A program made the position numbers and the translations under genes. 64,000 bases of DNA from an uncultured Flavobacteriaceae bacterium (GTDB taxonomy: Bacteria; Bacteroidota; Bacteroidia; Flavobacteriales; Flavobacteriaceae): contig CANMXP010000001.1 of assembly GCA_947501845.1 (NCBI GenBank), forward strand, positions 124,001 to 188,000, read 5' to 3'. Of the stretch, positions 1 through 64,000 are shown piece after piece. Under the pieces are notes generated by a model. The model was not told where the DNA came from and ran no database searches. It saw nothing but the letters and a program-made list of their open reading frames with translations. Each line of letters opens with the position of its first letter. Within the stretch, counting starts at the first letter, position 1.

Positions 1-1
1 A

Positions 2-217
2 AAAAACAATACTTTAGGGTTAAATGAGCAAGTTCAGTTTAACGAGAAAACATTAAGCTACAGTATTATAAGTAAGTTTAATTATGAGAATTCTAGTCTT
101 AATATATGTGAATTCGTAGCATCGAAAGGAAAAAATAGCTTTGAAAAAGGGCGTTACATTGTAAATGTTTTTAATGAAAAAGATTTAGTATCTAGCTCAG
201 AATTTACTTTGAAGTAA
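2..217 (+). CDS. C-terminal end of an unidentified protein (5' truncated)
   Basis: The frame ending at the TAA at 215-217 is open back to the window edge, giving about 71 residues with no stop. It ends ...GRYIVNVFNEKDLVSSSEFTLK in plain letters, a tail rich in beta-strand-forming residues. A strong hairpin terminator follows 23 bases later, which supports a real gene end. The start lies outside the window. I do not recognise the family. The motif of an aromatic-rich strand, a short turn and a final S-x-F-T-L strand resembles the last strands of small exported Bacteroidetes beta-proteins, but that is only an impression. Confidence 0.6.
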   Translation, partial: KNNTLGLNEQVQFNEKTLSYSIISKFNYENSSLNICEFVASKGKNSFEKGRYIVNVFNEKDLVSSSEFTLK

Positions 218-240
218 ATTTTATTTAACACTTAAGAGCA

Positions 241-270
241 AAGCCTCAAGTTTTCACTTGAGGCTTTTTT
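241..270 (+). terminator. Rho-independent terminator after the truncated gene
   Basis: A perfect 10-bp stem (241-250 with 257-266) encloses a six-base loop and runs into a T tract to 270. It closes the partial gene at the window start. Confidence 0.85.
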
Positions 271-477
271 ATGTAATAATATGACCTTTTATTTATATAT
301 TATATTAATAGGATTATGCATCTAAACAAGTTTATTTGCAAATTATGGAGAAATTACTTGATAATGCTCTTGAAGGTATTATTTTAGAATATACCGAAAT
401 ACAATCGTCAATAAGGGAATTAGTGTTTTTGAATCTATTTTTTATTACGACTTGTTGGCGGATTAAAACTATAAGCA

Positions 478-1053
478 ATGGATCCAAATGTGGTTTTTTT
501 AAATTCATTTTTAGATGTTTCCGAAGAAACTTTTGAGAAGCTTGTTAATATATCAACATTTAAAAAATTTGAAAAAGGGTTTTATATTGCCAAAGCAGGA
601 GAGGTGCCTAGTAAAATTTATATGCTCGTATCTGGTATGGTACGTGCATATCTTAGTTCTGAAAAAGGAAAAGAATTTAATAAAAATTTTTTTATGCCCT
701 TTAGTTTTGTCGGATCGCTTACAGCTTTGATAAAAAACCGCCCCTCTAAATTAACATACGAGACGCTTACAGCGTGTAAAGTATATGAGGTAAGTTTCGA
801 GGAAATTACTAAGCTTTGTAGAGAGGATATTCAAATTAGCAACCTGTATAGCAAGGTTTTAGAGCATATTTTTATGAAATATGAAGAACGCCAATTGGAG
901 TTTATTTCAATGGATGCTACAGAGCGTTATTTAAGATTGAGGAAGAAAATAACTGGAGTAGATGATTTAATTCCGCAATACCATATAGCATCCTATTTAA
1001 GTATAACTCCAGTACAATTAAGTAGAATTAGAAAAAAAATTGATAAGAATTAA
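478..1053 (+). CDS. Crp/Fnr family transcriptional regulator
   Basis: A 191-residue protein with the layout of the Crp/Fnr family. Residues about 25-120 form a cyclic-nucleotide-binding-type jelly roll (KAGEVPSKIYMLVSGMVRAY is the typical early glycine turn). Residues about 145-188 form a helix-turn-helix with ATERYLRL and the recognition segment IASYLSITPVQLSRIRKKI. There are no clustered cysteines, so it is not an Fe-S Fnr sensor; the ligand is unknown. The ATG at 478 was chosen because translation from it gives the normal family N-terminus. The gene is single, with a bidirectional terminator separating it from fumC. Such small Bacteroidetes Crp-like proteins often respond to redox or envelope cues, but no target can be read here. 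Confidence 0.85.
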   Translation: MDPNVVFLNSFLDVSEETFEKLVNISTFKKFEKGFYIAKAGEVPSKIYMLVSGMVRAYLSSEKGKEFNKNFFMPFSFVGSLTALIKNRPSKLTYETLTACKVYEVSFEEITKLCREDIQISNLYSKVLEHIFMKYEERQLEFISMDATERYLRLRKKITGVDDLIPQYHIASYLSITPVQLSRIRKKIDKN

Positions 1054-1145
1054 CATTTGTTAATTACTAATTATATGTTTAATTATATATTTGAAACGAT
1101 TTCCTTTTAATTGTAAGATAAAAGGATTGATAGCTAACCAACCAA

Positions 1146-1178
1146 AAAAAACAGGTAATGAATAATTACCTGTTTTTT
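1146..1178. terminator. Bidirectional terminator between the Crp-like gene and fumC
   Basis: Stem 1151-1159 pairs with 1165-1173 (ACAGGTAAT / ATTACCTGT) and is flanked by an A run on the left and a T run on the right. It can therefore end transcription from both convergent genes. Confidence 0.85.
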
Positions 1179-1200
1179 ATTTAATAGATTTTATAGGATT

Positions 1201-2598
1201 TTATTTTAAACTGCCAACCATATCCTCGGGTTTAACCCATGCATCATATTCTTCGGCCGTAACATAACCTAAATTAATAGCTTCTTCTTTTAAAGTTGTG
1301 CCATTTTTGTGTGCTGTATTAGCAATTTCGGCAGCTTTATAATATCCTATTTTTGTATTTAAGGCTGTTACCAGCATTAAAGAATTGTTCAATAATTTGG
1401 TAATAACTTCTTTGTTAGGTTCTATACCTATAGCACAATTAACATCAAAACTTACACAGGCATCACCAATTATTTGTGCTGAATGTAGAACATTCGCAGC
1501 CATGACAGGCTTAAATACATTTAACTCGTAATGTCCTTGCAGACCTCCAACAGAAATAGCAACATCGTTCCCCATCACTTGAGCGCAAACCATAGTTAGT
1601 GCTTCACATTGCGTTGGATTAACTTTCCCAGGCATAATAGAACTTCCAGGTTCATTAGCTGGAATAATAATTTCGCCAATACCAGAACGTGGACCTGAAG
1701 CCATCATTCTAATATCATTTGCAATTTTATTTAGAGAAACGGCTAACTGTTTTAATGCACCATGAGTTTCAACAAGCGCATCATGAGCCGCTAAAGCTTC
1801 AAATTTATTAGGAGCTGTTACAAATGGTAAACCTGTAAATTCAGCAATATATTCTGCAACACGCTTGCTATATCCTTTGGGTGTATTTAATCCTGTTCCT
1901 ACAGCTGTACCACCTAATGCTAATTCGCTTAAATGTGGTAAGGTATTTTGTAATGCTTTAATACCATGGTCTAATTGCGCTACATAACCTGAAAGCTCTT
2001 GCCCAAGAGTAAGTGGTGTAGCATCCATTAAATGGGTGCGTCCAATTTTTACAACCTCTTTAAAATCATTGGCTTTTTTATTTAAAGTATCTCGTAATTG
2101 TTTTACACCTGGAATGGTAGTTTCTACTACTTTTTTATACGCAGCTATATGCATACCAGTAGGGAAGGTGTCGTTAGAAGATTGTGATTTGTTAACATCG
2201 TCATTAGGCTGGATTGTTTTTTCTCCTTCTCCAATAACTTTTCCAGCTAATTGATGTGCCCTGTTAGCAATAACCTCATTAACGTTCATATTGCTTTGGG
2301 TTCCAGAACCAGTTTGCCATATAACCAAAGGAAATTGATCGTCATGCTTGCCTTCCAATATTTCATCACAAACATTAGCAATTAAATCGCGTTTTTCAGA
2401 AGATAAAACACCAAGTTCACTATTGGTATATGCTGCTGCCTTTTTTAAATATGCAAATCCATAAATTATTTCTAAAGGCATAGAAGCCGATGCTCCTATT
2501 TTAAAATTGTTTCTAGATCGTTCGGTTTGAGCTCCCCAAAGCTTATCAGCAGGAACTTTAACTTCACCCATAGTATCTTTCTCTATTCTGTAACTCAT
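1201..2598 (-). CDS. fumC: Class II fumarate hydratase
   Basis: A 465-residue enzyme that interconverts fumarate and malate in the TCA cycle in the cytoplasm. Its length is normal for iron-independent class II fumarase. Signature blocks are visible: GSGTQSNMN at about 97-105, the [10 protein letters not shown] block at about 186-195, and the superfamily signature [11 protein letters not shown] at about 318-328, which carries the catalytic serine loop. The combination of GTQSNMN and MPGKVNP fits fumarase better than aspartase or argininosuccinate lyase. The gene is monocistronic, with a terminator directly downstream. A sequence matching the Bacteroidetes -7 box (TAACTTTG on the minus strand, 2623-2630) lies 25 bases ahead of the ATG, but no clear -33 box was found. 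Confidence 0.96.
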
Positions 2599-2785
2599 CT
2601 CTTAACGGTTTATTTTAAATTACAAAGTTAATTGTTTTGAAAAGCTTTTTTATATGATATATGTTAGTTTTTTTTAACATTTATGTCATTGACTTATTTA
2701 TAATAAGTCTAGCAAAAATAGTATCTTGTAAAGGATTAGAAAATAATGTAAAAATTAATTATATAAATACTTAAAAAACATAATT

Positions 2786-3427
2786 ATGGCAACAATTAGA
2801 TTAGGGGACGTAGCTCCAAATTTCACGGCACAATCAACAGAAGGTTCTATAGATTTTCATGATTGGTTAGGGGATGGTTGGGGAGTTTTGTTTTCTCACC
2901 CAGCAGATTATACACCAGTTTGTACTACTGAATTGGGAACGGTAGCAAAGTATAAAGCTGAATTTGATAAACGTCATGTAAAAGTAGTAGCGCTAAGTGT
3001 TGATGGTATTGAATCACATCACGGATGGATTAATGATATTAATGAAACACAAGGAACTACAGTTAATTTTCCCATTATAGCTGATGAAGATAGAAAAGTA
3101 TCTGAGTTGTATGATATGATTCACCCCAATGCCGATAGTAATTTAACTGTACGATCGGTTTTCGTAATTGGATCGGATAAGAAAGTGAAGTTAACAATAA
3201 CATATCCTGCTTCTACTGGTAGGAATTTTGATGAATTATTACGAGTTATAGATTCTTTACAATTAACAGCATACCATAAAGTGGCCACTCCTGCAAATTG
3301 GAATAATGGTGATGATTGCGTTGTTGTACCTGCTGTTGCAACTGAAGATATTCCAAGTATTTTTCCAAAGGGGTTTAAAGAAGTGAAGCCTTATTTAAGA
3401 ATGACACCACAGCCTAATTTAAACTAG
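2786..3427 (+). CDS. 1-Cys (Prx6-type) peroxiredoxin
   Basis: A 213-residue thiol peroxidase of the AhpC/TSA superfamily that reduces hydrogen peroxide and organic hydroperoxides in the cytoplasm. The active-site motif HPADYTPVCTTE puts the peroxidatic cysteine at position 46 with the supporting Pro and Thr. The C-terminal extension (NWNNGDDCVVVPAV, about 170-184, then SIFPKGF) is typical of the Prx6 group rather than 2-Cys AhpC. A second cysteine occurs in that DDCVVVP stretch, as in many bacterial Prx6-like proteins. It is transcribed away from fumC and followed by a small membrane protein gene 91 bases on. Regulation is not evident, and no OxyR-like site was recognised. Confidence 0.93.
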   Translation: MATIRLGDVAPNFTAQSTEGSIDFHDWLGDGWGVLFSHPADYTPVCTTELGTVAKYKAEFDKRHVKVVALSVDGIESHHGWINDINETQGTTVNFPIIADEDRKVSELYDMIHPNADSNLTVRSVFVIGSDKKVKLTITYPASTGRNFDELLRVIDSLQLTAYHKVATPANWNNGDDCVVVPAVATEDIPSIFPKGFKEVKPYLRMTPQPNLN

Positions 3428-3518
3428 GCGTGATTCTTTAATAAATTTTGATTTGATATTGTATAACAAATAGCTTTGCATTATCTTTGCAAAAGATTTT
3501 TAAAAGACACTTACAATT

Positions 3519-3695
3519 ATGTTTGATTTTGATCAATATTTAGGATTTTTAGCTTTTTTAACCATATTAACAATAGGATTCTGGTTAATGATATTTCTAT
3601 TAACTTTTGTAATCCCTTATTGGATAGGTGGTTCTTTAATTGAAAGAATTAAAGAAATACGTGAAGAGAAAAAAGCAAAACGCCTAAACTCATAA
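3519..3695 (+). CDS. Small single-helix membrane protein, 58 aa
   Basis: ATG at 3519 to TAA at 3693-3695 encodes 58 residues. Residues about 8-37 are a long hydrophobic helix (LAFLTILTIGFWLMIFLLTF), followed by a highly charged amphipathic tail (IERIKEIREEKKAKRLN). This fits a small inner-membrane protein with a cytoplasmic basic tail. It sits after the peroxiredoxin and before a terminator at 3721-3747. The composition contrast between the two halves and the clean frame support a real gene. I know no function for it; it could be co-transcribed with the peroxiredoxin. Confidence 0.65.
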   Translation: MFDFDQYLGFLAFLTILTIGFWLMIFLLTFVIPYWIGGSLIERIKEIREEKKAKRLNS

Positions 3696-3720
3696 CATTA
3701 ATTGACAAATTTATAATAAA

Positions 3721-3747
3721 AAAAGGAAGCTAATTTAGCTTCCTTTT
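3721..3747. terminator. Bidirectional terminator between convergent genes
   Basis: A 12-bp perfect stem (3721-3732 with 3736-3747; AAAAGGAAGCTA / TAGCTTCCTTTT) has a three-base loop and an A run and T run on either side. It serves the 58-aa gene on + and the barrel gene on -. Confidence 0.85.
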
Positions 3748-3768
3748 TTATTTGGCTCTTTTTAAACA

Positions 3769-6228
3769 TTACATATCAACACTGCCACCGTTATCAAAAC
3801 CTCCTCGGCCATTACGTTCTCGCTTTTTCTGTTGATTGAATCTGTATGTAAATGACAGGTTAAAGATACGACCTCCTCTAAATTGAATTTCTTGATCTGC
3901 AGTGAAAGTTTCTGCGGTGATATGATTTTTAAAAATATTACTGTTAAACACATCTCGAATATTAAATGCTAAGGAAGCTTTTTCCTTAAACAAATCCTTA
4001 CTGAATGCTAAATTAGTAGTTAACCTACCTTTTCTATCATTTTGTGAATCTTTACTTGGACCTCTGTAATTCATATTGGTTTGCCAGTCTATTTTATATG
4101 GTAATGTTAGTTTATTGGTTAATCTGGCGAACCAAGTCAAATTATTTGCCACTAAATCAATACCATTAAAACTACCGTTCCTCTCTAATTTAAATATGTT
4201 AAAATCTGTGTTGATACGCCATTTTCTAGATGGCGTATAGTTTAAGTTAACTTCAAAGCCATACCTGTTATCTGTTGCGATATTGACAGGACCTCGTTCT
4301 ATTACAGGAAATTTTTCACCGTTTATAATAACATTTTCGCCAGTTTTTCTACTTACAAATGTCATTACATTTGTGGAATGTGCGTAGTATAAGGCAGAGC
4401 TTAATGTAAACTTGCTAAACTTATTTAAGTATCCCAATTCAAACCTATCGGTATAAGTGGGGTCTAGGTCTGGATTACCTTGAAACACGTTTGTTATGCT
4501 TGATCTGGAAGGAAATGGGTTTAGCATAAAACCTCTAGGTCTTCTTAACCTTCGATTGTAACCTAACATAATACTTTCATCGTCACTAATTTCATAGTTT
4601 AAGTTTACAGTAGGGAATAAGCCTGTAAGATTTTTTCGTTTAAAATCTCCAGTAGTTGGTTGGTCTATAGTCGTTTTAGTATTTTCGAGACGCAGCCCCA
4701 ATAAATAAGAGAATTTATCTAATTTGCTACCAAATTGAACATAAGCGGCGGTTAAATATTGTTTAAAATTAAAAATATTAGTAAGATTTTCGTTGATATC
4801 AAACGTATTGGTATTTACGTTTAAGGTGTCTACCTGAAAATCTGTTGTTGTGTTCCTAAAGTCCCCGCGGTATCCCATTTCAAATTGACTTCGTTCCCCA
4901 ATAGGTAAGACGTAATCACTTTGTAATAATATTTGCGTTTGATCTTCAAAATTGGCAACCATTTCGGTGTCTATGTCATTAAAATTTATTATCGAATTGC
5001 TGTCTTCTGTAGTGTCCTCATATTGAAAGTCGAAGGTTAATTTATGGTCTGTTTTTTCAAAATTTTTTGTAAAATTAACCGAATATTGTATCGTTTCATT
5101 AACTCCCTGTTCTGGGGTTAATCTAACATTTCTACTTGTTGTACCTGTGTTTTTATCTAATTGCACCAAGTTATTAACAGAACGATCATCGCTACTGTTA
5201 TCACTATATACGACAGATGTGGTTAAAGAAGCAGAATCGTTTATATACCATTCTACTCCAGTGTTTGTGGTGATACCTTTGTTTGTATTTACCCAGTCTC
5301 TTTTTTCATCTAAATCGGGTGTATTGATATCGTTATATTTAACATCGTTATACCAAAGTCCCAAACGTTCATTATATCTATATGAGGTTGTACTAAAGAA
5401 ATTAACATCTCCTGTTCTGTAATTTATATTTCCAGAAACCCCAGCAGCATCTGGATGTCCAACATTAGCTGTTACAGAACCGTTAAGCCCTTGTAACTTG
5501 CTACGACGTAAAATAATATTTAAAATACCAGCTGTGCCTTCTGCTTCGTATCTGGCAGAAGGTGATGTTATAACTTCAACTTTTTGTATAGACTCCGCTG
5601 GCAATTGTCGTAAAGCATCTGTTGAATTTAGGCCAACTAGCCCAGAAGGTTTGCCATTTATAAGAATACGAACATTATCGTTACCCCTTAGCGCTACATT
5701 GCCTTCTCCGTCTACAGAAACAGATGGTACATTATCTAAAACATCACTAACAGTACCACCGCTAACAGTGAGATCTTTGCCAACATTATATATTTTCTTG
5801 TCAAGTTTAATTTCTACAGTTGTGCGCTCTGCTACAATTTCAACTTCATCAAGCGATTCTAAATCAATCTCTAAAAAAAAGATACCCAGATTAATATTAG
5901 AGGAGATTTTTTTGTTTGGAATCGTTTGCGTTTTAAATGATATATACTCTACAGATATATCGTAGGTACCTCTAGGTACAGGAATACTAAATGCCCCTTT
6001 AATATCTGTGATACCACCAGCTACAATTTTGTTTTTTTGTTTGTTAAAGAATGAAATTGTTGCGTACTCAAGAGCTTCTTTGGTCTCTTTATCAAGCACT
6101 TTTCCTGTTACAGTAACATTTTTTGATAGGACTGACTTTCTACCTTGAACTTCATTGCTTTTTGGTTGAGCGTATGTTATGAGTGTGCTCAAAAAAAACA
6201 TTAAACCAGTTGAAATAAATCTGTTCAT
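3769..6228 (-). CDS. TonB-receptor-like outer-membrane beta-barrel protein (OMP_b-brl_3 type)
   Basis: An 819-residue outer-membrane protein. After a signal peptide (residues 1-20, MNRFISTGLMFFLSTLITYA) comes a carboxypeptidase-D-regulatory-like beta sandwich (about 38-110, VTGKVLDKETKEALEYATISF). A plug-like domain follows (about 145-240, with RGNDNVRILINGKPSG and SARYEAEGTAGILNIIL), then a long barrel rich in alternating aromatic strands to the end. This layout is that of the outer-membrane beta-barrel family found widely in Bacteroidetes beside classical SusC proteins. No SusD partner is adjacent, so the substrate cannot be inferred. The C-terminus is an unusual polar, glycine-rich tail (NGRGGFDNGGSVDM) rather than a barrel strand ending in Phe. 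Confidence 0.88.
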   Translation of the reverse strand: MNRFISTGLMFFLSTLITYAQPKSNEVQGRKSVLSKNVTVTGKVLDKETKEALEYATISFFNKQKNKIVAGGITDIKGAFSIPVPRGTYDISVEYISFKTQTIPNKKISSNINLGIFFLEIDLESLDEVEIVAERTTVEIKLDKKIYNVGKDLTVSGGTVSDVLDNVPSVSVDGEGNVALRGNDNVRILINGKPSGLVGLNSTDALRQLPAESIQKVEVITSPSARYEAEGTAGILNIILRRSKLQGLNGSVTANVGHPDAAGVSGNINYRTGDVNFFSTTSYRYNERLGLWYNDVKYNDINTPDLDEKRDWVNTNKGITTNTGVEWYINDSASLTTSVVYSDNSSDDRSVNNLVQLDKNTGTTSRNVRLTPEQGVNETIQYSVNFTKNFEKTDHKLTFDFQYEDTTEDSNSIINFNDIDTEMVANFEDQTQILLQSDYVLPIGERSQFEMGYRGDFRNTTTDFQVDTLNVNTNTFDINENLTNIFNFKQYLTAAYVQFGSKLDKFSYLLGLRLENTKTTIDQPTTGDFKRKNLTGLFPTVNLNYEISDDESIMLGYNRRLRRPRGFMLNPFPSRSSITNVFQGNPDLDPTYTDRFELGYLNKFSKFTLSSALYYAHSTNVMTFVSRKTGENVIINGEKFPVIERGPVNIATDNRYGFEVNLNYTPSRKWRINTDFNIFKLERNGSFNGIDLVANNLTWFARLTNKLTLPYKIDWQTNMNYRGPSKDSQNDRKGRLTTNLAFSKDLFKEKASLAFNIRDVFNSNIFKNHITAETFTADQEIQFRGGRIFNLSFTYRFNQQKKRERNGRGGFDNGGSVDM

Positions 6229-6314
6229 GAAGCTCCTTTTACTATTTAAAAAGCAAAAGTAGTTTAAGGTTTAATGGGGTAAGGTTAAAATTGTGTTAAT
6301 AAGCAAATATAGGA

Positions 6315-6656
6315 CTAAATAATATCCAGTATTTTCTCAGGAGGCCTACCAATAGTAGCCTTTTTCCCATTAATAATGATTGGTCGCTCTATTAATTTAG
6401 GGTTTTCAATCATAGCTGTGATAATTTCTTCATCACTTAAATCTTTATTTTTAAAAGACGCTTTCCAAATAGCTTCATTTTTTCTAACCAATTCAATGGG
6501 TTTTATACCTAATAGGTTTATGATATCTTTTAGTTCTTTTTTACTGGGAATATCTTCCAGATATTTAACTATTTCGAATTCTTTACCAGACTTTTCAAGT
6601 ATTTCTAGTCCGCAACGTGATTTACTGCAACGATTGTTGTGATATATTTTTATCAT
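6315..6656 (-). CDS. arsC: ArsC/Spx-family thioredoxin-fold reductase
   Basis: A 113-residue protein of the arsenate reductase-like ArsC family. The nucleophilic cysteine is in HNNRCSKSR (C10), with another at position 15. The C-terminal signature RPIIINGKKATIGRPPEKI contains the conserved RPI and GRPPE elements of the YfgD-like branch. Its start overlaps the stop of the HAD gene (TAATG), so it is the third gene of the prfB-HAD-arsC operon. No arsenite pump or ArsR is nearby, so an arsenic-resistance role is not supported; family membership is firm, the substrate is not. Confidence 0.82.
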   Translation of the reverse strand: MIKIYHNNRCSKSRCGLEILEKSGKEFEIVKYLEDIPSKKELKDIINLLGIKPIELVRKNEAIWKASFKNKDLSDEEIITAMIENPKLIERPIIINGKKATIGRPPEKILDII

Positions 6657-7273
6657 TATAAATGGATATTATAATTCTTTAATTGTTCAATAAGCTGCTC
6701 TGGAGATTTAAATGGAATCCCATGAATACCCAAAGTATTAGCTGCTTCAATGTTTCTTAAGTTATCATCAATAAAAATTGATTTTTCTGCTGTAATATTA
6801 AAACGTTCTAAAGTGATATCATAAATCTCCTTAAAAGGCTTTCTGGTCTTTTCATCACCAGAAACAACAATACCTTCAAACCATTGTAAAAACCCAAAAC
6901 GATCTAAAGCAATGGGAAATGTTTCACTGCTCCAATTGGTTAATGCTACAACTTTGTATTTACCAGATTTTATAAACGATTCAAGAATTTTTACGGTACC
7001 GCTTATTTCTTCGCCTAACATATCTACCCATCTTCCATAAAACATCCTAATTAAGTTTTCATATTCTGGAAAAAGAGCAACACGTTCTTCCGTAGCTTTA
7101 GCCATAGGGTAGCCTGCATCCTGATTTTCGTTCCAATCGTTAGTACATATATTATCAAAAAACCATTGCATTTTTTCACGGTCTCCATTAAATTCTTCCA
7201 GAAAAACATATTCTGGATTCCAATCGATTAAAACCCCTCCCAAATCAAAAATTATAGTATCTATTGTATTCAT
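6656..7273 (-). CDS. HAD-superfamily hydrolase (YihX-like)
   Basis: A 205-residue phosphatase-like protein. Motif I is [10 protein letters not shown] (nucleophile Asp10), motif II is VVALTNWS, the conserved lysine lies in [14 protein letters not shown], and motif IV is [13 protein letters not shown]. The four-helix cap after motif I puts it in the HAD subfamily IA, close to YihX-like sugar-phosphate phosphatases. Substrate is unknown. Its ATG overlaps the prfB stop by four bases and its stop overlaps the next start, so translation of the three genes is probably coupled. Confidence 0.88.
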
Positions 7274-8383
7274 AATTGATTATTGTCTTCTACTTTTTGT
7301 CCCATCATCATTAAATATGATTTTAGGAATTCGTCTATATTACCATCCATAACAGCATCAACATTACCTGTTTCGTGAGCAGTTCTCACATCTTTTACTA
7401 ATTTGTAAGGATGCATTACATAATTACGAATTTGGCTTCCCCACTCAATTTTCATTTTACCAGCTTCTATGTCATCACGCTGTGCCAATTGCTTTTGAAG
7501 CTCGATTTCATATAACTGCGATTTCAACATTTGCATAGCACGGGCTCTATTATCGTGTTGCGATCTTGTTTCCGAACATGAAATCTGTATGCCTGTTGGT
7601 TTGTGGGTAAGTTGCACCTTAGTTTCCACTTTATTTACATTTTGTCCTCCTGCACCACTAGACCTCGCAGTTACAATTTCTATATCTGCGGGATTTATTT
7701 CAATTTCAATAGTATCATCAACCAAAGGATATACATAAACAGAAGCAAAACTTGTATGCCGTTTTGCATTACTATCAAAAGGAGAAATTCTTACCAAGCG
7801 ATGTACACCATTTTCACCTTTTAGCCAACCAAAAGCAAAGTCGCCTTCAATTTCTAAGGTAACTGTTTTTATACCGGCTACATCGCCTTCCTGAAAGTTA
7901 AGTTCCTTTACTTTAAAGCCACTTTTTTCTGCATACATTAAATACATACGCATAAGCATACTGGCCCAATCACAACTCTCTGTACCACCAGCTCCAGCCG
8001 TAATTTGTAGCACAGCACTTAAACTATCGCCTTCTTCAGACAACATGTTTTTAAATTCGATATTCTCAAGAAAAATAGAGGCTTCATCAAATGATTTCTC
8101 AACATCTTCGATGGTGGATTCACCTTCTTTATAAAATTCGTATAGAACTTCTAAATCTTCAATTTGTGTCTTTAATTTGTTATAATCTTCAACCCATTTT
8201 TTCTTCACTCGAAGTGATTTCATTATAGCTTCGGCAGCTTTTGGATCGTTCCAAAAATTAGGGTCGAACGTTTGTTCTTCTTCGTTTTGTATCTCTATAA
8301 GTTTAGCATCTACGTCAAAGATAGTGCCTTAGTTTGTCAAGGCGGGTATTAAGATCTTTAATTTGATCTGAAGTAATATTCAT
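7270..8383 (-). CDS. prfB: Peptide chain release factor 2, with +1 programmed frameshift
   Basis: RF2 recognises UGA and UAA stop codons and releases the finished peptide at the ribosome. The full protein is 370 residues. Codons 1-22 run from the ATG at 8383 to CTT at 8320-8318, an in-frame TGA follows at 8317-8315, and reading resumes one base later at 8316 (GAC) to the stop at 7270. The frameshifted sequence continues as [19 protein letters not shown] and joins smoothly to the rest. The stop-codon-reading tripeptide SPF is at about residues 200-202 and the peptidyl-transfer GGQ at about 245-247. An annotation that starts at the ATG at 8223 loses 53 residues. It is the first gene of an operon with the HAD and ArsC-like genes. 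Confidence 0.96.
8314..8329 (-). promoter_or_regulatory. prfB programmed +1 frameshift signal
   Basis: The minus-strand sequence AGGCACTATCTTTGAC contains an internal Shine-Dalgarno-like AGG, the slippery CTT codon, the TGA stop and the following C. It differs from the well-known E. coli signal AGGGGGTATCTTTGAC at three positions only. When RF2 is scarce, slow reading of TGA favours the shift and more RF2 is made. Confidence 0.95.
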
Positions 8384-8647
8384 GGTTAATTTTTTTATTT
8401 TGAGCAAAAATAGAACTAATTAGTCTATATTAAAATATAATTTTGCTTTATGGGAAAATTCTACTTTTAATCGGATTTATTCATAAATAGTATATTTAAT
8501 ATTATATATTTAATTAATATTGCTTAACTAACCATTCTATTTCATTTTAAATCTCTCATCTCTAGCAAATATAAGTTTTAGGACGCGAAAAGCTATACGT
8601 TTATTATGTAGTAGTAGTTATGTTTTGTTTAACAAAATTTTAATTAT

Positions 8648-9667
8648 TTGAGACTAAGTATAATCATACCATTATATAATGTAGAGGAGTACGTTGCATC
8701 TTGTATTAATAGTGTTTTGGATCAAAATCTGGGTGCTAATGCATATGAGATTATTATAATAGATGATGGCTCTACAGATAGTAGTATTTCTATCGTTAAA
8801 AAGTTTGAACAAGCCTATTCTAATATCTATGTTTATAGCCAAGAAAACGAAGGTGTAGGGAGTGCCAGAAATAAAGGGATTAGTTTAGCAAAAGGAAAAT
8901 ACATTTATTTTATTGATCCAGATGACTATTTGGCTTCTCATGTTTTAAAACCTATTATAGATCATGCAGAGGAGTATGATTTGCAGGTTTTAACATTTTC
9001 GTCTATTGGAACAACAAACACTCGCCTTAATGATTCAATTACAAATAATAACCAAAATTTTCCTATCAACAGTACAAATGGCATAGATTATATAGGGGCT
9101 AACCGCTATAAAAATGAAGTTTGGTGGTATATCATAGAAAGGTCTTTTATTAAAGAAATTGAGCTACAATTTATTGAAGGTAGATGGATGGAAGATGCCA
9201 TTTTTACTACAACTTTATTTATTAAAACCCAACGTATGGCTCATATACCTATAGATGCCCATAGACATGTTAAAGTTGAAGGGTCTGCTATGACCAGTAA
9301 AGTCCCCAAGCATTACATACAGGTTATTTACGATAATGGGAATGCAGCTAAAGTGTTTAATAAGCTAATTGAAGAAGTTAGTAATTCAGAAAATATTAAT
9401 TTAAAATGTTTGAAAAGATTAAGGACACGGCAACAATCGTTTGTGTTTTTTATGATGATAAGGGTTTTAAAGTCCAGAATGACATTTAAAGAGGTTAAGA
9501 CTATTATAAAGAATATGGAGGCTATTAAGGTTTATCCATTGAACAGTTTTTTGGGCATTGATTATAATGGGATGGTTTATAGTTTTATAACTAAGTTATT
9601 TAATATAAAGCGTCTTTATTTCTTTTTGTTTTTAGTATTGAACCCTTTTTTAAGAATGAAAAATTAA
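8648..9667 (+). CDS. Glycosyltransferase family 2 (GT-A fold)
   Basis: A 339-residue cytoplasmic glycosyltransferase. Residues 1-110 hold the GT2 core: SIIIPLYNVEEYVASCINSV, the nucleotide-binding IIIDDGSTDSS and the metal-binding YFIDPDDY (DxD-like). A later WMEDAIFT block (about 179-186) fits the position of the catalytic ED motif. The last 60 residues are basic and hydrophobic, suggesting membrane association. The start is a TTG at 8648, needed to include the first beta strand. It leads a + strand cluster, 14 bases before the ATP-grasp gene, and is clearly related to the GT2 genes at 12818 and 13886. Sugar donor and acceptor are unknown. Confidence 0.9.
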   Translation: MRLSIIIPLYNVEEYVASCINSVLDQNLGANAYEIIIIDDGSTDSSISIVKKFEQAYSNIYVYSQENEGVGSARNKGISLAKGKYIYFIDPDDYLASHVLKPIIDHAEEYDLQVLTFSSIGTTNTRLNDSITNNNQNFPINSTNGIDYIGANRYKNEVWWYIIERSFIKEIELQFIEGRWMEDAIFTTTLFIKTQRMAHIPIDAHRHVKVEGSAMTSKVPKHYIQVIYDNGNAAKVFNKLIEEVSNSENINLKCLKRLRTRQQSFVFFMMIRVLKSRMTFKEVKTIIKNMEAIKVYPLNSFLGIDYNGMVYSFITKLFNIKRLYFFLFLVLNPFLRMKN

Positions 9668-9681
9668 TTATTAAGGTATTT

Positions 9682-10650
9682 ATGAGTCATATTTTAATTA
9701 CATCAGCAGGTAGAAGAGTTTCATTGGTTAGAGCTTTTATCAATGAATTAAAATTGGTAGAAGAACAAAGGAAAGTTTTTGTCACTGATGCAGCTCCTGA
9801 GCTCTCAGCAGCGGCTCAAATTGCCCATAAAGCATTTGAGATTTGTAAAATTGATAGTGACCATTATATTAATGACCTGTATAAAATTTGCATTGAAAAT
9901 AATATTGAAGTCATAATTCCCACATTAGATACAGAACTAACCGTACTCTCTAAAAATCATGAAAAGTTCTTAGCAGCTAATATAAAAATTGTATTATCAG
10001 ACGAGAAATTGATTAAAAAATGCAGAAACAAGATAAAAACCCATAAATTATTTAAAAAACTTGGAGTTGGTACAGCTAAGGTATATTCAAAAATCAAGTA
10101 CAAACTCCCCTTGTTTATTAAACCTATAAATGGAAGTAACAGTTCGAACAATTATATAATAAAAGATGAAAATCAGATTTCTAATTATCAATTAAAAAGT
10201 CGTTCGCTCCATTTTTTCGAATATTTAGACCACGATGTTTACGATGAATACACATGTGATTTATACTATAGTAAAACAAGCAAGTTAAAATGCGCTATAC
10301 CTAGAAAGCGAATAGAGGTAAGAGCAGGTGAGGTTAGTAAAGGGCTCACCAAAAAAAATGAAGTCAAAGTGTTTTTAGACCAAAACTTTTCATTTTTAAA
10401 AGGGGCAAGGGGCTGTATAACGGTCCAGCTCTTTATGCACAAGAACACTGGGGAGATAAAAGGAATAGAGATTAACCCTAGGTTTGGAGGCGGTTTCCCG
10501 CTTTCGTATTTGGCAGGTGGAAATTACCCTAAATGGATCATTCAAGAATATATTTTAAATCAAGATTTGGATTATTTTGATGATTGGAAAACAGATTTGC
10601 TAATGCTAAGATATGACGATGAAATTTTAGTAAATGATTATAAGGGATAA
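9682..10650 (+). CDS. ATP-grasp domain protein (carbamoyl-phosphate-synthase-like)
   Basis: A 322-residue ATP-grasp enzyme, expected to join a carboxylate to an amine, thiol or similar group through an acyl-phosphate. An N-terminal Rossmann-like part (ILITSAGRRVSLVRAF; IPTLDTELTVL) precedes the ATP-grasp core. The metal-binding GIEINPRFGGGFPLSYLAGG lies at about 265-285. The lysine of LPLFIKPINGSNSS (about 143-156) is the likely ATP-binding lysine. It overlaps the following HAD gene by 17 bases, a pairing I associate with Bacteroidetes surface-glycan clusters. The product is unknown. Confidence 0.85.
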   Translation: MSHILITSAGRRVSLVRAFINELKLVEEQRKVFVTDAAPELSAAAQIAHKAFEICKIDSDHYINDLYKICIENNIEVIIPTLDTELTVLSKNHEKFLAANIKIVLSDEKLIKKCRNKIKTHKLFKKLGVGTAKVYSKIKYKLPLFIKPINGSNSSNNYIIKDENQISNYQLKSRSLHFFEYLDHDVYDEYTCDLYYSKTSKLKCAIPRKRIEVRAGEVSKGLTKKNEVKVFLDQNFSFLKGARGCITVQLFMHKNTGEIKGIEINPRFGGGFPLSYLAGGNYPKWIIQEYILNQDLDYFDDWKTDLLMLRYDDEILVNDYKG

Positions 10651-11308
10651 TAAAACGGTTATTTTCGATCTAGACGATACACTCTATAACGAGATAGATT
10701 TTTTAAAGTCTGCCTACAAAGACATATCAAAAAAAGTTGCTAGCAATGTGAATGTTGATGCTTTATTGCTCTATAAAGACATGCTAACACATTTTAACAA
10801 TGGAAAAAATGTGTTTAAAGTAATAATTGAGATGTATAGTGCCTCTTATACCATACAAGAGTTATTACATATTTATAGAAATCACCAGCCCAAGCTAGAA
10901 TTATCTAAAGATCGACGAGGTGTTCTCGATACATTGAAACATGAAAATGTAAACCTGGGGCTGTTAACAGACGGCAGAAGTGTGCAGCAACGAAATAAAA
11001 TAAAAGCTTTAAACCTAGATACATGGTTTCCTGAAATTATTATATCAGAAGAGTTTGGTAGCGAAAAACCGAACATAAACAATTATAAATATTTCGAAAA
11101 AGTTTATGGAGAAGGCACGTATTATTATATAGGAGACAATATTAAAAAAGATTTTGTGTCTCCAAATATGCTTAATTGGACTACCATTTGCTTAGCTGAT
11201 AATGGCTTAAACATACATAAGAAAGATAAAACATTAGCACTCCCTGAAACATATCTGGCAAAACATACCGTAAACGAATTTGCAGATATTTTAAGGCTTA
11301 TAGATTAA
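10634..11308 (+). CDS. HAD-superfamily hydrolase
   Basis: A 224-residue HAD protein with motif I VIFDLDDTLYNE (Asp at about 11 and 13), motif II LGLLTDGR, the lysine in FGSEKPNINNYKYF and motif IV YYIGDNIKKDF. It resembles phosphoglycolate-phosphatase-like HAD enzymes. It overlaps the ATP-grasp gene, so the two are probably translated together and act on the same pathway, perhaps dephosphorylating the product or substrate of the ligase. Substrate cannot be read from sequence. Confidence 0.87.
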   Translation: MIIRDNKTVIFDLDDTLYNEIDFLKSAYKDISKKVASNVNVDALLLYKDMLTHFNNGKNVFKVIIEMYSASYTIQELLHIYRNHQPKLELSKDRRGVLDTLKHENVNLGLLTDGRSVQQRNKIKALNLDTWFPEIIISEEFGSEKPNINNYKYFEKVYGEGTYYYIGDNIKKDFVSPNMLNWTTICLADNGLNIHKKDKTLALPETYLAKHTVNEFADILRLID

Positions 11309-11326
11309 TGAAATTAAATAGTTGAA

Positions 11327-11974
11327 ATGAAATTAGGACAAGTTTTAAATAAGGTTTTTAGATCGTTTGAAATAAACAAACCCTTACTTAGCTTATTGAT
11401 CCTTATCGATTTTATTTTTATTTTAATGCATTGTTTGCTCTTATACGGAATTATAGATAATAATCTTAATTTTTCAATTGAAAAAGATTTTGGATATGCA
11501 GAATGCTATCAATACATAAAAGAGTTTGGAATTTTTTTAATACTATTTTTTTTGTTCTATAAAAAAAGACAAGTTATATATTTAGTTTGGGGTCTATTTT
11601 TTTTATACCTATTGTTAGATGATTCTTTGAGTTTACATGAAACTTATGGGGTGTGTTTAGCAGATTATTTTAATCTCCAAGCCCAGTTTAATTTACGGGC
11701 AGAAGATTTTGGAGAGTTGTTAATTTTTGCTTTTTTTGGATTTCTCTTTTTTATATCCATAGTTTTTTCATCTTTAAGGACAGATTTAAAAGGAAAGTTG
11801 ATAACTAGACACCTTTTTTTATTGATTTTAGTATTAGTATTTTTTGGAGTTTGTATAGATTTATTACATATAGCTACTCCTTATCACGAAAATAAATTTG
11901 CTGTTATGGAAGATGGGGGAGAAATGCTCACCATGAGTTTTATTTTTGCATATGTTTTTAATCTTAATAAGTAG
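11327..11974 (+). CDS. Six-helix integral membrane protein of unknown function
   Basis: A 215-residue protein with about six hydrophobic segments (roughly 19-40, 66-78, 82-97, 128-148, 161-181, 198-213). Acidic and histidine residues sit at the helix edges: LLLDDSLSLHETYG (about 96-108), RAEDFGELL (about 124-132) and MEDGGEML (about 194-201). It follows the HAD gene by 18 bases, so it belongs to the same transcript. It shares architecture and the pattern of buried acidic pairs with the convergent gene at 11982-12677. No family is recognised. Confidence 0.75.
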   Translation: MKLGQVLNKVFRSFEINKPLLSLLILIDFIFILMHCLLLYGIIDNNLNFSIEKDFGYAECYQYIKEFGIFLILFFLFYKKRQVIYLVWGLFFLYLLLDDSLSLHETYGVCLADYFNLQAQFNLRAEDFGELLIFAFFGFLFFISIVFSSLRTDLKGKLITRHLFLLILVLVFFGVCIDLLHIATPYHENKFAVMEDGGEMLTMSFIFAYVFNLNK

Positions 11975-11981
11975 AGTAGTC

Positions 11982-12677
11982 TTATAAATTACTATGCTTT
12001 AACCTTCTAAAGTTTAACCAAAAATATAAAAATGAACTTCCTGCTATTAATAACTCAATAAACTCCGAAGTTTTTACAATGGCAAAATCATACCTACTGC
12101 TAATAGATACTCGATCTTGAATAAAATCGACTGTGGCATGACAAAAAATAATTATAAACCATAAAATTAGTATAGGTGGAACACTTATTTTCTTAAACCT
12201 ATCGAGAAAACCTAAAACAATTCCAAATATACCACTCAAACCAAATATCATACGTAGTGCCTCTGAGTGCCCTTGTAGCCCTTGTAAATTATGAAGTGTT
12301 GTTTCTCCTTGACCATTTATTTTTGCCCAATTCTCTGGGGTTTCAAAATGAAAAAACCATTGTCCCCATGAAATTTCTTCCATAGCAATAAAGATTAAAC
12401 AAATGGAAAAAAATATATAGAAAAGCTTTGAATACTTATCTAGGGATTTATTGAGTTTTCTAGCGGTAAAAATGCCTAGAATACCTGTATACAAAAAAAT
12501 AATAAACGTTAGTATTTCAATAGGAGCATTCTCTTCCAGAAGCCAAAAACCTAGATTTACAGTTGATGGAAAAACAAAAAAAGAACTCATTATAATTGTT
12601 AATATTACTGGCGCTATAAAAATGACCAACATTATCTTTTTAGATATGTTATAAGAAGGAGAAAATAGATTGAACAT
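11982..12677 (-). CDS. Six-helix integral membrane protein with EEISWGQW motif
   Basis: A 231-residue membrane protein with about six helices (15-38, 52-71, 84-99, 141-158, 167-182, 206-222). Conserved-looking polar residues lie within them: LEENAPIE (about 47-54), AMEEISWGQWFFHFETP (about 98-114) and a second-half segment CHATVDFIQDR. The EE-x3-GQ motif at a helix end suggests a catalytic or metal-binding site in the membrane. It is the only minus-strand gene inside an otherwise + strand glycan cluster and meets its neighbour tail to tail with seven bases between. No function is known to me. Confidence 0.75.
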   Translation of the reverse strand: MFNLFSPSYNISKKIMLVIFIAPVILTIIMSSFFVFPSTVNLGFWLLEENAPIEILTFIIFLYTGILGIFTARKLNKSLDKYSKLFYIFFSICLIFIAMEEISWGQWFFHFETPENWAKINGQGETTLHNLQGLQGHSEALRMIFGLSGIFGIVLGFLDRFKKISVPPILILWFIIIFCHATVDFIQDRVSISSRYDFAIVKTSEFIELLIAGSSFLYFWLNFRRLKHSNL

Positions 12678-12817
12678 ATTTTTATTAATTTATGTAACAA
12701 GATAAAGAATAAATGATAAATACTGACTGAGCTTTTGAAGCATAAATAAGCTTTTAATCTATTAATTACACACTTAAATAAAGGTTCTTGCTATTTTAGT
12801 AGTTATAAACTTTAAAA

Positions 12818-13855
12818 ATGAAATTAAGCATAGTTGTTCCATTTTATAATGCAGAATTGCATTTAGAAAGATGCCTACGTAGTTTAGTAAATCAAAATAT
12901 AGATATTAATGATTATGAAATAATATTAATAGATGATGGTTCTTCGGATGATGGTATAAAAATTGCAGAGAATTTTAAAAATCATCGCAAAAATGTTTTT
13001 ATTTATAGTCAGTATAATAAGGGGTTAGGAGCCACAAGGAATAGGGGAATAGAACTTGCAAAAGGAGAATATATTTATTTTATTGATGCCGATGATTATT
13101 TAGCCTTTAATACATTAGATACTATCTTAAAACAAGCTGAAACGTTGAATCTGGAACTATTAGGGTTTAACACCATTCCTACAGAAAAAACAGATTTATT
13201 TACTTCTAAAACTAAGGACAAAATATCTGGTACAGATATTCTGGAAGGTGTCGACTTTTTGGTCAAGAATAAATATCATAGGCTTGAAGCATGGTGGTAC
13301 ATAATTAAAAGGGAATATTTGCTAAAAACAGGCTTTAAATTTGAAGAAGGTAAGTTTATGGAAGATGCTGTTTTTACATTTAATATTTTTTTAAAGGCCA
13401 AACGAACCCTGTTTTTACCAATAGATGTGCATAGATATGTTAAGACCAGTGATTCAATCATGAATAATAATAAACAAGAGCATCTGTTAAAAGTTATTGA
13501 AGACTATATTAGCTTGGTTTATAGGTTTAACACACTTACTAATGAAATCACGAAGAACAACGTTATAAATGCTACAGAAATTGTTAAGAGCATTAAATAT
13601 AAGAGTACAGTAAGTATTTATTTTATGTTTTTTAAAATTATAAAGTCCAAGATGCCTATTAAAGAAATTAATAAAACTCTAAATAGGTTAAGAAAAATCA
13701 ATATGTATCCTTTAAAAGGTTTTATAGGAGAGCAATACTTCCATAAAAAATTTAGGATCACTGCATTCATTTTTAATCATAAGTATATTTTCTATGTTTT
13801 TATATATCCACTTAGGCTTCTATATAAGTTTAAACTAATAAACCTAAATCTATAA
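12818..13855 (+). CDS. Glycosyltransferase family 2
   Basis: A 345-residue GT2 enzyme. The core has LSIVVPFYNAELHLERCLRSL, ILIDDGSSDDG and YFIDADDY (the DxD-like metal site), then KFMEDAVFT at the catalytic acidic position. The C-terminus ends in a hydrophobic, basic stretch (KYIFYVFIYPLRLLYKFK) that may bind the membrane. It is a close relative of the gene at 8648, with the same order of motifs and the same WWYIIKR/WWYIIER block, and of the gene at 13886, pointing to duplication inside the locus. Donor and acceptor are unknown. Confidence 0.9.
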   Translation: MKLSIVVPFYNAELHLERCLRSLVNQNIDINDYEIILIDDGSSDDGIKIAENFKNHRKNVFIYSQYNKGLGATRNRGIELAKGEYIYFIDADDYLAFNTLDTILKQAETLNLELLGFNTIPTEKTDLFTSKTKDKISGTDILEGVDFLVKNKYHRLEAWWYIIKREYLLKTGFKFEEGKFMEDAVFTFNIFLKAKRTLFLPIDVHRYVKTSDSIMNNNKQEHLLKVIEDYISLVYRFNTLTNEITKNNVINATEIVKSIKYKSTVSIYFMFFKIIKSKMPIKEINKTLNRLRKINMYPLKGFIGEQYFHKKFRITAFIFNHKYIFYVFIYPLRLLYKFKLINLNL

Positions 13856-13885
13856 ATGCTTAGCCATTTTTAATATTGCCATGTT

Positions 13886-14917
13886 ATGAAGTTAAGTGTT
13901 TTAATACCCATGTACAATGCAGAATCTTATATTGAAAGATGTCTGTATAGTTTAATGCATCAAGACATACCGAAACAGGATTATGAAGTTATAGTTTTTA
14001 ACGATGGGTCTAGTGACATCAGTGAGGTGATTGTTAAAAACTTTGCTAAGACCCATACCAATGTTGTTTTGCATTCGCATACAAATGAGGGTGTGATATC
14101 GACTAGAAATAAGTTATTAAAATTAGCCAAAGGCACCTATGTGTACTTTATGGATGCAGATGATTATGTTGCATATAACGCTTTAGGAGAGATACTCAGG
14201 TTTTCTTTGGAAAATGATATAGATATTATGGGGTTTAATACCTTAGTGACAAAGCACGATACATTATTTAATCTGGACACAACATTTCGCGAATATGAGT
14301 TGCCAAAAATTGTATCGGGATCTCAATTCCTTAAAGAAAATAAAAGCCTCAGAATAGAAATTTGGTGGTTTTTGGTACGTAGAAGCTTTTTAAATGATAA
14401 TAAACTGACTTTTAATGAGGATGTTCAAGCGTACGATGGAGATGTGGTTTTTACGTTACGATCATTCTTAGATGCTAAAAAAGTAGCATATTCTCCAATA
14501 TCCGTGTATCGATATTATCAGTCTCCAGAATCCACTATGCGAACAGGAAACCGCGCATACAAAAAAAGAATAGTGACCTATTTTCTGGCTTTAATTTATG
14601 ACTTTACTAATTTAATAGATAACTTAGAAAAATTTCCTATCCAACATAAGGAGATCATAAAACACAATTTTAGGTTTAGAAGAGATGCCTTTACTTTTTT
14701 TACAATAATGAAAATGATTAGGGCAGAATTCAGTATAAAAACAGCTAAAGAGAAATTGTTAAAACTGGAAAGCATTAAAGCTTACCCCATACAATCATTT
14801 ATAGATGATGAATACAATACTTTGAAATATAAACTATTAACATACATCTTTAACCATAAATTTTTATTATTCACATGTATTAGGCTGCATAAAATCTATT
14901 CTAAAATTAGTTTATAG
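13886..14917 (+). CDS. Glycosyltransferase family 2
   Basis: A 343-residue GT2 enzyme 30 bases after the previous one. The core has LSVLIPMYNAESYIERCLYSL, VIVFNDGSSDIS (Asn where the paralogues have the first Asp) and YFMDADDY, then QAYDGDVVFTL, where the paralogues have MEDA-VF. The change from ED to GD at the likely catalytic base position is worth noting because it may alter acceptor choice. The IWWFLVRR block matches WWYII-R in the paralogues. Probably acts in the same pathway as its neighbours on a surface glycan. Confidence 0.88.
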   Translation: MKLSVLIPMYNAESYIERCLYSLMHQDIPKQDYEVIVFNDGSSDISEVIVKNFAKTHTNVVLHSHTNEGVISTRNKLLKLAKGTYVYFMDADDYVAYNALGEILRFSLENDIDIMGFNTLVTKHDTLFNLDTTFREYELPKIVSGSQFLKENKSLRIEIWWFLVRRSFLNDNKLTFNEDVQAYDGDVVFTLRSFLDAKKVAYSPISVYRYYQSPESTMRTGNRAYKKRIVTYFLALIYDFTNLIDNLEKFPIQHKEIIKHNFRFRRDAFTFFTIMKMIRAEFSIKTAKEKLLKLESIKAYPIQSFIDDEYNTLKYKLLTYIFNHKFLLFTCIRLHKIYSKISL

Positions 14918-14972
14918 CAATTTTACACCTGAATTCAGTATGTAATCAACTAAGTATTTATCTTATTGTACA

Positions 14973-15857
14973 ATGAAACAAGCCATATTAATTACTGCGT
15001 ATAAAAATTTCGAGCACTTAGTAGATATTATTGATTTTTTTGATGAAAGTTTTGAATTTCATATACATGTTGATAAAAAAAGTAAGGTTCCAAAAAGTAT
15101 ATTCGAAAAAATAAGCGCAAGAAAAAATGTTAAAACGTTCTTACAAAAATATAGAGTCAATTGGGGAGGTGTAAATCATTTGAAAAGTGCTCTGTTTTTA
15201 GCAAGCAAGGCCTTGCAGGAGTCAGATTCTCAATATTTTCATTTAATAAGCGGACAGGATTTTCCAATTAAAAACATCATGCAATTTAAAAAAATGACCA
15301 GCGGTTATAAGTTTAATGATTATTTGGAATATTTCGAAATTCCAACGAAAACTTGGGCTAATGAAAATGGGGGATTAGATAGGATTCAGTATTATCATTT
15401 ATTTGATATGCTAGATGCCAAAAAGTACATTAAATGGTTGTGGAAATTTGTTAGTATGCAAAAGAAACTGCACTTAAAAAGACCTATTAAAAATAAAATC
15501 CCCAAATTATATGGTGGATCTACTTGGTGGAGCTTGTCTAGAGAAACATTACAGTATGTCATTGATTATACAAACAAAACCCCTTATTTAATTAATAGAC
15601 TTCAATATACTTTTTGTCCTGAAGAAATATATTTTCAAACGGTTATTATGAATTCTGGTTATTCAAAGAAAGTTATAAACGATAATTTAAGATATATCGA
15701 TTGGGAGTCTACTCGTATTGGTAAGTATAGTGCTTCTCCTGCTATATTAAGTAGTAGTCATTTTGACGAAATTGCTGTATCCAAAAAATTATTTGCAAGG
15801 AAGTTTGATCATCCCATTTCAGATAATTTAAAAGTGATGCTACAAAATAAGATATAA
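14973..15857 (+). CDS. GT14-type (core-2/I-branching 'Branch' family) glycosyltransferase
   Basis: A 294-residue protein of the Branch family, best known for beta-1,6-N-acetylglucosaminyltransferases. It opens with QAILITAYKNFEHLVDIIDFF and has FHIHVDKKSK. The block VNWGGVNHLKSALFLASKAL is followed by YFHLISGQDFPIKN and later GGSTWWSLSRETLQYV, all standard family blocks. The C-terminal YIDWES is also typical. It closes the + strand glycan block and may add a branch to the chain built by the GT2 enzymes. The actual sugar is an inference only. Confidence 0.87.
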   Translation: MKQAILITAYKNFEHLVDIIDFFDESFEFHIHVDKKSKVPKSIFEKISARKNVKTFLQKYRVNWGGVNHLKSALFLASKALQESDSQYFHLISGQDFPIKNIMQFKKMTSGYKFNDYLEYFEIPTKTWANENGGLDRIQYYHLFDMLDAKKYIKWLWKFVSMQKKLHLKRPIKNKIPKLYGGSTWWSLSRETLQYVIDYTNKTPYLINRLQYTFCPEEIYFQTVIMNSGYSKKVINDNLRYIDWESTRIGKYSASPAILSSSHFDEIAVSKKLFARKFDHPISDNLKVMLQNKI

Positions 15858-15908
15858 TCGTTTTTTTTTTTTTGGCTTATTAATCATTCCGATTATTAAA
15901 AAAAAACA

Positions 15909-15938
15909 AAAGCTAGAGATCATTGTTTCTCTAGCTTT
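15909..15938 (-). terminator. Terminator of the lipoprotein gene
   Basis: An 11-bp stem (15909-15919 with 15928-15938; AAAGCTAGAGA / TCTCTAGCTTT). In the minus direction it is followed by a long T-rich run, so it ends the gene at 15967-17067. Confidence 0.8.
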
Positions 15939-15966
15939 AACCAATATCTATATTAAGTGTTTAATA

Positions 15967-17067
15967 TTACTTTTCACATACCACTGCGTGTGCAATTACA
16001 TAAATATCACCTGATAAATTAGGTACTATGGTATATTGCCCTGGAGCCACGGTATTTTCTCCATTTTTGGTTGGATAGTTGTTCTCTCCGGCATAAGTAT
16101 GAGTTTCGCTTACGGTGTATGCGTCATCAATATTATAAGTCACAGTAACTTCACCATTGTCATATTTCACATCAACAGTACCTACCAATTCTCCTTTGTC
16201 TGTGTCGCATTGTCCAGCACCAGCATAAACATCATAAGTATATTCTCCTTCAGAAAGAGGTCCTATGGTCCATCCCCATCTGTTAAATCCGTCTTCTATA
16301 AAGCAAGTAGAATCGGTATCATTGTTTCCTATAGCAAAGGCGGTTTCACATGCTTCTTCACATTCAATGTTAAAATTAAAATCCAAGATCCAGGCACGCT
16401 CACCAGCTTCATTGATTAACCAGCCCCAAGTACTTAATCCGTATGCAAGAGTGTCTGAGTCATCAAATAACCCCCCTCCAGGACCAACTATAACTCCAAA
16501 ATGAGGTGTTGTATCATCATTAGGGTCTGGACGTTGTTCCACACCAAAAGTACCTTCTTCAACACAGTCACCACCAGAAGCAGTAATAGTACTTCTACTT
16601 GAATCTATGACATAATAGTAAAGATTTTCCTTAACAACATTAGTACAATCATTAGGTTCATCTTTAAAAGAACCGCCTTCTGCAGAGAAAGTAGCCCAAT
16701 CCTTTTTATCCTTAATCCAAACATCAACCTCTACCACACAAGTACCTAAAACTGTAGATCCTTTAATGTTAGCTGTCCCGTCATTATATTCTATAAAATA
16801 TAGTTGGTGTTCATCAGTAGAAGCAAATAAATTGGTCCAATCTGTATCAAAATTTGGCCACCAAAAATTTGAGGTATAACCAGGTATGTCACAACGATCT
16901 AAATTAATTGCCTTGCATTCTTTCACAATTTTTGGCAGACGATCTTCTTTTTCTTTTTTGTCTGTTAATGAAGAATCTTGCAGAGTCGCTTCTGTGCCTA
17001 AGTTTTCTACCTGACAAGATAGAAAAAGGAGACAAATCCCCATTAAAAATGTAATGTGTTTTCTCAT
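15967..17067 (-). CDS. Secreted lipoprotein of unknown function
   Basis: About 366 residues from the ATG at 17067. A longer frame starts at 17109, but only the inner start gives a lipoprotein signal: MRKHITFLMGICLLFLSCQ, lipobox LFLSC. The mature part is acidic, glycine- and aromatic-rich and holds several cysteines. Repeated blocks end in TWGWLINEAGERAWILDF and RWGWTIGPLSEGEYTYDVYAGAGQCD, which look like beta-sandwich modules. There is no catalytic motif. It has its own terminator and faces away from ltaE, so it is monocistronic. Probably an exported outer-membrane lipoprotein with a binding or structural role; the family was not recognised. Confidence 0.75.
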   Translation of the reverse strand: MRKHITFLMGICLLFLSCQVENLGTEATLQDSSLTDKKEKEDRLPKIVKECKAINLDRCDIPGYTSNFWWPNFDTDWTNLFASTDEHQLYFIEYNDGTANIKGSTVLGTCVVEVDVWIKDKKDWATFSAEGGSFKDEPNDCTNVVKENLYYYVIDSSRSTITASGGDCVEEGTFGVEQRPDPNDDTTPHFGVIVGPGGGLFDDSDTLAYGLSTWGWLINEAGERAWILDFNFNIECEEACETAFAIGNNDTDSTCFIEDGFNRWGWTIGPLSEGEYTYDVYAGAGQCDTDKGELVGTVDVKYDNGEVTVTYNIDDAYTVSETHTYAGENNYPTKNGENTVAPGQYTIVPNLSGDIYVIAHAVVCEK

Positions 17068-17310
17068 AATTTGATTTATTAAAAGGTTAGTATGTTTATA
17101 TAATAGCAATAACTATTTGTAAAATTAATTGAGAAAATTTATAAATCATCAAATTTTAGGTTAATCCCTATAATAATTCGGTGAATAGATAAAATTCTTA
17201 TTTCTTCGTTATATTGAATTTGTAGTGTGTTTCATATCTAAAAATGATTCAAATATTATTGTTAATAAGTAAAGGAAATATTTATAGCTTTACAAGCATA
17301 TTAAAAAAGT

Positions 17311-18333
17311 ATGATCATAGACCTAAGAAGCGACACCGTTACAAAACCAACCAAGGACATGTTAGATGCCATGACACAGGCAAAAGTTGGAGACGATGTT
17401 TTTAGAGAAGACCCAACTGTAAACAAGTTGGAAGAGCGTGTGGCAAAGATGTTTGGAAAAAGTAATGCCTTGTTTTTTCCTAGCGGAACCATGGCAAACC
17501 AAACGGCTTTAAAGTTACACACAAGCCCAGGTGACCAGGTTATTTGTGATAAATATGCCCATATTTATAATTATGAGTCTGGAGGCGTATCCTTTAACAG
17601 TGGGGTTTCTTGCAGGCTTATAGATGGTCATAGAGGCATGTTTGAAGCAGCACAAGTTTTAGAGGCTATAAACCCTGATGCCTATTATTATAGCCAAACA
17701 AGCATGGTAGAAATAGAAAATACGACGAATAAGGGCGGAGGTGCATGCTGGGACCTTAATGAGATTAAAAAAATAAGAGCCATCTGTGATGAAAATAAGC
17801 TTGGCTTTCATTTAGATGGCGCACGTATATGGAATGCATTAGTAGCCAAAAATGAAACTACTGGTCAATATGGCGAAGTTTTCGATACCATTTCTGTATG
17901 CTTAAGCAAAGGCTTGGGCTGTCCCATCGGGTCTATTTTGGTAGGAGATGCCGAAATTATGAAACATGCCATTCGAATTAGAAAAATTTTTGGAGGAAAT
18001 ATGCGACAGGTAGGCTATTTGGCAGCAGCTGGGCTGTATGCCTTAGATCATCATATTGAAAGATTAGCTGAAGACCACAAAAAAACCAAAGAAATAGGAG
18101 AGTGCCTTACTAGGTTGTCAATCATTAAAAAAGTTGAACCTATCGAGACGAATATCGTTATCTTCGAATTAAACACAGATGTAGATGAAAATACTTTTGT
18201 GAAAAAACTGGCAGAACAAGACATTCATATAATAAGCATGGGCAGCAATAAACTAAGAATGGTTACACATTTAGACTATACAAATACAATGCACGACAAG
18301 CTATTAAGTGTTTTACAGGCTATTATTATTTAA
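17311..18333 (+). CDS. ltaE: Threonine aldolase, PLP-dependent
   Basis: A 340-residue fold-type I PLP enzyme that cleaves (allo-)threonine to glycine and acetaldehyde. Visible landmarks are [14 protein letters not shown] at the start, [22 protein letters not shown] (about 56-65, phosphate-binding loop), [13 protein letters not shown] and the Schiff-base lysine in [12 protein letters not shown] (Lys200). Length and motif order match the family fully. The stop overlaps the tail-to-tail ybaB gene by eight bases. The TAGCTTTA at 17285-17292 resembles a Bacteroidetes -7 box but was not paired with a convincing -33. Confidence 0.94.
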
Positions 18334-18649
18334 ACATATCCATACCAGGAATATTTGGCATTCCGTCTTTTGCAGCAGCAGCTAGTTCAGCTTCATTGAT
18401 TTTCGTTGCTTTTTCAATGGCTTTGTTTAGTGTAAGAATAAGATAATCTTCCAATTGTTCTTTATCATTAAGTAATTCGTCATCAATTTCAATAGAGTTG
18501 ATGGTGCGGTTTGCTGTAAGAGTCACTTTAAGTTTGCTATCACTACTAGCTTCATCAACTAAAACAGAATCCAACCGTTTTTTAGTTTCTTCAACTTTTT
18601 TCTGGGCCTCTTTAAGTTTACCCATCATATTCATCATATCTCCAAACAT
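18326..18649 (-). CDS. ybaB: YbaB/EbfC family nucleoid-associated protein
   Basis: A 107-residue DNA-binding protein that dimerises and coats the nucleoid. It has the typical sequence [21 protein letters not shown], a helix with methionine-rich start, then [20 protein letters not shown] and the C-terminal helix [20 protein letters not shown], and a short glycine-methionine tail IPGMDMF. Here it stands alone, not next to dnaX/recR as in E. coli. It overlaps the 3' end of ltaE by eight bases on the opposite strand. Confidence 0.92.
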
Positions 18650-18735
18650 ATTTTTATAAATTGATTATTGTGTTACAAAACTATTTAATTTTTCTATTTT
18701 TGAAAGCTTAAATTTTAAGAATAAATTCACCTTCT

Positions 18736-20796
18736 TTGAAAAATACAATTCAACACCCAGTAGCTGCTAAAAAAACAAAAGAACTTTCAATGCATGGCGA
18801 CTTACGCATTGATAACTATTATTGGTTGAATAAAAGAGAAAACCCCGAAGTTATAGATTACTTAAATGCTGAAAACGATTATACAAAAAGTATGATGCAG
18901 CATACAGAAACCTTTCAAAAAGAACTTTTCGAGGAAATGAAAGGCAGAATAAAAGAAGATGACATGTCTGTGCCTTATAAACTTAACGGTTATTGGTATA
19001 TAACACGTTACGAAAAAAGCAAGGACTACCCAATTTACGTGCGCAAAAAGGAAAGTTTAGACGCCCCAGAAGAACTTTTGTTTGATTGCAATGAAATGGC
19101 TAAGGCACATACTTATTTTAATTTAGGAGGAATCGCCATAAGCCCAGATAACACAATGGCAGCGTTTTCTACCGATACTGTTAGTAGAAGACAATATACC
19201 GTACAAATTAAAAATTTAATTACAGGTGAAATTTATTCGGATAAGATTTTAAACACCACAGGAAGTATTACTTGGGCAAATGATAATAAAACGTTGTTTT
19301 ATGCTGTTAAAGATGAAATTACGCTGCGGTCACATAAAATTTTAAAGCATAAATTACATACAGAAACCAAAAAGGATATTGAAGTTTTTCATGAAAAAGA
19401 TGAAACTTTTAACACATTTGTATATAAAACAAAATCGAAAAAGTATATCATAATAGGCTCTTCAAGCACTTTAACTACAGAATACAGAATACTCAATGCT
19501 GATACGCCTGATGATGAATTCAAGGTTTTTCAAGAGCGTATTCGAGAATTGGACTATAACATCTCTCATTTCAAAGATCACTTTTATATTATAACCAATA
19601 GTGATGGGGCAACCAATTTTAAGCTGCTTAAAACCAAAGAGACAGCTACCCAAAAAGAATACTGGCAAGAAGTTATTCCGCACCGAGACACTGTTTTATT
19701 AGAAGATATAGAGATTTTTAAGGATTATTTGGTGATCAATGAACGTGAAAATGGCCTCAATAATTTACGAGTTATAAGCTGGGATGGCACCGAAGACTAC
19801 AAGCTACCATTTAACTCGGAAACTTACACCGTATTTATAGGGAATAATGCCGATTTTGATAGTGAAGTGTTACGTTATGGTTTTAACTCTCTAACCTCTC
19901 CAAGTTCGGTGATTGATTATAATTTCAAGTCGAAATTAAAAGAAATCAAGAAGGAACAAGCCGTTTTAGGAGGGGAATTTGATAAAAACAACTATGAATC
20001 TAAGCGGATTTGGGCAACAGCAAGAGATGGCGTAAAAGTGCCTATTTCCTTGGTGTATAAAAAGGGAATCAAATTAGATGGGACAAATCCATTATTACAA
20101 TATGCTTACGGTTCTTATGGTTCAACTATCGATCCCTCATTCTCAAGCATCCGTTTAAGCCTATTGGATAGAGGTTTTGTTTATGCCATAGCACATATAC
20201 GTGGTGGTGAGTATTTAGGAAGAGCATGGTATGAAAAAGGGAAACTGCTTAGTAAATTAAATACATTTCATGATTTTATAGATTGTTCAGAACATTTAAT
20301 CGAACAAAAATATACATCAAACGAACATTTATATGCTTATGGAGGTTCTGCTGGAGGATTATTAATGGGAGCTGTAATTAATATGAGCCCCGAACTTTAC
20401 AATGGAATTTTAGCAGCAGTTCCATTTGTAGATGTTGTTACAACCATGCTGGATGATAGTATTCCTTTAACAACAGGAGAATACGATGAATGGGGAAACC
20501 CCAATAAAGCAGACTATTATAACTATATGAAGTCATATTCTCCATATGATAATGTAGAAGCCAAGTCTTATCCCAATATGTTAGTAACTACAGGTTTACA
20601 TGATTCGCAAGTGCAGTATTGGGAACCAGCAAAATGGGTTGCTAAATTAAGAGAATTGAAAACAGATACTAATAAATTATTGTTGCATACAGATATGAAT
20701 TCTGGGCATGGAGGTGCATCGGGACGTTTTGAAAGTTTAAAGGAAATTGCCTTAGAATATGCTTTTTTATTAGATTTAGAGGGAATTTATAGGTAA
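18736..20796 (+). CDS. ptrB: S9A serine peptidase, oligopeptidase B
   Basis: A 686-residue prolyl-oligopeptidase-family enzyme. Oligopeptidase B cleaves short peptides after Arg or Lys. An N-terminal helical segment (YYWLNKRENPEVIDYLNAEN) leads into a seven-bladed propeller (about 80-400), then an alpha/beta hydrolase domain. The catalytic serine is in YAYGGSAGGLLMGA (Ser538), with Asp623 in TGLHDSQV and His658 in NSGHGGASGR. The EYDEWGNPNK block is typical of oligopeptidase B. The start is TTG at 18736. No signal peptide is seen, so it is probably cytoplasmic or periplasmic by another route. A TATTTTTG at 18695-18702 could be its -7 box. Confidence 0.92.
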   Translation: MKNTIQHPVAAKKTKELSMHGDLRIDNYYWLNKRENPEVIDYLNAENDYTKSMMQHTETFQKELFEEMKGRIKEDDMSVPYKLNGYWYITRYEKSKDYPIYVRKKESLDAPEELLFDCNEMAKAHTYFNLGGIAISPDNTMAAFSTDTVSRRQYTVQIKNLITGEIYSDKILNTTGSITWANDNKTLFYAVKDEITLRSHKILKHKLHTETKKDIEVFHEKDETFNTFVYKTKSKKYIIIGSSSTLTTEYRILNADTPDDEFKVFQERIRELDYNISHFKDHFYIITNSDGATNFKLLKTKETATQKEYWQEVIPHRDTVLLEDIEIFKDYLVINERENGLNNLRVISWDGTEDYKLPFNSETYTVFIGNNADFDSEVLRYGFNSLTSPSSVIDYNFKSKLKEIKKEQAVLGGEFDKNNYESKRIWATARDGVKVPISLVYKKGIKLDGTNPLLQYAYGSYGSTIDPSFSSIRLSLLDRGFVYAIAHIRGGEYLGRAWYEKGKLLSKLNTFHDFIDCSEHLIEQKYTSNEHLYAYGGSAGGLLMGAVINMSPELYNGILAAVPFVDVVTTMLDDSIPLTTGEYDEWGNPNKADYYNYMKSYSPYDNVEAKSYPNMLVTTGLHDSQVQYWEPAKWVAKLRELKTDTNKLLLHTDMNSGHGGASGRFESLKEIALEYAFLLDLEGIYR

Positions 20797-20877
20797 TATA
20801 AAAAAATGTTTTATTTTTGTCAGGTTTTAGGTTACAAATATTTTTAGTAATATTACCAAAGCTTATAAAAAGCATTT

Positions 20878-21918
20878 ATGAAACACAAAAATAAGGTTTT
20901 TGACAATGTATTAGATTTAATAGGTCAGACCCCACTTATTAAGCTTAATAAAATAGCTTCAGAGTTTAAAGGGAACTTTTTCGCGAAAGTAGAATCTTTT
21001 AACCCTGGGCATTCTTCAAAAGATAGAATAGCACTTTATATTATAGAGCAAGCTGAGAAAAAAGGGATTTTATCCCCTGGTGATACTATTATAGAAACGA
21101 CATCTGGGAATACTGGATTTAGTATCGCTATGGTAAGTATTATTAAAGGATACGATTGCGTTTTAGCCGTAAGCTCTAAATCTTCAGCCGATAAAATCGA
21201 TATGCTTAAGACTATGGGAGCTAAAGTTTATGTATGCCCTGCACACGTAAGCGCAGATGATCCTAGGTCGTATTATCAGGTTGCAAAGCGTTTACATGAA
21301 GAGATAAAAGGCTCCGTTTATATCAATCAATATTTTAATGAATTAAATATTGATGCACATTACAAATCTACAGGACCAGAAATTTGGAAACAAACAGAAG
21401 GTAAAATAACACATCTTGTAGCATGTAGTGGAACAGGTGGTACTATTTCTGGGACAGCGCGCTATTTAAAAGAACAAAACCCTAACGTGAGAGTGATAGG
21501 GGTAGACGCTTTTGGTTCCGTTATTAAAAAATATCATGAAACCAGAGAGTTTGATGAAAAAGAAATTTATCCATATAGAATTGAAGGGTTAGGAAAAAAT
21601 TTAATCCCGACTGCTACAGATTTTGATGTTGTTGATGAATTTGTAAAAGTAACAGATGAAGAAAGTGCTCATACAGCCAGATTAATAGCTAGATCTGAAG
21701 GTATGTTTGTTGGTTACACATCTGGAGCAGCTATGCAAGCCATCATGCAGCTAGGAGAACAGGGAGAGTTCAAAAAAGACGATAATATTGTTATAATATT
21801 TCCAGATCACGGGTCACGTTACATGAGTAAAGTATACAGTGATAAATGGATGAATGAACAAGGCTTTTTTGATAGTAAAAATGAAGCTGCTGCTCAAAAA
21901 ATTCAATATATAAAATAA
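20878..21918 (+). CDS. Cysteine-synthase-like PLP enzyme, probable cysteate synthase of capnine synthesis
   Basis: A 346-residue fold-type II PLP enzyme. The Schiff-base lysine is in [14 protein letters not shown] (Lys48), the substrate loop is [13 protein letters not shown] and the phosphate-binding loop is [16 protein letters not shown]. By family alone this would be called cysteine synthase or cystathionine beta-synthase. Two points suggest another role: the unusual GHSSKDR in place of the common xSVKDR, and the next gene, an AONS-family acyltransferase. In Flavobacterium and relatives an adjacent pair of this type makes cysteate from O-phosphoserine and sulfite and then condenses it with a fatty acyl group to begin capnine. 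TATTTTTG at 20812-20819 may be a -7 box. Confidence 0.8.
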
Positions 21919-21939
21919 CATAAATTACTACCAGAGAAT

Positions 21940-21983
21940 GAGATGGTGTTTTGTTGTTAAAGCAAAATACCATCTCTTTTTTT
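21940..21983 (+). terminator. Terminator after the cysteate-synthase-like gene
   Basis: A 14-bp stem with one G-T pair and one further interruption (21940-21953 with 21963-21976) is followed by a run of T. It suggests that the next gene has its own promoter, for which TAATTTTG at 22035-22042 is a candidate -7 box. Confidence 0.8.
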
Positions 21984-22173
21984 ATTTTATCAATAATTGA
22001 GCGGTAAAAATTATGTTCAAACCATATAAATATTTAATTTTGCAATAACTAACTAAGGACAGAAAGCTTTCATGAAATATGCTTAAACATTCTAATTTGT
22101 TTTTGTTTTCCCTCAAAAGCAGCTACAAGCATGTAGCTATGTCTGAATTTTAATAGCTATAAGATTATAATAA

Positions 22174-23433
22174 ATGAAGGATTTATTTGAAAAGATTTAT
22201 AAGGACAAAGGGCCGTTAGGCAAATGGGCTTCCCAGGCTGAAGGTTACTTTGTATTCCCTAAATTAGAAGGAGAAATTTCTAATCGTATGAAATTTCAAG
22301 GAAAAGATGTTATTACTTGGAGTATTAATGATTATTTAGGGTTAGCTAACCATCCAGAAGTAAGAAAAGTAGATGCCGAAGCTGCTGCTCAATACGGTTC
22401 TGCTTATCCAATGGGTGCCAGAATGATGTCTGGACATACAGATTTACATGAAAAATTACAAGATGAATTAGCATCGTTTGTAAATAAAGAAGCAGCATAT
22501 TTGTTGAATTTTGGGTATCAAGGTATGGTGTCTACCATTGATGCTTTAGTAGCTAAAGATGATATTATTGTTTACGATGTAGATGCTCATGCTTGTATTA
22601 TTGATGGTGTTCGTTTGCATATGGGCAAGCGTTTCACTTATAAGCATAATGATGTTGAAAGTTTAGAGAAAAACTTAGAGAGAGCTACAAAAATGGCAGA
22701 ACAAACAGGAGGAGGAATTCTAGTAATCTCTGAAGGTGTGTTTGGAATGCGAGGTGAGCAAGGGCGATTAAAAGAAATTGCAGCTTTAAAAAAGAAATAT
22801 AATTTCAGATTATTTGTTGATGATGCTCATGGTTTTGGTACATTAGGTGCTACTGGAGCAGGAGCAGGAGAAGAACAAGGCGTACAAGACGATATTGATG
22901 TCTACTTTGCAACTTTTGCCAAATCGTTAGCGAGTACTGGAGCATTTATTGCTGGTGATCAAGAAATAATAGATTATTTAAAATATAATTTACGTTCTCA
23001 AATGTTTGCAAAATCCTTGCAAATGCAATTAGTTGTTGGTGCTTTAAAGCGTTTAGAAATGCTTAAAACCATGCCAGAGCTTAAAAATAAACTTTGGGAA
23101 AATGTAAATGCTCTACAATCTGGATTAAAAGATCGTGGGTTTGATATAGGTACCACGCAAAGTTGTGTGACGCCTGTTTATTTAAAAGGGAGTATCCCAG
23201 AAGCGATGGCTCTAGTTAGAGACTTGCGTGAAAATTATGGAATCTTTTGTTCTATAGTTGTTTACCCTGTAATACCTAAAGGGTTAATTCTACTAAGATT
23301 AATACCTACAGCAACACATACTTTAGAAGATGTATCGGAAACTTTAGCTGCTTTTGAAGCCATTAGATCCCGATTGGAAAACGGAACTTACAAACGCTTA
23401 TCTGCTTCTGTAATGGCAGCAATGGGTGAGTAG
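22174..23433 (+). CDS. AONS-family acyltransferase, probable cysteate-C-fatty acyltransferase (capnine synthesis)
   Basis: A 419-residue fold-type I PLP enzyme of the alpha-oxoamine synthase family (KBL, BioF, serine palmitoyltransferase). Landmarks: NDYLGLANHPEV, YGSAYPMGARMMSGHTDLH (about 74-92), ISEGVFGMRGEQG, FVDDAHGFGTLG, the Schiff-base lysine in TFAKSLASTGAFI (Lys250) and PVIPKGLILLRLIPTATHT. The last two blocks match the serine palmitoyltransferase-like branch rather than BioF. In flavobacteria the enzyme next to a cysteate synthase uses cysteate and a C15 acyl thioester to make 3-ketocapnine, precursor of sulfonolipids of the outer membrane needed for efficient gliding. The alternative is a serine palmitoyltransferase for sphingolipids. 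Confidence 0.82.
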   Translation: MKDLFEKIYKDKGPLGKWASQAEGYFVFPKLEGEISNRMKFQGKDVITWSINDYLGLANHPEVRKVDAEAAAQYGSAYPMGARMMSGHTDLHEKLQDELASFVNKEAAYLLNFGYQGMVSTIDALVAKDDIIVYDVDAHACIIDGVRLHMGKRFTYKHNDVESLEKNLERATKMAEQTGGGILVISEGVFGMRGEQGRLKEIAALKKKYNFRLFVDDAHGFGTLGATGAGAGEEQGVQDDIDVYFATFAKSLASTGAFIAGDQEIIDYLKYNLRSQMFAKSLQMQLVVGALKRLEMLKTMPELKNKLWENVNALQSGLKDRGFDIGTTQSCVTPVYLKGSIPEAMALVRDLRENYGIFCSIVVYPVIPKGLILLRLIPTATHTLEDVSETLAAFEAIRSRLENGTYKRLSASVMAAMGE

Positions 23434-23451
23434 TAAATTTTAAAAAATAAA

Positions 23452-23486
23452 AAAAAATCCGATTCATAATTGAATCGGATTTTTTT
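23452..23486. terminator. Bidirectional terminator
   Basis: An 11-bp perfect stem (23456-23466 with 23471-23481; AATCCGATTCA / TGAATCGGATT), with A and T runs outside it, separates the AONS-family gene from the convergent GNAT-like gene. Confidence 0.88.
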
Positions 23487-24606
23487 ATGCAATATCTTTT
23501 CTAAAAGTACAACGCCTTTTATTAACAACAGGCTTGAAGTTTTTCCATATCTGTTGAATAGCAACATTGTCGTCTAATTCAGGACCTCTTACGCACAGTT
23601 TAATACCCTTTTCTGTGAAGGTTTTGTGGAATTCATCAAAAATAATCGCAGTAACACCTTTGTTTTGATATTCAGGTAATACACCTATCAAATAAAAAGT
23701 TACTGTTTTAGCGTGCTTCTTCGCGTGTAACAAGTGTTTAATTCCGAAAGGAAATAGTTTACCGTTCATTTTTTGTAAAGCTTCAGCGTAAGAAGGTGTT
23801 ACAATTCCAAAGCCAACCAAATTATCGTCTTTGTCTAAAACAAATTTCACATATTCAGGGTTAAGAAAACCAATAAATTTTTTCTTGAAATATTCACGTT
23901 GTTCAGCGTTAATTTCAACAAAAGTAGAAAGAACAGCATGTGATTTTGAAAAGACATCAAACATTTGGTCTGCATAAAGCAAGATGTCTTTGTTTTTCGA
24001 GAAGTTTAAAGCTCTTAATCCATAGCGTTTTTTTATAACCCCTTGTATTCTCGAGAAAAACTCAGATTTAACATTTTTAAACTCCATGATATTCTCGGAA
24101 TATCTTTTTGCAACATTATAGCCTAATTTTTCAAAATGCGAAGCATAATATAAAGGATTGTGCCATGTAATCATACTCCCAATTTGATCAAACCCTTCGG
24201 TAACAATACCTACCTTGTCAAGGTTTGAAAAACCAACAGGACCCTCAATAAATTCAAGATTGTTTTCTTTTCCAATTTCTATAACCTTATCAAGTAAAAC
24301 TTTTGTGACATTAACATCGTCAATGACATCAAACCAACCAAAACGCATTTTTTTTATGGCTTGATCTTTTACTTCCAACCAATTGATTATAGCGGCTATA
24401 CGACCAACAATTTCCTTGTCCTTATATGCTAGAAACAACCTGGCTTCTGCATCATTAAATACGGGGTTTTCGTTTTTATTGAAAGTTTTAACTTCTTCAC
24501 TAACAATGGGAGGTACCCAATATTTAGAGTTTTTATTGAGCTTAAAAGGAAATTTGACAAAAGCTTTTATGTCCCTTTTTTTATGTACTTCTTTAAGTGT
24601 TATCAT
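23485..24606 (-). CDS. GNAT-fold N-acyltransferase-like protein
   Basis: A 373-residue protein. Residues about 1-120 have an N-terminal GNAT-like half (AYKDKEIVGRIAAIINW) and a second GNAT-like half contains FYLIGVLPEYQNKGVTAIIFDEFH (about 310-333), the acyl-CoA-binding V-x-P-x-x-Q-x-x-G pattern. The C-terminus RCTFRKDIA is basic. No direct substrate clue is present. It is tail to tail with the capnine pair, and bacterial ceramide synthases (N-acyltransferases in sphingolipid synthesis, described in Caulobacter) also have a GNAT fold. A role in adding the amide-linked fatty acid to capnine is therefore possible but unproved. The downstream gene on the same strand is an outer-membrane protein 24 bases upstream of its start. 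Confidence 0.72.
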   Translation of the reverse strand: MITLKEVHKKRDIKAFVKFPFKLNKNSKYWVPPIVSEEVKTFNKNENPVFNDAEARLFLAYKDKEIVGRIAAIINWLEVKDQAIKKMRFGWFDVIDDVNVTKVLLDKVIEIGKENNLEFIEGPVGFSNLDKVGIVTEGFDQIGSMITWHNPLYYASHFEKLGYNVAKRYSENIMEFKNVKSEFFSRIQGVIKKRYGLRALNFSKNKDILLYADQMFDVFSKSHAVLSTFVEINAEQREYFKKKFIGFLNPEYVKFVLDKDDNLVGFGIVTPSYAEALQKMNGKLFPFGIKHLLHAKKHAKTVTFYLIGVLPEYQNKGVTAIIFDEFHKTFTEKGIKLCVRGPELDDNVAIQQIWKNFKPVVNKRRCTFRKDIA

Positions 24607-24630
24607 ATGTTATGATAGCTATTTTGATTT

Positions 24631-25653
24631 TTAATTGTCGTCAAAATCAATATCGTCTCGTTTTTGTTTTTTTGGTTTGTCTGTATCGACATCATTCTTA
24701 TTTTTTTTATTGCGTCTAGATTTTCTTTTTCCTTCTTCTTTAGCTGAGTTGCCATTATCTATTTCTTTATCCTTAATTTCTTTGTCCTTATGAAAATCTA
24801 ACCTGTAAGACACCCCAAAATTCACACCAAAAACAGAAGGTGTATCTTTTGTGTTAAATGTTAAGGCAGTATCCAACTGAAGGTCTTTGCCCCATAAATA
24901 GGCGCCTCCAAATCTAAAAAGGTTATCAGCATAAAAATCACTTTGAATGCCTTGAGTTTCCCCAAATATAACCCATTGAGGATTGAAGGAATGTGTTAGT
25001 GTTAAAATATATTGAAAATCTGATTGGTCTGATCCAATTCTGTCTTTTATTAAGTTCATAACAAATACCCAGCCTCCCGCAAAATTATTTTGCGTTGCTA
25101 TCATCACTTTTGGGCTAAAACCATCTACTCCAGGAGCCGTGTAAGGGTTGTCTTTTGTGTCGAAATTGGCTCCGAGATATACTGAAACAGCTGGAATTAG
25201 AGAACTCCATTTAAAGCTGTGGTTTGCTTTCCAACTATACAAATCGGGTTTCTTTTCTTCTGAGTTTTTATAAGGGTCGTATACCAAATATTTAGCCCCT
25301 ATGGTTAGTGCTTTAAAATTAGATCGTTTTTCTTCCGAAGAAAAATTAGACGTAAAGGTTTTTGTGTCGTTTTGATAAGTTCCTTCAATATTTAATTCTA
25401 GTTCTTCGAATAACAGACCATATCTGGCAGCAAAATCAATTCCAAACCCTGAAGCTCTATAAGCAGCAGCTGGCGTTCTTTTTTCATTGGTTATATAAGG
25501 CCCTATCTCAAGTTGAGCTACGTTAGTGCCTACTGAAAAGGCGCTTCGAGACACACCAGGTCTATTGGAATTAATAACATCTGTATATTGACTGTATGCT
25601 TGAATTGAAATTAAAGTCAATAAAAAGCAAAAAGTAGATTTCATAGGGTTCAT
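24631..25653 (-). CDS. Outer-membrane 'transporter'-family barrel protein
   Basis: A 340-residue protein. It begins with a signal peptide (about 1-21, ending AYS), then TDVINSNRPGVSRSAFSVG and LEIGPYITNEKRT, the opening of the putative MetA-pathway phenol-degradation/transporter family of Bacteroidetes. Beta-strand repeats run to residue about 290. The last 45 residues are a very charged tail (GKRKSRRNKKNKND, then DTDKPKKQKRDDIDFDDN), unusual for a barrel, which would lie in the periplasm or at the surface. It shares the strand with the GNAT-like gene, 24 bases apart, suggesting co-transcription. Transport substrate is unknown. Confidence 0.8.
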   Translation of the reverse strand: MNPMKSTFCFLLTLISIQAYSQYTDVINSNRPGVSRSAFSVGTNVAQLEIGPYITNEKRTPAAAYRASGFGIDFAARYGLLFEELELNIEGTYQNDTKTFTSNFSSEEKRSNFKALTIGAKYLVYDPYKNSEEKKPDLYSWKANHSFKWSSLIPAVSVYLGANFDTKDNPYTAPGVDGFSPKVMIATQNNFAGGWVFVMNLIKDRIGSDQSDFQYILTLTHSFNPQWVIFGETQGIQSDFYADNLFRFGGAYLWGKDLQLDTALTFNTKDTPSVFGVNFGVSYRLDFHKDKEIKDKEIDNGNSAKEEGKRKSRRNKKNKNDVDTDKPKKQKRDDIDFDDN

Positions 25654-25813
25654 AATTAAGGTTTTTGTTTATAACCAGTAGCACATTGGCAATACACTAT
25701 TATTATATATTAGATTCAAAGACTTTTTCAAATATAGATATTTTATACTTTTTTTATCATTTTTGAACGTTTTTTAAGCGTTTAGAATTGTATTTTTGTT
25801 AAAAATAATTTTT

Positions 25814-26092
25814 ATGCTACAATTTGCATCTGTAACAGGTTTTGTTAGAATGGTGTTAATCATTCTTCTTATTTACTTTGGAATAAAAATTCTATCACGT
25901 TTATTTGCTCCGTTTCTTGTTAAGTTTGTTGCCAAAAAAGCAGAACAACGTTTCGGCGATCAGTTTGGTCAGTTTAGACAGCAGCAAGAAAAACAAAAAA
26001 AAGAAGGCGAAATTACTATAGATAAGATCCCCAAAACCAGAACCTCAAATAAAAATGTTGGTGATTATGTCGATTACGAAGAAATTGATTAA
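25814..26092 (+). CDS. DUF4834 small membrane protein
   Basis: A 92-residue protein from the ATG at 25814. A TTG six codons upstream is possible, but the family usually starts at MLQFAS-type sequences. Residues about 8-25 are one hydrophobic helix (GFVRMVLIILLIYFGIKIL). Then comes a basic region with AKKAEQRFGDQFGQFRQQQEKQKKEGE, and the ending VGDYVDYEEID that is characteristic of DUF4834 in flavobacteria. The next gene (yfhO-like) starts 31 bases later, so it is likely an operon partner. Function is unknown. Confidence 0.82.
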   Translation: MLQFASVTGFVRMVLIILLIYFGIKILSRLFAPFLVKFVAKKAEQRFGDQFGQFRQQQEKQKKEGEITIDKIPKTRTSNKNVGDYVDYEEID

Positions 26093-26123
26093 TTTTCGCA
26101 AACATTGTTCTTAATTTACTTCC

Positions 26124-28553
26124 ATGCAATTTTCAATTAAAAGAATAGTTCCTCACTTACTAATTTTAGTAGGCTTTGTAATACTTTCATTGGCTTATTT
26201 TAATCCTGTTTTAAAAGGGAAACAAATATTTCAGAGCGATATCATGCAATATATAGGAATGAGTAAGCAGCAAAAGGATTTTAAAGCAGAGACAGGTGAA
26301 GAAACGTACTGGACAAATAGTGCGTTTGGAGGTATGCCAACTTATCAGCTTGGAGCAAAGTATCCGCATAATTATATTAAAAAATTGGACTTAACACTTC
26401 GGTTTTTGCCTAGGCCAGCAGATTATCTGTTTTTGTATTTGTTAAGCTTTTATATACTGCTATTAGTGCTAAAAGTTGATTTTAAGCTAGCGGCATTAGG
26501 GGCTATCGCTTTTGGTTTTTCAACCTATTTAATTATTATTTTAGGTGTAGGTCATAACAGTAAAGCGCATGCCATAGCTTATATGCCGTTGGTTTTAAGT
26601 GGTATTTTGCTGGTTTTTCAGAAGAAATATATTTCAGGCTTTCTACTAACTGTGATTGCTATGGGCTTAGAACTTGTGGCTAACCATTTTCAAATGACCT
26701 ACTATTTGTTGCTGTTGGTTATTGTTTTGGGAATTGCATATTTATTTGATGCTTACAGGAAAAAAATACTGCCTTATTATTTTAAATCGATAGGAATTTT
26801 GGTTGCTGCTGTTGTGCTTTCTATAGCATTAAATGCGACAAATATCTTAGCAACCCAAGAATATGTAAAAGAAAGCACTCGTGGAAAAAGTGAATTGACC
26901 ATAAATCCAGATGGTTCACCAAAACTTGCAACTTCTGGTTTGGACAAAGATTATATTACGCAATTTAGTTATGGTATTGTTGAAACTTTCAATCTTTTTA
27001 TCCCTAGGTTTATGGGAGGAGGGAACTTTGAAGAGCTAGGAAAAGATTCTGCTACGTATGATGCTTATAGGAAATTAGGAGCAAGTACCTTACAGGCATT
27101 GGAAGCATCAAAACAAGCACCTATGTACTGGGGGAAGCAGCCTATAGTTGAGGCGCCAGCATATATTGGGGCAGTTATACTATTTTTATTTGTTTTTGCA
27201 TTGTTTCTTGTAAAAGGACGTTTAAAATGGTGGCTTGTTGGTGGAACTTTATTGTCTTTATTGCTGTCTTATGGGAAAAACTTAGGATTTCTAACGAATT
27301 TCTTTATTGATTATGTACCGTTTTATAACAAATTTAGAGCAGTTAGTTCAATTCAGGTCATTTTAGAGTTATGCATTCCAGTATTGGCCATTTTTGGATT
27401 AACACGATTGTTTAATGATTTTGAGAAGAAAGAGGAAAAGCTCAATGCGCTTAAGTATACCAGCATTATCACAGGGGGGATCGCGGTTGTGTTTTTATTA
27501 TTTAAGTCGTCATTATTTGATTTTGTTAGCAATAATGATGGACAGTATATGCAGGCTTATGGCCCCGATTTTGTTAGAGCGCTTAAAGAAGATCGAAAAA
27601 GCATCTTTGCTCAAGATACCTTACGAACACTAGTTTTAGTGCTATTATCTGCAGGTGTTATTTTCATGTTTTTGCGTAATAAACTTAAAGAAAAATGGGT
27701 GGTAGTTGCATTTTGCGCACTAATCCTTTTTGATTTAGTTGGTGTAAACAGGCGTTATGTGAATAATGATGATTTTATGTCTGCCATTAAAGTAAATAAA
27801 CCATTTCAAGCCAATGAAGCAGATAAAGAAATTTTAAAGGATAAAACACACTTTAGAGTGTTCGATTTGGTTTCGGGGCCTTCAAAACCTTCTTATTTTC
27901 ACAATTCGTTAAATGGCTATAATGCTGCCGAATTAAAGCGTTATAGAGAGGTTTTTGATTTTTATGTATCACAAAACAACATGAATGTCCTTAATATGCT
28001 TAACACTAAGTATATCATCGCTCAAGATGACAAGGAAGGAGTGTTCTCATACAAGAATGAAGAGGCGAACGGCAATGCCTGGTTTGTACAACGTTTACAA
28101 AAAGTAGCATCTGCAAACGAAGAAATCAAGCAATTAGATAGTTTGCCTAATCAAGCTAAAGCCATTTACTCATCTCATAAAGCTTTGGAGAGCTTAAAAG
28201 ATATTAAGTCAAGCTATGTAGTCGATTCGTTAGCTTCTATTGATTTGATTGAAGTAACTCCCAATTATTTAAAGTATAAGTCCAATAATTCAAATGAAGG
28301 ATTCTCCGTTTTTTCTGAAGTCTATTATGGAAATGGATGGAAAACTTTTATTGATGGAAAGGAAAGTTCATTTATACGTGTTAATTATACATTGCGTGGT
28401 ATGCAGGTGCCAGCGGGAGAGCATACTATAGAATTTAAATTTGATCCTGATGTTGTTAAAACGGGTAGTAGCATTGCTTTAGCAAGTTCTATTTTGTTTG
28501 GAATATTGTTATTAGGTGGGCTACTCTATGAATACAAAAAGAAACAAGCTTAG
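26124..28553 (+). CDS. YfhO-family polytopic membrane protein
   Basis: An 809-residue membrane protein with about a dozen transmembrane helices and a large C-terminal extracytoplasmic domain (about 590-775). It opens with IVPHLLILVGFVILSLAYFNPVLKGKQIFQSD and has NSAFGGMPTYQLGAKYP near the end of the first periplasmic loop. These are hallmarks of the YfhO family, predicted GT-C-like proteins that in Gram-positives are linked to teichoic acid glycosylation. A single helix (IALASSILFGILLLGGLLYEY) lies at the end. In this context (followed by GT4 and a flippase) it probably takes part in glycan transfer outside the membrane using a lipid-linked donor, but the substrate is unknown. Confidence 0.88.
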   Translation: MQFSIKRIVPHLLILVGFVILSLAYFNPVLKGKQIFQSDIMQYIGMSKQQKDFKAETGEETYWTNSAFGGMPTYQLGAKYPHNYIKKLDLTLRFLPRPADYLFLYLLSFYILLLVLKVDFKLAALGAIAFGFSTYLIIILGVGHNSKAHAIAYMPLVLSGILLVFQKKYISGFLLTVIAMGLELVANHFQMTYYLLLLVIVLGIAYLFDAYRKKILPYYFKSIGILVAAVVLSIALNATNILATQEYVKESTRGKSELTINPDGSPKLATSGLDKDYITQFSYGIVETFNLFIPRFMGGGNFEELGKDSATYDAYRKLGASTLQALEASKQAPMYWGKQPIVEAPAYIGAVILFLFVFALFLVKGRLKWWLVGGTLLSLLLSYGKNLGFLTNFFIDYVPFYNKFRAVSSIQVILELCIPVLAIFGLTRLFNDFEKKEEKLNALKYTSIITGGIAVVFLLFKSSLFDFVSNNDGQYMQAYGPDFVRALKEDRKSIFAQDTLRTLVLVLLSAGVIFMFLRNKLKEKWVVVAFCALILFDLVGVNRRYVNNDDFMSAIKVNKPFQANEADKEILKDKTHFRVFDLVSGPSKPSYFHNSLNGYNAAELKRYREVFDFYVSQNNMNVLNMLNTKYIIAQDDKEGVFSYKNEEANGNAWFVQRLQKVASANEEIKQLDSLPNQAKAIYSSHKALESLKDIKSSYVVDSLASIDLIEVTPNYLKYKSNNSNEGFSVFSEVYYGNGWKTFIDGKESSFIRVNYTLRGMQVPAGEHTIEFKFDPDVVKTGSSIALASSILFGILLLGGLLYEYKKKQA

Positions 28554-28641
28554 CTTCTAGATGCTGTATTAAATAGGGGCGAGTATTCTTATCAATTTAG
28601 TTTCAATTTTTTAAGATTCCAACCATTGAAGGAATGATAGA

Positions 28642-29922
28642 ATGAAAAAAGTACTTATAATAACTTATTATTGGCCGCCTGCTGGTGGGCCTGGAGTACA
28701 GCGTTGGTTGAAGTTTGTTAAATATCTGCCAGAATTTAATATAGATCCTGTTGTTTATATTCCTGAAAATCCGAATTATCCTCTGGTAGATGAAAGTTTA
28801 ATATCAGAAGTATCTGATGGTATCACAATTTTAAAGCAGCCTATAAAAGAACCTTATAAATTAGCGAGGTTTTTTTCAAAAAAATCATCAAAAACAATTA
28901 GTAAGGGGATTATTTCGGATTATAAAAGGCAAAGTGTTATTGAAAAATTCATGCTTTATATTAGAGGTAATTTTTTTATACCAGATGCGCGCATAGGTTG
29001 GGTAAAACATTCAGTGACACGACTTGTACATTATATTTCAGAAAACAATATAGATACTATAATAACCACGGGGCCGCCGCATAGTTTGCATCTTATAGGT
29101 TTGCAGTTAAAAGAACGGACAGGAGTGAAGTGGTTGGCAGATTTTAGAGACCCCTGGACAACTATTGGTTATCACAAGCAACTGAAGCTTACTAATGCTT
29201 CTAAAGAAAAACATTTAGCTTTAGAGAAACAAGTTTTGAATACAGCCGATCAAGTAATTGTAACTAGTTATATGACTAAGAGCGGATTTCAAAAAATAAC
29301 CAACCAACCTATAGAAGTTATTACAAATGGATATGATTACGAACCTGTTGTTGAGTTTAAGTTAGATTCTAAATTTTCTATAGCGCATATAGGTTCTTTA
29401 TTATCAAAACGAAATCCAGAAATCTTATGGAAAGTATTATATGATATTACAAAAGAGCATGATGATTTTTCAAAAGATTTAAAGCTTAATTTTATTGGTG
29501 CAGTTAGCGAAAATGTGCTAGAATCTATTGGTAATAATGGTTTAAGTGATTATATTGATAAGGTAGGATATGTTTCACATAAAGAAGCAATTGAATTCCA
29601 AAAAAAATCACAGATATTGTTGCTTATTGAAATTGATTCTGAAGATACCAAATGCATTATTCCAGGGAAATTATTTGAATATATGGTTTCAAATAGACCT
29701 ATTATAGCTATAGGTCCTAAAGATTCAGATGTTGAAAAAATCATTAAACAGACCAATACAGGTGTTTACTTTAATTATAATGACTATGAGTTGTTAAAAA
29801 CAACTATATTAGATTATTATAATGCGTTTCAAAACAAAAATTTACAATCGCACCCTATTGGTTTACAAAAATATAGTAGAAAACAATTAACCCAGCAATT
29901 AGCTGAGTTAATAAAAAAATAA
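28642..29922 (+). CDS. Glycosyltransferase (GT4-like, GT-B fold)
   Basis: A 426-residue enzyme. The N-terminal half begins VLIITYYWPPAGGPGVQRWLKFVKYL, the glycine loop of GT-B enzymes seen in Bacteroidetes GT4 members, and contains TIITTGPPHSLHLIGLQL and LADFRDPWTTIGY. The C-terminal half has FSIAHIGSLLSKRNPEILW, SHKEAIEFQKKSQILLLIEID and PGKLFEYMVSNRPIIAIGP, where the E-x7-E-like element for the nucleotide sugar lies. It belongs to the YfhO-GT4-flippase block. Donor and acceptor are unknown. Confidence 0.88.
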   Translation: MKKVLIITYYWPPAGGPGVQRWLKFVKYLPEFNIDPVVYIPENPNYPLVDESLISEVSDGITILKQPIKEPYKLARFFSKKSSKTISKGIISDYKRQSVIEKFMLYIRGNFFIPDARIGWVKHSVTRLVHYISENNIDTIITTGPPHSLHLIGLQLKERTGVKWLADFRDPWTTIGYHKQLKLTNASKEKHLALEKQVLNTADQVIVTSYMTKSGFQKITNQPIEVITNGYDYEPVVEFKLDSKFSIAHIGSLLSKRNPEILWKVLYDITKEHDDFSKDLKLNFIGAVSENVLESIGNNGLSDYIDKVGYVSHKEAIEFQKKSQILLLIEIDSEDTKCIIPGKLFEYMVSNRPIIAIGPKDSDVEKIIKQTNTGVYFNYNDYELLKTTILDYYNAFQNKNLQSHPIGLQKYSRKQLTQQLAELIKK

Positions 29923-30001
29923 AAACACAAAACTTCAAAATTCTAATTCTTTCCGATTCTTAATGTTTTTGGGATTTAGAATTTTATGACTAAAAAAATT
30001 A

Positions 30002-31459
30002 ATGGGTATAGTTGCTTCGCAATCTTTCAAAAATGTTATCTCAACGTATCTGGGCTTTTTTATAGGAGCCGTTAATACCTTGTTCCTTTATACAAAATTC
30101 CTAAGTGATGAGTATTACGGAATGGTAGGGTATATGTTGTCTCTGGCATATGTTATCATGCCTGTAATGGCTTTTGGAGCACATAACACATTGGTTAAGT
30201 TTTATTCCTCTTTCAAAACGCGCATATCGTTAAATAGTTTTTTGACACTTATGTTGTTTTTGCCATTTTTAATCACTGTTCCGTTAAGTGTTATTAGTTA
30301 TGTGTGTTATGATATGATTGGCGATTTTTTATCTCAAAAAAACAGCATCATTAAAGGGTATTTGTGGCATATTATAATTATAGCTCTTGCATTGGCTTAT
30401 TTTGAAGTGTTCTTTGCTTGGGCAAAAGTGCAGCTGCAAACCGTATTTGGAAACTTTATGAAAGAAGTTTTTCATCGAGTAGCAACAATGGCATTATTAT
30501 TCTTATTGTATTTTGAAGTTGTTGATGTAGAACAATTTATGATAGGCTTGGTTGGCGTCTATGTTTTACGGATGTTTATTATGAATGTATACGCATTCAG
30601 CGTCAAGTTACCCGTTATTACATTTAAGCGCGTAAATGGCTTAAAAAATATTTTTAAGTATTCCTTTTTAATAATTATAGCAGGTTCTATTGTTACTATT
30701 CTTTTAGATGTTGACAAAGTCATGTTAGGTCATTATATTCAAATTGAAGAAATAGCATATTATAATGTCGCTATTTTTATAGCTACAGTTATTGCTGTTC
30801 CGCAAAGGTCTATGCACCAAATCCTGTTGCCGCTGTCTGCTAAGTATTTAAACGAGAAAGATTTTGATGCTCTGGAGGATCTGTACAAAAAAAGCTCGCT
30901 TAATTTGTATATAATAAGCGGGTTTATATTTCTTTTAATCATTTTGAACATAAACGAGCTATACTACATAATTCCAGAAGAATTTAATGGTGGGTTATTT
31001 GTCGTTTTTATAATTGGCTTAGCTAGATTGTATGATGCTTTTTTAGGCAGCAACAATGCTATTTTATTTAATAGTGATTATTATAGGATGGTCCTGTTTT
31101 TTGGTGTTATTCTAGTTGTTTTGATGATTGTTCTAAATATGGTTTTTATTCCTTTATTGGGGATTAATGGAGCCGCTTTAGCAACTTCTTTAGCTATTTT
31201 TGCATATAATTCCATAAAACTGCTTTTCGTTTATAAAAAGTTTAAAATCCACCCTTTTACAGTAGATACACTCCGAATAACTGGCTTAATCCTTTTAAGC
31301 GCATTGTTGTTCTATTTTTGGGAATTCCCTTTTAATCCCATTATAAATATTGCGATAAAGTCTATTTTGGTAACGTTACTGTATGTATTTGTAGTTTACA
31401 AACTTAGATTTTCTGAAGATATATCTGCATTAATAGAACGGTACCTAAAGATTAAATAA
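30002..31459 (+). CDS. MOP-superfamily polysaccharide flippase (Wzx-like)
   Basis: A 485-residue polytopic membrane protein with about 12-14 helices. It starts GIVASQSFKNVISTYLGFFIGAVNTLFLYT, followed by YYGMVGYMLSLAYVIMPVMAFG, the usual first-helix blocks of the polysaccharide biosynthesis/flippase family. A later block has YYNVAIFIATVIAVPQRSMHQILLPLSAKYLNEKDFDALEDLYKKSS, typical of the central cytoplasmic loop. Likely moves lipid-linked glycan across the inner membrane. It is downstream of the GT4 gene by 79 bases and probably co-expressed. A polymerase (Wzy) was not recognised next to it. Confidence 0.85.
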   Translation: MGIVASQSFKNVISTYLGFFIGAVNTLFLYTKFLSDEYYGMVGYMLSLAYVIMPVMAFGAHNTLVKFYSSFKTRISLNSFLTLMLFLPFLITVPLSVISYVCYDMIGDFLSQKNSIIKGYLWHIIIIALALAYFEVFFAWAKVQLQTVFGNFMKEVFHRVATMALLFLLYFEVVDVEQFMIGLVGVYVLRMFIMNVYAFSVKLPVITFKRVNGLKNIFKYSFLIIIAGSIVTILLDVDKVMLGHYIQIEEIAYYNVAIFIATVIAVPQRSMHQILLPLSAKYLNEKDFDALEDLYKKSSLNLYIISGFIFLLIILNINELYYIIPEEFNGGLFVVFIIGLARLYDAFLGSNNAILFNSDYYRMVLFFGVILVVLMIVLNMVFIPLLGINGAALATSLAIFAYNSIKLLFVYKKFKIHPFTVDTLRITGLILLSALLFYFWEFPFNPIINIAIKSILVTLLYVFVVYKLRFSEDISALIERYLKIK

Positions 31460-31462
31460 ACA

Positions 31463-31509
31463 GAAAACCCCACGATGTCGCTTTGAGGCAAACATATCGC
31501 AGGGCTTTC
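31463..31509. terminator. Imperfect terminator-like hairpin between convergent genes
   Basis: Arms 31463-31478 and 31492-31509 pair with several mismatches, with GAAA/TTTC at the base and a CCC/GGG core. It lies between the flippase gene and the convergent Arg/Asn-rich gene. Confidence 0.45.
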
Positions 31510-31530
31510 CAAACTAACCAACCAAAATTG

Positions 31531-32799
31531 TTATGATCGTCTTCTACTAGTCGATCTTGTATTGTAATTACTAGATTTACTTCTATTCTGGGTCACTCTT
31601 GGTCTAACACTCTTGGAAGACCTATTAACACTTCTTTGTTGTGTTACTCTAGGTTTTTGAGCTGTGCGCTGAGTTGTTACCCGCTTTGTATTTCTAATAT
31701 TGTTATTGTTTCTATTATATGTACGCGTATTTTGCGTTCTTGGTTTTTGTGTAACCACATTTTTACGTTCTCGAGTATTTATTTGTGCTTTATTAGTTCT
31801 AGATCTAACTACATTATTAACGCTTTCTCTAGTTCTTTTGGGCTTACTTTTTTGTGTGTAATTTCGAGTGTTTTTGTTGACATTGTTGTTACGCCTAACA
31901 GTCTCATTATTTCTGGTTATTACAGAGTTTCCTCTGGTATTTCTTTTTATATTAGAATTATCACGTCTATTAATATTTCTGTTTTCTGTTGAATAACTCC
32001 TTCCAGAATTTCTATTAGTAGCACTATAACGTCTTGTGTTGTTGTTTTGGGCAACACTTCTTCTAGAGTTTACATTTCTATTTATTCTTGTAACATTCCT
32101 GGTGCTTCTATTTACTGTAGCGTAACTTCTATTTCTTCTTATCGCTTGACCACGTCTACTTGCAATTGCTGTTCTGGGTCTGTAGTTATTATAAAACGGT
32201 CTGTTGTAAACATAACGTACAGGTCTATAGTATTGTCTGTATGGTCTGTTATAAACTACACAATAGTCGTAAGAAGGAATACTGTAATAACGGTGCCAAG
32301 GTCTATGTACATAACGTCTGTTGTATACATTTATAAAGCCTGTGCAATGAGAAAAACGATTGTATCTATTGTAATGAACATACAAGCCACCTACGCGATT
32401 TACGTGTCCAAAACTGTTATAATAAACATTTACATTACCCACACGGCTAACACGTCCGTAATAATCATAATAAATAGGGGTGTTTTCTATTTGAATAATA
32501 GCTCCATACTCATCATATTGGATGTAAGCATCGTAATCGTATCCAGAATTGAAACTAAAGTTGATATTAGGTGTACCTATTGAAACGTTTACATTTGAAG
32601 CGCAATAGCGTTGTATGTTAAAATCAAATTGGCCATCACGGAATATGGAAAATTCAATACCGTTTTCAACAAATATGAAAGAGTTGCCATAACCTCTGTA
32701 ATAAGTTGATGTTGTGTTTGATTCTATATTGGTTGTGGCTGCATTAACAGTAAACCCAGTAAGGATTAAACTTGCTAATAAAAATATAAACTTTTTCAT
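31531..32799 (-). CDS. Exported protein with YD-like repeats and a long Arg/Asn-rich tail
   Basis: A 422-residue protein. A signal peptide (about 1-20, ending VNA) is followed by a conserved opening (FIFVENGIEFSIFRDGQFDF, about 42-61). Then come short aromatic repeats of the form YD-x-YG-x-v-x-RVG-x-V-x-V-Y (about 90-150). From about residue 160 to the end the sequence is low-complexity and very basic: Arg, Asn, Ser, Thr and Tyr. It shares the opening and repeats with the gene at 34385. The tail could be a binding surface for acidic polymers, or be intrinsically disordered. A sigma-54-like promoter lies 26-52 bases upstream. No known function; a surface or cell-wall role is a guess. Confidence 0.7.
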   Translation of the reverse strand: MKKFIFLLASLILTGFTVNAATTNIESNTTSTYYRGYGNSFIFVENGIEFSIFRDGQFDFNIQRYCASNVNVSIGTPNINFSFNSGYDYDAYIQYDEYGAIIQIENTPIYYDYYGRVSRVGNVNVYYNSFGHVNRVGGLYVHYNRYNRFSHCTGFINVYNRRYVHRPWHRYYSIPSYDYCVVYNRPYRQYYRPVRYVYNRPFYNNYRPRTAIASRRGQAIRRNRSYATVNRSTRNVTRINRNVNSRRSVAQNNNTRRYSATNRNSGRSYSTENRNINRRDNSNIKRNTRGNSVITRNNETVRRNNNVNKNTRNYTQKSKPKRTRESVNNVVRSRTNKAQINTRERKNVVTQKPRTQNTRTYNRNNNNIRNTKRVTTQRTAQKPRVTQQRSVNRSSKSVRPRVTQNRSKSSNYNTRSTSRRRS

Positions 32800-32836
32800 A
32801 ATTATTGTTTTTATAGATGAATATGTTTTACCAATT

Positions 32837-32851
32837 ACAAACAGCGTGCCA
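32837..32851 (-). promoter_or_regulatory. Sigma-54-like promoter of the Arg/Asn-rich protein gene
   Basis: On the minus strand TGGCAC-GCTGT-TTGT (GG at 32850-32849, then ten bases, then GT at 32838-32837) matches the sigma-54 consensus GG-N10-GC except for the last base. A start about 12 bases downstream would leave a leader of roughly 26 bases to the ATG at 32799. Confidence 0.55.
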
Positions 32852-33629
32852 AAATAATAAGTGCATGATTTCCAAGAATAAAGAATAGGTGGGGAGTTTA
32901 ATTTTGTAAGGAAATATTTTGTTTTTGTAAGTTTATTTGTATATATTTGATTTATGTGTAATATTTTTATTACTAATTAAAATAATGTCTTATCAATCAT
33001 AAAAACAATTATAACCTGCGTTTTTGATTTCAAAGATTTAATTCTGAAAGTAATCGTACGATATGATTCGTTTGATAAGAATATAAAAAAGCGTATTAGG
33101 AATTTACAAGTGGTTTGTATTTTATTCATTTAGAAAGTGGATTTGCAACTAAATTTATTGAGGAGTAGATTTATTGTAAATTTGTAGTTTGTATGTGAAA
33201 CCCCCAAGCAGTTAACTGTTTGGGGGTTGGTTTTTTTATATATTCTTTAAAATCAAATTGAGTAAAGTAGAATGGGGATAGAAACTAAAAAATTGGCTTC
33301 AGAAAATTATAATTATGTTTCTACAAGCTTAAATAAATGTTATTGATAATGCCTACAATTGATATTTAATAATAGAGTATTGTAAGTTAAATCTTGTTAA
33401 AATAGTTGTTAATTTGTTAACTTTCTCAAAAACAGTTAGATGTAAAAAAAACAACATTGCTAAAGGTTTTATTGGTCTGATAGTCAGTTTTTTGTGTTTT
33501 GTCAAGTTTTTGTCAAGTTTTAAAATGAGTATTTTTTTTATTGATAAGTTTATATAAAGTTGTTAATACTATAATAAAACTGCTTTTAGGTTAATTTTAT
33601 GATAATGAATTAACTTAAATTTTATAGAT
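32852..33629. other. Long non-coding stretch
   Basis: About 780 bases with no frame I would call a gene. It contains a strong free-standing terminator-like palindrome at 33199-33237 and a short tandem repeat TTTTGTCAAG at 33497-33506 and 33508-33517. The second half should carry the promoter and leader of the sorting-domain protein at 33630, but I could not identify it with confidence. A short RNA ending at 33237 is possible. Confidence 0.6.
33199..33237 (+). terminator. Strong palindromic terminator with no gene upstream
   Basis: AACCCCCAA pairs with TTGGGGGTT around an inner palindromic CAGTTAACTG; a run of seven T follows (33231-33237). No coding frame precedes it on +. It may end a small RNA: TAAATTTG at 33177-33184 fits the -7 pattern TAnnTTTG. 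Confidence 0.75.
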
Positions 33630-34286
33630 ATGAAAAAAATTACATTATTACTTATTTTAGCCACTAGTTTTACTTATGCGCAAAATCTTACTTGGGACAA
33701 CCCAGTAGCAGCTATTGAGGTAGATTCAAACCTTTCTTTAGAAATATCTTGGGATGTTGCTCCTGCGGCTGATACACATTATATTGCAGTTTTTATTAGG
33801 CGTTTTAACAGTGGAGGAGCCTTGGTAAGTGATACCACTTGGACATATATGAATGTGGGAAATACTGGTAATACATCAGATGGAGGGAATCCTAGTGGAA
33901 CTTCAGTAGCTCATACTTTGCCAATTGCTTCCGATTTACCGCTTAGTTCTGAAATAGGAACGGATTATTATAGATTAGGATTTTATATTAGATACAATAA
34001 CAGTACTCAAGATGGTGCACTCTATACAGATTTAAATGTGGTAGCTTCAGGGACATTAGGAGTTTCAAAATATGAAAAACTAACATCGTTTTACCCTAAC
34101 CCAGTTAAGGACATCGTATATTTTGGTAATGATGTTCAAACAGAGAATTATAAAGTTTTAAGCGTTACAGGTGCTTTAATTAGAGAAGAAAAAGCTACTA
34201 AAAACAGCATGGATTTATCTAATTTAAAACCTGGTTTGTACTTTTTAGCAACTGATAAAAGTGTTGCTAAAATAGTAAAGAAATAA
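33630..34286 (+). CDS. Secreted protein with T9SS type A sorting domain
   Basis: A 218-residue protein. Residues 1-17 form a signal peptide (KKITLLLILATSFTYA). A beta-sandwich-like middle (about 20-140, TWDNPVAAIEVDSNLSLEISWDV) follows. The C-terminal 70 residues hold the T9SS type A signal: FYPNPVKDIVYF, YKVLSVTGALIREEKA, MDLSNLKPGLYFLATD and the terminal KIVKK. The protein is thus exported across the outer membrane by the type IX secretion system and probably cell-attached. The effector domain shows no catalytic motif. It stands alone, ended by the terminator at 34342. Confidence 0.9.
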   Translation: MKKITLLLILATSFTYAQNLTWDNPVAAIEVDSNLSLEISWDVAPAADTHYIAVFIRRFNSGGALVSDTTWTYMNVGNTGNTSDGGNPSGTSVAHTLPIASDLPLSSEIGTDYYRLGFYIRYNNSTQDGALYTDLNVVASGTLGVSKYEKLTSFYPNPVKDIVYFGNDVQTENYKVLSVTGALIREEKATKNSMDLSNLKPGLYFLATDKSVAKIVKK

Positions 34287-34341
34287 GCCGAAAGATTAAT
34301 CTAACAATATAATGGCCAACTGTAAAAAAAATTGACTTCAG

Positions 34342-34372
34342 AAGGACACCGATTGATTCAGTGTCCTTTTAT
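34342..34372 (+). terminator. Terminator after the T9SS-sorted protein
   Basis: An eight-base stem (34342-34349 with 34361-34368; AAGGACAC / GTGTCCTT) with an 11-base loop is followed by TTTATTATTTT. Confidence 0.75.
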
Positions 34373-34384
34373 TATTTTAATAAG

Positions 34385-35101
34385 TTACTTTCTCTTTAGG
34401 TGCTTTTTTGATTTCCCATTCTGTTTGTAGTAATAATAATTGTTGTCATTATTGTAAATATCATCATTCCAATCATAGTCATGGTCATCATGATTCCTGT
34501 CTCTGTTTCCAAATGAATGTTCTACCGTGCAAGATTGTACACCACAAAAATTACAGTAATCATCATATCTTTTTACTTGACCATGTATATTTATAATCTC
34601 TCCCCAACGATTGTAATGTACGCGCAATCCGCCAACCAGATTTAGTCTATTATGGCGACCTTGTCTATAGCCCATGTATACAGATCCCACACGTTTAATT
34701 TTTCCGTATCTGTCATAATTTAAATATACATTACCAACACGTCTTATTTTTCCATTTCTATCATGAGAAACAAAAACACCTCTGTTATAACGGTTAGAGG
34801 TATGCTTATATCTTTTGTTTCTAACACCATAAGTGGTGTTTACAGAAGAACCTCTTCTAGAATTATTTTTATAATAAAAATCACTATAATTGTTATCATA
34901 AGTTTTAGTATTAAAATCGAAACTTCCGTCTGGGAAAATCAAAAACTCAATACCACGTTCTACAAACATTATAGGTTGTGCATAGCGATAATGCTTGGTT
35001 ATATCTAAATTGTTTTCTGTTTTTTGATGGTTTAGTTCTGTTGCTGATACAGTTGTTAATCCTATTAACAAACCTGCAAATAATAGTACTAATCTTTTCA
35101 T
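34385..35101 (-). CDS. Exported protein with YD-like repeats (paralogue of 31531 gene)
   Basis: A 238-residue protein. It has a signal peptide (about 1-20), then MFVERGIEFLIFPDGSFDFNTKTY, which aligns with FVENGIEFSIFRDGQFDFNIQRY of the gene at 31531. Tandem repeats follow: HDRNGKIRRVGNVYLNYD, then YGKIKRVGSVYMGY, then LVGGLRVHYNRWGEIINI. They resemble the YD/RHS type of short turn-strand repeats. The tail is different from the paralogue: D/N/H/Y-rich (about 195-230) and then lysine-rich. The gene is preceded by a copy of the 44-bp leader element and lies 84 bases after the 148-aa gene, so they probably share a transcript. Function is unknown. Confidence 0.72.
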   Translation of the reverse strand: MKRLVLLFAGLLIGLTTVSATELNHQKTENNLDITKHYRYAQPIMFVERGIEFLIFPDGSFDFNTKTYDNNYSDFYYKNNSRRGSSVNTTYGVRNKRYKHTSNRYNRGVFVSHDRNGKIRRVGNVYLNYDRYGKIKRVGSVYMGYRQGRHNRLNLVGGLRVHYNRWGEIINIHGQVKRYDDYCNFCGVQSCTVEHSFGNRDRNHDDHDYDWNDDIYNNDNNYYYYKQNGKSKKHLKRK

Positions 35102-35111
35102 AATTATAGGA

Positions 35112-35155
35112 TTAATTTTATGCCTACTCTTTTAGCTTTTCGGCTTACGCTATTG
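35112..35155 (-). repeat. 44-bp duplicated leader element, copy 1
   Basis: It lies 11-54 bases upstream of the ATG at 35101 and matches copy 2 (35646-35689) at 43 of 44 positions. On the minus strand the core reads TAGCGTAAGCCGAAAAGC and continues with TAAAAGAGTAGGC. TAGC/GCTA and GCC/GGC could pair in crossing fashion, giving a small A-rich pseudoknot. No Rfam family is recognised by eye. Confidence 0.7.
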
Positions 35156-35185
35156 TTTTGTGATTTTTATATCTAATAAATATCA

Positions 35186-35632
35186 TTAATTGAATTCATC
35201 GTAAGTATGAATGGATTTCATTATGTCTTCATAAAACAAAACGGCAGCAACCAAGTTCTCTGTGTCGGAATAAGGTAAAAGTGCTTTTTGAAACTCGATG
35301 GTGTTTTTTACATAGTTATCGGTATTTTCAATTTGATTATCAAGCGCTTTTCTGTTGTCGTTACTATTTGGAATACCTAAAGTAGACATGGTGATACCAG
35401 GTTTTGTGGCAAAAGCTATGTAAGGTAATATATTAGTTAAAACTTCAATTCTTTCGACATACAGATCTAACAATTGGCCTTTTTGCATGCGTTTTAGTTC
35501 TTCACCGTCGTGATATTTTTTAATAACGACATGTTTGCTTATGATGCTTTTGGGGGTTGTTTTTTTCTGAGCAAAACCAGAAGCTGTAATTAAAATAAAG
35601 CAGATACTTAATAGGGTAATTTTTATTTTCAT
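35186..35632 (-). CDS. Exported protein of unknown function, 148 aa
   Basis: A 148-residue protein with a signal peptide (about 1-21, ending GFA) and a mature helical part. It contains KKYHDGEELKRMQKGQLLDLYVERIEVLTNILPYIAF (about 39-75) and TEN-NYVKNTIEFQKALLPYSDTENLVAAVLFYEDIMKSI (about 103-142), resembling a small four-helix bundle. No known motif. It is the first gene of a likely two-gene transcript with the repeat protein at 34385. A sigma-54-like promoter (35702-35716) and copy 2 of the leader element (35646-35689) lie upstream. Confidence 0.72.
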   Translation of the reverse strand: MKIKITLLSICFILITASGFAQKKTTPKSIISKHVVIKKYHDGEELKRMQKGQLLDLYVERIEVLTNILPYIAFATKPGITMSTLGIPNSNDNRKALDNQIENTDNYVKNTIEFQKALLPYSDTENLVAAVLFYEDIMKSIHTYDEFN

Positions 35633-35645
35633 GATTTCTATGGGG

Positions 35646-35689
35646 TTAATTTTTTGCCTACTCTTTTAGCTTTTCGGCTTACGCTATTG
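35646..35689 (-). repeat. 44-bp duplicated leader element, copy 2
   Basis: Same element as 35112-35155, with one mismatch, 14-57 bases upstream of the ATG at 35632. A transcript starting from the sigma-54-like promoter (near 35691) would contain the entire element, so it is more likely to act in RNA than as a DNA operator. Confidence 0.7.
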
Positions 35690-35701
35690 CTTAGTGACCT
35701 T

Positions 35702-35716
35702 TCAATTTGCGTGCCA
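35702..35716 (-). promoter_or_regulatory. Sigma-54-like promoter of the 148-aa gene
   Basis: The minus strand reads TGGCAC-GCAAA-TTGA, matching GG-N10-GC except for the last base. The same deviation type and the same TGGCACGC core occur at 32837-32851, supporting a shared regulator. Expected transcription start is near 35691. Confidence 0.55.
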
Positions 35717-35990
35717 AAAATGTAAGTATTTGATTTTTAGAAAATTAAAAAGAGTGTTGTTGTTTTTGGTATAGAGGTAAACCACATAATTATATAAAAA
35801 AATGACTTGATTTGTTGTAATTATAATATCCCGATTGTATCTCAAATCAATATAATGATGCTTATATGTATTAGAAAATCATATAAAATAAGTCAGAATC
35901 TAGATATTGTACAGTTTTAATTGCCGAAATTATTTGAATTCATAGTTATTTTTACAAAAAATCTTATTTTTATACAAACCAATCATTTTA
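35717..35990. other. Non-coding gap upstream of the DUF3667 gene
   Basis: About 270 AT-rich bases. I see no frame, repeat or clear two-box promoter here; the promoter of the DUF3667 gene must lie in it. Confidence 0.5.
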
Positions 35991-37067
35991 ATGAAAAGCG
36001 AACTCGAAACTTGTAAAAATTGCGAGAACCAACTTGAAAAAATATCTAAGTTTTGTCCGCATTGTGGACAACAAACCAAAGAAGATCTTACTGTTGGTCT
36101 TTTGTTTTACAACACAATAAGCAATTATTTTTCTTTTGATGCTCGTTTTTTCAAGAGTTTTTTGCCCTTATTATTTAGACCTGGATATTTAGCAAAAAAA
36201 TTTATTGCAGGCAAACGTTTGTTATACTTACATCCTGCACAATTATATCTGTTTGTTTCAGTAGTGTTTTTCTTTTTATTAACGACCATAGTAGTAAGGA
36301 AGCAGATTCAAGATTTAGATACGGCTTTAAAGAAAACACTCGAAACTCCTTTAATTTCCGATAGTACAAAACTAAAAGCACAACAAACTTTAGATTCAGT
36401 GAAATTAGATAGTATTTTGCTGCCTTTAAAAGAAAAAGGGATACCAGGAATAGAAGATGAACAGGTTAAAGTTTTAGATTCTCTAATAAAATCTAATAAT
36501 CAAAAAACAGTTGGAGAAACATTAAGTTTTGGTTTTGATGAAAATAAAGTAGATTCTTTAATAGCTATTAATGCCAGTGATAATAAAATATACAGGGCGA
36601 TGGGTATGGATGATGATGATGGTTATATTGCCAAAAAATTTTACGCGCAAGTACTCAAATTTTATAAGCAACGCAATGGGGGACAAATCTTGCAAGCGGT
36701 TTACGATACTATTCCTATTTCGCTTTTTGTTTTGCTGCCAATTTTCGCTTTTATTTTAAAATTATTGTTTTTTAAGAGAGGGAGTTATGCGCATCATTTG
36801 GTTTTTAGCTTTTACTTTTTTTCATTTTTATTTACCCTATTCAGTTTAATTCTAATAGTTAATAGCTTTGTGCAAATTCCAGATTGGATTGATTGGTTAC
36901 TGGTAGTATCGACCTTTTTCTATTTATTGGTCGCTATTAAACGGTTTTATAATCATGGATGGTTTTTAAGTTTTATAAAAACGGGGATTTCAAGCTTTGT
37001 ATATTTAATACTTGTGATACCAATAGCGATTGTTATAGTTGCTTTAATTGGTTTCCTGTTTTATTAA
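35991..37067 (+). CDS. DUF3667 zinc-ribbon membrane protein
   Basis: A 358-residue protein. The N-terminus is a zinc ribbon with two CxxC pairs (Cys8, Cys11, Cys22, Cys25: CKNC, CPHC). Residues about 45-85 carry the DUF3667 hallmark: LLFRPGYLAKKFIAGKRLLYLHPAQLYLF. One helix (about 85-105) precedes an extracytoplasmic region of some 140 residues with repeated KLDSI/LDSL segments. Four more helices follow (about 243-355). Function of the family is unknown. The 3' end overlaps the convergent uvrA gene by 35 bases. Confidence 0.88.
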   Translation: MKSELETCKNCENQLEKISKFCPHCGQQTKEDLTVGLLFYNTISNYFSFDARFFKSFLPLLFRPGYLAKKFIAGKRLLYLHPAQLYLFVSVVFFFLLTTIVVRKQIQDLDTALKKTLETPLISDSTKLKAQQTLDSVKLDSILLPLKEKGIPGIEDEQVKVLDSLIKSNNQKTVGETLSFGFDENKVDSLIAINASDNKIYRAMGMDDDDGYIAKKFYAQVLKFYKQRNGGQILQAVYDTIPISLFVLLPIFAFILKLLFFKRGSYAHHLVFSFYFFSFLFTLFSLILIVNSFVQIPDWIDWLLVVSTFFYLLVAIKRFYNHGWFLSFIKTGISSFVYLILVIPIAIVIVALIGFLFY

Positions 37068-39846
37068 GCTTTTCTTTCAAGAATTTTCCAGTTTCTGAAG
37101 CCTTTATTTTAATTATGTCTTCAGGGACTCCAGTAGCAATGAGGTTACCACCTGTTTCTCCTCCTTCGGGTCCTAAATCTATAATGTAGTCAGCACATTT
37201 GATAAGCTCTAAGTTATGTTCCACAACTATAATGGAATGGCCGTTATCAATTAAAGCATTAAATGACTTAAGAAGTTTTTGGATGTCGTGAAAATGAAGA
37301 CCTGTAGTCGGTTCGTCAAAAATGAAAAGTGCTTTGTCTTTATTGCGGCCTTTACCTAGAAAAGAGGCTAGTTTTATACGCTGAGCTTCACCGCCAGAAA
37401 GGGTAGAGGAGCTTTGTCCTAAGGTCACATAACCTAGGCCAACATCTTGTAAAGGCTGAAGCTTATTTTTTATTTTGGTTTGACTATGGGCATCAAAAAA
37501 CTCGATGGCATCATCTATAGTTAAATTTAAAATATCATCAATGCTTTTATCTCCAAATGTCACTTCTAATACTTCCTTTTTAAAGCGTTTCCCTTTACAT
37601 GTTTCACATTCTAAATGAACATCTGCCATGAACTGCATCTCAATAGTTACTTCACCTTCACCTTTGCAAGTCTCACAACGACCACCATCTACGTTAAAAG
37701 AAAAATGTTTTGCTTGATAGTTTCTTATGGCACTCAATTTTTGTTTTGAAAACAATGCTCTAATATCATCATAAGCTTTAATATAGGTCACTGGATTAGA
37801 ACGTGATGAGCGGCCAATTGGATTTTGATCAACAAACTCAATAAGCTTGATGTTACTAAAATTCCCTTCAAGACTTGTGAACTGCCCTGGTTTGTCACCG
37901 AAATCAGTCAATTTCTTTTGTAATGCTGGGTAAAGTATTTTTTTAATCAGTGTACTTTTTCCACTCCCAGAAACCCCTGTAATAACAGTTAGCATTCCTA
38001 AAGGAAAGTGTACATCTATATTTTTTAAATTATTTTCACGAGCGCCTTTAATATCTACATAATATTTTGAGGTTCTACGTTTTTCAGGCACTTCAATTTT
38101 TAACGATTCATTTAAGTATTGCGCCGTTAATGAGTCTGATGCCAGAATATCTTCATAATTACCATTTGCAACCACATGACCTCCAAATGTGCCTGCTTCA
38201 GGACCAATGTCTATGATATTATCGGCAGCTATCATTATATCTTCATCATGTTCAACTACAATAACAGTATTCCCTAAATCACGTAACGATTTTAATACTG
38301 AAATTAAGCGCTCAGTATCTTTAGGGTGCAGACCAATACTAGGCTCATCTAATATATACATGGAGCCTACCAAACTGCTTCCTAAAGAAGTAGCCAGGTT
38401 AATGCGCTGACTTTCACCTCCCGACAAGGTATTTGATTTTCTATTAAGTGTTAAATAGCTTAAGCCAACGTTAGCTAGAAATGATAACCTGTTATTTATT
38501 TCTTTTAAAAGTCTACTGGCTATTTGCGTATCATAATCGTTTAATTCCAATTGCTTAAAAAAGTTTGTCAATTTATTTAAAGGCATTTCAACCAGATCGG
38601 TAATAGTAGCACCACCCACCTTTACATAATTTGCTTCGATGCGTAAGCGCTTTCCTTGGCACGTCTTACATTTTGTTTTTCCGCGGTAACGGGATAACAT
38701 AACGCGATTCTGAATTTTATATGCTTTAGATTCTAATTCTGCAAAAAATGAATTTAGCCCTTCAAAATGTTGATTACCAGTCCAAATAAGTTGCTTTTGG
38801 TCATCATTCAACTCAAAATATGGCTTATGGATGGGAAAATCGAATTTATGAGAATTGTTAACCAATTGATCCCTATACCAACTCATACTTTCTCCGCGCC
38901 ATGGAAAAATAGCATTTTCATAGATGGAAAGGCCTGTATTCGGAATTACCAAATCATCATCAATACCAATAATATCTCCGTAACCTTCACATTTAGGGCA
39001 AGCACCATAGGGGTTATTAAAACTGAATAAATGCACATTGGGCTCCAAAAAGTTAATACCGTCCAATTCAAACCTATTACTAAAAACACGTTGTTTATTA
39101 TCGTTTAAAGTTTCTATAATACATGTTCCTTTGCCTTCAAAAAAAGCTGTTTGTATAGCATCTGCAAGTCTGTTAAGAAAATCTTCTTCGTCTTTAATAA
39201 TAACCCTATCAACTAGCAGCAGAATATTTTCTTCATCTAAAGACGCGTCAACTTCATCAATACGCGTAACAGTATCTTTTATTTTAATTCTTGCGTAACC
39301 TTGTTGTTGCAAAGCTTTAAGCTTATCTTGCATGTTACGACCTTCCTCTAGATGAATAGGAGCAAGAAGCAGGAGTTTTTCTCTTTCAGGAAACGTTTTT
39401 AGATAATTTAAGACATCTGTAACAGTATCTTTTTTTACTTCGTTACCAGAGGTAGGTGAGTAGGTCTTACCAATTCTAGCAAACAACAGTTTTAAATAAT
39501 CATAAATCTCTGTAGTTGTTCCAACGGTTGAACGTGGGTTGGTTGAGTTTACTTTTTGTTCAATAGCTATTGCTGGAGCAATTCCTTTAATATAATCTAC
39601 TTTTGGTTTGTTCAACCTTCCTAAAAATTGCCGGGCATAACTCGACAAACTTTCAACATAACGTCTCTGTCCCTCTGCATATAAGGTATCGAAAGCTAAA
39701 CTAGACTTTCCAGATCCCGATAAACCAGTAATAACCACCAACTTGTTTCTGGGTATCACTACATCTATATTTTTTAAATTATGCAATTTGGCCCCTTTAA
39801 TGATGATGTTTTCTTTAGGGCTTACTTCAGAAATGTTAGTATTCAT
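37033..39846 (-). CDS. uvrA: UvrABC excinuclease subunit A
   Basis: A 937-residue DNA damage-recognition ATPase of nucleotide excision repair. Two ABC-type nucleotide-binding halves are seen: Walker A GLSGSGKSSL (about 41-50) followed by YAEGQRRYVESLSSYARQFLG, and a second GVSGSGKSTL (about 630). Zinc-finger CxxC pairs appear as CPKCEGYGD, CKTCQGKR, CETCKGEG and CETCKGKRF. The signatures NTLSGGESQRINLA and STLSGGEAQRIKLA are present, as are the Walker B blocks ILDEPSIGLH and IFDEPTTGLH. Length is normal. It overlaps the 3' end of the DUF3667 gene. Flavobacterial uvrA commonly stands alone as here. Confidence 0.97.
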   Translation of the reverse strand: MNTNISEVSPKENIIIKGAKLHNLKNIDVVIPRNKLVVITGLSGSGKSSLAFDTLYAEGQRRYVESLSSYARQFLGRLNKPKVDYIKGIAPAIAIEQKVNSTNPRSTVGTTTEIYDYLKLLFARIGKTYSPTSGNEVKKDTVTDVLNYLKTFPEREKLLLLAPIHLEEGRNMQDKLKALQQQGYARIKIKDTVTRIDEVDASLDEENILLLVDRVIIKDEEDFLNRLADAIQTAFFEGKGTCIIETLNDNKQRVFSNRFELDGINFLEPNVHLFSFNNPYGACPKCEGYGDIIGIDDDLVIPNTGLSIYENAIFPWRGESMSWYRDQLVNNSHKFDFPIHKPYFELNDDQKQLIWTGNQHFEGLNSFFAELESKAYKIQNRVMLSRYRGKTKCKTCQGKRLRIEANYVKVGGATITDLVEMPLNKLTNFFKQLELNDYDTQIASRLLKEINNRLSFLANVGLSYLTLNRKSNTLSGGESQRINLATSLGSSLVGSMYILDEPSIGLHPKDTERLISVLKSLRDLGNTVIVVEHDEDIMIAADNIIDIGPEAGTFGGHVVANGNYEDILASDSLTAQYLNESLKIEVPEKRRTSKYYVDIKGARENNLKNIDVHFPLGMLTVITGVSGSGKSTLIKKILYPALQKKLTDFGDKPGQFTSLEGNFSNIKLIEFVDQNPIGRSSRSNPVTYIKAYDDIRALFSKQKLSAIRNYQAKHFSFNVDGGRCETCKGEGEVTIEMQFMADVHLECETCKGKRFKKEVLEVTFGDKSIDDILNLTIDDAIEFFDAHSQTKIKNKLQPLQDVGLGYVTLGQSSSTLSGGEAQRIKLASFLGKGRNKDKALFIFDEPTTGLHFHDIQKLLKSFNALIDNGHSIIVVEHNLELIKCADYIIDLGPEGGETGGNLIATGVPEDIIKIKASETGKFLKEKLNKTGNQLKQL

Positions 39847-39943
39847 AGGCTTTTTAAAGGAATAATTCTACAAAGATACTATAAGTATTTCAGCTTAAAA
39901 AATGCATTAAACTGTAAATAAATATTAAAAAAAGTGATTAATT

Positions 39944-39976
39944 TTTGTTTTTTAGGAATGATTGTTGTTATATTTG
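39944..39976 (+). promoter_or_regulatory. Bacteroidetes-type promoter upstream of the ECF sigma gene
   Basis: TTTG at 39944-39947, a 21-base spacer, then TATATTTG at 39969-39976 match the primary-sigma consensus TTTG-N19-21-TAnnTTTG. A start near 39983 leaves a leader of about 100 bases before the ATG at 40084. Confidence 0.7.
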
Positions 39977-40083
39977 AATTCATTAATCAACAACAAATCC
40001 ACTCTCGCCTATAGCAAAATATTACTTTTAAACATGTAACCCCAAGCAAAGAAGCTCTCTTCTATGCACTAAAAGTAATTATT

Positions 40084-40668
40084 ATGCAATACGAAATTAT
40101 TTCAGATGCTAATCTAGTTAGTAACTATATTAAAGGTGATGAAAGCGCTTTAGAAACACTTATCACCAGACACAAACAAAAAATTTATAGTTTTATCTAT
40201 TCTAAGGTTTATGATAGAGATGTTGCAGAAGACATCTTTCAAGATACTTTTATAAAAGTTATCCGAACGCTTAAACGCGGATCATATAATGAAGAAGGTA
40301 AGTTTTTACCATGGGTAATGCGTATTTCCCATAATTTGGTTATTGACTTTTTTAGAAAAAACAAAAGAATGCCAAAATTTGATAATGCAGGAGAGTTCAG
40401 TATCTTCTCTGTGCTGAGCGATACAAGCTTAAATGCAGAAAAAAGTATTATTAAAGAGCAGGTTGAAAATGATGTTAGGCGTTTGGTAGACGAACTGCCC
40501 GAAGATCAAAAAGAAGTATTGTTAATGCGTATTTATAACGATATGAGTTTTAAAGAGATTTCAGATAGAACGGGTGTAAGTATTAACACTGCGTTAGGTA
40601 GAATGCGCTACGCTTTAATCAACTTAAGAAAAATTATAGATAAACATAATATTGTTTTAACAAATTGA
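40084..40668 (+). CDS. ECF-type RNA polymerase sigma factor
   Basis: A 194-residue sigma-70 family factor of the extracytoplasmic-function group. Region 2 (about 20-90) has ALETLITRHKQKIYSFIYSKV, AEDIFQDTFIKVIRTL and FLPWVMRISHNLVIDFFRKN. Region 4 (about 130-185) has LPEDQKEVLLMRIYNDMSFKEIS and TGVSINTALGRMRYALINLRKII. This variant with the GKFLPWVMRI block is one I know from many Bacteroidetes as a single-copy factor without an adjacent FecR-type anti-sigma gene. Here too no anti-sigma factor follows; a 48-aa protein gene comes 57 bases downstream. Confidence 0.93.
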   Translation: MQYEIISDANLVSNYIKGDESALETLITRHKQKIYSFIYSKVYDRDVAEDIFQDTFIKVIRTLKRGSYNEEGKFLPWVMRISHNLVIDFFRKNKRMPKFDNAGEFSIFSVLSDTSLNAEKSIIKEQVENDVRRLVDELPEDQKEVLLMRIYNDMSFKEISDRTGVSINTALGRMRYALINLRKIIDKHNIVLTN

Positions 40669-40725
40669 TACAATAAAGTAAATTTTGTTGCGTTTATATT
40701 TTGAATTAACCCTTAAAAAGATAAA

Positions 40726-40872
40726 ATGGCAAAAATTTACTCTGAAAATTCTATTAAAAATTTAAATGAACAAGAACCGAGAGAAGAAACGGTTAAATTT
40801 CTTCTAAGTTATTCTAAGGCTTTAAGTGTTATAAATTGTAATAAATTGAAGTTTGAAGCACTTCTAAACTAA
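40726..40872 (+). CDS. Small protein, 48 aa, downstream of the sigma factor
   Basis: ATG at 40726 to TAA at 40870-40872 gives 48 residues: mostly helical and charged, with NLNEQEPREETVKFLLSYSK in the middle and a single cysteine. It begins 57 bases after the ECF sigma factor and is followed directly by a terminator at 40881-40913, so it is probably co-transcribed. Its size and charge would suit a small regulatory partner such as an anti-sigma or adaptor peptide, but this is only a guess from position. No family is recognised. Confidence 0.65.
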   Translation: MAKIYSENSIKNLNEQEPREETVKFLLSYSKALSVINCNKLKFEALLN

Positions 40873-40880
40873 GTTTTCAA

Positions 40881-40913
40881 AAAGTCCTAATAGTTAGTTA
40901 TATTAGGACTTTT
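40881..40913. terminator. Terminator shared by the 48-aa gene and nth
   Basis: A 12-bp stem (40881-40892 with 40901-40912; AAAGTCCTAATA / TATTAGGACTTT) with an eight-base loop and T run. It overlaps the last codons of nth on the minus strand. Confidence 0.82.
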
Positions 40914-41580
40914 TTAATTTGTTATATTCATTTATAACAGATTGTCTTCCAATTGTTTTTGTTATAATATCTTTATCTAGATTCCAACCTCTTGCGGGTG
41001 AATATTCTCTACCGTACCATATAATTTGAAGATGTAAATCATTCCATAGTTCTTTTGGGAACAACCTTTTAGCATCTTTTTCTGTTTGAACCACATTTTT
41101 GCCATTACTTAAATTCCATCTGTACATTAATCTATGTATGTGGGTGTCTACAGGAAAAGCAGGAACACCAAATGCTTGAGACATAACTACACTTGCTGTT
41201 TTATGACCTACAGCAGGCAAGGCTTCTAAGTATTCAAAGCTTTTTGGTACTTCGCCATTGTGTTTTTCTATAAGTATTTTTGATAAACCATGAATCCCTT
41301 TGCTTTTCATTGGCGATAACCCAACAGGTTTTATGATATCTCTTATTTCTTCAACAGAAAGTTTAATCATATCATATGGGTTATCTGCTTTTTCAAAAAG
41401 TAATGGTGTTATTTTATTAACCCTAACATCGGTACTTTGTGCAGACATTAATACTGCGATTAGCAGTGTGTATGGGTCTTTATGATCTAATGGAATTGGT
41501 ATTTCTGGATAAAGCTTGTTTAATGTATTAATAACAAAGTTTACGCTTTCTTGTTTGGTCATTCGTTTGTATTTTAGCAA
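40903..41580 (-). CDS. nth: Endonuclease III-like DNA glycosylase lacking the Fe-S cluster cysteines
   Basis: A 225-residue base-excision-repair enzyme that removes oxidised pyrimidines and nicks the abasic site. The helix-hairpin-helix and catalytic residues are present: LPAVGHKTASVVMSQ (Lys127) and FPVDTHIHR (Asp145). In most Nth proteins the C-terminus carries four cysteines (C-x6-C-x2-C-x5-C) holding a [4Fe-4S] cluster. Here that region reads WYGREYSPARGWNLDKDIITKT, and the whole protein has no cysteine. An inner start at Met7 (41562) is equally likely. The gene is divergent from bcp, with only 17 bases between the annotated starts. Confidence 0.88.
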   Translation of the reverse strand: MLKYKRMTKQESVNFVINTLNKLYPEIPIPLDHKDPYTLLIAVLMSAQSTDVRVNKITPLLFEKADNPYDMIKLSVEEIRDIIKPVGLSPMKSKGIHGLSKILIEKHNGEVPKSFEYLEALPAVGHKTASVVMSQAFGVPAFPVDTHIHRLMYRWNLSNGKNVVQTEKDAKRLFPKELWNDLHLQIIWYGREYSPARGWNLDKDIITKTIGRQSVINEYNKLKKS

Positions 41581-41597
41581 TCACAAAGTTATAAAAT

Positions 41598-42050
41598 ATG
41601 AACACATTAAAAGTAGGAGATAAGGCACCAAATTTTGAAGCTTTAGACGAACAAGGAAATACAGTTAAATTATCGGATTTTTCAGGTAAAAAGTTAGTTG
41701 TTTTCTTTTATCCCAAAGCAAATACACCAACATGTACGGTAGAAGCATGCAATTTACGCGATGAATATACTGTTTTAAAAGAGCAAGGTTATGAAATTTT
41801 GGGTGTTAGTGCCGACAGTCAGAAAAAACAATCTAATTTTAAAAAGAAATTTAATTTCCCGTACCCATTATTAGCCGATGTAGACAAGGATGTTATTAAT
41901 GCCTTTGGAGTATGGGGAGAAAAAAAGTTTATGGGACGTATTTTTGATGGGATACATCGAATAACATTTGTTATTAATGAAGAGGGGGTTATCGAAAAAG
42001 TAATTGATAAGGTAAAAGCAAAAATACATGCAGCTCAAATATTAGAGTAA
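41598..42050 (+). CDS. bcp: Thioredoxin-dependent thiol peroxidase (Bcp/PrxQ)
   Basis: A 150-residue atypical 2-Cys peroxiredoxin. YPKANTPTCTVEACNLRDEY shows the peroxidatic Cys46 and the resolving Cys51 five residues later, as in E. coli Bcp. LGVSADSQKKQSNFKKKFNFPYPLLAD and GVWGEKKFMGR are also typical. It reduces hydroperoxides with electrons from thioredoxin. Divergent from nth, so an oxidative-damage theme links the two genes, although no shared regulator site was identified. Confidence 0.95.
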   Translation: MNTLKVGDKAPNFEALDEQGNTVKLSDFSGKKLVVFFYPKANTPTCTVEACNLRDEYTVLKEQGYEILGVSADSQKKQSNFKKKFNFPYPLLADVDKDVINAFGVWGEKKFMGRIFDGIHRITFVINEEGVIEKVIDKVKAKIHAAQILE

Positions 42051-42074
42051 TAAAAAGAGGGCTACCTGAAAGGC

Positions 42075-42164
42075 TGTCATTCTAAATGTAATGAAGAATC
42101 TTTTAAAACTTCAACTTGCTGTTTTATATTTATTAAATGATTCTTCGCTATGCTCTGAATGACA
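42075..42164. repeat. REP-like imperfect inverted repeat between bcp and the next gene
   Basis: Left arm 42075-42100 (TGTCATTCTAAATGTAATGA plus AGAATC) and right arm 42139-42164 pair through GATTCTTC...AATGACA ends, with a variable middle. Similar GTCATTC...GAAGAATC elements occur in many flavobacterial intergenic regions. It could also act as a terminator for both convergent genes. Confidence 0.6.
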
Positions 42165-42208
42165 AAATAGGATTACTTTTTTGTTTATAAGAGAGAAGTA
42201 AGGTCTAA

Positions 42209-43669
42209 TTATTTACGTTTAGTTAAAGTTAAAGGTTTTCTTGTATACCCAAATAAGCGGTAATCTTTTATTAAGTCTGCAGTTCCTTCTGGTACCATAT
42301 CTTCCCACCCACGTTCTCCTTCAGAAATCATGCGTAAAATTTCACGAGAAAATATTCCCATTATACTTGTGTCGTAGTCTTTTATATCGATAACCTTCCC
42401 GTTGTATTTAAAGAATTTATACAATTCTTTCATGCGAGGATATACTTTTAAGTTTTCACTAGTTATTAATTCACCCGTTTTTGGATCTTGCATAGGGTAT
42501 AAATAAACCTTTAAATCTTTGAAAAATAATTTACCAAATGCTTCAAGAATCCCTCCACTTATATGACGATAATATTTCTCATCAAAAATATCAACCAAAT
42601 TACTTACGCCCATAGCTAATCCCATTCTTGCTTTAGTATAATTTGAGAAGTACTCAACAACTTTATAGTATTCCTGGAAATTAGAAATCATTACAGAATG
42701 ACCTAAAGAACACAGTAAATCTGCCCTATCAATAAAATCTTGCTCATCAATCTCTCCTTCGGCTCTTAAATTAGATAAAGTGATTTCAAAAACGACAACA
42801 GTTTTACCTGTATTGACTTTATTTTCTTTAATGAACATTTCGTAAGACTTCTCATACATTGCCATATTTACTTTCGTTACAGGTCTGAAACTACCACGTA
42901 AAGCTAATATGTTCTTCTTATAAAAAACTCTTGCAGGAAGCACATTGGTGCCGTCTGGTCCAAATACAACGGCATCTGTCATTTCGTTTTTTACAAGCTG
43001 TAAACTCATTAATCGGTTATCAATGTTTTTAAAAGCAGGTCCTGAAAAATTAATTGTATCAATTTCTAATTGATCCTTATCTAGATGGTCGTATAAATAA
43101 CGCAGTAATTTTTTTGGCTCATTATATTTATAAAATGCTCCATAAATAAGATTAGTGCCCAACACGCCTAGTGTTTCTTGTTGTAAACGTGCATCTGTTT
43201 CTTTAAACCTAAGGTGCAAAATAATTTCATTATAATCCCCCGTAGCTTCAACTTGATATTTAATACCAACCCAACCATGTCCTTTGAATTGCTTAGCAAA
43301 ATCTATCGTAGCAACTGTGTTTGCGTAAGTGAAAAATATTTTATTGGGATGCTTTTCGCGCGTTAACCTTGTTTCCATGAGGTGCATTTCATGGCTAAGC
43401 ATCTTTCTTAATCGTGCTTCGGTTACATAACGTCCATCATCTTCAGCACCATAAACAGCGTCACTAAAATCTTTATCATAAGCAGACATAGCTTTGGCAA
43501 TTGTTCCTGAGGCACCTCCAGCTCTAAAAAAGTGACGACAAGTTTCTTGACCTGCACCAATTTCAGCAAATGTTCCGTAAATATTTTCGTTTAAATTAAT
43601 ACGAAGTGCTTTCGATTTCAACGATGGGATATCATTAAATTCTTTATCACCTTTTATGGTTATTTCCAT
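42209..43669 (-). CDS. Conserved cytoplasmic protein of unknown function, 486 aa
   Basis: A 486-residue protein without signal peptide or membrane segments. Distinct blocks: FAEIGAGQETCRHFFRAGGASGTIAKAMSAYDK (about 35-67, starting near the N-terminus), NKIFFTYANTVATIDFAKQF, VVFGPDGTNVLPARVFYKKNILALRGSFRPVT and EILRMISEGERGWEDMVP. I recall close relatives across Bacteroidetes carrying unreliable names such as nicotinate-nucleotide adenylyltransferase or TonB-dependent receptor; nothing in the sequence supports either. The glycine-rich N-terminal block could bind a nucleotide. The gene is monocistronic and divergent from the MBL-fold gene. Confidence 0.75.
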   Translation of the reverse strand: MEITIKGDKEFNDIPSLKSKALRINLNENIYGTFAEIGAGQETCRHFFRAGGASGTIAKAMSAYDKDFSDAVYGAEDDGRYVTEARLRKMLSHEMHLMETRLTREKHPNKIFFTYANTVATIDFAKQFKGHGWVGIKYQVEATGDYNEIILHLRFKETDARLQQETLGVLGTNLIYGAFYKYNEPKKLLRYLYDHLDKDQLEIDTINFSGPAFKNIDNRLMSLQLVKNEMTDAVVFGPDGTNVLPARVFYKKNILALRGSFRPVTKVNMAMYEKSYEMFIKENKVNTGKTVVVFEITLSNLRAEGEIDEQDFIDRADLLCSLGHSVMISNFQEYYKVVEYFSNYTKARMGLAMGVSNLVDIFDEKYYRHISGGILEAFGKLFFKDLKVYLYPMQDPKTGELITSENLKVYPRMKELYKFFKYNGKVIDIKDYDTSIMGIFSREILRMISEGERGWEDMVPEGTADLIKDYRLFGYTRKPLTLTKRK

Positions 43670-43754
43670 ATTATTGACTGCTTATTTATCCTTTTACAAA
43701 GGTATTAAATATGTATAGCAAACAAAAAAATAACGCTATTTTTGTGCAAAACTA

Positions 43755-44522
43755 ATGTCATTGAAAATAACTTTTTTAGGAACAGGAACATCGCAGGGCA
43801 TCCCAATTATTGGAAGCAAGCATCCTGTTTGTTTAAGTTCAGATTCTAAAGACAAGAGATTACGTGTTTCTGTTTTGGTTGCCTGGGATGATTATAAGTA
43901 TGTTATTGATTGTGGACCAGATTTTAGATATCAAATGCTAAGAGCAGCGTGTGATAGAATTGATGGTGTTTTGTTTACACACGAACATTCCGATCATGTA
44001 TTGGGATTAGATGATATTAGGCCATTTTATTTTAAACAAGGCGATATTCCTATTTATGCTCATAAACGCGTATTGAAATCGTTACGAAAACGATTCGATT
44101 ATATTTTTGCTACTAAAAACAAATACCCAGGTGCACCAACTGTGATTAGTAATCGAATAAAAAACAAACCATTTAAATTACAAAACTTAAAAGTAACACC
44201 TGTGAATGGTTTACATGATAAACTGCAAGTTTTTGGATTTAGATTTAATGATTTCGCATATTTAACAGATATGAAAACAGTATCGGACGAGGAGGTCAAG
44301 AAAATAAAAAGTGTCAAGGTTCTAGTTGTAAATGCTTTAAGAATAGATGCGCATCGTTCGCATTTTAATTTAGAAGAAGCATTGAAATTTATTAATAAAG
44401 TAAATCCAGAAAAAGCATACTTAACTCATATTAGCCATTTACTCGGATTTCATGAGGAGGTAGAGAAAACATTGCCTGAAAATGTTTTTTTAGCTTATGA
44501 CGGGTTAGAAATAACCATTTAA
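43755..44522 (+). CDS. MBL-fold metallohydrolase (PhnP-like)
   Basis: A 255-residue metallo-beta-lactamase-fold hydrolase. It opens KITFLGTGTSQGIPIIGSKHPVC, typical of the PhnP/RNase Z-like group, and has the metal motif VLFTHEHSDHVLGLDDIRPF (HxHxDH). Later conserved residues are DCGPDFRYQMLRA, YLTDMKTV and LTHISHLLGFHEE. PhnP-type enzymes are phosphodiesterases, for example on cyclic ribose phosphates; the exact substrate here is not known. The next gene begins 11 bases after its stop and is likely in the same operon. Confidence 0.9.
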   Translation: MSLKITFLGTGTSQGIPIIGSKHPVCLSSDSKDKRLRVSVLVAWDDYKYVIDCGPDFRYQMLRAACDRIDGVLFTHEHSDHVLGLDDIRPFYFKQGDIPIYAHKRVLKSLRKRFDYIFATKNKYPGAPTVISNRIKNKPFKLQNLKVTPVNGLHDKLQVFGFRFNDFAYLTDMKTVSDEEVKKIKSVKVLVVNALRIDAHRSHFNLEEALKFINKVNPEKAYLTHISHLLGFHEEVEKTLPENVFLAYDGLEITI

Positions 44523-44532
44523 ATTAAAGTAT

Positions 44533-45033
44533 ATGAAACAAAGAATTTTTATGTATTTGTTCGTTTTTACGGCATTACTAGTTTTATTTCAGTATGTGAA
44601 TTCAAAACGGATATTTGAAAACATAAATAGCAAATTAGAAACTCAGAAAGAAGCATTAAATAAATACAAAGATTCGATAGCTGTTTTACAAGATGATATT
44701 TTGGAAGTATCACATTTTAATTTAGATAGAAACGAGGATGCTATAAGCTATTTTGAAAATGATGGTTACGATATTTCTGAATTAATTCCTTTTATAAAGG
44801 ATGAGCTTTATAAATTAAACGAGGCAAAAGGTGATCATCCTATAGTTCCTTATGCCGCTAGTGAAGGTAGAAAAATGTTGGTTAATACCGTGAAAATGCT
44901 AAACCATAAATGGATTATTGCTGATTTTTCGGATGGGGAATTTTGGGGAGAAATATTTTTGACTTACGAAATAACTGAGGACAGACAACTAAAGTTTAGC
45001 CTGGTAGAATCGTTTTTATATCCGTTTGATTAA
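44533..45033 (+). CDS. Membrane-anchored protein of unknown function, 166 aa
   Basis: A 166-residue protein. One N-terminal hydrophobic segment (about 4-22, IFMYLFVFTALLVLFQYV) is followed by a coiled-coil (about 28-58, ENINSKLETQKEALNKYKDS). A compact C-terminal part (about 70-166) has DISELIPFIKDELYKLNEAKGDHP and KWIIADFSDGEFWGEIFLTYEI. It resembles small proteins often found beside this type of MBL hydrolase in flavobacteria. Start chosen 11 bases after the previous stop. Its role is unknown. Confidence 0.75.
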   Translation: MKQRIFMYLFVFTALLVLFQYVNSKRIFENINSKLETQKEALNKYKDSIAVLQDDILEVSHFNLDRNEDAISYFENDGYDISELIPFIKDELYKLNEAKGDHPIVPYAASEGRKMLVNTVKMLNHKWIIADFSDGEFWGEIFLTYEITEDRQLKFSLVESFLYPFD

Positions 45034-45041
45034 ATTAAAGT

Positions 45042-45410
45042 TTACTTAATTTTATAAGCTACGCCTTTTTGTTTTTTTGTTTCTCCTACATAGGAATATT
45101 CAAATGTGTATGAGGAATCTGTTGTGGTTAAAATTTTTAGATGGATATCTTTTTCTTCGGCCATGTTTTTAGGTCTGATTGTTTTAAAAACAACCTCGCA
45201 ATCGTTTATCCAGCGTAATTTAGATGAATCTATTTTATTATTGTAAGTTTCAACCTGCAGCTCTTTTGTTCGCTTAAATTTAGACACAAACAACTCATTA
45301 TTAATAGTGACTTCACTATAAAACGCTCCAGTTTTATAATCTTTACAATTACGAGTTGTTTCATAACAGCTCATTAAACTAAAAAAAAGTAATAGGAATA
45401 GAAACCTCAT
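45042..45410 (-). CDS. Small lipoprotein of unknown function
   Basis: A 122-residue protein. The signal sequence MRFLFLLLFFSLMSCYE has a lipobox LMSC with the lipidated cysteine at 15. The mature domain has strands (GAFYSEVTINNELFVSKFKRT, IDSSKLRWINDCEVVFKTIRP, YTFEYSYVGETKKQKGVAYKIK) and a possible disulfide between the two remaining cysteines. It resembles DNA-topoisomerase-IV-adjacent small lipoproteins of flavobacteria in size, but I do not recognise the family. It is 25 bases downstream of the XRE gene on the same strand. Confidence 0.72.
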   Translation of the reverse strand: MRFLFLLLFFSLMSCYETTRNCKDYKTGAFYSEVTINNELFVSKFKRTKELQVETYNNKIDSSKLRWINDCEVVFKTIRPKNMAEEKDIHLKILTTTDSSYTFEYSYVGETKKQKGVAYKIK

Positions 45411-45435
45411 CTTGCAAATTTACTAAAGAATTATA

Positions 45436-45828
45436 CTAATTCTCAAAATTTTTAAAACTTCCATCTGAATAAAAAATAACGATACGTTCAATTTCTTTAT
45501 CGCTATTAAATTTATCAGGAGCTTTGAGTTGTGTCTTTTCCTTTATATTTTCACTCACAGAAAAAAGATCAATATCTTTTTTAGGGACTTCAAGTTTATC
45601 TTTTGGAGGAAATTCTCCTTTACCATTAAATAGCCAATACAAATCAACTTCAGGAAAGGAGGAAAGAATTTTTAATATAAAATCCAAACTGGGTTTATTT
45701 CTTCCAGACAGAATATGTGAAATGCTCGAACGCTGTACGCCAATCTTCTCGGCAAAAGATGATGCAGACTCACCATAATAATCCATGATTCTCTGCAGTC
45801 TCTTTATAAAATCTTCAATGTTTACCAT
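45436..45828 (-). CDS. XRE-family helix-turn-helix regulator
   Basis: A 130-residue DNA-binding protein. Residues about 6-66 form a Cro/C1-type helix-turn-helix with SASSFAEKIGVQRSSISHILSGRNKPSLDFILKILSSFP. It continues with VDLYWLFNGKGEFPP, a common tail of this Bacteroidetes group. The C-terminal part (about 80-130) is short and charged. The gene is divergent from the M14 peptidase gene, and several copies of TTACATTTGT lie between them, one ahead of this gene, so autoregulation is likely. Confidence 0.88.
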   Translation of the reverse strand: MVNIEDFIKRLQRIMDYYGESASSFAEKIGVQRSSISHILSGRNKPSLDFILKILSSFPEVDLYWLFNGKGEFPPKDKLEVPKKDIDLFSVSENIKEKTQLKAPDKFNSDKEIERIVIFYSDGSFKNFEN

Positions 45829-45855
45829 TGTAAACAGTTTAAAATTAATAACAAT

Positions 45856-45865
45856 ACAAATGTAA
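45856..45865 (-). promoter_or_regulatory. Putative XRE operator / -7 box ahead of the XRE gene
   Basis: TTACATTTGT on the minus strand, 28 bases upstream of the XRE start. It contains TACATTTG, which also fits the -7 consensus TAnnTTTG, so a repressor bound here would block polymerase. The same ten bases occur at three other sites up to 46100. Confidence 0.55.
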
Positions 45866-46002
45866 CAATATCATATTTAATTATGGGTTTATTTTGTGTT
45901 TTAATGTATAAAATCATGCATTTAAACTTCAATTAACCATACTTAAAATACTGAAAATTAAATATATAATAGTTAATTAATAAATACTAGGTTTTTAGAT
46001 AA

Positions 46003-46012
46003 ACAAATGTAA
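46003..46012 (-). promoter_or_regulatory. Putative XRE operator copy
   Basis: ACAAATGTAA on the + strand, the reverse complement of TTACATTTGT, in the middle of the divergent region. Confidence 0.45.
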
Positions 46013-46065
46013 ATAAACAACTCGTAACCTGTATACCTCTGTAAACTTTCTAATATTTCTCTCTG

Positions 46066-46080
46066 TTTACATTTGTAAAA
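46066..46080 (+). promoter_or_regulatory. Putative XRE operator, palindromic copy
   Basis: TTTACATTTGTAAA (46067-46080) is a perfect 14-bp inverted repeat with a two-base centre, the best version of the repeated motif and probably the strongest operator. Confidence 0.55.
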
Positions 46081-46087
46081 TTGTAAT

Positions 46088-46100
46088 TGTTTACATTTGT
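46088..46100 (+). promoter_or_regulatory. Putative XRE operator / -7 box of the M14 peptidase gene
   Basis: TGTTTACATTTGT, identical to 46064-46076 and 24 bases further on. TACATTTG at 46092-46099 fits the -7 pattern and would give a leader of about ten bases for the gene at 46117. Confidence 0.55.
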
Positions 46101-46116
46101 CACATAAAAAAACAAC

Positions 46117-47262
46117 ATGCAGATAGAAGACATAAAATCCTTGTTTTTAAAACATAAAGAAGTTAGTTTATTTCATCGGTACATTACAAATAAACATATT
46201 GAACCACTTTTAAGTAATTTGGGTGAACATGTTATAGTTGAAACGATTGGTACATCAGTTTTAAACAAATCTATTTATGGATTAAAAATTGGTGAAGGGA
46301 ATAAACGTGTTTTAATGTGGTCACAGATGCACGGTAACGAATCTACTACTACTAAAGCGCTATTTGATTTGTTAAATACATTTTTAAAGGACAATAGCCT
46401 CAAGAATGTGTTAAAAGCTTGCACCTTATATATTATACCTATATTGAATCCAGATGGAGCAGAAGCGTATACGCGTATAAATGCTAATAAAGTTGATTTA
46501 AATAGAGATGCTCAAAATTTATCGCAACCAGAAAGTAAGGTCTTAAGAAGTATCTTTAAATCATTTAAACCTCATTTTTGTTATAATTTACATGGCCAAC
46601 GAACTATTTTTAGCGCTGGTAAAACAAATAAATCTGCAACACTATCTTTTTTGGCACCTGCACAGGATGAAAATTGTACTGTAACGCCCAACAGAAAGAT
46701 TGCTATGGAAATTATTGGGGTTATGAATGAAACCCTGCAAAAGATAATTCCTAATCAGGTAGGGGTGTATGATGATGCATTTAATTTAAATTGTGTTGGA
46801 GATACATTCCAAAATGAAAACATTCCAACCATTTTATTTGAAGCTGGTCACTATAAAGACGATTATGCCCGTGAAGTTACCCGAGAGCTTATTTATACCT
46901 CGTATATTTCTTCATTAAACTATATTACGGACAATATTATAACTGGTAGTAACTATGAATCTTATTTTAAAATTCCAGAGAACGAAAAATGTTTTTATGA
47001 TGTCATAATAAGAAATGCCAAAGTAGGAAAAAACAAAACTAAAGACATCGCTATTCAATATCAAGAAAAGCTAATAGATAACAAAATTGAATTTTTTCCT
47101 AAAATTGAAAAAATCGAAAATTTAGATGCTTCTTATGGGCATAAAGAAATAGATGCCAACGGTTTTGAAGTATTGGACAAGAACAACCAATTAGTAGAAA
47201 TTAATTACGAAAACGTTTTCGTAATAATAAATAATGATGAAATCGCATTATTATCGAAATAA
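46117..47262 (+). CDS. M14-family zinc carboxypeptidase
   Basis: A 381-residue metallopeptidase. Zinc ligands are visible: MHGNES (His72, Glu75) and NLHGQR (His159). NPDGAEAYTRINANKVDLNRDA (about 111-132) is the usual substrate-binding block with the arginines, and ILFEAGHY gives the catalytic Glu242. No signal peptide is seen, so it is cytoplasmic. Related proteins act on small peptides or N-acyl amino acids; the substrate is not fixed. It lies opposite the XRE regulator, with operator-like repeats between, and upstream of an Lrp-type regulator gene. Confidence 0.87.
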   Translation: MQIEDIKSLFLKHKEVSLFHRYITNKHIEPLLSNLGEHVIVETIGTSVLNKSIYGLKIGEGNKRVLMWSQMHGNESTTTKALFDLLNTFLKDNSLKNVLKACTLYIIPILNPDGAEAYTRINANKVDLNRDAQNLSQPESKVLRSIFKSFKPHFCYNLHGQRTIFSAGKTNKSATLSFLAPAQDENCTVTPNRKIAMEIIGVMNETLQKIIPNQVGVYDDAFNLNCVGDTFQNENIPTILFEAGHYKDDYAREVTRELIYTSYISSLNYITDNIITGSNYESYFKIPENEKCFYDVIIRNAKVGKNKTKDIAIQYQEKLIDNKIEFFPKIEKIENLDASYGHKEIDANGFEVLDKNNQLVEINYENVFVIINNDEIALLSK

Positions 47263-47270
47263 AACATATC

Positions 47271-47284
47271 AATTATGCATAATT
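47271..47284. promoter_or_regulatory. Perfect palindrome, putative Lrp-type autoregulatory site
   Basis: AATTATGCATAATT is a perfect 14-bp inverted repeat 49-62 bases upstream of the Lrp-type gene. A -7-like TAATTTTG follows at 47301-47308, so the palindrome lies where the -33 box would be. Confidence 0.55.
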
Positions 47285-47332
47285 ATTAGTGAAAATGTAT
47301 TAATTTTGGTTTTTATTTAAGAATAATTAATT

Positions 47333-47812
47333 ATGGGGAAAATTAAATTAGACGAAATCGACCACCAAATTCTTGATATGTTAATTGATAACACAAGAAT
47401 ACCATTTACAGACATCGCAAAGAAATTATTGATTTCTGCTGGTACAGTACATGTTCGCGTTAAAAAAATGGAAGAATCAGGAATCATTAAAGGTTCTTCA
47501 TTAATGTTGGATTATAAAAAACTTGGTTATTCATTTATAGCATACGTAGGTGTGTATTTAAATAATACCTCTCAAACTAAGTTTGTTTTAGAGCGCATTA
47601 ATGAAATTGCATATGTTACCGTGGCGCATATTACTACTGGAAAGTTTAATATTTTCTGTAAAATTAGAGCTAAAAGTACAGAGCATGCCAAAGAGGTTAT
47701 TTTTCTATTAGATGATATAGAAGGGGTTTACAGAACCGAAACTATGATATCTTTAGAAGAAAGTATTAATGATAAAAAACGTTTAATGCATTCTATATTT
47801 AAGAATTTATAA
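47333..47812 (+). CDS. Lrp/AsnC-family transcriptional regulator
   Basis: A 159-residue regulator. An N-terminal AsnC-type helix-turn-helix (about 5-60, LDEIDHQILDMLIDNTRIPFTDIAKKLLISAGTVHVRVKKMEESGII) is followed by a RAM ligand-binding domain (about 65-145). The latter includes AYVGVYLNNTS, VAHITTGKFNIFCKIRAKS and TETMISLEES. Such proteins bind amino acids and form octamers. The perfect palindrome at 47271-47284 may be its autoregulatory site. It is downstream of the M14 peptidase gene but probably has its own promoter. Confidence 0.93.
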   Translation: MGKIKLDEIDHQILDMLIDNTRIPFTDIAKKLLISAGTVHVRVKKMEESGIIKGSSLMLDYKKLGYSFIAYVGVYLNNTSQTKFVLERINEIAYVTVAHITTGKFNIFCKIRAKSTEHAKEVIFLLDDIEGVYRTETMISLEESINDKKRLMHSIFKNL

Positions 47813-47837
47813 ATATAATTTTCTGATAAGCGTAAAA

Positions 47838-47866
47838 TAAAAAAGCCCTTTTTAAAGGGCTTTTTT
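47838..47866. terminator. Bidirectional terminator
   Basis: A stem of AAAAAGCCCTTT with AAAGGGCTTTTT around a short loop, with T run to 47866, between the Lrp-type gene and the convergent JmjC-like gene. Confidence 0.85.
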
Positions 47867-47869
47867 ATT

Positions 47870-48712
47870 TTAATTCTTTTCACAACAGAAACAGTTGTTA
47901 GCCTTGTAGTAGCCTCTCTTATGCAAGGATTGTATTATTCTTTCTTTAAATTTCAAGCTATAAACCTCAAATTTAGTATATCCAAAATTACTAATGCTTA
48001 TAGATGGATCTATAGCTTGTACATAATGCCACCAATTCTGCGGTACAAATAACACATCTCCTGGTTCTAGAATAACACTTTTAAAGTCATTATCCATAAA
48101 CTTAGGGAATTTATCGCTATCAAAACTATTAATATCTACATCACTAGCCACGGCACCATAAATATGTTTACTGCTTGGGTACATCGTTTTATTAAATGCT
48201 GTAGAGCAAATAATGAACATTTTTTTTCCTCGTATTTGAGCATACACATTATTGGCAGTATCAGCATGAAAACCAGATATAGTCCCTGCAGGTCCAATCC
48301 AAGCAGTTATATCGTTTACTTTGGTATGTGCTTCAAAAAAAGAAAAATCGATATGATCTTTAAGCTCAGGATAGTATTCGAAAATATCTAATGTTGTTAA
48401 ATAATCTTTGAAATTTTTATTATTGTCCTCAGCATCTTTTAATTGCTTTATATAATCTTTAAAAGAAGCTTTTCTGTACCTATTGTCATCTTGAATAAAA
48501 TTATCTGAAAGTAAGTATACATCTTTATCATCTTTAAGATTCAAAAAAAAGTCTAGATTCCACTTTTTAGTAGATTTCCACTCTTTGGCTAGACCTTTTA
48601 CAATGACAGGTTTTTTCTTGTTGAAATAGTTTTTTTTGAAAGAAGTTGCATCTATAGACGATATTTCTTCAATGGGTTGACTTTGCTTTAAAATCTGGGA
48701 TACTATGTTCAT
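47870..48712 (-). CDS. JmjC/cupin-8-like Fe(II)/2-oxoglutarate oxygenase
   Basis: A 280-residue protein resembling FIH/JMJD-type hydroxylases of the cupin-8 group. The N-terminus has KKPVIVKGLAKEWKSTKKW, typical of this group. The iron ligands are visible: SGFHADTANN (His149, Asp151) and NWWHYVQA (His229). AQIRGKKMFIICS contains the lysine that usually binds 2-oxoglutarate. The very C-terminal CFCCEKN is cysteine-rich. Likely hydroxylates a protein or small molecule in the cytoplasm; the substrate is unknown. It lies next to the surface-polymer locus but on the other side of a 286-base divergent region. Confidence 0.85.
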   Translation of the reverse strand: MNIVSQILKQSQPIEEISSIDATSFKKNYFNKKKPVIVKGLAKEWKSTKKWNLDFFLNLKDDKDVYLLSDNFIQDDNRYRKASFKDYIKQLKDAEDNNKNFKDYLTTLDIFEYYPELKDHIDFSFFEAHTKVNDITAWIGPAGTISGFHADTANNVYAQIRGKKMFIICSTAFNKTMYPSSKHIYGAVASDVDINSFDSDKFPKFMDNDFKSVILEPGDVLFVPQNWWHYVQAIDPSISISNFGYTKFEVYSLKFKERIIQSLHKRGYYKANNCFCCEKN

Positions 48713-48998
48713 TTTAAACAGTTTTTTGATTTGAAAATAGCGTATAACTCATTTTTTGTTGAATAAAAGTATCAAAATTATTACTGTTACACCTCTATAA
48801 TCATATTACTTAGATTAATTGACCAATTATTTCGACATACCAACTTTGTTATAACCTATATTATCGATGAAGTGTAAAGCTCTATTTGTGTTATTGGTAT
48901 AATAATCATGTAATTCAAAGATTAATTTTGATATTCCAAATGGGTTGTAAGACATTTATAGATATTTCGACTGTCAAGATATTTTAATTGGATAATGC

Positions 48999-50450
48999 AT
49001 GGTATTTAACTCTTTAGATTTTTTTATTTTTCTTTTCATAGTTTTTGTTCTTTATTGGCTTCTTTTTAAGAAGCATGTAAAAATTCAAAATATATTTTTA
49101 CTGGTTGTTAGCTACATTTTTTATGGTTGGTGGGATTGGAGGTTTCTTTCTTTAATTCTATTAAGTACAACAGTAGATTATTTTGTTGGGATTATGATAG
49201 ATTCCAATACAAAACAATCGAAAAGAAAACAATGGCTTTGGGTTAGTGTTTTATTTAACGTAGGACTTTTAGGCTTTTTTAAATATTACAATTTTTTCGT
49301 AGACTCATGGATAGATATGTTCTCCATGTTTGGTTACCACATAAAAAGTACATGGACATTAAAAGTTATACTTCCTGTAGGCATCTCTTTTTATACATTT
49401 CAAACGATGTCATATTCATTTGATATTTACTATAACAAACTTAAGCCTACCAGAGATTTTTTGTCTTTTGCCGCTTTTGTAAGCTTCTTTCCTCAGCTTG
49501 TGGCTGGACCTATAGAGCGTGCATCAAATCTACTTTCTCAAATAACTAATAAAAGAACCTTTAGTTATAATCAATCCGTAAGTGGTTTAAAATTAATATT
49601 ATGGGGATTATTCAAAAAAGTTGTTATAGCAGATTCATTAGCTCCAATTGTCGATGATATTTTTGCCAATTATAGTAATTATCCAGCTTCGACACTTATT
49701 TTAGGAGTTACTTTATTTAGTTTTCAAGTATATGGTGATTTTAGTGGGTACTCCGATATCGCTATTGGTACGGCTAAATTATTTGGTATAGAACTAAAAT
49801 CTAACTTTAAATTCCCAAACTTCTCCAGAAATGTTGCCGAGTATTGGCAGCGTTGGCATGTTTCACTTTCTACTTGGTTTAGACATTATGTTTATATACC
49901 ACTTGGTGGTTCTCGAGTGAGTAAGCTTAAGTCTGTTAGAAATATTATTATAATCTTCTTGGTTAGTGGTTTTTGGCATGGAGCTAATTGGACGTTTATT
50001 GCCTGGGGAGCATTTCATGCTTTGGCATTTATCCCAGTGTTTTTAATGGGAAGAAATACCATTTATAAAAATAGTGTTGTAGGCGAAAACTCTTTGTTTC
50101 CTTCTTTAATTGAAATAGGGCAGGTGCTACTTACATTTTCTATTGTTACTTTTTCTAGAATATTTTTTAGATCGGAATCGATTACAGATGCATTTGCATT
50201 TATAAAAAGAATATTATCTAATTTCACATATGAAGTATATAATCACCCAATGGGGTATAGAATGGTTGATTATTATATCCTTATAGTTTTATTTGTTTTA
50301 TACGAATACCGCATTAGAAAAGATGAACGTGCTCCGTTTAAGTTTAAATCTAAAATAGTTAGGTTTATAATTTATACTATAGTCATTTTAGGTATGCTTC
50401 TTTTTTATGACAGTAATATTGACAGATCATTTATTTATTTTCAATTTTAA
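48999..50450 (+). CDS. MBOAT-family O-acyltransferase (AlgI-like)
   Basis: A 483-residue polytopic membrane protein that moves acyl groups across the inner membrane to sugars. It opens with MVFNSLDFFIFLFIVFVLYWLL and SYIFYGWWDWRFL, which are the first blocks of the AlgI/PatA group. The conserved histidines are His287 (YWQRWHVSLSTWFRH) and the catalytic His327 (VSGFWHGANW). Its length fits AlgI-like proteins rather than the shorter DltB. The SGNH gene follows five bases later; this pair usually O-acetylates an exported polysaccharide. TAATTTTG at 48923-48930 is a possible -7 box. Confidence 0.93.
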   Translation: MVFNSLDFFIFLFIVFVLYWLLFKKHVKIQNIFLLVVSYIFYGWWDWRFLSLILLSTTVDYFVGIMIDSNTKQSKRKQWLWVSVLFNVGLLGFFKYYNFFVDSWIDMFSMFGYHIKSTWTLKVILPVGISFYTFQTMSYSFDIYYNKLKPTRDFLSFAAFVSFFPQLVAGPIERASNLLSQITNKRTFSYNQSVSGLKLILWGLFKKVVIADSLAPIVDDIFANYSNYPASTLILGVTLFSFQVYGDFSGYSDIAIGTAKLFGIELKSNFKFPNFSRNVAEYWQRWHVSLSTWFRHYVYIPLGGSRVSKLKSVRNIIIIFLVSGFWHGANWTFIAWGAFHALAFIPVFLMGRNTIYKNSVVGENSLFPSLIEIGQVLLTFSIVTFSRIFFRSESITDAFAFIKRILSNFTYEVYNHPMGYRMVDYYILIVLFVLYEYRIRKDERAPFKFKSKIVRFIIYTIVILGMLLFYDSNIDRSFIYFQF

Positions 50451-50455
50451 CTAAG

Positions 50456-51403
50456 ATGAAAAAATTATTTTTAAAAACTGCTTTATACGCTATTTTGATT
50501 TTAATAGCTTTAGAAGTTATTGTTCGTGTTTTTCATTTAGCAAAAGATAATCCTTCTCGTTTTGTCGATAAATATAAAGTTGAAAAATGGATGCCTAACC
50601 AAGAAGGATATTCTGTAACAGGCAATCGTCGTCAAAATTTTTCAAAATTTTATATAAACAAGTCTGGTTATAATTCATATAGAGAATTTACACCTTCTAA
50701 GGAAGAGGTAGAAGTCGCACTTGTTGGTGACTCTTTTATTGAAGGATTTCATCAAAATTATTATAATTCTATAGGTAAAAAGATTGAAAATAGGGTAACA
50801 GATATTGAGGTTTATGAATATGGGTATGCTGGTTATGATTTAGCAGATCAATTGCACTTAATTAGTGCTTATAAGGAAACTTTTGATAAAATAGATTATG
50901 TTGTTCTGGGGCTGAAGTTTGAAAATGATCTGTTTAGAGGAGAGTACCAAGTTGTTCAAGATAGGATGCATTTAGAATCTCCTTTATATAAAAAGGCACG
51001 CGAAATTAAACTTTTGGTTTATACGCAAAATATAGGCATATTGGAACCTCTATGGAAACTGGCAGGTAAATTAGCATCTTTTGGAAAAAAGCAAAAATTA
51101 GTTCCAGAGAAAGTTGTAACCAAAGAAGATATTGAAGCAAGACATCTTACTTATATCAAAAATTTTAAAAGTTTAATAGATAAATACGGTTATGATAAAG
51201 AACGATTTGTATTTCTTTTGGATGCTAAAATTACACCTAAATTATTTTTAGATTATTTGCACGATAATAATTTTAAATACATTGATATGTATAAGCCTTT
51301 AAGCGCTTCTAAATTGCCAACAACGCTAATATATGATAGGCATTGGAACAATCATGGTAGGGAAATAATCGCAGAATTAATAGCAGATTATATAAAGCAA
51401 TAA
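50456..51403 (+). CDS. SGNH/GDSL-type membrane-anchored O-acetyl transferase partner
   Basis: A 315-residue protein. One N-terminal helix (about 5-25) anchors it with the catalytic domain outside. The nucleophile is in VALVGDSFIEGFHQ (Ser93), the Gly block in YGYAGYDLAD, and the Asp/His pair at the C-terminus in YDRHWNNHGREI, so a full Ser-Asp-His triad is present. The overall architecture is that of AlgJ/AlgX-like or DltD-like partners of MBOAT proteins. Starts five bases after the MBOAT stop; it is clearly one operon. Its stop is seven bases from the stop of the first gene of the opposite cluster. Confidence 0.88.
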   Translation: MKKLFLKTALYAILILIALEVIVRVFHLAKDNPSRFVDKYKVEKWMPNQEGYSVTGNRRQNFSKFYINKSGYNSYREFTPSKEEVEVALVGDSFIEGFHQNYYNSIGKKIENRVTDIEVYEYGYAGYDLADQLHLISAYKETFDKIDYVVLGLKFENDLFRGEYQVVQDRMHLESPLYKKAREIKLLVYTQNIGILEPLWKLAGKLASFGKKQKLVPEKVVTKEDIEARHLTYIKNFKSLIDKYGYDKERFVFLLDAKITPKLFLDYLHDNNFKYIDMYKPLSASKLPTTLIYDRHWNNHGREIIAELIADYIKQ

Positions 51404-51410
51404 TTGCTAT

Positions 51411-52463
51411 TTACAATCCGTTACATCTATATAATGGAAAAAAATCGAAATCACAACCACAACCTGGTGGTACGTATTCATCTACCAAACTATCATATAC
51501 TTTTTGGTTTATTATATGCTTCCATATTTTAAAAGGCTTAAAGTCTTTAGAAAATGAAGATTTAAACCTAAACAGCCCATCATCAGAATTACCTAACCCA
51601 CCTCCAAGATTAAAAAAGGATTTGTTTTCATTTTTGGCAATAATTCTCATTTCGTCAATTAGCAAACGAATAGGGGAAAGGTCTAAAAATTCAGCCTTGG
51701 TCCCAGAAAGATGATATTGAACAACATCATTCGTTTTTACCATCAATGCAGATGAAATGATTTCATTCGTGTTTTTTAAAACCGCAAATAAGATATCCGT
51801 TTCATAGTCATTACTATTTATAAATTTTAAAAAATAATCTTTTGAAAAATAATAATTTTCTTTTGCGTTAACACGATCCATGTTTTCATAATATAGATTT
51901 ACAAAACTATCGATATTCGACGGACAATTACTTCTTACTACATGGCATTGTTTTCTGCATTTATTTATGTAACGTTTCGTAATTTTAGAGTAGGATGCAC
52001 GTTGTTCCTCTAGGGGTGGGGTTAAATCGATATTAACAACATAACCTAGCTCTTGTGTTTTTCCTATATTTTTTAATACGGGGTCTTGATTATGGATAAA
52101 TGGGTTTAACCTTGAAAAGACAGAAATAATCTTTTCCTGTACAAAATAATTGTTTAATGCTTTTGAAAAGAGGCTGTTATCGAAGTTTTTATCAAGATTC
52201 TTTTGTAAAGGACCTGCATATCCATATACAGATGTGGCATCAAAATACTCTGTATCATTAATTTTTCTTATCAAGAAAGGAAAACAGATAATTTTATTTC
52301 CTTCAGTATATTTAAGTAAAATAGCTTTTTCATCATGTAATTTGGATAAATAATGATAATCATAGGTGTGATAAAAATCATAATAGCCAATATCATCTAG
52401 CGTATTGTGCCACTCGCTTTTTTTATCGATAACCTTTAAATTTGCTATTAATTTACTTCCCAT
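51411..52463 (-). CDS. FemAB/GNAT-like acyltransferase, stand-alone
   Basis: A 350-residue protein. It aligns by eye with the C-terminal half of the 886-aa fusion at 53680. Shared blocks: DATSVYGYAGPL (vs DAITPYGYSGPL), an IF-F-D-YF region with KENYYFSKDYF (vs KKVYFFSLKYF), NLGGGLGNSDDGLFRFK (vs VLGGGLKNNDGLYKSK) and the ending FFPLYRCN (vs FFPLYRFN). FemX/FemAB proteins have the GNAT fold and add amino acids to glycan or lipid precursors. Last gene of the long minus-strand cluster, 41 bases after the preceding gene. Confidence 0.75.
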   Translation of the reverse strand: MGSKLIANLKVIDKKSEWHNTLDDIGYYDFYHTYDYHYLSKLHDEKAILLKYTEGNKIICFPFLIRKINDTEYFDATSVYGYAGPLQKNLDKNFDNSLFSKALNNYFVQEKIISVFSRLNPFIHNQDPVLKNIGKTQELGYVVNIDLTPPLEEQRASYSKITKRYINKCRKQCHVVRSNCPSNIDSFVNLYYENMDRVNAKENYYFSKDYFLKFINSNDYETDILFAVLKNTNEIISSALMVKTNDVVQYHLSGTKAEFLDLSPIRLLIDEMRIIAKNENKSFFNLGGGLGNSDDGLFRFKSSFSKDFKPFKIWKHIINQKVYDSLVDEYVPPGCGCDFDFFPLYRCNGL

Positions 52464-52504
52464 ACTTTGAGTTTATAATCTCTACTGCATATATTTAAAA
52501 CTGA

Positions 52505-53650
52505 TTATATAAAAATAACTTGTTGCCTGTTTCTTTTTCCAACAATTAAATATGTTTTTTGAGGTTTTGAAACCTCATATACCGTTACAGTATTAATGTT
52601 TTCCATGCTTGAATACAAGAAATCGAAAAATGGTTTTCTTAAAAAATGATAATTTTCTAAATTAATATCTAACACTGTAAAATTTTCAAGATTTGATTCG
52701 CTATCAAATTTTGATGTAGTATATTTTGCTAGAAAAGGTTTTGTTTTTTTACGTTTTGCTTTCCAAGCTTTATATTTCACATATGCTATTTTATATATCC
52801 CTTCTTTAATTAATACTTTAAGGTATTCAATGTTTGCCTGTATAATTGCAAAAAATGATTTCTTGGGATAAATAATTTGATGTTCGAAATTATATATATT
52901 GTTAGACCACTCACGCTTATAGCTTAAATCTCCCATGCCCATTTCATAAGCATTATGTCCATTTTCAATACACCATTCTAATTTTTTATAGATTTCAATA
53001 TTTCCTAAACTAAATTTACCGTAATCGATATCGTATGAAGACACAGAACTAAATAACTTTCCATTATAATGATTGCTTATAGATATGCATATGGGCTCTG
53101 TGTCATTTTTAATGACAAAAAGAGATGCCTTTTTTTCATTAATTAAATTAAAAAATATCTTATGGTAATGATCCCAGTTTAGAAGATTTTGACTGACGTC
53201 ATCTCTTTGTTTGAACCTGTTTATGATCATCTTTTTAAGCATGTGCATTAAAAGATCATAATCTGTTTGAGAAATATTTCCATAAAAAAACTGGTAACTA
53301 ATAGGGAAACATAGCTCTAATCTTTTGACTCTTTTAAGAATAGATTTAGCATTTTTTTTGAAGCGGAATTTCAAATATTCATCAACAGTGGCAAATCCAT
53401 CCAATAAAATGGTATACCCTTTAAAGAATTGAGTAACTTTCTTTATGCTAAAGAGTTTACTATCAATTTTCGGAACAATATAATTTGGCACAAAAAATAT
53501 AGAATTAATAACATCTAAGTTTTTGTCTACATCATAATTAGAGTTAACAAAAGATTTTTGATCTTGAGCATACAAAACCTCCGAAAAAGTATCTGGGATG
53601 TTACTTTTTTCATAATATTCAAAAAAGAAATCGCTATTTTTTTTAGTCAT
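52505..53650 (-). CDS. GNAT-like acyltransferase (CelD/BcsL-like), 381 aa
   Basis: A 381-residue protein. The second half contains FVIKNDTEPICISISNHYNGKLF and SSYDIDYGKFSLGNIEIYKKLEWCIENGHNAYEMGMGDLSYKREW (about 236-280), which fit the PF13480-type GNAT domain found in polysaccharide clusters. In that fold LG-x-ie-x-k-x-lew is the usual acyl-donor-binding helix. N-terminal 100 residues are not assigned. Its sequence is not close to the FemAB-like pair, so it represents a third acyltransferase type. Thirty bases upstream lies the fusion gene. Confidence 0.72.
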   Translation of the reverse strand: MTKKNSDFFFEYYEKSNIPDTFSEVLYAQDQKSFVNSNYDVDKNLDVINSIFFVPNYIVPKIDSKLFSIKKVTQFFKGYTILLDGFATVDEYLKFRFKKNAKSILKRVKRLELCFPISYQFFYGNISQTDYDLLMHMLKKMIINRFKQRDDVSQNLLNWDHYHKIFFNLINEKKASLFVIKNDTEPICISISNHYNGKLFSSVSSYDIDYGKFSLGNIEIYKKLEWCIENGHNAYEMGMGDLSYKREWSNNIYNFEHQIIYPKKSFFAIIQANIEYLKVLIKEGIYKIAYVKYKAWKAKRKKTKPFLAKYTTSKFDSESNLENFTVLDINLENYHFLRKPFFDFLYSSMENINTVTVYEVSKPQKTYLIVGKRNRQQVIFI

Positions 53651-53679
53651 TATGGGGGAGGCTAGGGCTTTTATATATT

Positions 53680-56340
53680 TTATCTATTATTAAATCGGTA
53701 TAATGGAAAAAAGTAATTTTTTAATTCCTCTTCATGGATATTGGCATAATCTTCCATATGATTTTCACAGAGTTTGTCATAGGCTTTATAATCAATTATT
53801 TTCCTACCAGTATAAAATGTTACATCTTCGTCTTTAGGGAAAAGTGCTTTTTTACTCTTATATAGTCCGTCATTATTTTTCAACCCTCCACCGAGTACAT
53901 AATGTTGAAAATTATTTTCGATAGCCCATTTAATAATTTCTACTCTTAAAAAATCATTGGGTCTCTGATTATAGTAATTAGAGTCTGTTCCTCCTAAAAA
54001 GGCAAAGAATGTAGTGCCATTTTTTATGATGAGTTCAGCAGAAACAGGGGAGTCTCCCTGATAGGCGATTGCAATAGCGAACTCATCTATATTGTTAAGA
54101 ATTAAATTCTTAAAATATTTTAAAGAGAAAAAGTATACTTTTTTGGCATTATGCCTAATCATGGTTTCGGTATAAATGTCGAAAAAAAGCTTGATTATAT
54201 CCTCATTAATATCACTATTATCAAAAATTTTTATACTTAATTTAAAAGAAACAGCTTTACGGTAATTATTTCTTACTTTGGATGAAAACGCATCCCACTG
54301 TTTTTCAAAATTATTATAAAGCTGTCCCTTTACGTTCGAAAGTGAATTTATCAATAACCCTGTATAGCCCAGATAATTTTTGTTTAAGCTAAATCTAATA
54401 AACTCGGTAATGATATTATTCTTTTTGTACCAATTATCTACAGCTTTCCAGAACTCTTTTAAATCTAATTCAGTCGCATCATCATATAGTGGTCCACTAT
54501 ACCCATAAGGTGTGATAGCATCAAAGCATTTTAAATTAGCACTTTTCGATTTCACTCTTCTTAATATAATGGGCATTAATATTTTAGGATAACCATTAAC
54601 TTCAAATAGAAAATATTTTAAGTTACTTTTCTTTTTTTCAAAATACTTTAAATGGTCATAAGCATAGTAAATATTATTTTTCCAATTTTCCTTTAATAAT
54701 TTTTTATACTTAATGATATCTAAATCATTATCTAAATTATTAACTACTAATTTATAATCTTCTGGTTTGTAATTATCGGATTTGAATAAGTCATCAGCTA
54801 TAATTTTTGATAAAACTTTAGACAGCCATATAATTCTTCCACAGTGCTCGACGTGCCATACGGGTCTTTTTTCTATGACATTTCCTGCTAACATAGGCCC
54901 CATAATGTAGAGACCTTTACTAGCTTCTAGCGAATCACTTACATGGAATCCAATTTTAGATTCATTAGGAATACAATACCCTTTTTTTATTAAATTTTGA
55001 TGTATTGCTGGTATGTCATCATGGTCTAAATTTTTGCTTCCAACACAATTAATAACCAAATGAAAATGCTTACTATGTGTTTTTTCCTTTTTTGAGGATG
55101 TATCGAGATATTTTAAGCTATAATTACCGTTAACGTCTGATTCTAAATCATTGAAACGACCTTGTATATGTTCAAATCTATTTTCTTTTTCTAAGCCTGT
55201 TATAACATTTGAATAGTGTAATCCTGCACAACGTTGTCTTCTTCCTATTTGATTACCATATTTACAAGCAAATTCTTTAAGTTCTTTTGAGCTGAGGGTT
55301 TCAAGTAAGACACCAAAATATTTTGAAATTATTTCAACTGTAGATGCTGCACCCAAATTAATTTGGTCGGCAGAATCCAGATCTTTGAAGGTTGCCTCAG
55401 CTATCGATTTAGCCGTTATTTTTTTCTCTTTCCTTAATTTATTTAAATGAGTTGGAACAAACTCTTTCTGTTTTTCTACATCAATTACAGCATCAGGAAC
55501 TGTACCGTGAGTTGAAAGGAAAGTGAAGTTAGTTTTATTATGTTTATTTTTTGTATAATCATTTAGCTTATAGATTAATTCTAATGCACTAGCATTAGCG
55601 CCAACAATTAGTACATTTGTTACTTCTCCGTTTCTGTTGTTGATAAAGTTGTCTGTTTTTTCTAAAATAACCCTTAATTCTGGTTTATAGGGGTTGTTTA
55701 CAAACATCAAGTTTTTCTCTTCAACGAGGTACTTGTTTTTCCAAAGGTAATTTATTGGCAACGAGCCCACAGATAAAACTACTTTTTTAGAGCCTATTTC
55801 TGTACCGTTCTCTAAAAATATTTTATAGTTGGATTGGTTTTTATCAAGATCTATTACTTCTCCAGTAACAAAATTAACATCAATAAGTCCTTTTTCTGTA
55901 AGTTCTTTTATTTTATTGTTAACTCTTAAATTAATATAGCAGCCAAAAAAGCGTCGCGGGATAAAAAGGTCTTCCCAGTTATTATTGCTAATCTTCTCTT
56001 CGTTGTCTAAGAGCCATTTTTTAGATAATGCGCCTCCTTCTTTTTCAAATTCGTCTAAAAGCCAAGTCTTATTTTTATTGAGCCACTTTATAAACAAACC
56101 AAGTTCTGGTTCTATTAAAAAATTCCTCAAAGAAGTTATTAAAAGGGTAGAGAAACCAGACCTCGTACCGTATGGAATGCCAAGGTTGAATTCAGAATAT
56201 TTTTCAATAATGTTAATAGATATTTTGCTACCAACATGAGCTTCATTATTGATTTGATCTAAAAAATTTATAATACTAAAAGAGGTTGAAATCCCAGAAC
56301 CAATAAATGAAATATCTGATATTTTTTTATGTGTTTCCAA
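53680..56340 (-). CDS. FAD/NAD(P)-binding enzyme fused to a FemAB/GNAT-like domain
   Basis: An 886-residue two-part protein. Residues 1 to about 520 look like the FAD-NAD(P)-binding family PF13454. They have a dinucleotide loop SFIGSGISTSFSIINFL (about 11-27), a second nucleotide loop NVLIVGANASALELIYKL (about 242-259), PSTVEI-type and GRRQRCAGLHYSN segments, and VINCVGSKNLDHDD. Residues about 530-886 form a FemAB-like domain homologous to the whole gene at 51411. The junction lies near KYKKLLKENWKNNIYYAYDHL. The fusion suggests that an oxidation or reduction step and an acyl transfer act on the same substrate. The next gene upstream ends seven bases before its start. Confidence 0.82.
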   Translation of the reverse strand: METHKKISDISFIGSGISTSFSIINFLDQINNEAHVGSKISINIIEKYSEFNLGIPYGTRSGFSTLLITSLRNFLIEPELGLFIKWLNKNKTWLLDEFEKEGGALSKKWLLDNEEKISNNNWEDLFIPRRFFGCYINLRVNNKIKELTEKGLIDVNFVTGEVIDLDKNQSNYKIFLENGTEIGSKKVVLSVGSLPINYLWKNKYLVEEKNLMFVNNPYKPELRVILEKTDNFINNRNGEVTNVLIVGANASALELIYKLNDYTKNKHNKTNFTFLSTHGTVPDAVIDVEKQKEFVPTHLNKLRKEKKITAKSIAEATFKDLDSADQINLGAASTVEIISKYFGVLLETLSSKELKEFACKYGNQIGRRQRCAGLHYSNVITGLEKENRFEHIQGRFNDLESDVNGNYSLKYLDTSSKKEKTHSKHFHLVINCVGSKNLDHDDIPAIHQNLIKKGYCIPNESKIGFHVSDSLEASKGLYIMGPMLAGNVIEKRPVWHVEHCGRIIWLSKVLSKIIADDLFKSDNYKPEDYKLVVNNLDNDLDIIKYKKLLKENWKNNIYYAYDHLKYFEKKKSNLKYFLFEVNGYPKILMPIILRRVKSKSANLKCFDAITPYGYSGPLYDDATELDLKEFWKAVDNWYKKNNIITEFIRFSLNKNYLGYTGLLINSLSNVKGQLYNNFEKQWDAFSSKVRNNYRKAVSFKLSIKIFDNSDINEDIIKLFFDIYTETMIRHNAKKVYFFSLKYFKNLILNNIDEFAIAIAYQGDSPVSAELIIKNGTTFFAFLGGTDSNYYNQRPNDFLRVEIIKWAIENNFQHYVLGGGLKNNDGLYKSKKALFPKDEDVTFYTGRKIIDYKAYDKLCENHMEDYANIHEEELKNYFFPLYRFNNR

Positions 56341-56347
56341 CTTAATT

Positions 56348-56971
56348 CTATTTTTTAGTTTTTATTACTTTTCCTGGATTTCCAACGACAGTTGAATAAT
56401 CAGGTACATCTTTTAATACAATAGTTCCAGCACCAATAGTACACCATTTACCAATTTTTACTTTTGGTATGACTACAGCACCAACACCTACATGAGATCC
56501 TTCTCCAACTTCTACATGACCACATAAGGCTGCTTTAGGAGAGATATGGGCATAATCGCCAATAACGTTATCATGATCAACACTTGCCCCAGTGTTTATA
56601 ATGACATGTTTTCCGATAGAAGTATTGGGTTGAATAATAGCACCTGCGAATACTACGGTACCGTCACCAATTTTTGCTGTTTTTGAAATAATAGCCGATT
56701 GGTGAATCGCTTTCTCATAAGTACAGTTTAAAAAACCAGCAATTTCTGCACGCTCCGCATTTATTCCTACAGCTATAATTACAGGATCTCCATCATGAGG
56801 GAAAGCGTTTAGGTTTTTTCTAGCCCCTCCAGCTACATTTTTAGAGGCATGATGAACACCTTCTGGTTTGTCATCAAAAGTTTCAGTAACTACATAATTG
56901 TTAATTTCTAAAACTTCTTTTATTACTTGAGAGTGACCACCAGCACCATATATTCTTACTTTATTTTTCAT
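56348..56971 (-). CDS. PglD/NeuD-like sugar acyltransferase, left-handed beta-helix
   Basis: A 207-residue protein. N-terminal Rossmann-like part KVRIYGAGGHSQVIKEVLEINNY, then hexapeptide repeats (about 95-200). The catalytic histidine of PglD-like enzymes is in TGASVDHDNVIGDYAHISP, and the ending STVVGNPGKVIK is typical. PglD N-acetylates the 4-amino group of UDP-4-amino sugars in bacillosamine synthesis. The adjacent PglC-like gene (57005) strengthens that reading. Whether it transfers acetyl or another acyl group is not shown by sequence. Confidence 0.87.
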   Translation of the reverse strand: MKNKVRIYGAGGHSQVIKEVLEINNYVVTETFDDKPEGVHHASKNVAGGARKNLNAFPHDGDPVIIAVGINAERAEIAGFLNCTYEKAIHQSAIISKTAKIGDGTVVFAGAIIQPNTSIGKHVIINTGASVDHDNVIGDYAHISPKAALCGHVEVGEGSHVGVGAVVIPKVKIGKWCTIGAGTIVLKDVPDYSTVVGNPGKVIKTKK

Positions 56972-57004
56972 TTTATAGGTTGATTCTTTTAAATATTTTT
57001 ATCC

Positions 57005-57607
57005 TTAATTACCTTTCCATGTAGGCATAGTCATATTTTCATTAGTATTAACGCCGTCTTTTTTAATAACCTTGAGAACTGTTAGAAAAAAAATTTTCAC
57101 GTCTAAGCTTAAGCTTAAATTCTTTACATACCATACATCATATTCGAATTTTTGATTCCAACTCAAGGCGTTTCTTCCTTTTACTTGTGCCCATCCGGTA
57201 ATACCTGGTCTTACATGGTGTCTTGTCTTTTGAACATCGTCATATAATGGTAAATATTCAACTAACAAAGGCCTGGGGCCAATAATACTCATATCGCCCT
57301 TTAAAACATTCACAAGCTGTAAAACTTCATCTAAAGAATATTTTCTTATAAAGGCTCCTGCTTTTGTGACACGTGAAAGACTATGGACTTCGTTTTTAGC
57401 GTTTGGATTTAAATCTCTCATCGTTTTAAACTTAATAATCTTAAAAAGCTTTCCGTGTTTACCTGGTCTCGACTGTAAAAAAAACGGTTTACCATTATTA
57501 GTAAAAATTAATATGATGATAATGATTAAAATCAGTGGTGATAAAATGACCAAGCCTATTACTGAAATTAAAAAGTCCAGAAAATGTTTAAAAAATAATG
57601 AGTACAT
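57005..57607 (-). CDS. Initiating sugar-phosphate transferase, PglC-like
   Basis: A 200-residue monotopic phosphoglycosyl transferase. The re-entrant membrane helix is at about 9-33 (FLDFLISVIGLVILSPLILI), followed by GKPFFLQSRPGKHGKLFKIIKFKTM. The catalytic Asp-Glu pair is in KYSLDEVLQLVNVLKGDMSIIGPRPLL, and [15 protein letters not shown] is fully typical. It transfers a sugar-1-phosphate from a UDP-sugar to undecaprenyl phosphate, starting a lipid-linked glycan. The small size matches PglC (about 200 aa). A close paralogue is at 61218. Confidence 0.92.
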   Translation of the reverse strand: MYSLFFKHFLDFLISVIGLVILSPLILIIIIILIFTNNGKPFFLQSRPGKHGKLFKIIKFKTMRDLNPNAKNEVHSLSRVTKAGAFIRKYSLDEVLQLVNVLKGDMSIIGPRPLLVEYLPLYDDVQKTRHHVRPGITGWAQVKGRNALSWNQKFEYDVWYVKNLSLSLDVKIFFLTVLKVIKKDGVNTNENMTMPTWKGN

Positions 57608-57637
57608 TAAATAATTCTTATTTGTTTAAGAAACATA

Positions 57638-58306
57638 TTATTTTGCTAAATATGGTTCTCCTATTTGTCTATCCCTAATCTTTTTTCCTGGTATGCCATA
57701 TACCAAAAGGTTGTTTCCTACATCTTCCAAAATCAAAGTGCCAGCACCAATAATGGTATGCTTCCCTATTTTTATATCTTGAATAATCGAAGTGCCTATA
57801 GACACTGCCGAAAATTCACCTATGCTAACATTTCCACCTATGGTTGCATTGGGAGCCAAACTGGAAAAGCTATCCATGACACTGTCATGTCCTAAAGATG
57901 ATTTTGTATTTAATATACAAAATGGGGCTATTTTAGCTTCAGCATTTACTATCGCCCCAGCCATTATAACGACACCAGGTTCTATTTTTAAACCGTTACA
58001 TAAAACTGCATTTGGATGTACAGCTGGTAAAAACTTAAATTCTGGTGCAACCTTTTTAATCGTATCCCTCACTTTATTCCTTGACCAATTATCTCCAATC
58101 GCGATAACGCCTCCAACAATGTTTTCCTTTTCTATCAATTCTGGTATTAAATCTTCTTTTCCTAAAATGGTGTAACCCATTATTTTTTGATTAGCATTTT
58201 TGTAAGAGTCAATAAGTCCAACAATTTGATATTCATTTCGCTTTTCAATAATATCAATTATAACTTTTGCATGACCTGATGCTCCAATAATTACTATTTT
58301 TTTCAC
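57638..58306 (-). CDS. Second PglD/NeuD-like sugar acyltransferase
   Basis: A 222-residue protein with the same plan as the gene at 56348: Rossmann part KKIVIIGASGHAKVIIDIIEKRNEY, hexapeptide repeats from about 90, likely catalytic histidine in TKSSLGHDSVMDSFSSLAP and the ending LLVYGIPGKKIRDRQ. It differs from the other copy by roughly half its residues, so it probably has a different substrate or acyl group. It lies between the carrier-protein gene and the PglC-like gene, which suggests the acyl donor might be an ACP-bound group instead of acetyl-CoA. That is an inference. Confidence 0.85.
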   Translation of the reverse strand: MKKIVIIGASGHAKVIIDIIEKRNEYQIVGLIDSYKNANQKIMGYTILGKEDLIPELIEKENIVGGVIAIGDNWSRNKVRDTIKKVAPEFKFLPAVHPNAVLCNGLKIEPGVVIMAGAIVNAEAKIAPFCILNTKSSLGHDSVMDSFSSLAPNATIGGNVSIGEFSAVSIGTSIIQDIKIGKHTIIGAGTLILEDVGNNLLVYGIPGKKIRDRQIGEPYLAK

Positions 58307-58348
58307 CTTTATTATTTTTTTGGGGAGTTTTAATAATGATGAAAGTTA

Positions 58349-58597
58349 CTAATTTATTGACAATTCTGTTTCAATGCAGTTTAATAGATCCCCAACACTG
58401 TTCATATTCATTAGGTCCATTAACTTAAATTTAATATCAAAAGTTTTTTCAATCTCAGTAATAATAATCATATGCGTGATTGATTCCCAACCATCAACAT
58501 CTTCTGCCGTTGTTGCATTTGTAAGCTCAAAATTATTGTGCTCTAAAACACCTGAAAATACTTTGCTGACTTTTGTTAAAATTTCTTCTCTACTCAT
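58349..58597 (-). CDS. Acyl/peptidyl carrier protein
   Basis: An 82-residue four-helix carrier protein. The phosphopantetheine site is in DVDGWESITHMIIITEIEK, Ser39, with the typical hydrophobic residues following; the sequence DGWESITHM deviates from the classic DSLD/GGxS motifs but is common in carriers of stand-alone systems. FDIKFKLMDLMNMNSVGDLLNCIE matches helix III-IV. Its start is four bases from the stop of the adenylating enzyme, so the two are surely a pair, like DltA and DltC. Sharing with fatty-acid synthesis is unlikely because the surface charge and motif differ from AcpP. Confidence 0.88.
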   Translation of the reverse strand: MSREEILTKVSKVFSGVLEHNNFELTNATTAEDVDGWESITHMIIITEIEKTFDIKFKLMDLMNMNSVGDLLNCIETELSIN

Positions 58598-58601
58598 AGT
58601 T

Positions 58602-60098
58602 CTATTTTATATCGAAATGTTTTTTTAGTTCTTTTCTATTAATTTTGCCATTAATACTGTGTGGAAAATCTTTTATGAATCTAACATGCATCGGAATCAT
58701 ATAATTTGGCATTTTGGTTTTCATATAATCAAAAATATATGAGGTCTCAAAAGGCTCAGATTCAATAGCCAATCCTAGTTCAGCATTACCAAGTTTATTA
58801 TTAATATCTAATGCAACGATATTAACCTTTTTCTCAGATTTTGATTTGGCATGAAATTCAATTTCTGATAATTCTACACGATATCCCCTGATTTTTACCT
58901 GAAAATCAGCCCTGCCCACATAAAGAAAATCGTTGTCTTTATCCTTTATGCATAAATCTCCAGTTTTGTAATACCTTATATCTTTGCCGTTTTCGTTTCT
59001 AACAAAGAAACTTTGTTTATTTTTTTCTTCATTTTTCCAATACCCGGGTGTTATTTGTGGTCCTCCTAAGCAAAGCTCTCCTGTTTCACCTATAGAAACC
59101 TCCTCATTGTTTTCATTTACAACTAGGTATAATGTGTCTTTTTGCGGTGTCCCAATGGCAATTATGCCATTATAGGCTTTTGTATGCGTGTCTTTATGGT
59201 ATGGATAAAAACCACTATAAACAGTAAACTCTGTTGGTCCGTAATAGTTAAATATTTTACAGTTTGGTAAACACTCGCTCCATTCTTTTGCTATATCACT
59301 ATGCAAAGCGCCACCTCCAAAACTACAGTACCTTACAGATTCTTCATTAATTTCTGGAAAATAAGGACGCAAATAATTAATTATTGATGGCACCATAGTT
59401 AGAACTGTTAGTGCTTTCTCCTTAATGAGTTTGAAAATATAAAAATATTTTATTGTTCCTTTTGGTATGGTATACATGCAGGATCCTGCTAACAAAGGAA
59501 ACAAATAGGTTACAACAGAAAAATCGAATGTTAATTCGAACATCTGAAGACATCTGTCTGTATTATTTAGATTGAATTCTGGCTCTGCGTCTATGGCATT
59601 TACCAAAGCTTGTATATTATTAAATGTAATAGGAACGCCTTTTGGTACACCTGTTGTACCTGAAGTGAATAAAATATATGCTAAATGCTCTCCTGAAAAA
59701 TCTTTTGGACTTAGGCTAGGGTGCAGGTCTTCTAAAATGTTTGAATTAATGACTTTGTAATCATTATAAATTGACTCTTTTGAAGAGTCAATAACATGCT
59801 CGGTTTTTGTTAATTCAAAAATATGATGGTTTCTATCTAAAGGCGTTTCTGGGTTTACAGGCACATAGGCTTTTCCTTCTAACCAAAGCGCAATAATGCT
59901 GGCATATGTTTGAATATCATCATTTGTAACTAAGCCAATTAACTTTTCGTCTTCTTCAATAGTGTTTACAATAGCTTGCCTGATTTTTCTAACTTCAATT
60001 TCAAAATCTTTATACGTAAAATAAACATTGCTAATACAAAGTGAATTATGCTCCGCATTTTTTTCTATCGATTTCTGTATGTTTTTTATAAAATCCAT
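58602..60098 (-). CDS. Stand-alone amino-acid-type adenylating enzyme (DltA-like / NRPS A domain)
   Basis: A 498-residue ANL-superfamily enzyme with the motifs of amino-acid adenylation domains: A3 YILFTSGTTGVPKG (141-154), A5 NYYGPTE (284-290), A7 YKTGDL (377-382), A8 GRADFQVKIRGYRVELSEIE (395-414) and A10 NGKINRKE with Lys485. The A4-region Asp that binds an alpha-amino group is present (FELTFDFS, Asp192), which favours an amino-acid substrate over a fatty acid. Size and partner carrier gene match DltA (about 500 aa). The substrate pocket could not be decoded by eye. It would activate the acid with ATP and load it on the carrier at 58349. Confidence 0.88.
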   Translation of the reverse strand: MDFIKNIQKSIEKNAEHNSLCISNVYFTYKDFEIEVRKIRQAIVNTIEEDEKLIGLVTNDDIQTYASIIALWLEGKAYVPVNPETPLDRNHHIFELTKTEHVIDSSKESIYNDYKVINSNILEDLHPSLSPKDFSGEHLAYILFTSGTTGVPKGVPITFNNIQALVNAIDAEPEFNLNNTDRCLQMFELTFDFSVVTYLFPLLAGSCMYTIPKGTIKYFYIFKLIKEKALTVLTMVPSIINYLRPYFPEINEESVRYCSFGGGALHSDIAKEWSECLPNCKIFNYYGPTEFTVYSGFYPYHKDTHTKAYNGIIAIGTPQKDTLYLVVNENNEEVSIGETGELCLGGPQITPGYWKNEEKNKQSFFVRNENGKDIRYYKTGDLCIKDKDNDFLYVGRADFQVKIRGYRVELSEIEFHAKSKSEKKVNIVALDINNKLGNAELGLAIESEPFETSYIFDYMKTKMPNYMIPMHVRFIKDFPHSINGKINRKELKKHFDIK

Positions 60099-60116
60099 TG
60101 TTATTTAGTCAAATTA

Positions 60117-61208
60117 TTAATAAAAATGACCGTCTCTATTATGTAATTCAACATCTTTTAAGCTTAAATTGTTATGCGCTAAACCTTTTTTCTCCGATTT
60201 ATGTGTAAAGACCGTAAAGAACCTTTTTTGTATGTTCTCTGTTAGTTTTGTGTCATCGGTAAATATAAATTTTGCTCTTTTATTAATGAAGTTTTCAATA
60301 AGCACATCCACACATAAATCGTAATACTCTTCTTTTTCTACTAAAAAATACTTGACATTAAATTCATTATAATTTATAATAAAAGATATAAAACCTATTG
60401 TTTTTTCGTCTTTTAAAATTTTCAAACTGTATCCGTAGATATTATTACTAGTTCCTGTTTCAAGGGATTTATATCGTTGCTTAGCAGGAACGACTAGCTG
60501 TGTAAATTGTTTATTATCTATTTGCCAGCTTATATAGTCTTTAGACTTTACTATTAAGTCATTTTTACATAATGGCTCGATAAAATCCCAGGCTTCATCA
60601 TCTAATTCATTTATATAATCATAGAAAAGGTCTTTCGTTCTTCGCTTTAGTTTATTATAATTTATCTTATTAATTATCGACGCTATGACATAATCAAATT
60701 TATCGAGGAAATAACGAAATGGTTTTAAAAATTTAAATCTCCCAACCAACATGGACGGATCTACACTTAAAAAAATAGTATATCTTAATCTCGTTGCTAT
60801 GACGGAAAAAGGCTGCTTGCTGTAAAAATCGGCAATATGCTCAGCATAAGATTTAATTAATATATTGTTGTCTGCTAGTTTTAACGCTTCATAAAATGTA
60901 TATGTGCCCAGAACTGTATTTTCATATTTAGGGTCAACCCACCATGAAATCATCCAATATACTTTTTTAGACTCATCGTTTTTTAAATTCAATAAATCTG
61001 GAATCATATAAATAAATGAAATCATTTTTTGGTCTTCCAGAGTTATTATACAGCAATAATCGTCATCTTCAATCCTAGAATTAGACAAAAGCCAAGAAGC
61101 TTTGCTTTTGGGCAAAGGAGCAAAACCTTTTTTCCAATAGGTGTTTTGTTCAATGCTATCACGCAGCATTTTTTTTGTAATCCCTAAGACTTTTAAATCT
61201 TTACTCAT
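60117..61208 (-). CDS. Putative GNAT-like acyltransferase, 363 aa
   Basis: A 363-residue soluble protein. It opens VLGITKKMLRDSIEQNTYWKKGFAPLPKSKASWLLSNSRI. A first GNAT-like half has VYWMISWWVDPKYENTVLGTYTFYEALKLA (about 82-111, beta4 and the following helix of the fold), and a second half has IYGYSLKILKDEKTIGFISFIINYNEFNVKYFLVEKEEY. The two halves suggest a tandem GNAT. It lies directly upstream of the adenylating enzyme (18 bases) and after the second PglC-like gene (nine bases). A role in passing the carrier-bound group to the sugar is plausible; no family name is certain. Confidence 0.65.
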   Translation of the reverse strand: MSKDLKVLGITKKMLRDSIEQNTYWKKGFAPLPKSKASWLLSNSRIEDDDYCCIITLEDQKMISFIYMIPDLLNLKNDESKKVYWMISWWVDPKYENTVLGTYTFYEALKLADNNILIKSYAEHIADFYSKQPFSVIATRLRYTIFLSVDPSMLVGRFKFLKPFRYFLDKFDYVIASIINKINYNKLKRRTKDLFYDYINELDDEAWDFIEPLCKNDLIVKSKDYISWQIDNKQFTQLVVPAKQRYKSLETGTSNNIYGYSLKILKDEKTIGFISFIINYNEFNVKYFLVEKEEYYDLCVDVLIENFINKRAKFIFTDDTKLTENIQKRFFTVFTHKSEKKGLAHNNLSLKDVELHNRDGHFY

Positions 61209-61217
61209 TGTTAAATA

Positions 61218-61823
61218 CTAATTCTTTCCATTAAAATATTCGGATGTTAACTCGTTAGATAAATTCACATCTTTTTTTTGTAAAACCTTGAGAATTGTTA
61301 ATCCGATTATTTTTAAATCCAATAAAAAACTCATGTTTTCGACATACCAAACATCTAGTTCAAATTTCTTATTCCATGTTATTGAATTTCTTCCGTTTAC
61401 TTGTGCCCAACCAGTAATACCTGGTTTTACGTCATGTCTTTTTTTTTGAGTTTCGTTATAAACAGGTAAATACTCAATAATAAGTGGGCGAGGGCCTACT
61501 AATGACATATCTCCAATTAACACATTAAAAAGTTGAGGAATCTCATCCAGTGAATATTTTCTAACAAACTGCCCTGCAGCTGTGATACGGTCTTTATCGG
61601 GTAACAAATTGCCTTCTTTGTCTCTTAAGTTATTCATTGTCTTAAACTTAACAATTTTGAATATCTTTTCTTTTTTGCCTGGTCTTTTTTGAAAGAAAAA
61701 AGGAGTCCCTTTATTGGAAACCATTAGAAAAAAAGCAACAATTATTATTAAAGGAGAAAATAGAATTAACCCTATAAAGGCAAAAAAGGAATCTAATAGT
61801 CGCTTAATTATTTTTTTATACAA
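61218..61823 (-). CDS. Second initiating sugar-phosphate transferase, PglC-like
   Basis: A 201-residue paralogue of the gene at 57005: membrane helix [25 protein letters not shown] (about 9-33), [52 protein letters not shown] and [15 protein letters not shown]. Both have all catalytic residues, so both should be active. Two initiating enzymes in one locus suggests two different glycan starts, or two related substrates. A 139-base gap upstream contains TATATTTG on the minus strand (61876-61883), a possible -7 box and the probable start of a sub-operon. Confidence 0.9.
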
Positions 61824-61962
61824 ACTCTACGGTTTACTTAAACTTATTTCTTTGCTGCTATTAATAATTCAATGTCAAATATATAATTATCTATAAGATT
61901 ATAGCTTTACAAATTGGTAAATCCGTTCTTCTATGTTGTTTTATCGGTAAGGTGTTTGTTTA

Positions 61963-63276
61963 TTATTGACTTGGATTACTTTTGTAATAATTATTTATTG
62001 TAGCCTTTCTTTTTCCAGATGCTAGTAATGGGATTTCTTCTACATAATTGACTTCTATTTCTGCATCTTCACCTAAATACCCTTTAAACTCATTAACCAC
62101 ATCAATTTCTTGGTTAAATTCATTAGTTACATTTAATTTTAGTGTATATCCTTTTTTCGATTCTTGAATGAGCTGCCCTTGAATAATTCCTATATACTCT
62201 ACGACATTAATTATAATAAACGAGGAAACAATTTCTCCTTTAGTATTATATATCACATCTGTTTTTCTTCCTTCTACACTTTTAAAAACAGGCGGATTGA
62301 TAGTATAATCAATTATGCCTACATCACCTGTGTCATAGCGTATTAAAGGGGTTGCATAGTTATATAAATCTGTAACAATAATTCTACCAGCTTCATCTTT
62401 TCCTGCTGGTTTATCTTCATCTAGTTTAAAAGTTTCAACATAATAACTTGCCCAATTTATTGAGAAGCTCTCACTTTTTGTTTTTTGCTGAGCAATAATA
62501 CCATTTTCATTGTTTGAATACCTAGAAACTACTTGCGCATTAAAATACTTATGCATAGATTCTTTAGTGTATTTGTTAAGACTTTCAGACATAGCTATAA
62601 TTGATTTTACATAGCTATTTATAGGTTTAGATTTGGTTTTGTCGAGATACTTGCATATTAATTCATAGCCTGAAGCATATCCTAGCCATCCTTTAGCAGA
62701 TTTATCTTTTTTAATTTTGTTGATAATACTTTCTATGTACTGATCATTAAGATTAACAACTTCTAGTTCTTCAATATTTTGTATAAATTTTGTTATAGAT
62801 GATTTTTTATAATAAGCATTCCAATTTCTCAGATATAAAAGTTTGTAACCTATTTTAAAGCCAGCTAGTTTTCCAAAATAAATAGAATCTGCTGTATTTC
62901 GGACAATTTTGTTTTTGTCTTGTTTTACTTTTAAAGCTAAACCAGTTGATCCGCTTGTGGAAACTGTTTTTGTTTTTTTATTCGTGTAGTTTTGAGCTTG
63001 GAATTCTTTACTACGGGTTATTAAAACATTTTTGTCAATTACAGGGAAATCTTCTATGTTTTTATAATTCTTGTAAAAAGGAGTTGATTCATTAGCATGA
63101 TTCAATAAATCTATCAAGCTTTTTTCCCTGAGTTCTTTTGATTTAGATTCGGAAAAGTTTTCTAAAATATATGAAATATCCTTATAATGGCGTTTTATTT
63201 TTGCCCCTTTGATCATATCCAAAAACCAAAAAAATGTAAATCTTAGATATTCTAGGCATGAAGTTAATAGTTTCAT
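61963..63276 (-). CDS. PaaK/CapK-like adenylate-forming enzyme
   Basis: A 437-residue protein of the phenylacetate-CoA ligase-like family that appears in capsule clusters as CapK. The N-terminus has LLNHANESTPFYKNYKNIEDFP. The P-loop is VSTSGSTGLALKVKQDK (about 107-123). RYSNNENGIIAQQ, IVTDLYNYATPLIRYDTGDVG and SVEGRKTDVIYNTKGEIVS are family blocks containing the catalytic acidic and arginine residues. The C-terminal LASGKRKATINNY carries the probable catalytic lysine. Likely forms an acyl adenylate and then a thioester or amide; substrate is unknown. Confidence 0.85.
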   Translation of the reverse strand: MKLLTSCLEYLRFTFFWFLDMIKGAKIKRHYKDISYILENFSESKSKELREKSLIDLLNHANESTPFYKNYKNIEDFPVIDKNVLITRSKEFQAQNYTNKKTKTVSTSGSTGLALKVKQDKNKIVRNTADSIYFGKLAGFKIGYKLLYLRNWNAYYKKSSITKFIQNIEELEVVNLNDQYIESIINKIKKDKSAKGWLGYASGYELICKYLDKTKSKPINSYVKSIIAMSESLNKYTKESMHKYFNAQVVSRYSNNENGIIAQQKTKSESFSINWASYYVETFKLDEDKPAGKDEAGRIIVTDLYNYATPLIRYDTGDVGIIDYTINPPVFKSVEGRKTDVIYNTKGEIVSSFIIINVVEYIGIIQGQLIQESKKGYTLKLNVTNEFNQEIDVVNEFKGYLGEDAEIEVNYVEEIPLLASGKRKATINNYYKSNPSQ

Positions 63277-63322
63277 TTTTACTTTTAATTTCTTGAGCGT
63301 TTTTAATAATGATTTACAAGCC

Positions 63323-64000
63323 TTAAATTTTAATATTTACACTAATAAAATGTGCTATTTCAGTTGTAAATAATCTAGAGCCATCGTCGTTTAGGTGAGA
63401 TGGATCGTGAAACAGTTCAAATTGATTAGTATATTTTGGAGCGTTTAAGAAGTCTAAAAACGGAATTTCTTCAGAATCAGCAATTTCTTTTATTCTATTC
63501 AATGATTCGTTATTAGAAATATTTCTTTCAATTAGATTTGGAGAGGTGACAAATAGAAGTTTTACATTGTTCCGTTTTGCTTCAGAAATAAAATCTTTTA
63601 ACGCTTTCACAAAATAATCGTCAATTTCTTCAATAAATTCTTTTTCTGAATGATTCTTTTCATGAATAGCAGCTTTTTTAGGTGTCATTTTATCATCCAA
63701 TGGTCGATACCCCTTGTAATCAATTTGTGGCGACAAATAATACCTTAAAGCATGAATGAGTGTAGAGTTTGTTTGGTATGACTTAAAGAATAGTTTAAAA
63801 TCTATTAAGTTGGAATTTAAACCCAATATAGGTCTTAGCTCATGTTTAAAATCTTCGTAATAAGGATGTAAATCACTAAGCCTGTCGTAGGCTTTGCTAG
63901 ATTTATAAAGAAAGTTTTCATCAATATTTAATACCAGTAATTTAGGTTGTGTCCTTTTTAAAATCATTTTCTGCAAAGCAGTATGGTAGAGTAGTTGCTG
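63323..64000 (-). CDS. SGNH-like esterase/transferase, C-terminal part (5' end beyond the window)
   Basis: The frame is open from the stop at 63323 to the window edge, about 225 residues; a start at the TTG at 63976 is possible in principle, but the sequence upstream reads on without a stop and family members are longer (about 300 aa), so the true start is outside. KPKLLVLNIDENFLYK-like text near the edge and FHDPSHLNDDGSRLF at the C-terminus (Asp and His of the triad) are characteristic. It is a second SGNH protein of the cluster, in addition to the one at 50456. Probably modifies the glycan with an acyl group. Confidence 0.75.
   Translation of the reverse strand, partial: QQLLYHTALQKMILKRTQPKLLVLNIDENFLYKSSKAYDRLSDLHPYYEDFKHELRPILGLNSNLIDFKLFFKSYQTNSTLIHALRYYLSPQIDYKGYRPLDDKMTPKKAAIHEKNHSEKEFIEEIDDYFVKALKDFISEAKRNNVKLLFVTSPNLIERNISNNESLNRIKEIADSEEIPFLDFLNAPKYTNQFELFHDPSHLNDDGSRLFTTEIAHFISVNIKI

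Follow-up and report, generated by a model that had tools for sequence, protein, structure and literature searches.

The gene run and its locus

The window, a stretch of 64,000 nucleotides from a marine flavobacterium, contains 12 consecutive minus-strand ORFs at positions 51411 to 64000 (ORF list of the window), a run set within a large polysaccharide locus. The gaps along the run are short, as the first-pass annotation had claimed, and lie between 4 and 139 bases (41, 29, 7, 33, 30, 42, 4, 18, 9, 139, and 46). The run begins with genes for a FemAB family protein (FemI; 51411..52463; PF02388, 47.6 bits; cutoff, 24) and a CelD-like GNAT (Acetyltransf_6; 52505..53650; PF13480, 41.2 bits). These are followed by an 886-amino-acid (aa) fusion of a flavoenzyme and a FemAB-type domain (53680..56340; FAD-NAD(P)-binding PF13454, 41.6 bits), a PglD/NeuD-type acyltransferase (56348..56971; TIGR03570, 206.7 bits; cutoff, 160.8), a PglC-like sugar-phosphate transferase (57005..57607; PF02397 [Bac_transf], 204.5 bits; cutoff, 27), and a second PglD/NeuD-type acyltransferase (57638..58306; 183.0 bits, same model and cutoff). 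Next come an 82-aa phosphopantetheine carrier (58349..58597), a 498-aa stand-alone amino acid adenylation enzyme (A-domain; 58602..60098), a 363-aa tandem GNAT (GNAT363; 60117..61208), and a second PglC-like transferase (61218..61823; 211.4 bits against PF02397; cutoff, 27). The Pfam and TIGR03570 matches bear out the FemAB-like, CelD-like, PglD-like, and PglC-like assignments made earlier.

We compared this run with 80 related loci, with 56 in the clade of the window A-domain and 27 in a paralogous clade. The loci were collected with the window A-domain as bait and come mostly from related Aquimarina and Flavivirga species, so the locus counts given here are not independent. The gene order was found again in related loci, which would not be expected by chance. 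On comparison, the genes fell into two groups: cassette I, composed of the A-domain, carrier, and GNAT363 and adjoined by the second PglC-like gene, and cassette II, with the flavoenzyme-FemAB fusion and the first PglD and PglC-like genes. The first-pass annotation had asked whether the A-domain, carrier, GNAT, and FAD-FemAB genes recur as one module; the related loci exclude an absence of co-occurrence, and the module does recur in other genomes, but it splits into two separable parts. Two PglC-like genes were present in 53 of the 56 loci and a CelD-like gene in 43.

The far end of the run fits the earlier view of one 12-gene set less well, although the run itself stands. The gene at 61963..63276 encodes a PaaK/CapK-like AMP-ligase relative that scored below the cutoff of an AMP-dependent CoA ligase model (NF045666, 57.4 bits; cutoff, 300); it is a variable neighbor, present in 28/56 A-domain loci. 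The window ends within the SGNH-like gene at 63323..64000, which continues to joined coordinate 64267, with an MBOAT gene next at joined 64271-65680. It had no Pfam match in the profile search. From their adjacency, these two genes probably form a separate O-acylation pair, and the SGNH-like protein is probably outside the cytoplasmic set because of its MBOAT neighbor. At the other edge of the locus, a divergent MBOAT (48999-50450, plus strand; PF03062, 106.8 bits) has an SGNH-like partner (50456-51403, plus strand; Lipase_GDSL, 16.7 bits, below cutoff).

Genes for amino sugars accompany the run: the locus contains a DegT aminotransferase (LegC/PseC-like) and a FlaA1/PseB-like dehydratase besides PglD and PglC, with the DegT and PseB-like proteins scoring below their equivalog cutoffs. 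The earlier placement of an amino acid-type A-domain and carrier in a polysaccharide locus is upheld, and the pair is linked to these amino-sugar genes. A close DegT homologue was found in 21/56 loci within the stretch of sequence examined per locus.

Adenylation enzyme, carrier, and tandem GNAT

The A-domain and carrier genes are 4 bases apart, and their identities, first proposed from the sequence, were confirmed by PF00501 (AMP-binding, 192.2 bits) and PF00550 (PP-binding, 26.1 bits; cutoff, 20.8). The A-domain scored 295.9 bits against the AA-adenyl-dom model TIGR01733, below the curated cutoff of 317.4, and 251.1 and 265.8 bits against DltA models, below the cutoffs (TIGR01734, 251.1 versus 559.85); the search of the genome for the DltA family gave nothing above cutoff. 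Residue Asp192 aligned with the amino-group-binding Asp, as the first-pass annotation had it, and was invariant in a 27-sequence alignment. D192 and K485 are kept in the window protein and in all 56 clade relatives, and we take them to match the amino-group-binding Asp and the catalytic Lys of PheA, presumably residues 235 and 517. A fatty- or aryl-acid ligase, the alternative raised at the outset, is disfavored by the invariant Asp192 and the family ranking. A plasmid search with the A-domain returned 2554 records, all with <60% identity (best match, Segatella copri, 37.9%), and no DltA for alignment.

The specificity code could be read as DFVTSGYVYK and was identical in 54/56 loci, but to our knowledge it equals no described pocket code. 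Because F193, Y285, and Y294 are bulky, our guess from the sequence is that the substrate may be a small amino acid. In 56/56 loci, the carrier gene follows the A-domain downstream at a distance of ≤200 bp; the motif DGWESI surrounds its modifiable Ser, and W-[EDN]-S was kept in 65/65 called carrier ORFs.

The constant partner of the A-domain and carrier is GNAT363, whose gene is directly upstream of the A-domain in 55/56 loci. Of 12 genomes of the genus, 11 had both the GNAT363 gene and a close A-domain, with 12 to 26 bases between the match ranges; the remaining genome gave a match to neither. Among 296 genomes of the order, matches to the two proteins (E ≤ 1e-100) occurred in the same 2 genomes. 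The only Pfam match of GNAT363 was a weak one to Acetyltransf_1 (22.9 bits), with no N-myristoyltransferase family among its matches, and the search against PDB sequences gave nothing meaningful. The earlier GNAT-like reading is nonetheless in keeping with the AF2 model (pLDDT, 89.2), which over residues 1-362 is that of a tandem GNAT and appears most like N-myristoyltransferases in predicted fold (VIA, 8fi5: Z, 20.0; 291/363 residues aligned; rmsd, 3.5). The best 50 VIA matches were N-myristoyltransferases alone, and the absence of FemX among them excludes nothing. Remote homologues of GNAT363 adjoin a polysaccharide deacetylase in 4/4 genomes read. The P-loop is RKKRPAK in three of these four homologues and RGKRIAQ in the fourth, whereas that of GNAT363 is non-basic (e.g., ENTVLGT), a weak hint from the sequence that the donor might be a carrier rather than CoA.

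One locus (L013) contains GNAT363, A-domain, and carrier without PglC, FemAB, or FAD. Its flanks consist of riboflavin/LptFG-type genes and a DegT-nitroreductase-integrase stretch, outside a recognizable polysaccharide locus, and an acceptor other than a sugar of a polysaccharide is therefore conceivable. This arrangement, the N-myristoyltransferase-like predicted fold of GNAT363, and the nearby N-oxygenase-like flavoenzyme are consistent with an NRPS-like pathway to a small aminoacyl metabolite (e.g., an N-acyl amino acid) separate from the polysaccharide. Even in L013, however, the cassette adjoins a DegT-family aminotransferase of sugar type, and a PglC gene lies ≤4 kb away in 54/56 loci. 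Poly_export, Wzz, and glycosyltransferase-like genes are present in the same locus of the window's genome, and profile searches recognized no export or siderophore gene in the 12-gene run. We thus regard a small-molecule product as improbable.

The wider locus also holds six MBOAT genes with SGNH-like neighbors, which raises the question of whether the carrier might supply one of the MBOAT/SGNH pairs of the locus, as in Dlt, so that the polymer would receive the amino acid as an extracellular ester. All 97 MBOAT ORFs of >430 aa recognized in the 80 loci end in the acyl-shuttle motif F.Y..F. In addition, a second, paralogous A-domain/carrier set with MBOAT and SGNH-like genes lies 30 kb away at joined 89248-93382, and 21/27 loci of the paralogous clade have an MBOAT ≤3 kb downstream. 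In the clade of the window A-domain, however, this was the case for 0/56 loci, and no MBOAT match was found within the 21.5 kb of locus L013. Further, the window A-domain has Gly261 at the DltA-like Cys position, a Cys that we assume to be the DltA determinant for D-Ala and that is present in 19/27 of the paralogous clade. A Dlt-like route from the window carrier therefore seems unlikely to us.

PglD, flavoenzyme, and FemAB

In the 886-aa fusion, a flavoenzyme with two dinucleotide domains spans residues 1 to ~525, and a FemAB-type domain spans ~527-886. The latter belongs to FemAB_like/Acetyltransf_6 (PF04339, 28.9 bits; cutoff, 27), and FemX was the profile match of both FemAB groups (E, 2.8e-14). 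The two parts are separate genes in other loci. All three pairwise fusions among PglD, FAD enzyme, and FemAB occur in the 56 loci (PglD-FAD in 18, FAD-FemAB in 8, and PglD-FemAB in 2).

PF13454 was found in 18/18 members of the FAD enzyme group, PF13434 (Lys/Orn oxygenase) in 1/18 (E, 0.06), and a CxxC motif in none of the 18; against PDB sequences, the FAD domain had no meaningful match. For the model of the FAD domain (pLDDT, 73.6), Foldseek ranks 1-24 were all N-hydroxylating monooxygenases (NMOs). In VIA, Bdr/TrxR aligned at Z 17-19 over ~300 residues and PvdA/SidA/KtzI at Z ~17 over 365-378 residues, with the longest alignment to FzmM (427 residues). FzmM has an arginine cluster; in the FAD domain, N363, R368, and R370 are invariant. 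The predicted structure is thus moderate evidence that the FAD enzyme resembles NMOs.

The first-pass annotation had suggested that the FAD enzyme oxidizes or reduces the carrier-bound amino acid and that the FemAB proteins transfer it. All of the genes are in a single run, a FemAB-type gene lies ≤9 kb away in 53/56 loci, and both the FAD-FemAB and PglD-FAD fusions and the monooxygenase-like predicted fold would suit such a role. The distribution of the domains argues against it. No FAD domain was found in 12/56 A-domain loci, although one of them (L022) is a 4-kb contig whose length does not allow a decision; the same pocket code is present in 10 of the 12. Conversely, two genomes (G079 and G281) have FAD-FemAB, PglD, and PglC at the same locus without a close A-domain, carrier, or GNAT363, and because cassette II occurs there without cassette I, FAD and FemAB do not depend on this A-domain and carrier. 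No fusion of FAD to an A-domain or carrier was found among the locus architectures catalogued. Neither part of the earlier suggestion is sustained by these observations, and we consider action of the FAD and FemAB proteins on the carrier quite unlikely.

Proposed pathway and comparison with known systems

The explanation that we favor, with moderate confidence, is that the two cassettes belong to one surface-polysaccharide locus in which cassette I loads and attaches an amino acid and cassette II modifies an amino sugar. Gene order, protein families, conservation of the pocket code, fold models, and the separability of the cassettes are observed; for both cassettes, we infer the chemical steps, substrate, and acceptor as follows. 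The A-domain would adenylate one small amino acid and load it onto the 82-aa carrier. GNAT363 would then take over the loaded amino acid and, still within the cell, join it through an amide bond to an amino group on an amino sugar. The likeliest acceptor would be a 4-amino-4,6-dideoxy-HexNAc, modified at its 4-amino group, that the locus would produce with its FlaA1/PseB-like dehydratase and its DegT aminotransferase. This sugar would be UDP-linked or on the lipid product of PglC, and transfer would precede export. In cassette II, a flavoenzyme that is probably an N-oxygenase would act with PglD and FemAB-type transferases to modify an amino sugar, drawing on donors other than the cassette I carrier, such as aminoacyl-tRNA or acyl-CoA.

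Campylobacter Cj1307/Cj1308, the Vibrio cholerae tetronate genes, and butirosin BtrI/BtrH are points of comparison. Like cassette I, the Dlt system (DltA, DltC, DltB, DltD, and DltX) pairs a stand-alone DltA-like A-domain with a small carrier and serves a surface polymer, and its likeness to the paralogous set extends to the MBOAT and SGNH-like genes. Unlike Dlt, which uses MBOAT/SGNH proteins, cassette I has a soluble tandem GNAT, and its A-domain differs from DltA at Gly261 and in score. Carrier genes for acyl groups on the amino sugars of surface glycans are already known: the viosamine of Pseudomonas syringae flagellin undergoes ACP-dependent N-acylation by acp, vioS, vioR, and vioB (PMC3927599). 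That system resembles ours in having a carrier gene and an acyltransferase gene for a surface-glycan dideoxy sugar that is acylated at its 4-amino group, but there 3-oxoacyl-ACP enzymes build the acyl group (PMC3927599), whereas here an A-domain would activate an amino acid and a tandem GNAT would transfer it. The earlier statement that no described system has this set of parts thus needs qualifying, since the principle is known from acp/vioB (PMC3927599) and Dlt; the combination itself was not found among the titles and abstract openings listed in the open-access literature searched.

For the FemAB domains, whose profile match is FemX, a parallel is HfsK of the Caulobacter holdfast, which has FemX as its closest solved homologue and was indirectly shown to modify a polysaccharide other than peptidoglycan (PMC5362036). 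The passages of that source consulted describe no flavoenzyme or PglD fusion, unlike the FemAB here. PvdA, SidA, and FzmM are flavin-dependent NMOs, with which the FAD enzyme would share two dinucleotide-binding domains and a helical part between them (PMC10404684). It differs from NMOs in its fusion to FemAB or PglD and in lacking a sequence-level PDB match. Bacillithiol and thioredoxin reductases gave slightly higher Z scores than NMOs over shorter lengths, although none of the 18 members of the FAD enzyme group has a CxxC motif.

A further reading, which we hold to be doubtful, is that the flavoenzyme N-hydroxylates an amino acid or sugar and the fused FemAB or PglD acylates it, giving, together with the carrier-fed GNAT, an N-hydroxylated aminoacyl (hydroxamate-like) polysaccharide. 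Hydroxamate siderophore synthesis has a similar N-hydroxylation followed by acylation; here, the N-hydroxylase reading would put the product on a lipid-linked amino sugar. If true, hydroxamate-like groups on the surface polysaccharide could bind metal. The natural fusions PglD-FAD, FAD-FemAB, and PglD-FemAB point to an unstudied modification of amino sugars with a possible N-oxygenase.

Paralogous A-domain/carrier pairs in one locus are associated with two types of transferase, the soluble GNAT or the membrane MBOAT/SGNH. The three-gene unit of A-domain, carrier, and GNAT363 probably activates one amino acid on the carrier and attaches it to an amino sugar of the surface polysaccharide. As a defined unit, it could be reconstituted to ask whether amino groups of glycans are aminoacylated from a carrier and not from tRNA.

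Gene content of the polysaccharide locus

Twelve open reading frames (ORFs), all on the minus strand and separated by 4 to 139 bases, fill positions 51411-64000, the last being cut by the window end; the window spans 124001-188000 of contig C1 in the 5.37-Mb genome. ORF families were assigned with Pfam and NCBIfam. We fetched the adjoining next 52 kb and called ORFs there ("joined" coordinates run through both). Beyond the window, the locus contains further MBOAT/SGNH-like pairs, a second adenylation enzyme (A-domain)/carrier pair, and glycosyltransferase-like genes named by eye. The wider locus also holds a flippase-like protein (Polysacc_synt, 25.8 bits in the scanned part, below the cut-off of 28.2), a TviB-like dehydrogenase, and a TviC-like epimerase. 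These are followed by plus-strand genes for a DegT aminotransferase (376 bits to the LegC family, its best model; cut-off, 420), a FlaA1-like protein whose C-terminal part is PseB-like (191.3 bits; cut-off, 407.75), a Wza-like protein (Poly_export/SLBB), and a Wzc-like one (Wzz/AAA_31). This content marks the locus as one for a surface polysaccharide. Judging from families scoring under equivalog cut-offs, it is probably able to make 4-amino-4,6-dideoxy sugars.

Six MBOAT genes occur in this one locus, each with an adjoining gene that is SGNH-like by eye (48999-51403, plus strand, and joined 63323-65680, 73881-76289, 78877-81254, 81282-83625, and 89248-91634), and all six end in FIYFQF. This points to several different O-acylations. 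A tandem run of six related CelD-like proteins, all with Acetyltransf_6, lies at joined 67066-73864 (minus strand; L083), and comparable arrays occur in loci L003-L008, L065, and L113. At joined 76822-78810 (plus strand), a 662-aa protein matches Beta_helix and NosD; 40 of the 56 A-domain loci contain a relative, with the cassette on the other strand.

A three-gene unit and two A-domain clades

Three of the twelve genes encode GNAT363, a 363-aa tandem GNAT protein (60117..61208), a 498-aa stand-alone amino-acid A-domain (58602..60098), and a carrier (58349..58597). GNAT363 was found in 11 of the 12 genomes of the genus. An A-domain at E<=1e-100 accompanies it in each of them, the two match ranges lying 12-26 bases from one another; neither was found in the twelfth. 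Of 296 genomes sampled from the order, 8 gave a GNAT363 match: two at E<1e-100 (the window's own and G138), five from one other genus (E, 6e-9 to 2e-17), and G079, where the match is marginal and broken. The A-domain (E<=1e-100) was present in 2 of the 296, again the window's own and G138, and G138 has GNAT363 and the A-domain side by side with the carrier behind. In Mariniflexile (L013), all three genes are present, while PglC, FemAB, FAD, and MBOAT were not found in its 21.5 kb; the scanned neighbors are LolA, LptF/LptG, riboflavin, nitroreductase, phage-type integrase, and LuxR-type genes and a DegT aminotransferase (271.6 bits). Thus, GNAT363, the A-domain, and the carrier are the smallest recurring unit.

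Even in L013, an aminotransferase of predicted sugar type stands next to the unit. Since this gene and the integrase (L013:11832-16559) lie near the isolated cassette, the three genes may have arrived there together. In G138, the carrier is directly followed by a formyltransferase gene in the opposite orientation (L103:14896-15750), a hint that the same sugar or amino acid could bear N-formyl groups.

Among the A-domain matches, the nearest relatives come from an uncultured Flavobacteriaceae bacterium, at 95%, and from Flavivirga algicola, at 91%. We found 90 relatives, kept 80 loci (L003-L082), and examined all 80; once A-like places that were less than 38% identical or lay on the opposite strand had been left out, there were 83 sequences, 56 in a first clade (closest to the window A-domain) and 27 in a second (closest to the paralog ∼30 kb away), split with a support of 0.997 (FastTree, 85 sequences including two of the own genome). 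Neighbors in both clades were counted by tblastn, and the counts represent non-independent events, from loci baited with the window A-domain and including many sister species: in the first clade, GNAT363 lies upstream in 55/56 (the exception, L022, is a 4-kb contig), the carrier ≤200 bp downstream in 56/56, PglC within 4 kb in 54/56, a FemAB-type gene within 9 kb in 53/56, an FAD domain in 44/56, and MBOAT ≤3 kb downstream in 0/56; in the second, GNAT363 and PglC were each found in 0/27, a carrier in 25 (12 of them within 200 bp), and MBOAT ≤3 kb downstream in 21. In more distant Bacteroidota (L063, L066, L071, L073, L074, L076-L078, and L082), a ∼220-aa single-domain GNAT (three checked by domain scan) lies near the second-clade A-domain, accompanied in L073 and L074 by FabH/FabD/SDR-like genes named by eye.

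Substrate and acyl transfer

Pocket positions were placed by motif on PheA numbering, using the positions that we take to line the PheA pocket. The code (D192 F193 V196 T234 S259 G261 Y285 V293 Y294 K485) is identical in 54/56 first-clade relatives, though identity within the clade drops to 47%; L052 (DMVTSAYIYK) and L065 (DATKVGHVCK) deviate, and 10 of the 12 first-clade loci lacking the FAD domain share the code. Where the first clade has Gly, 19/27 of the second have Cys, which at this site is the D-Ala determinant of DltA. From the conserved code and this difference, the substrate is probably constant across the first clade and different from that of the second.

At joined 89248-93382 (G000:C1:213248-217382; L084; minus strand), the second A-domain stands in a row with a carrier, an MBOAT, and an SGNH-like gene. 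This unit is Dlt-like, but it differs from DltB plus DltX in that its MBOAT has the shuttle motif, FIYFQF, at its end; this MBOAT scores 166.4 bits against the DltB model (cut-off, 375). The predicted Dlt-like route is served by this paralogous set. The FXYXXF motif ends all 97 recognized MBOAT ORFs >430 aa (80 loci), so the set resembles an MBOAT that is fed by a carrier and has its shuttle built in; PMC12148441 describes MBOAT/SGNH systems other than Dlt as having this motif on the MBOAT and no carrier.

The AF2 model of GNAT363 (24 sequences) has a pLDDT of 89.2. Foldseek returned tandem-GNAT proteins, including VipF, Eis2, and N-myristoyltransferases, and every VIA row listed was an N-myristoyltransferase, the best reaching Z 20.0 over 291 aligned residues (3.5 Å; 11% identity). 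The C-terminal NRDGHFY is kept in 50/55 sequences. In N-myristoyltransferase, the enzyme's own C-terminal carboxylate serves as base, which makes this fixed end a lead by analogy. Remote homologs in four of the five genomes of their genus with a GNAT363 match (L104-L107; G252, G237, G139, and G277) all adjoin a Polysacc_deac_1 protein (4/4). The fixed C-terminus and these neighbors suit amino-sugar N-acylation. At L104-L107, homolog and deacetylase form a candidate deacetylate-then-reacylate pair.

The flavoenzyme cassette and a proposed route

The second cassette includes an 886-aa protein (53680..56340) with an FAD part and a FemAB part. FAD-FemAB is fused in 8/56 loci, PglD-FAD in 18/56, and PglD-FemAB in 2/56 (including the PglD-FemAB-FemAB protein of L065), and FAD stands alone in 18/56; because of these varied fusions, PglD, FAD, and FemAB appear functionally tied. 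Three other genomes of the 296 have the FAD domain. G271 has a remoter FAD protein (about 40% identical) at another place. G079 and G281 have the same locus and MBOAT/SGNH-like neighbors, with FAD-FemAB, PglD, and PglC; the A-domain, GNAT363, and carrier are absent from the 20 kb read there, and the A-domain (E<=1e-100) was found nowhere in either genome. FAD and FemAB would thus function without the window A-domain and carrier, unless an unrecognized carrier serves them, and this weighs most heavily against the first-pass proposal that the acyl group is perhaps oxidized while carrier-bound. The twelve-gene set described there is real and recurring but splits into two separable cassettes rather than forming one module.

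For the FAD model, the first 24 Foldseek matches were N-hydroxylating monooxygenases, the best (query TM, 0.53) being FzmM, an aspartate N-hydroxylase. In VIA, bacillithiol and thioredoxin reductases aligned across about 300 residues at Z 17-19, PvdA/SidA/KtzI across 365-378 at a Z of about 17, and FzmM across 427 at Z 15.7. A thioredoxin-reductase type is spoken against by the absence of CxxC in 18/18 FAD members. FzmM, as described in PMC10404684, has a helical domain between dinucleotide domains plus an arginine cluster; our model has helices at 288-385, with N363, R368, and R370 invariant. We consider the likeness to N-hydroxylating monooxygenases moderate, because the FAD-part model has a pLDDT of 73.6 and no sequence match to the PDB was found.

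In the route we propose, the A-domain would activate a small amino acid and load it onto the carrier, GNAT363 would join it to an amino sugar as an amide, PglD/FAD/FemAB would put on a second modification, and PglC and the export genes would assemble and export the polymer. The principle is already known; the window's gene combination was not found in the literature searched (titles and abstract starts).
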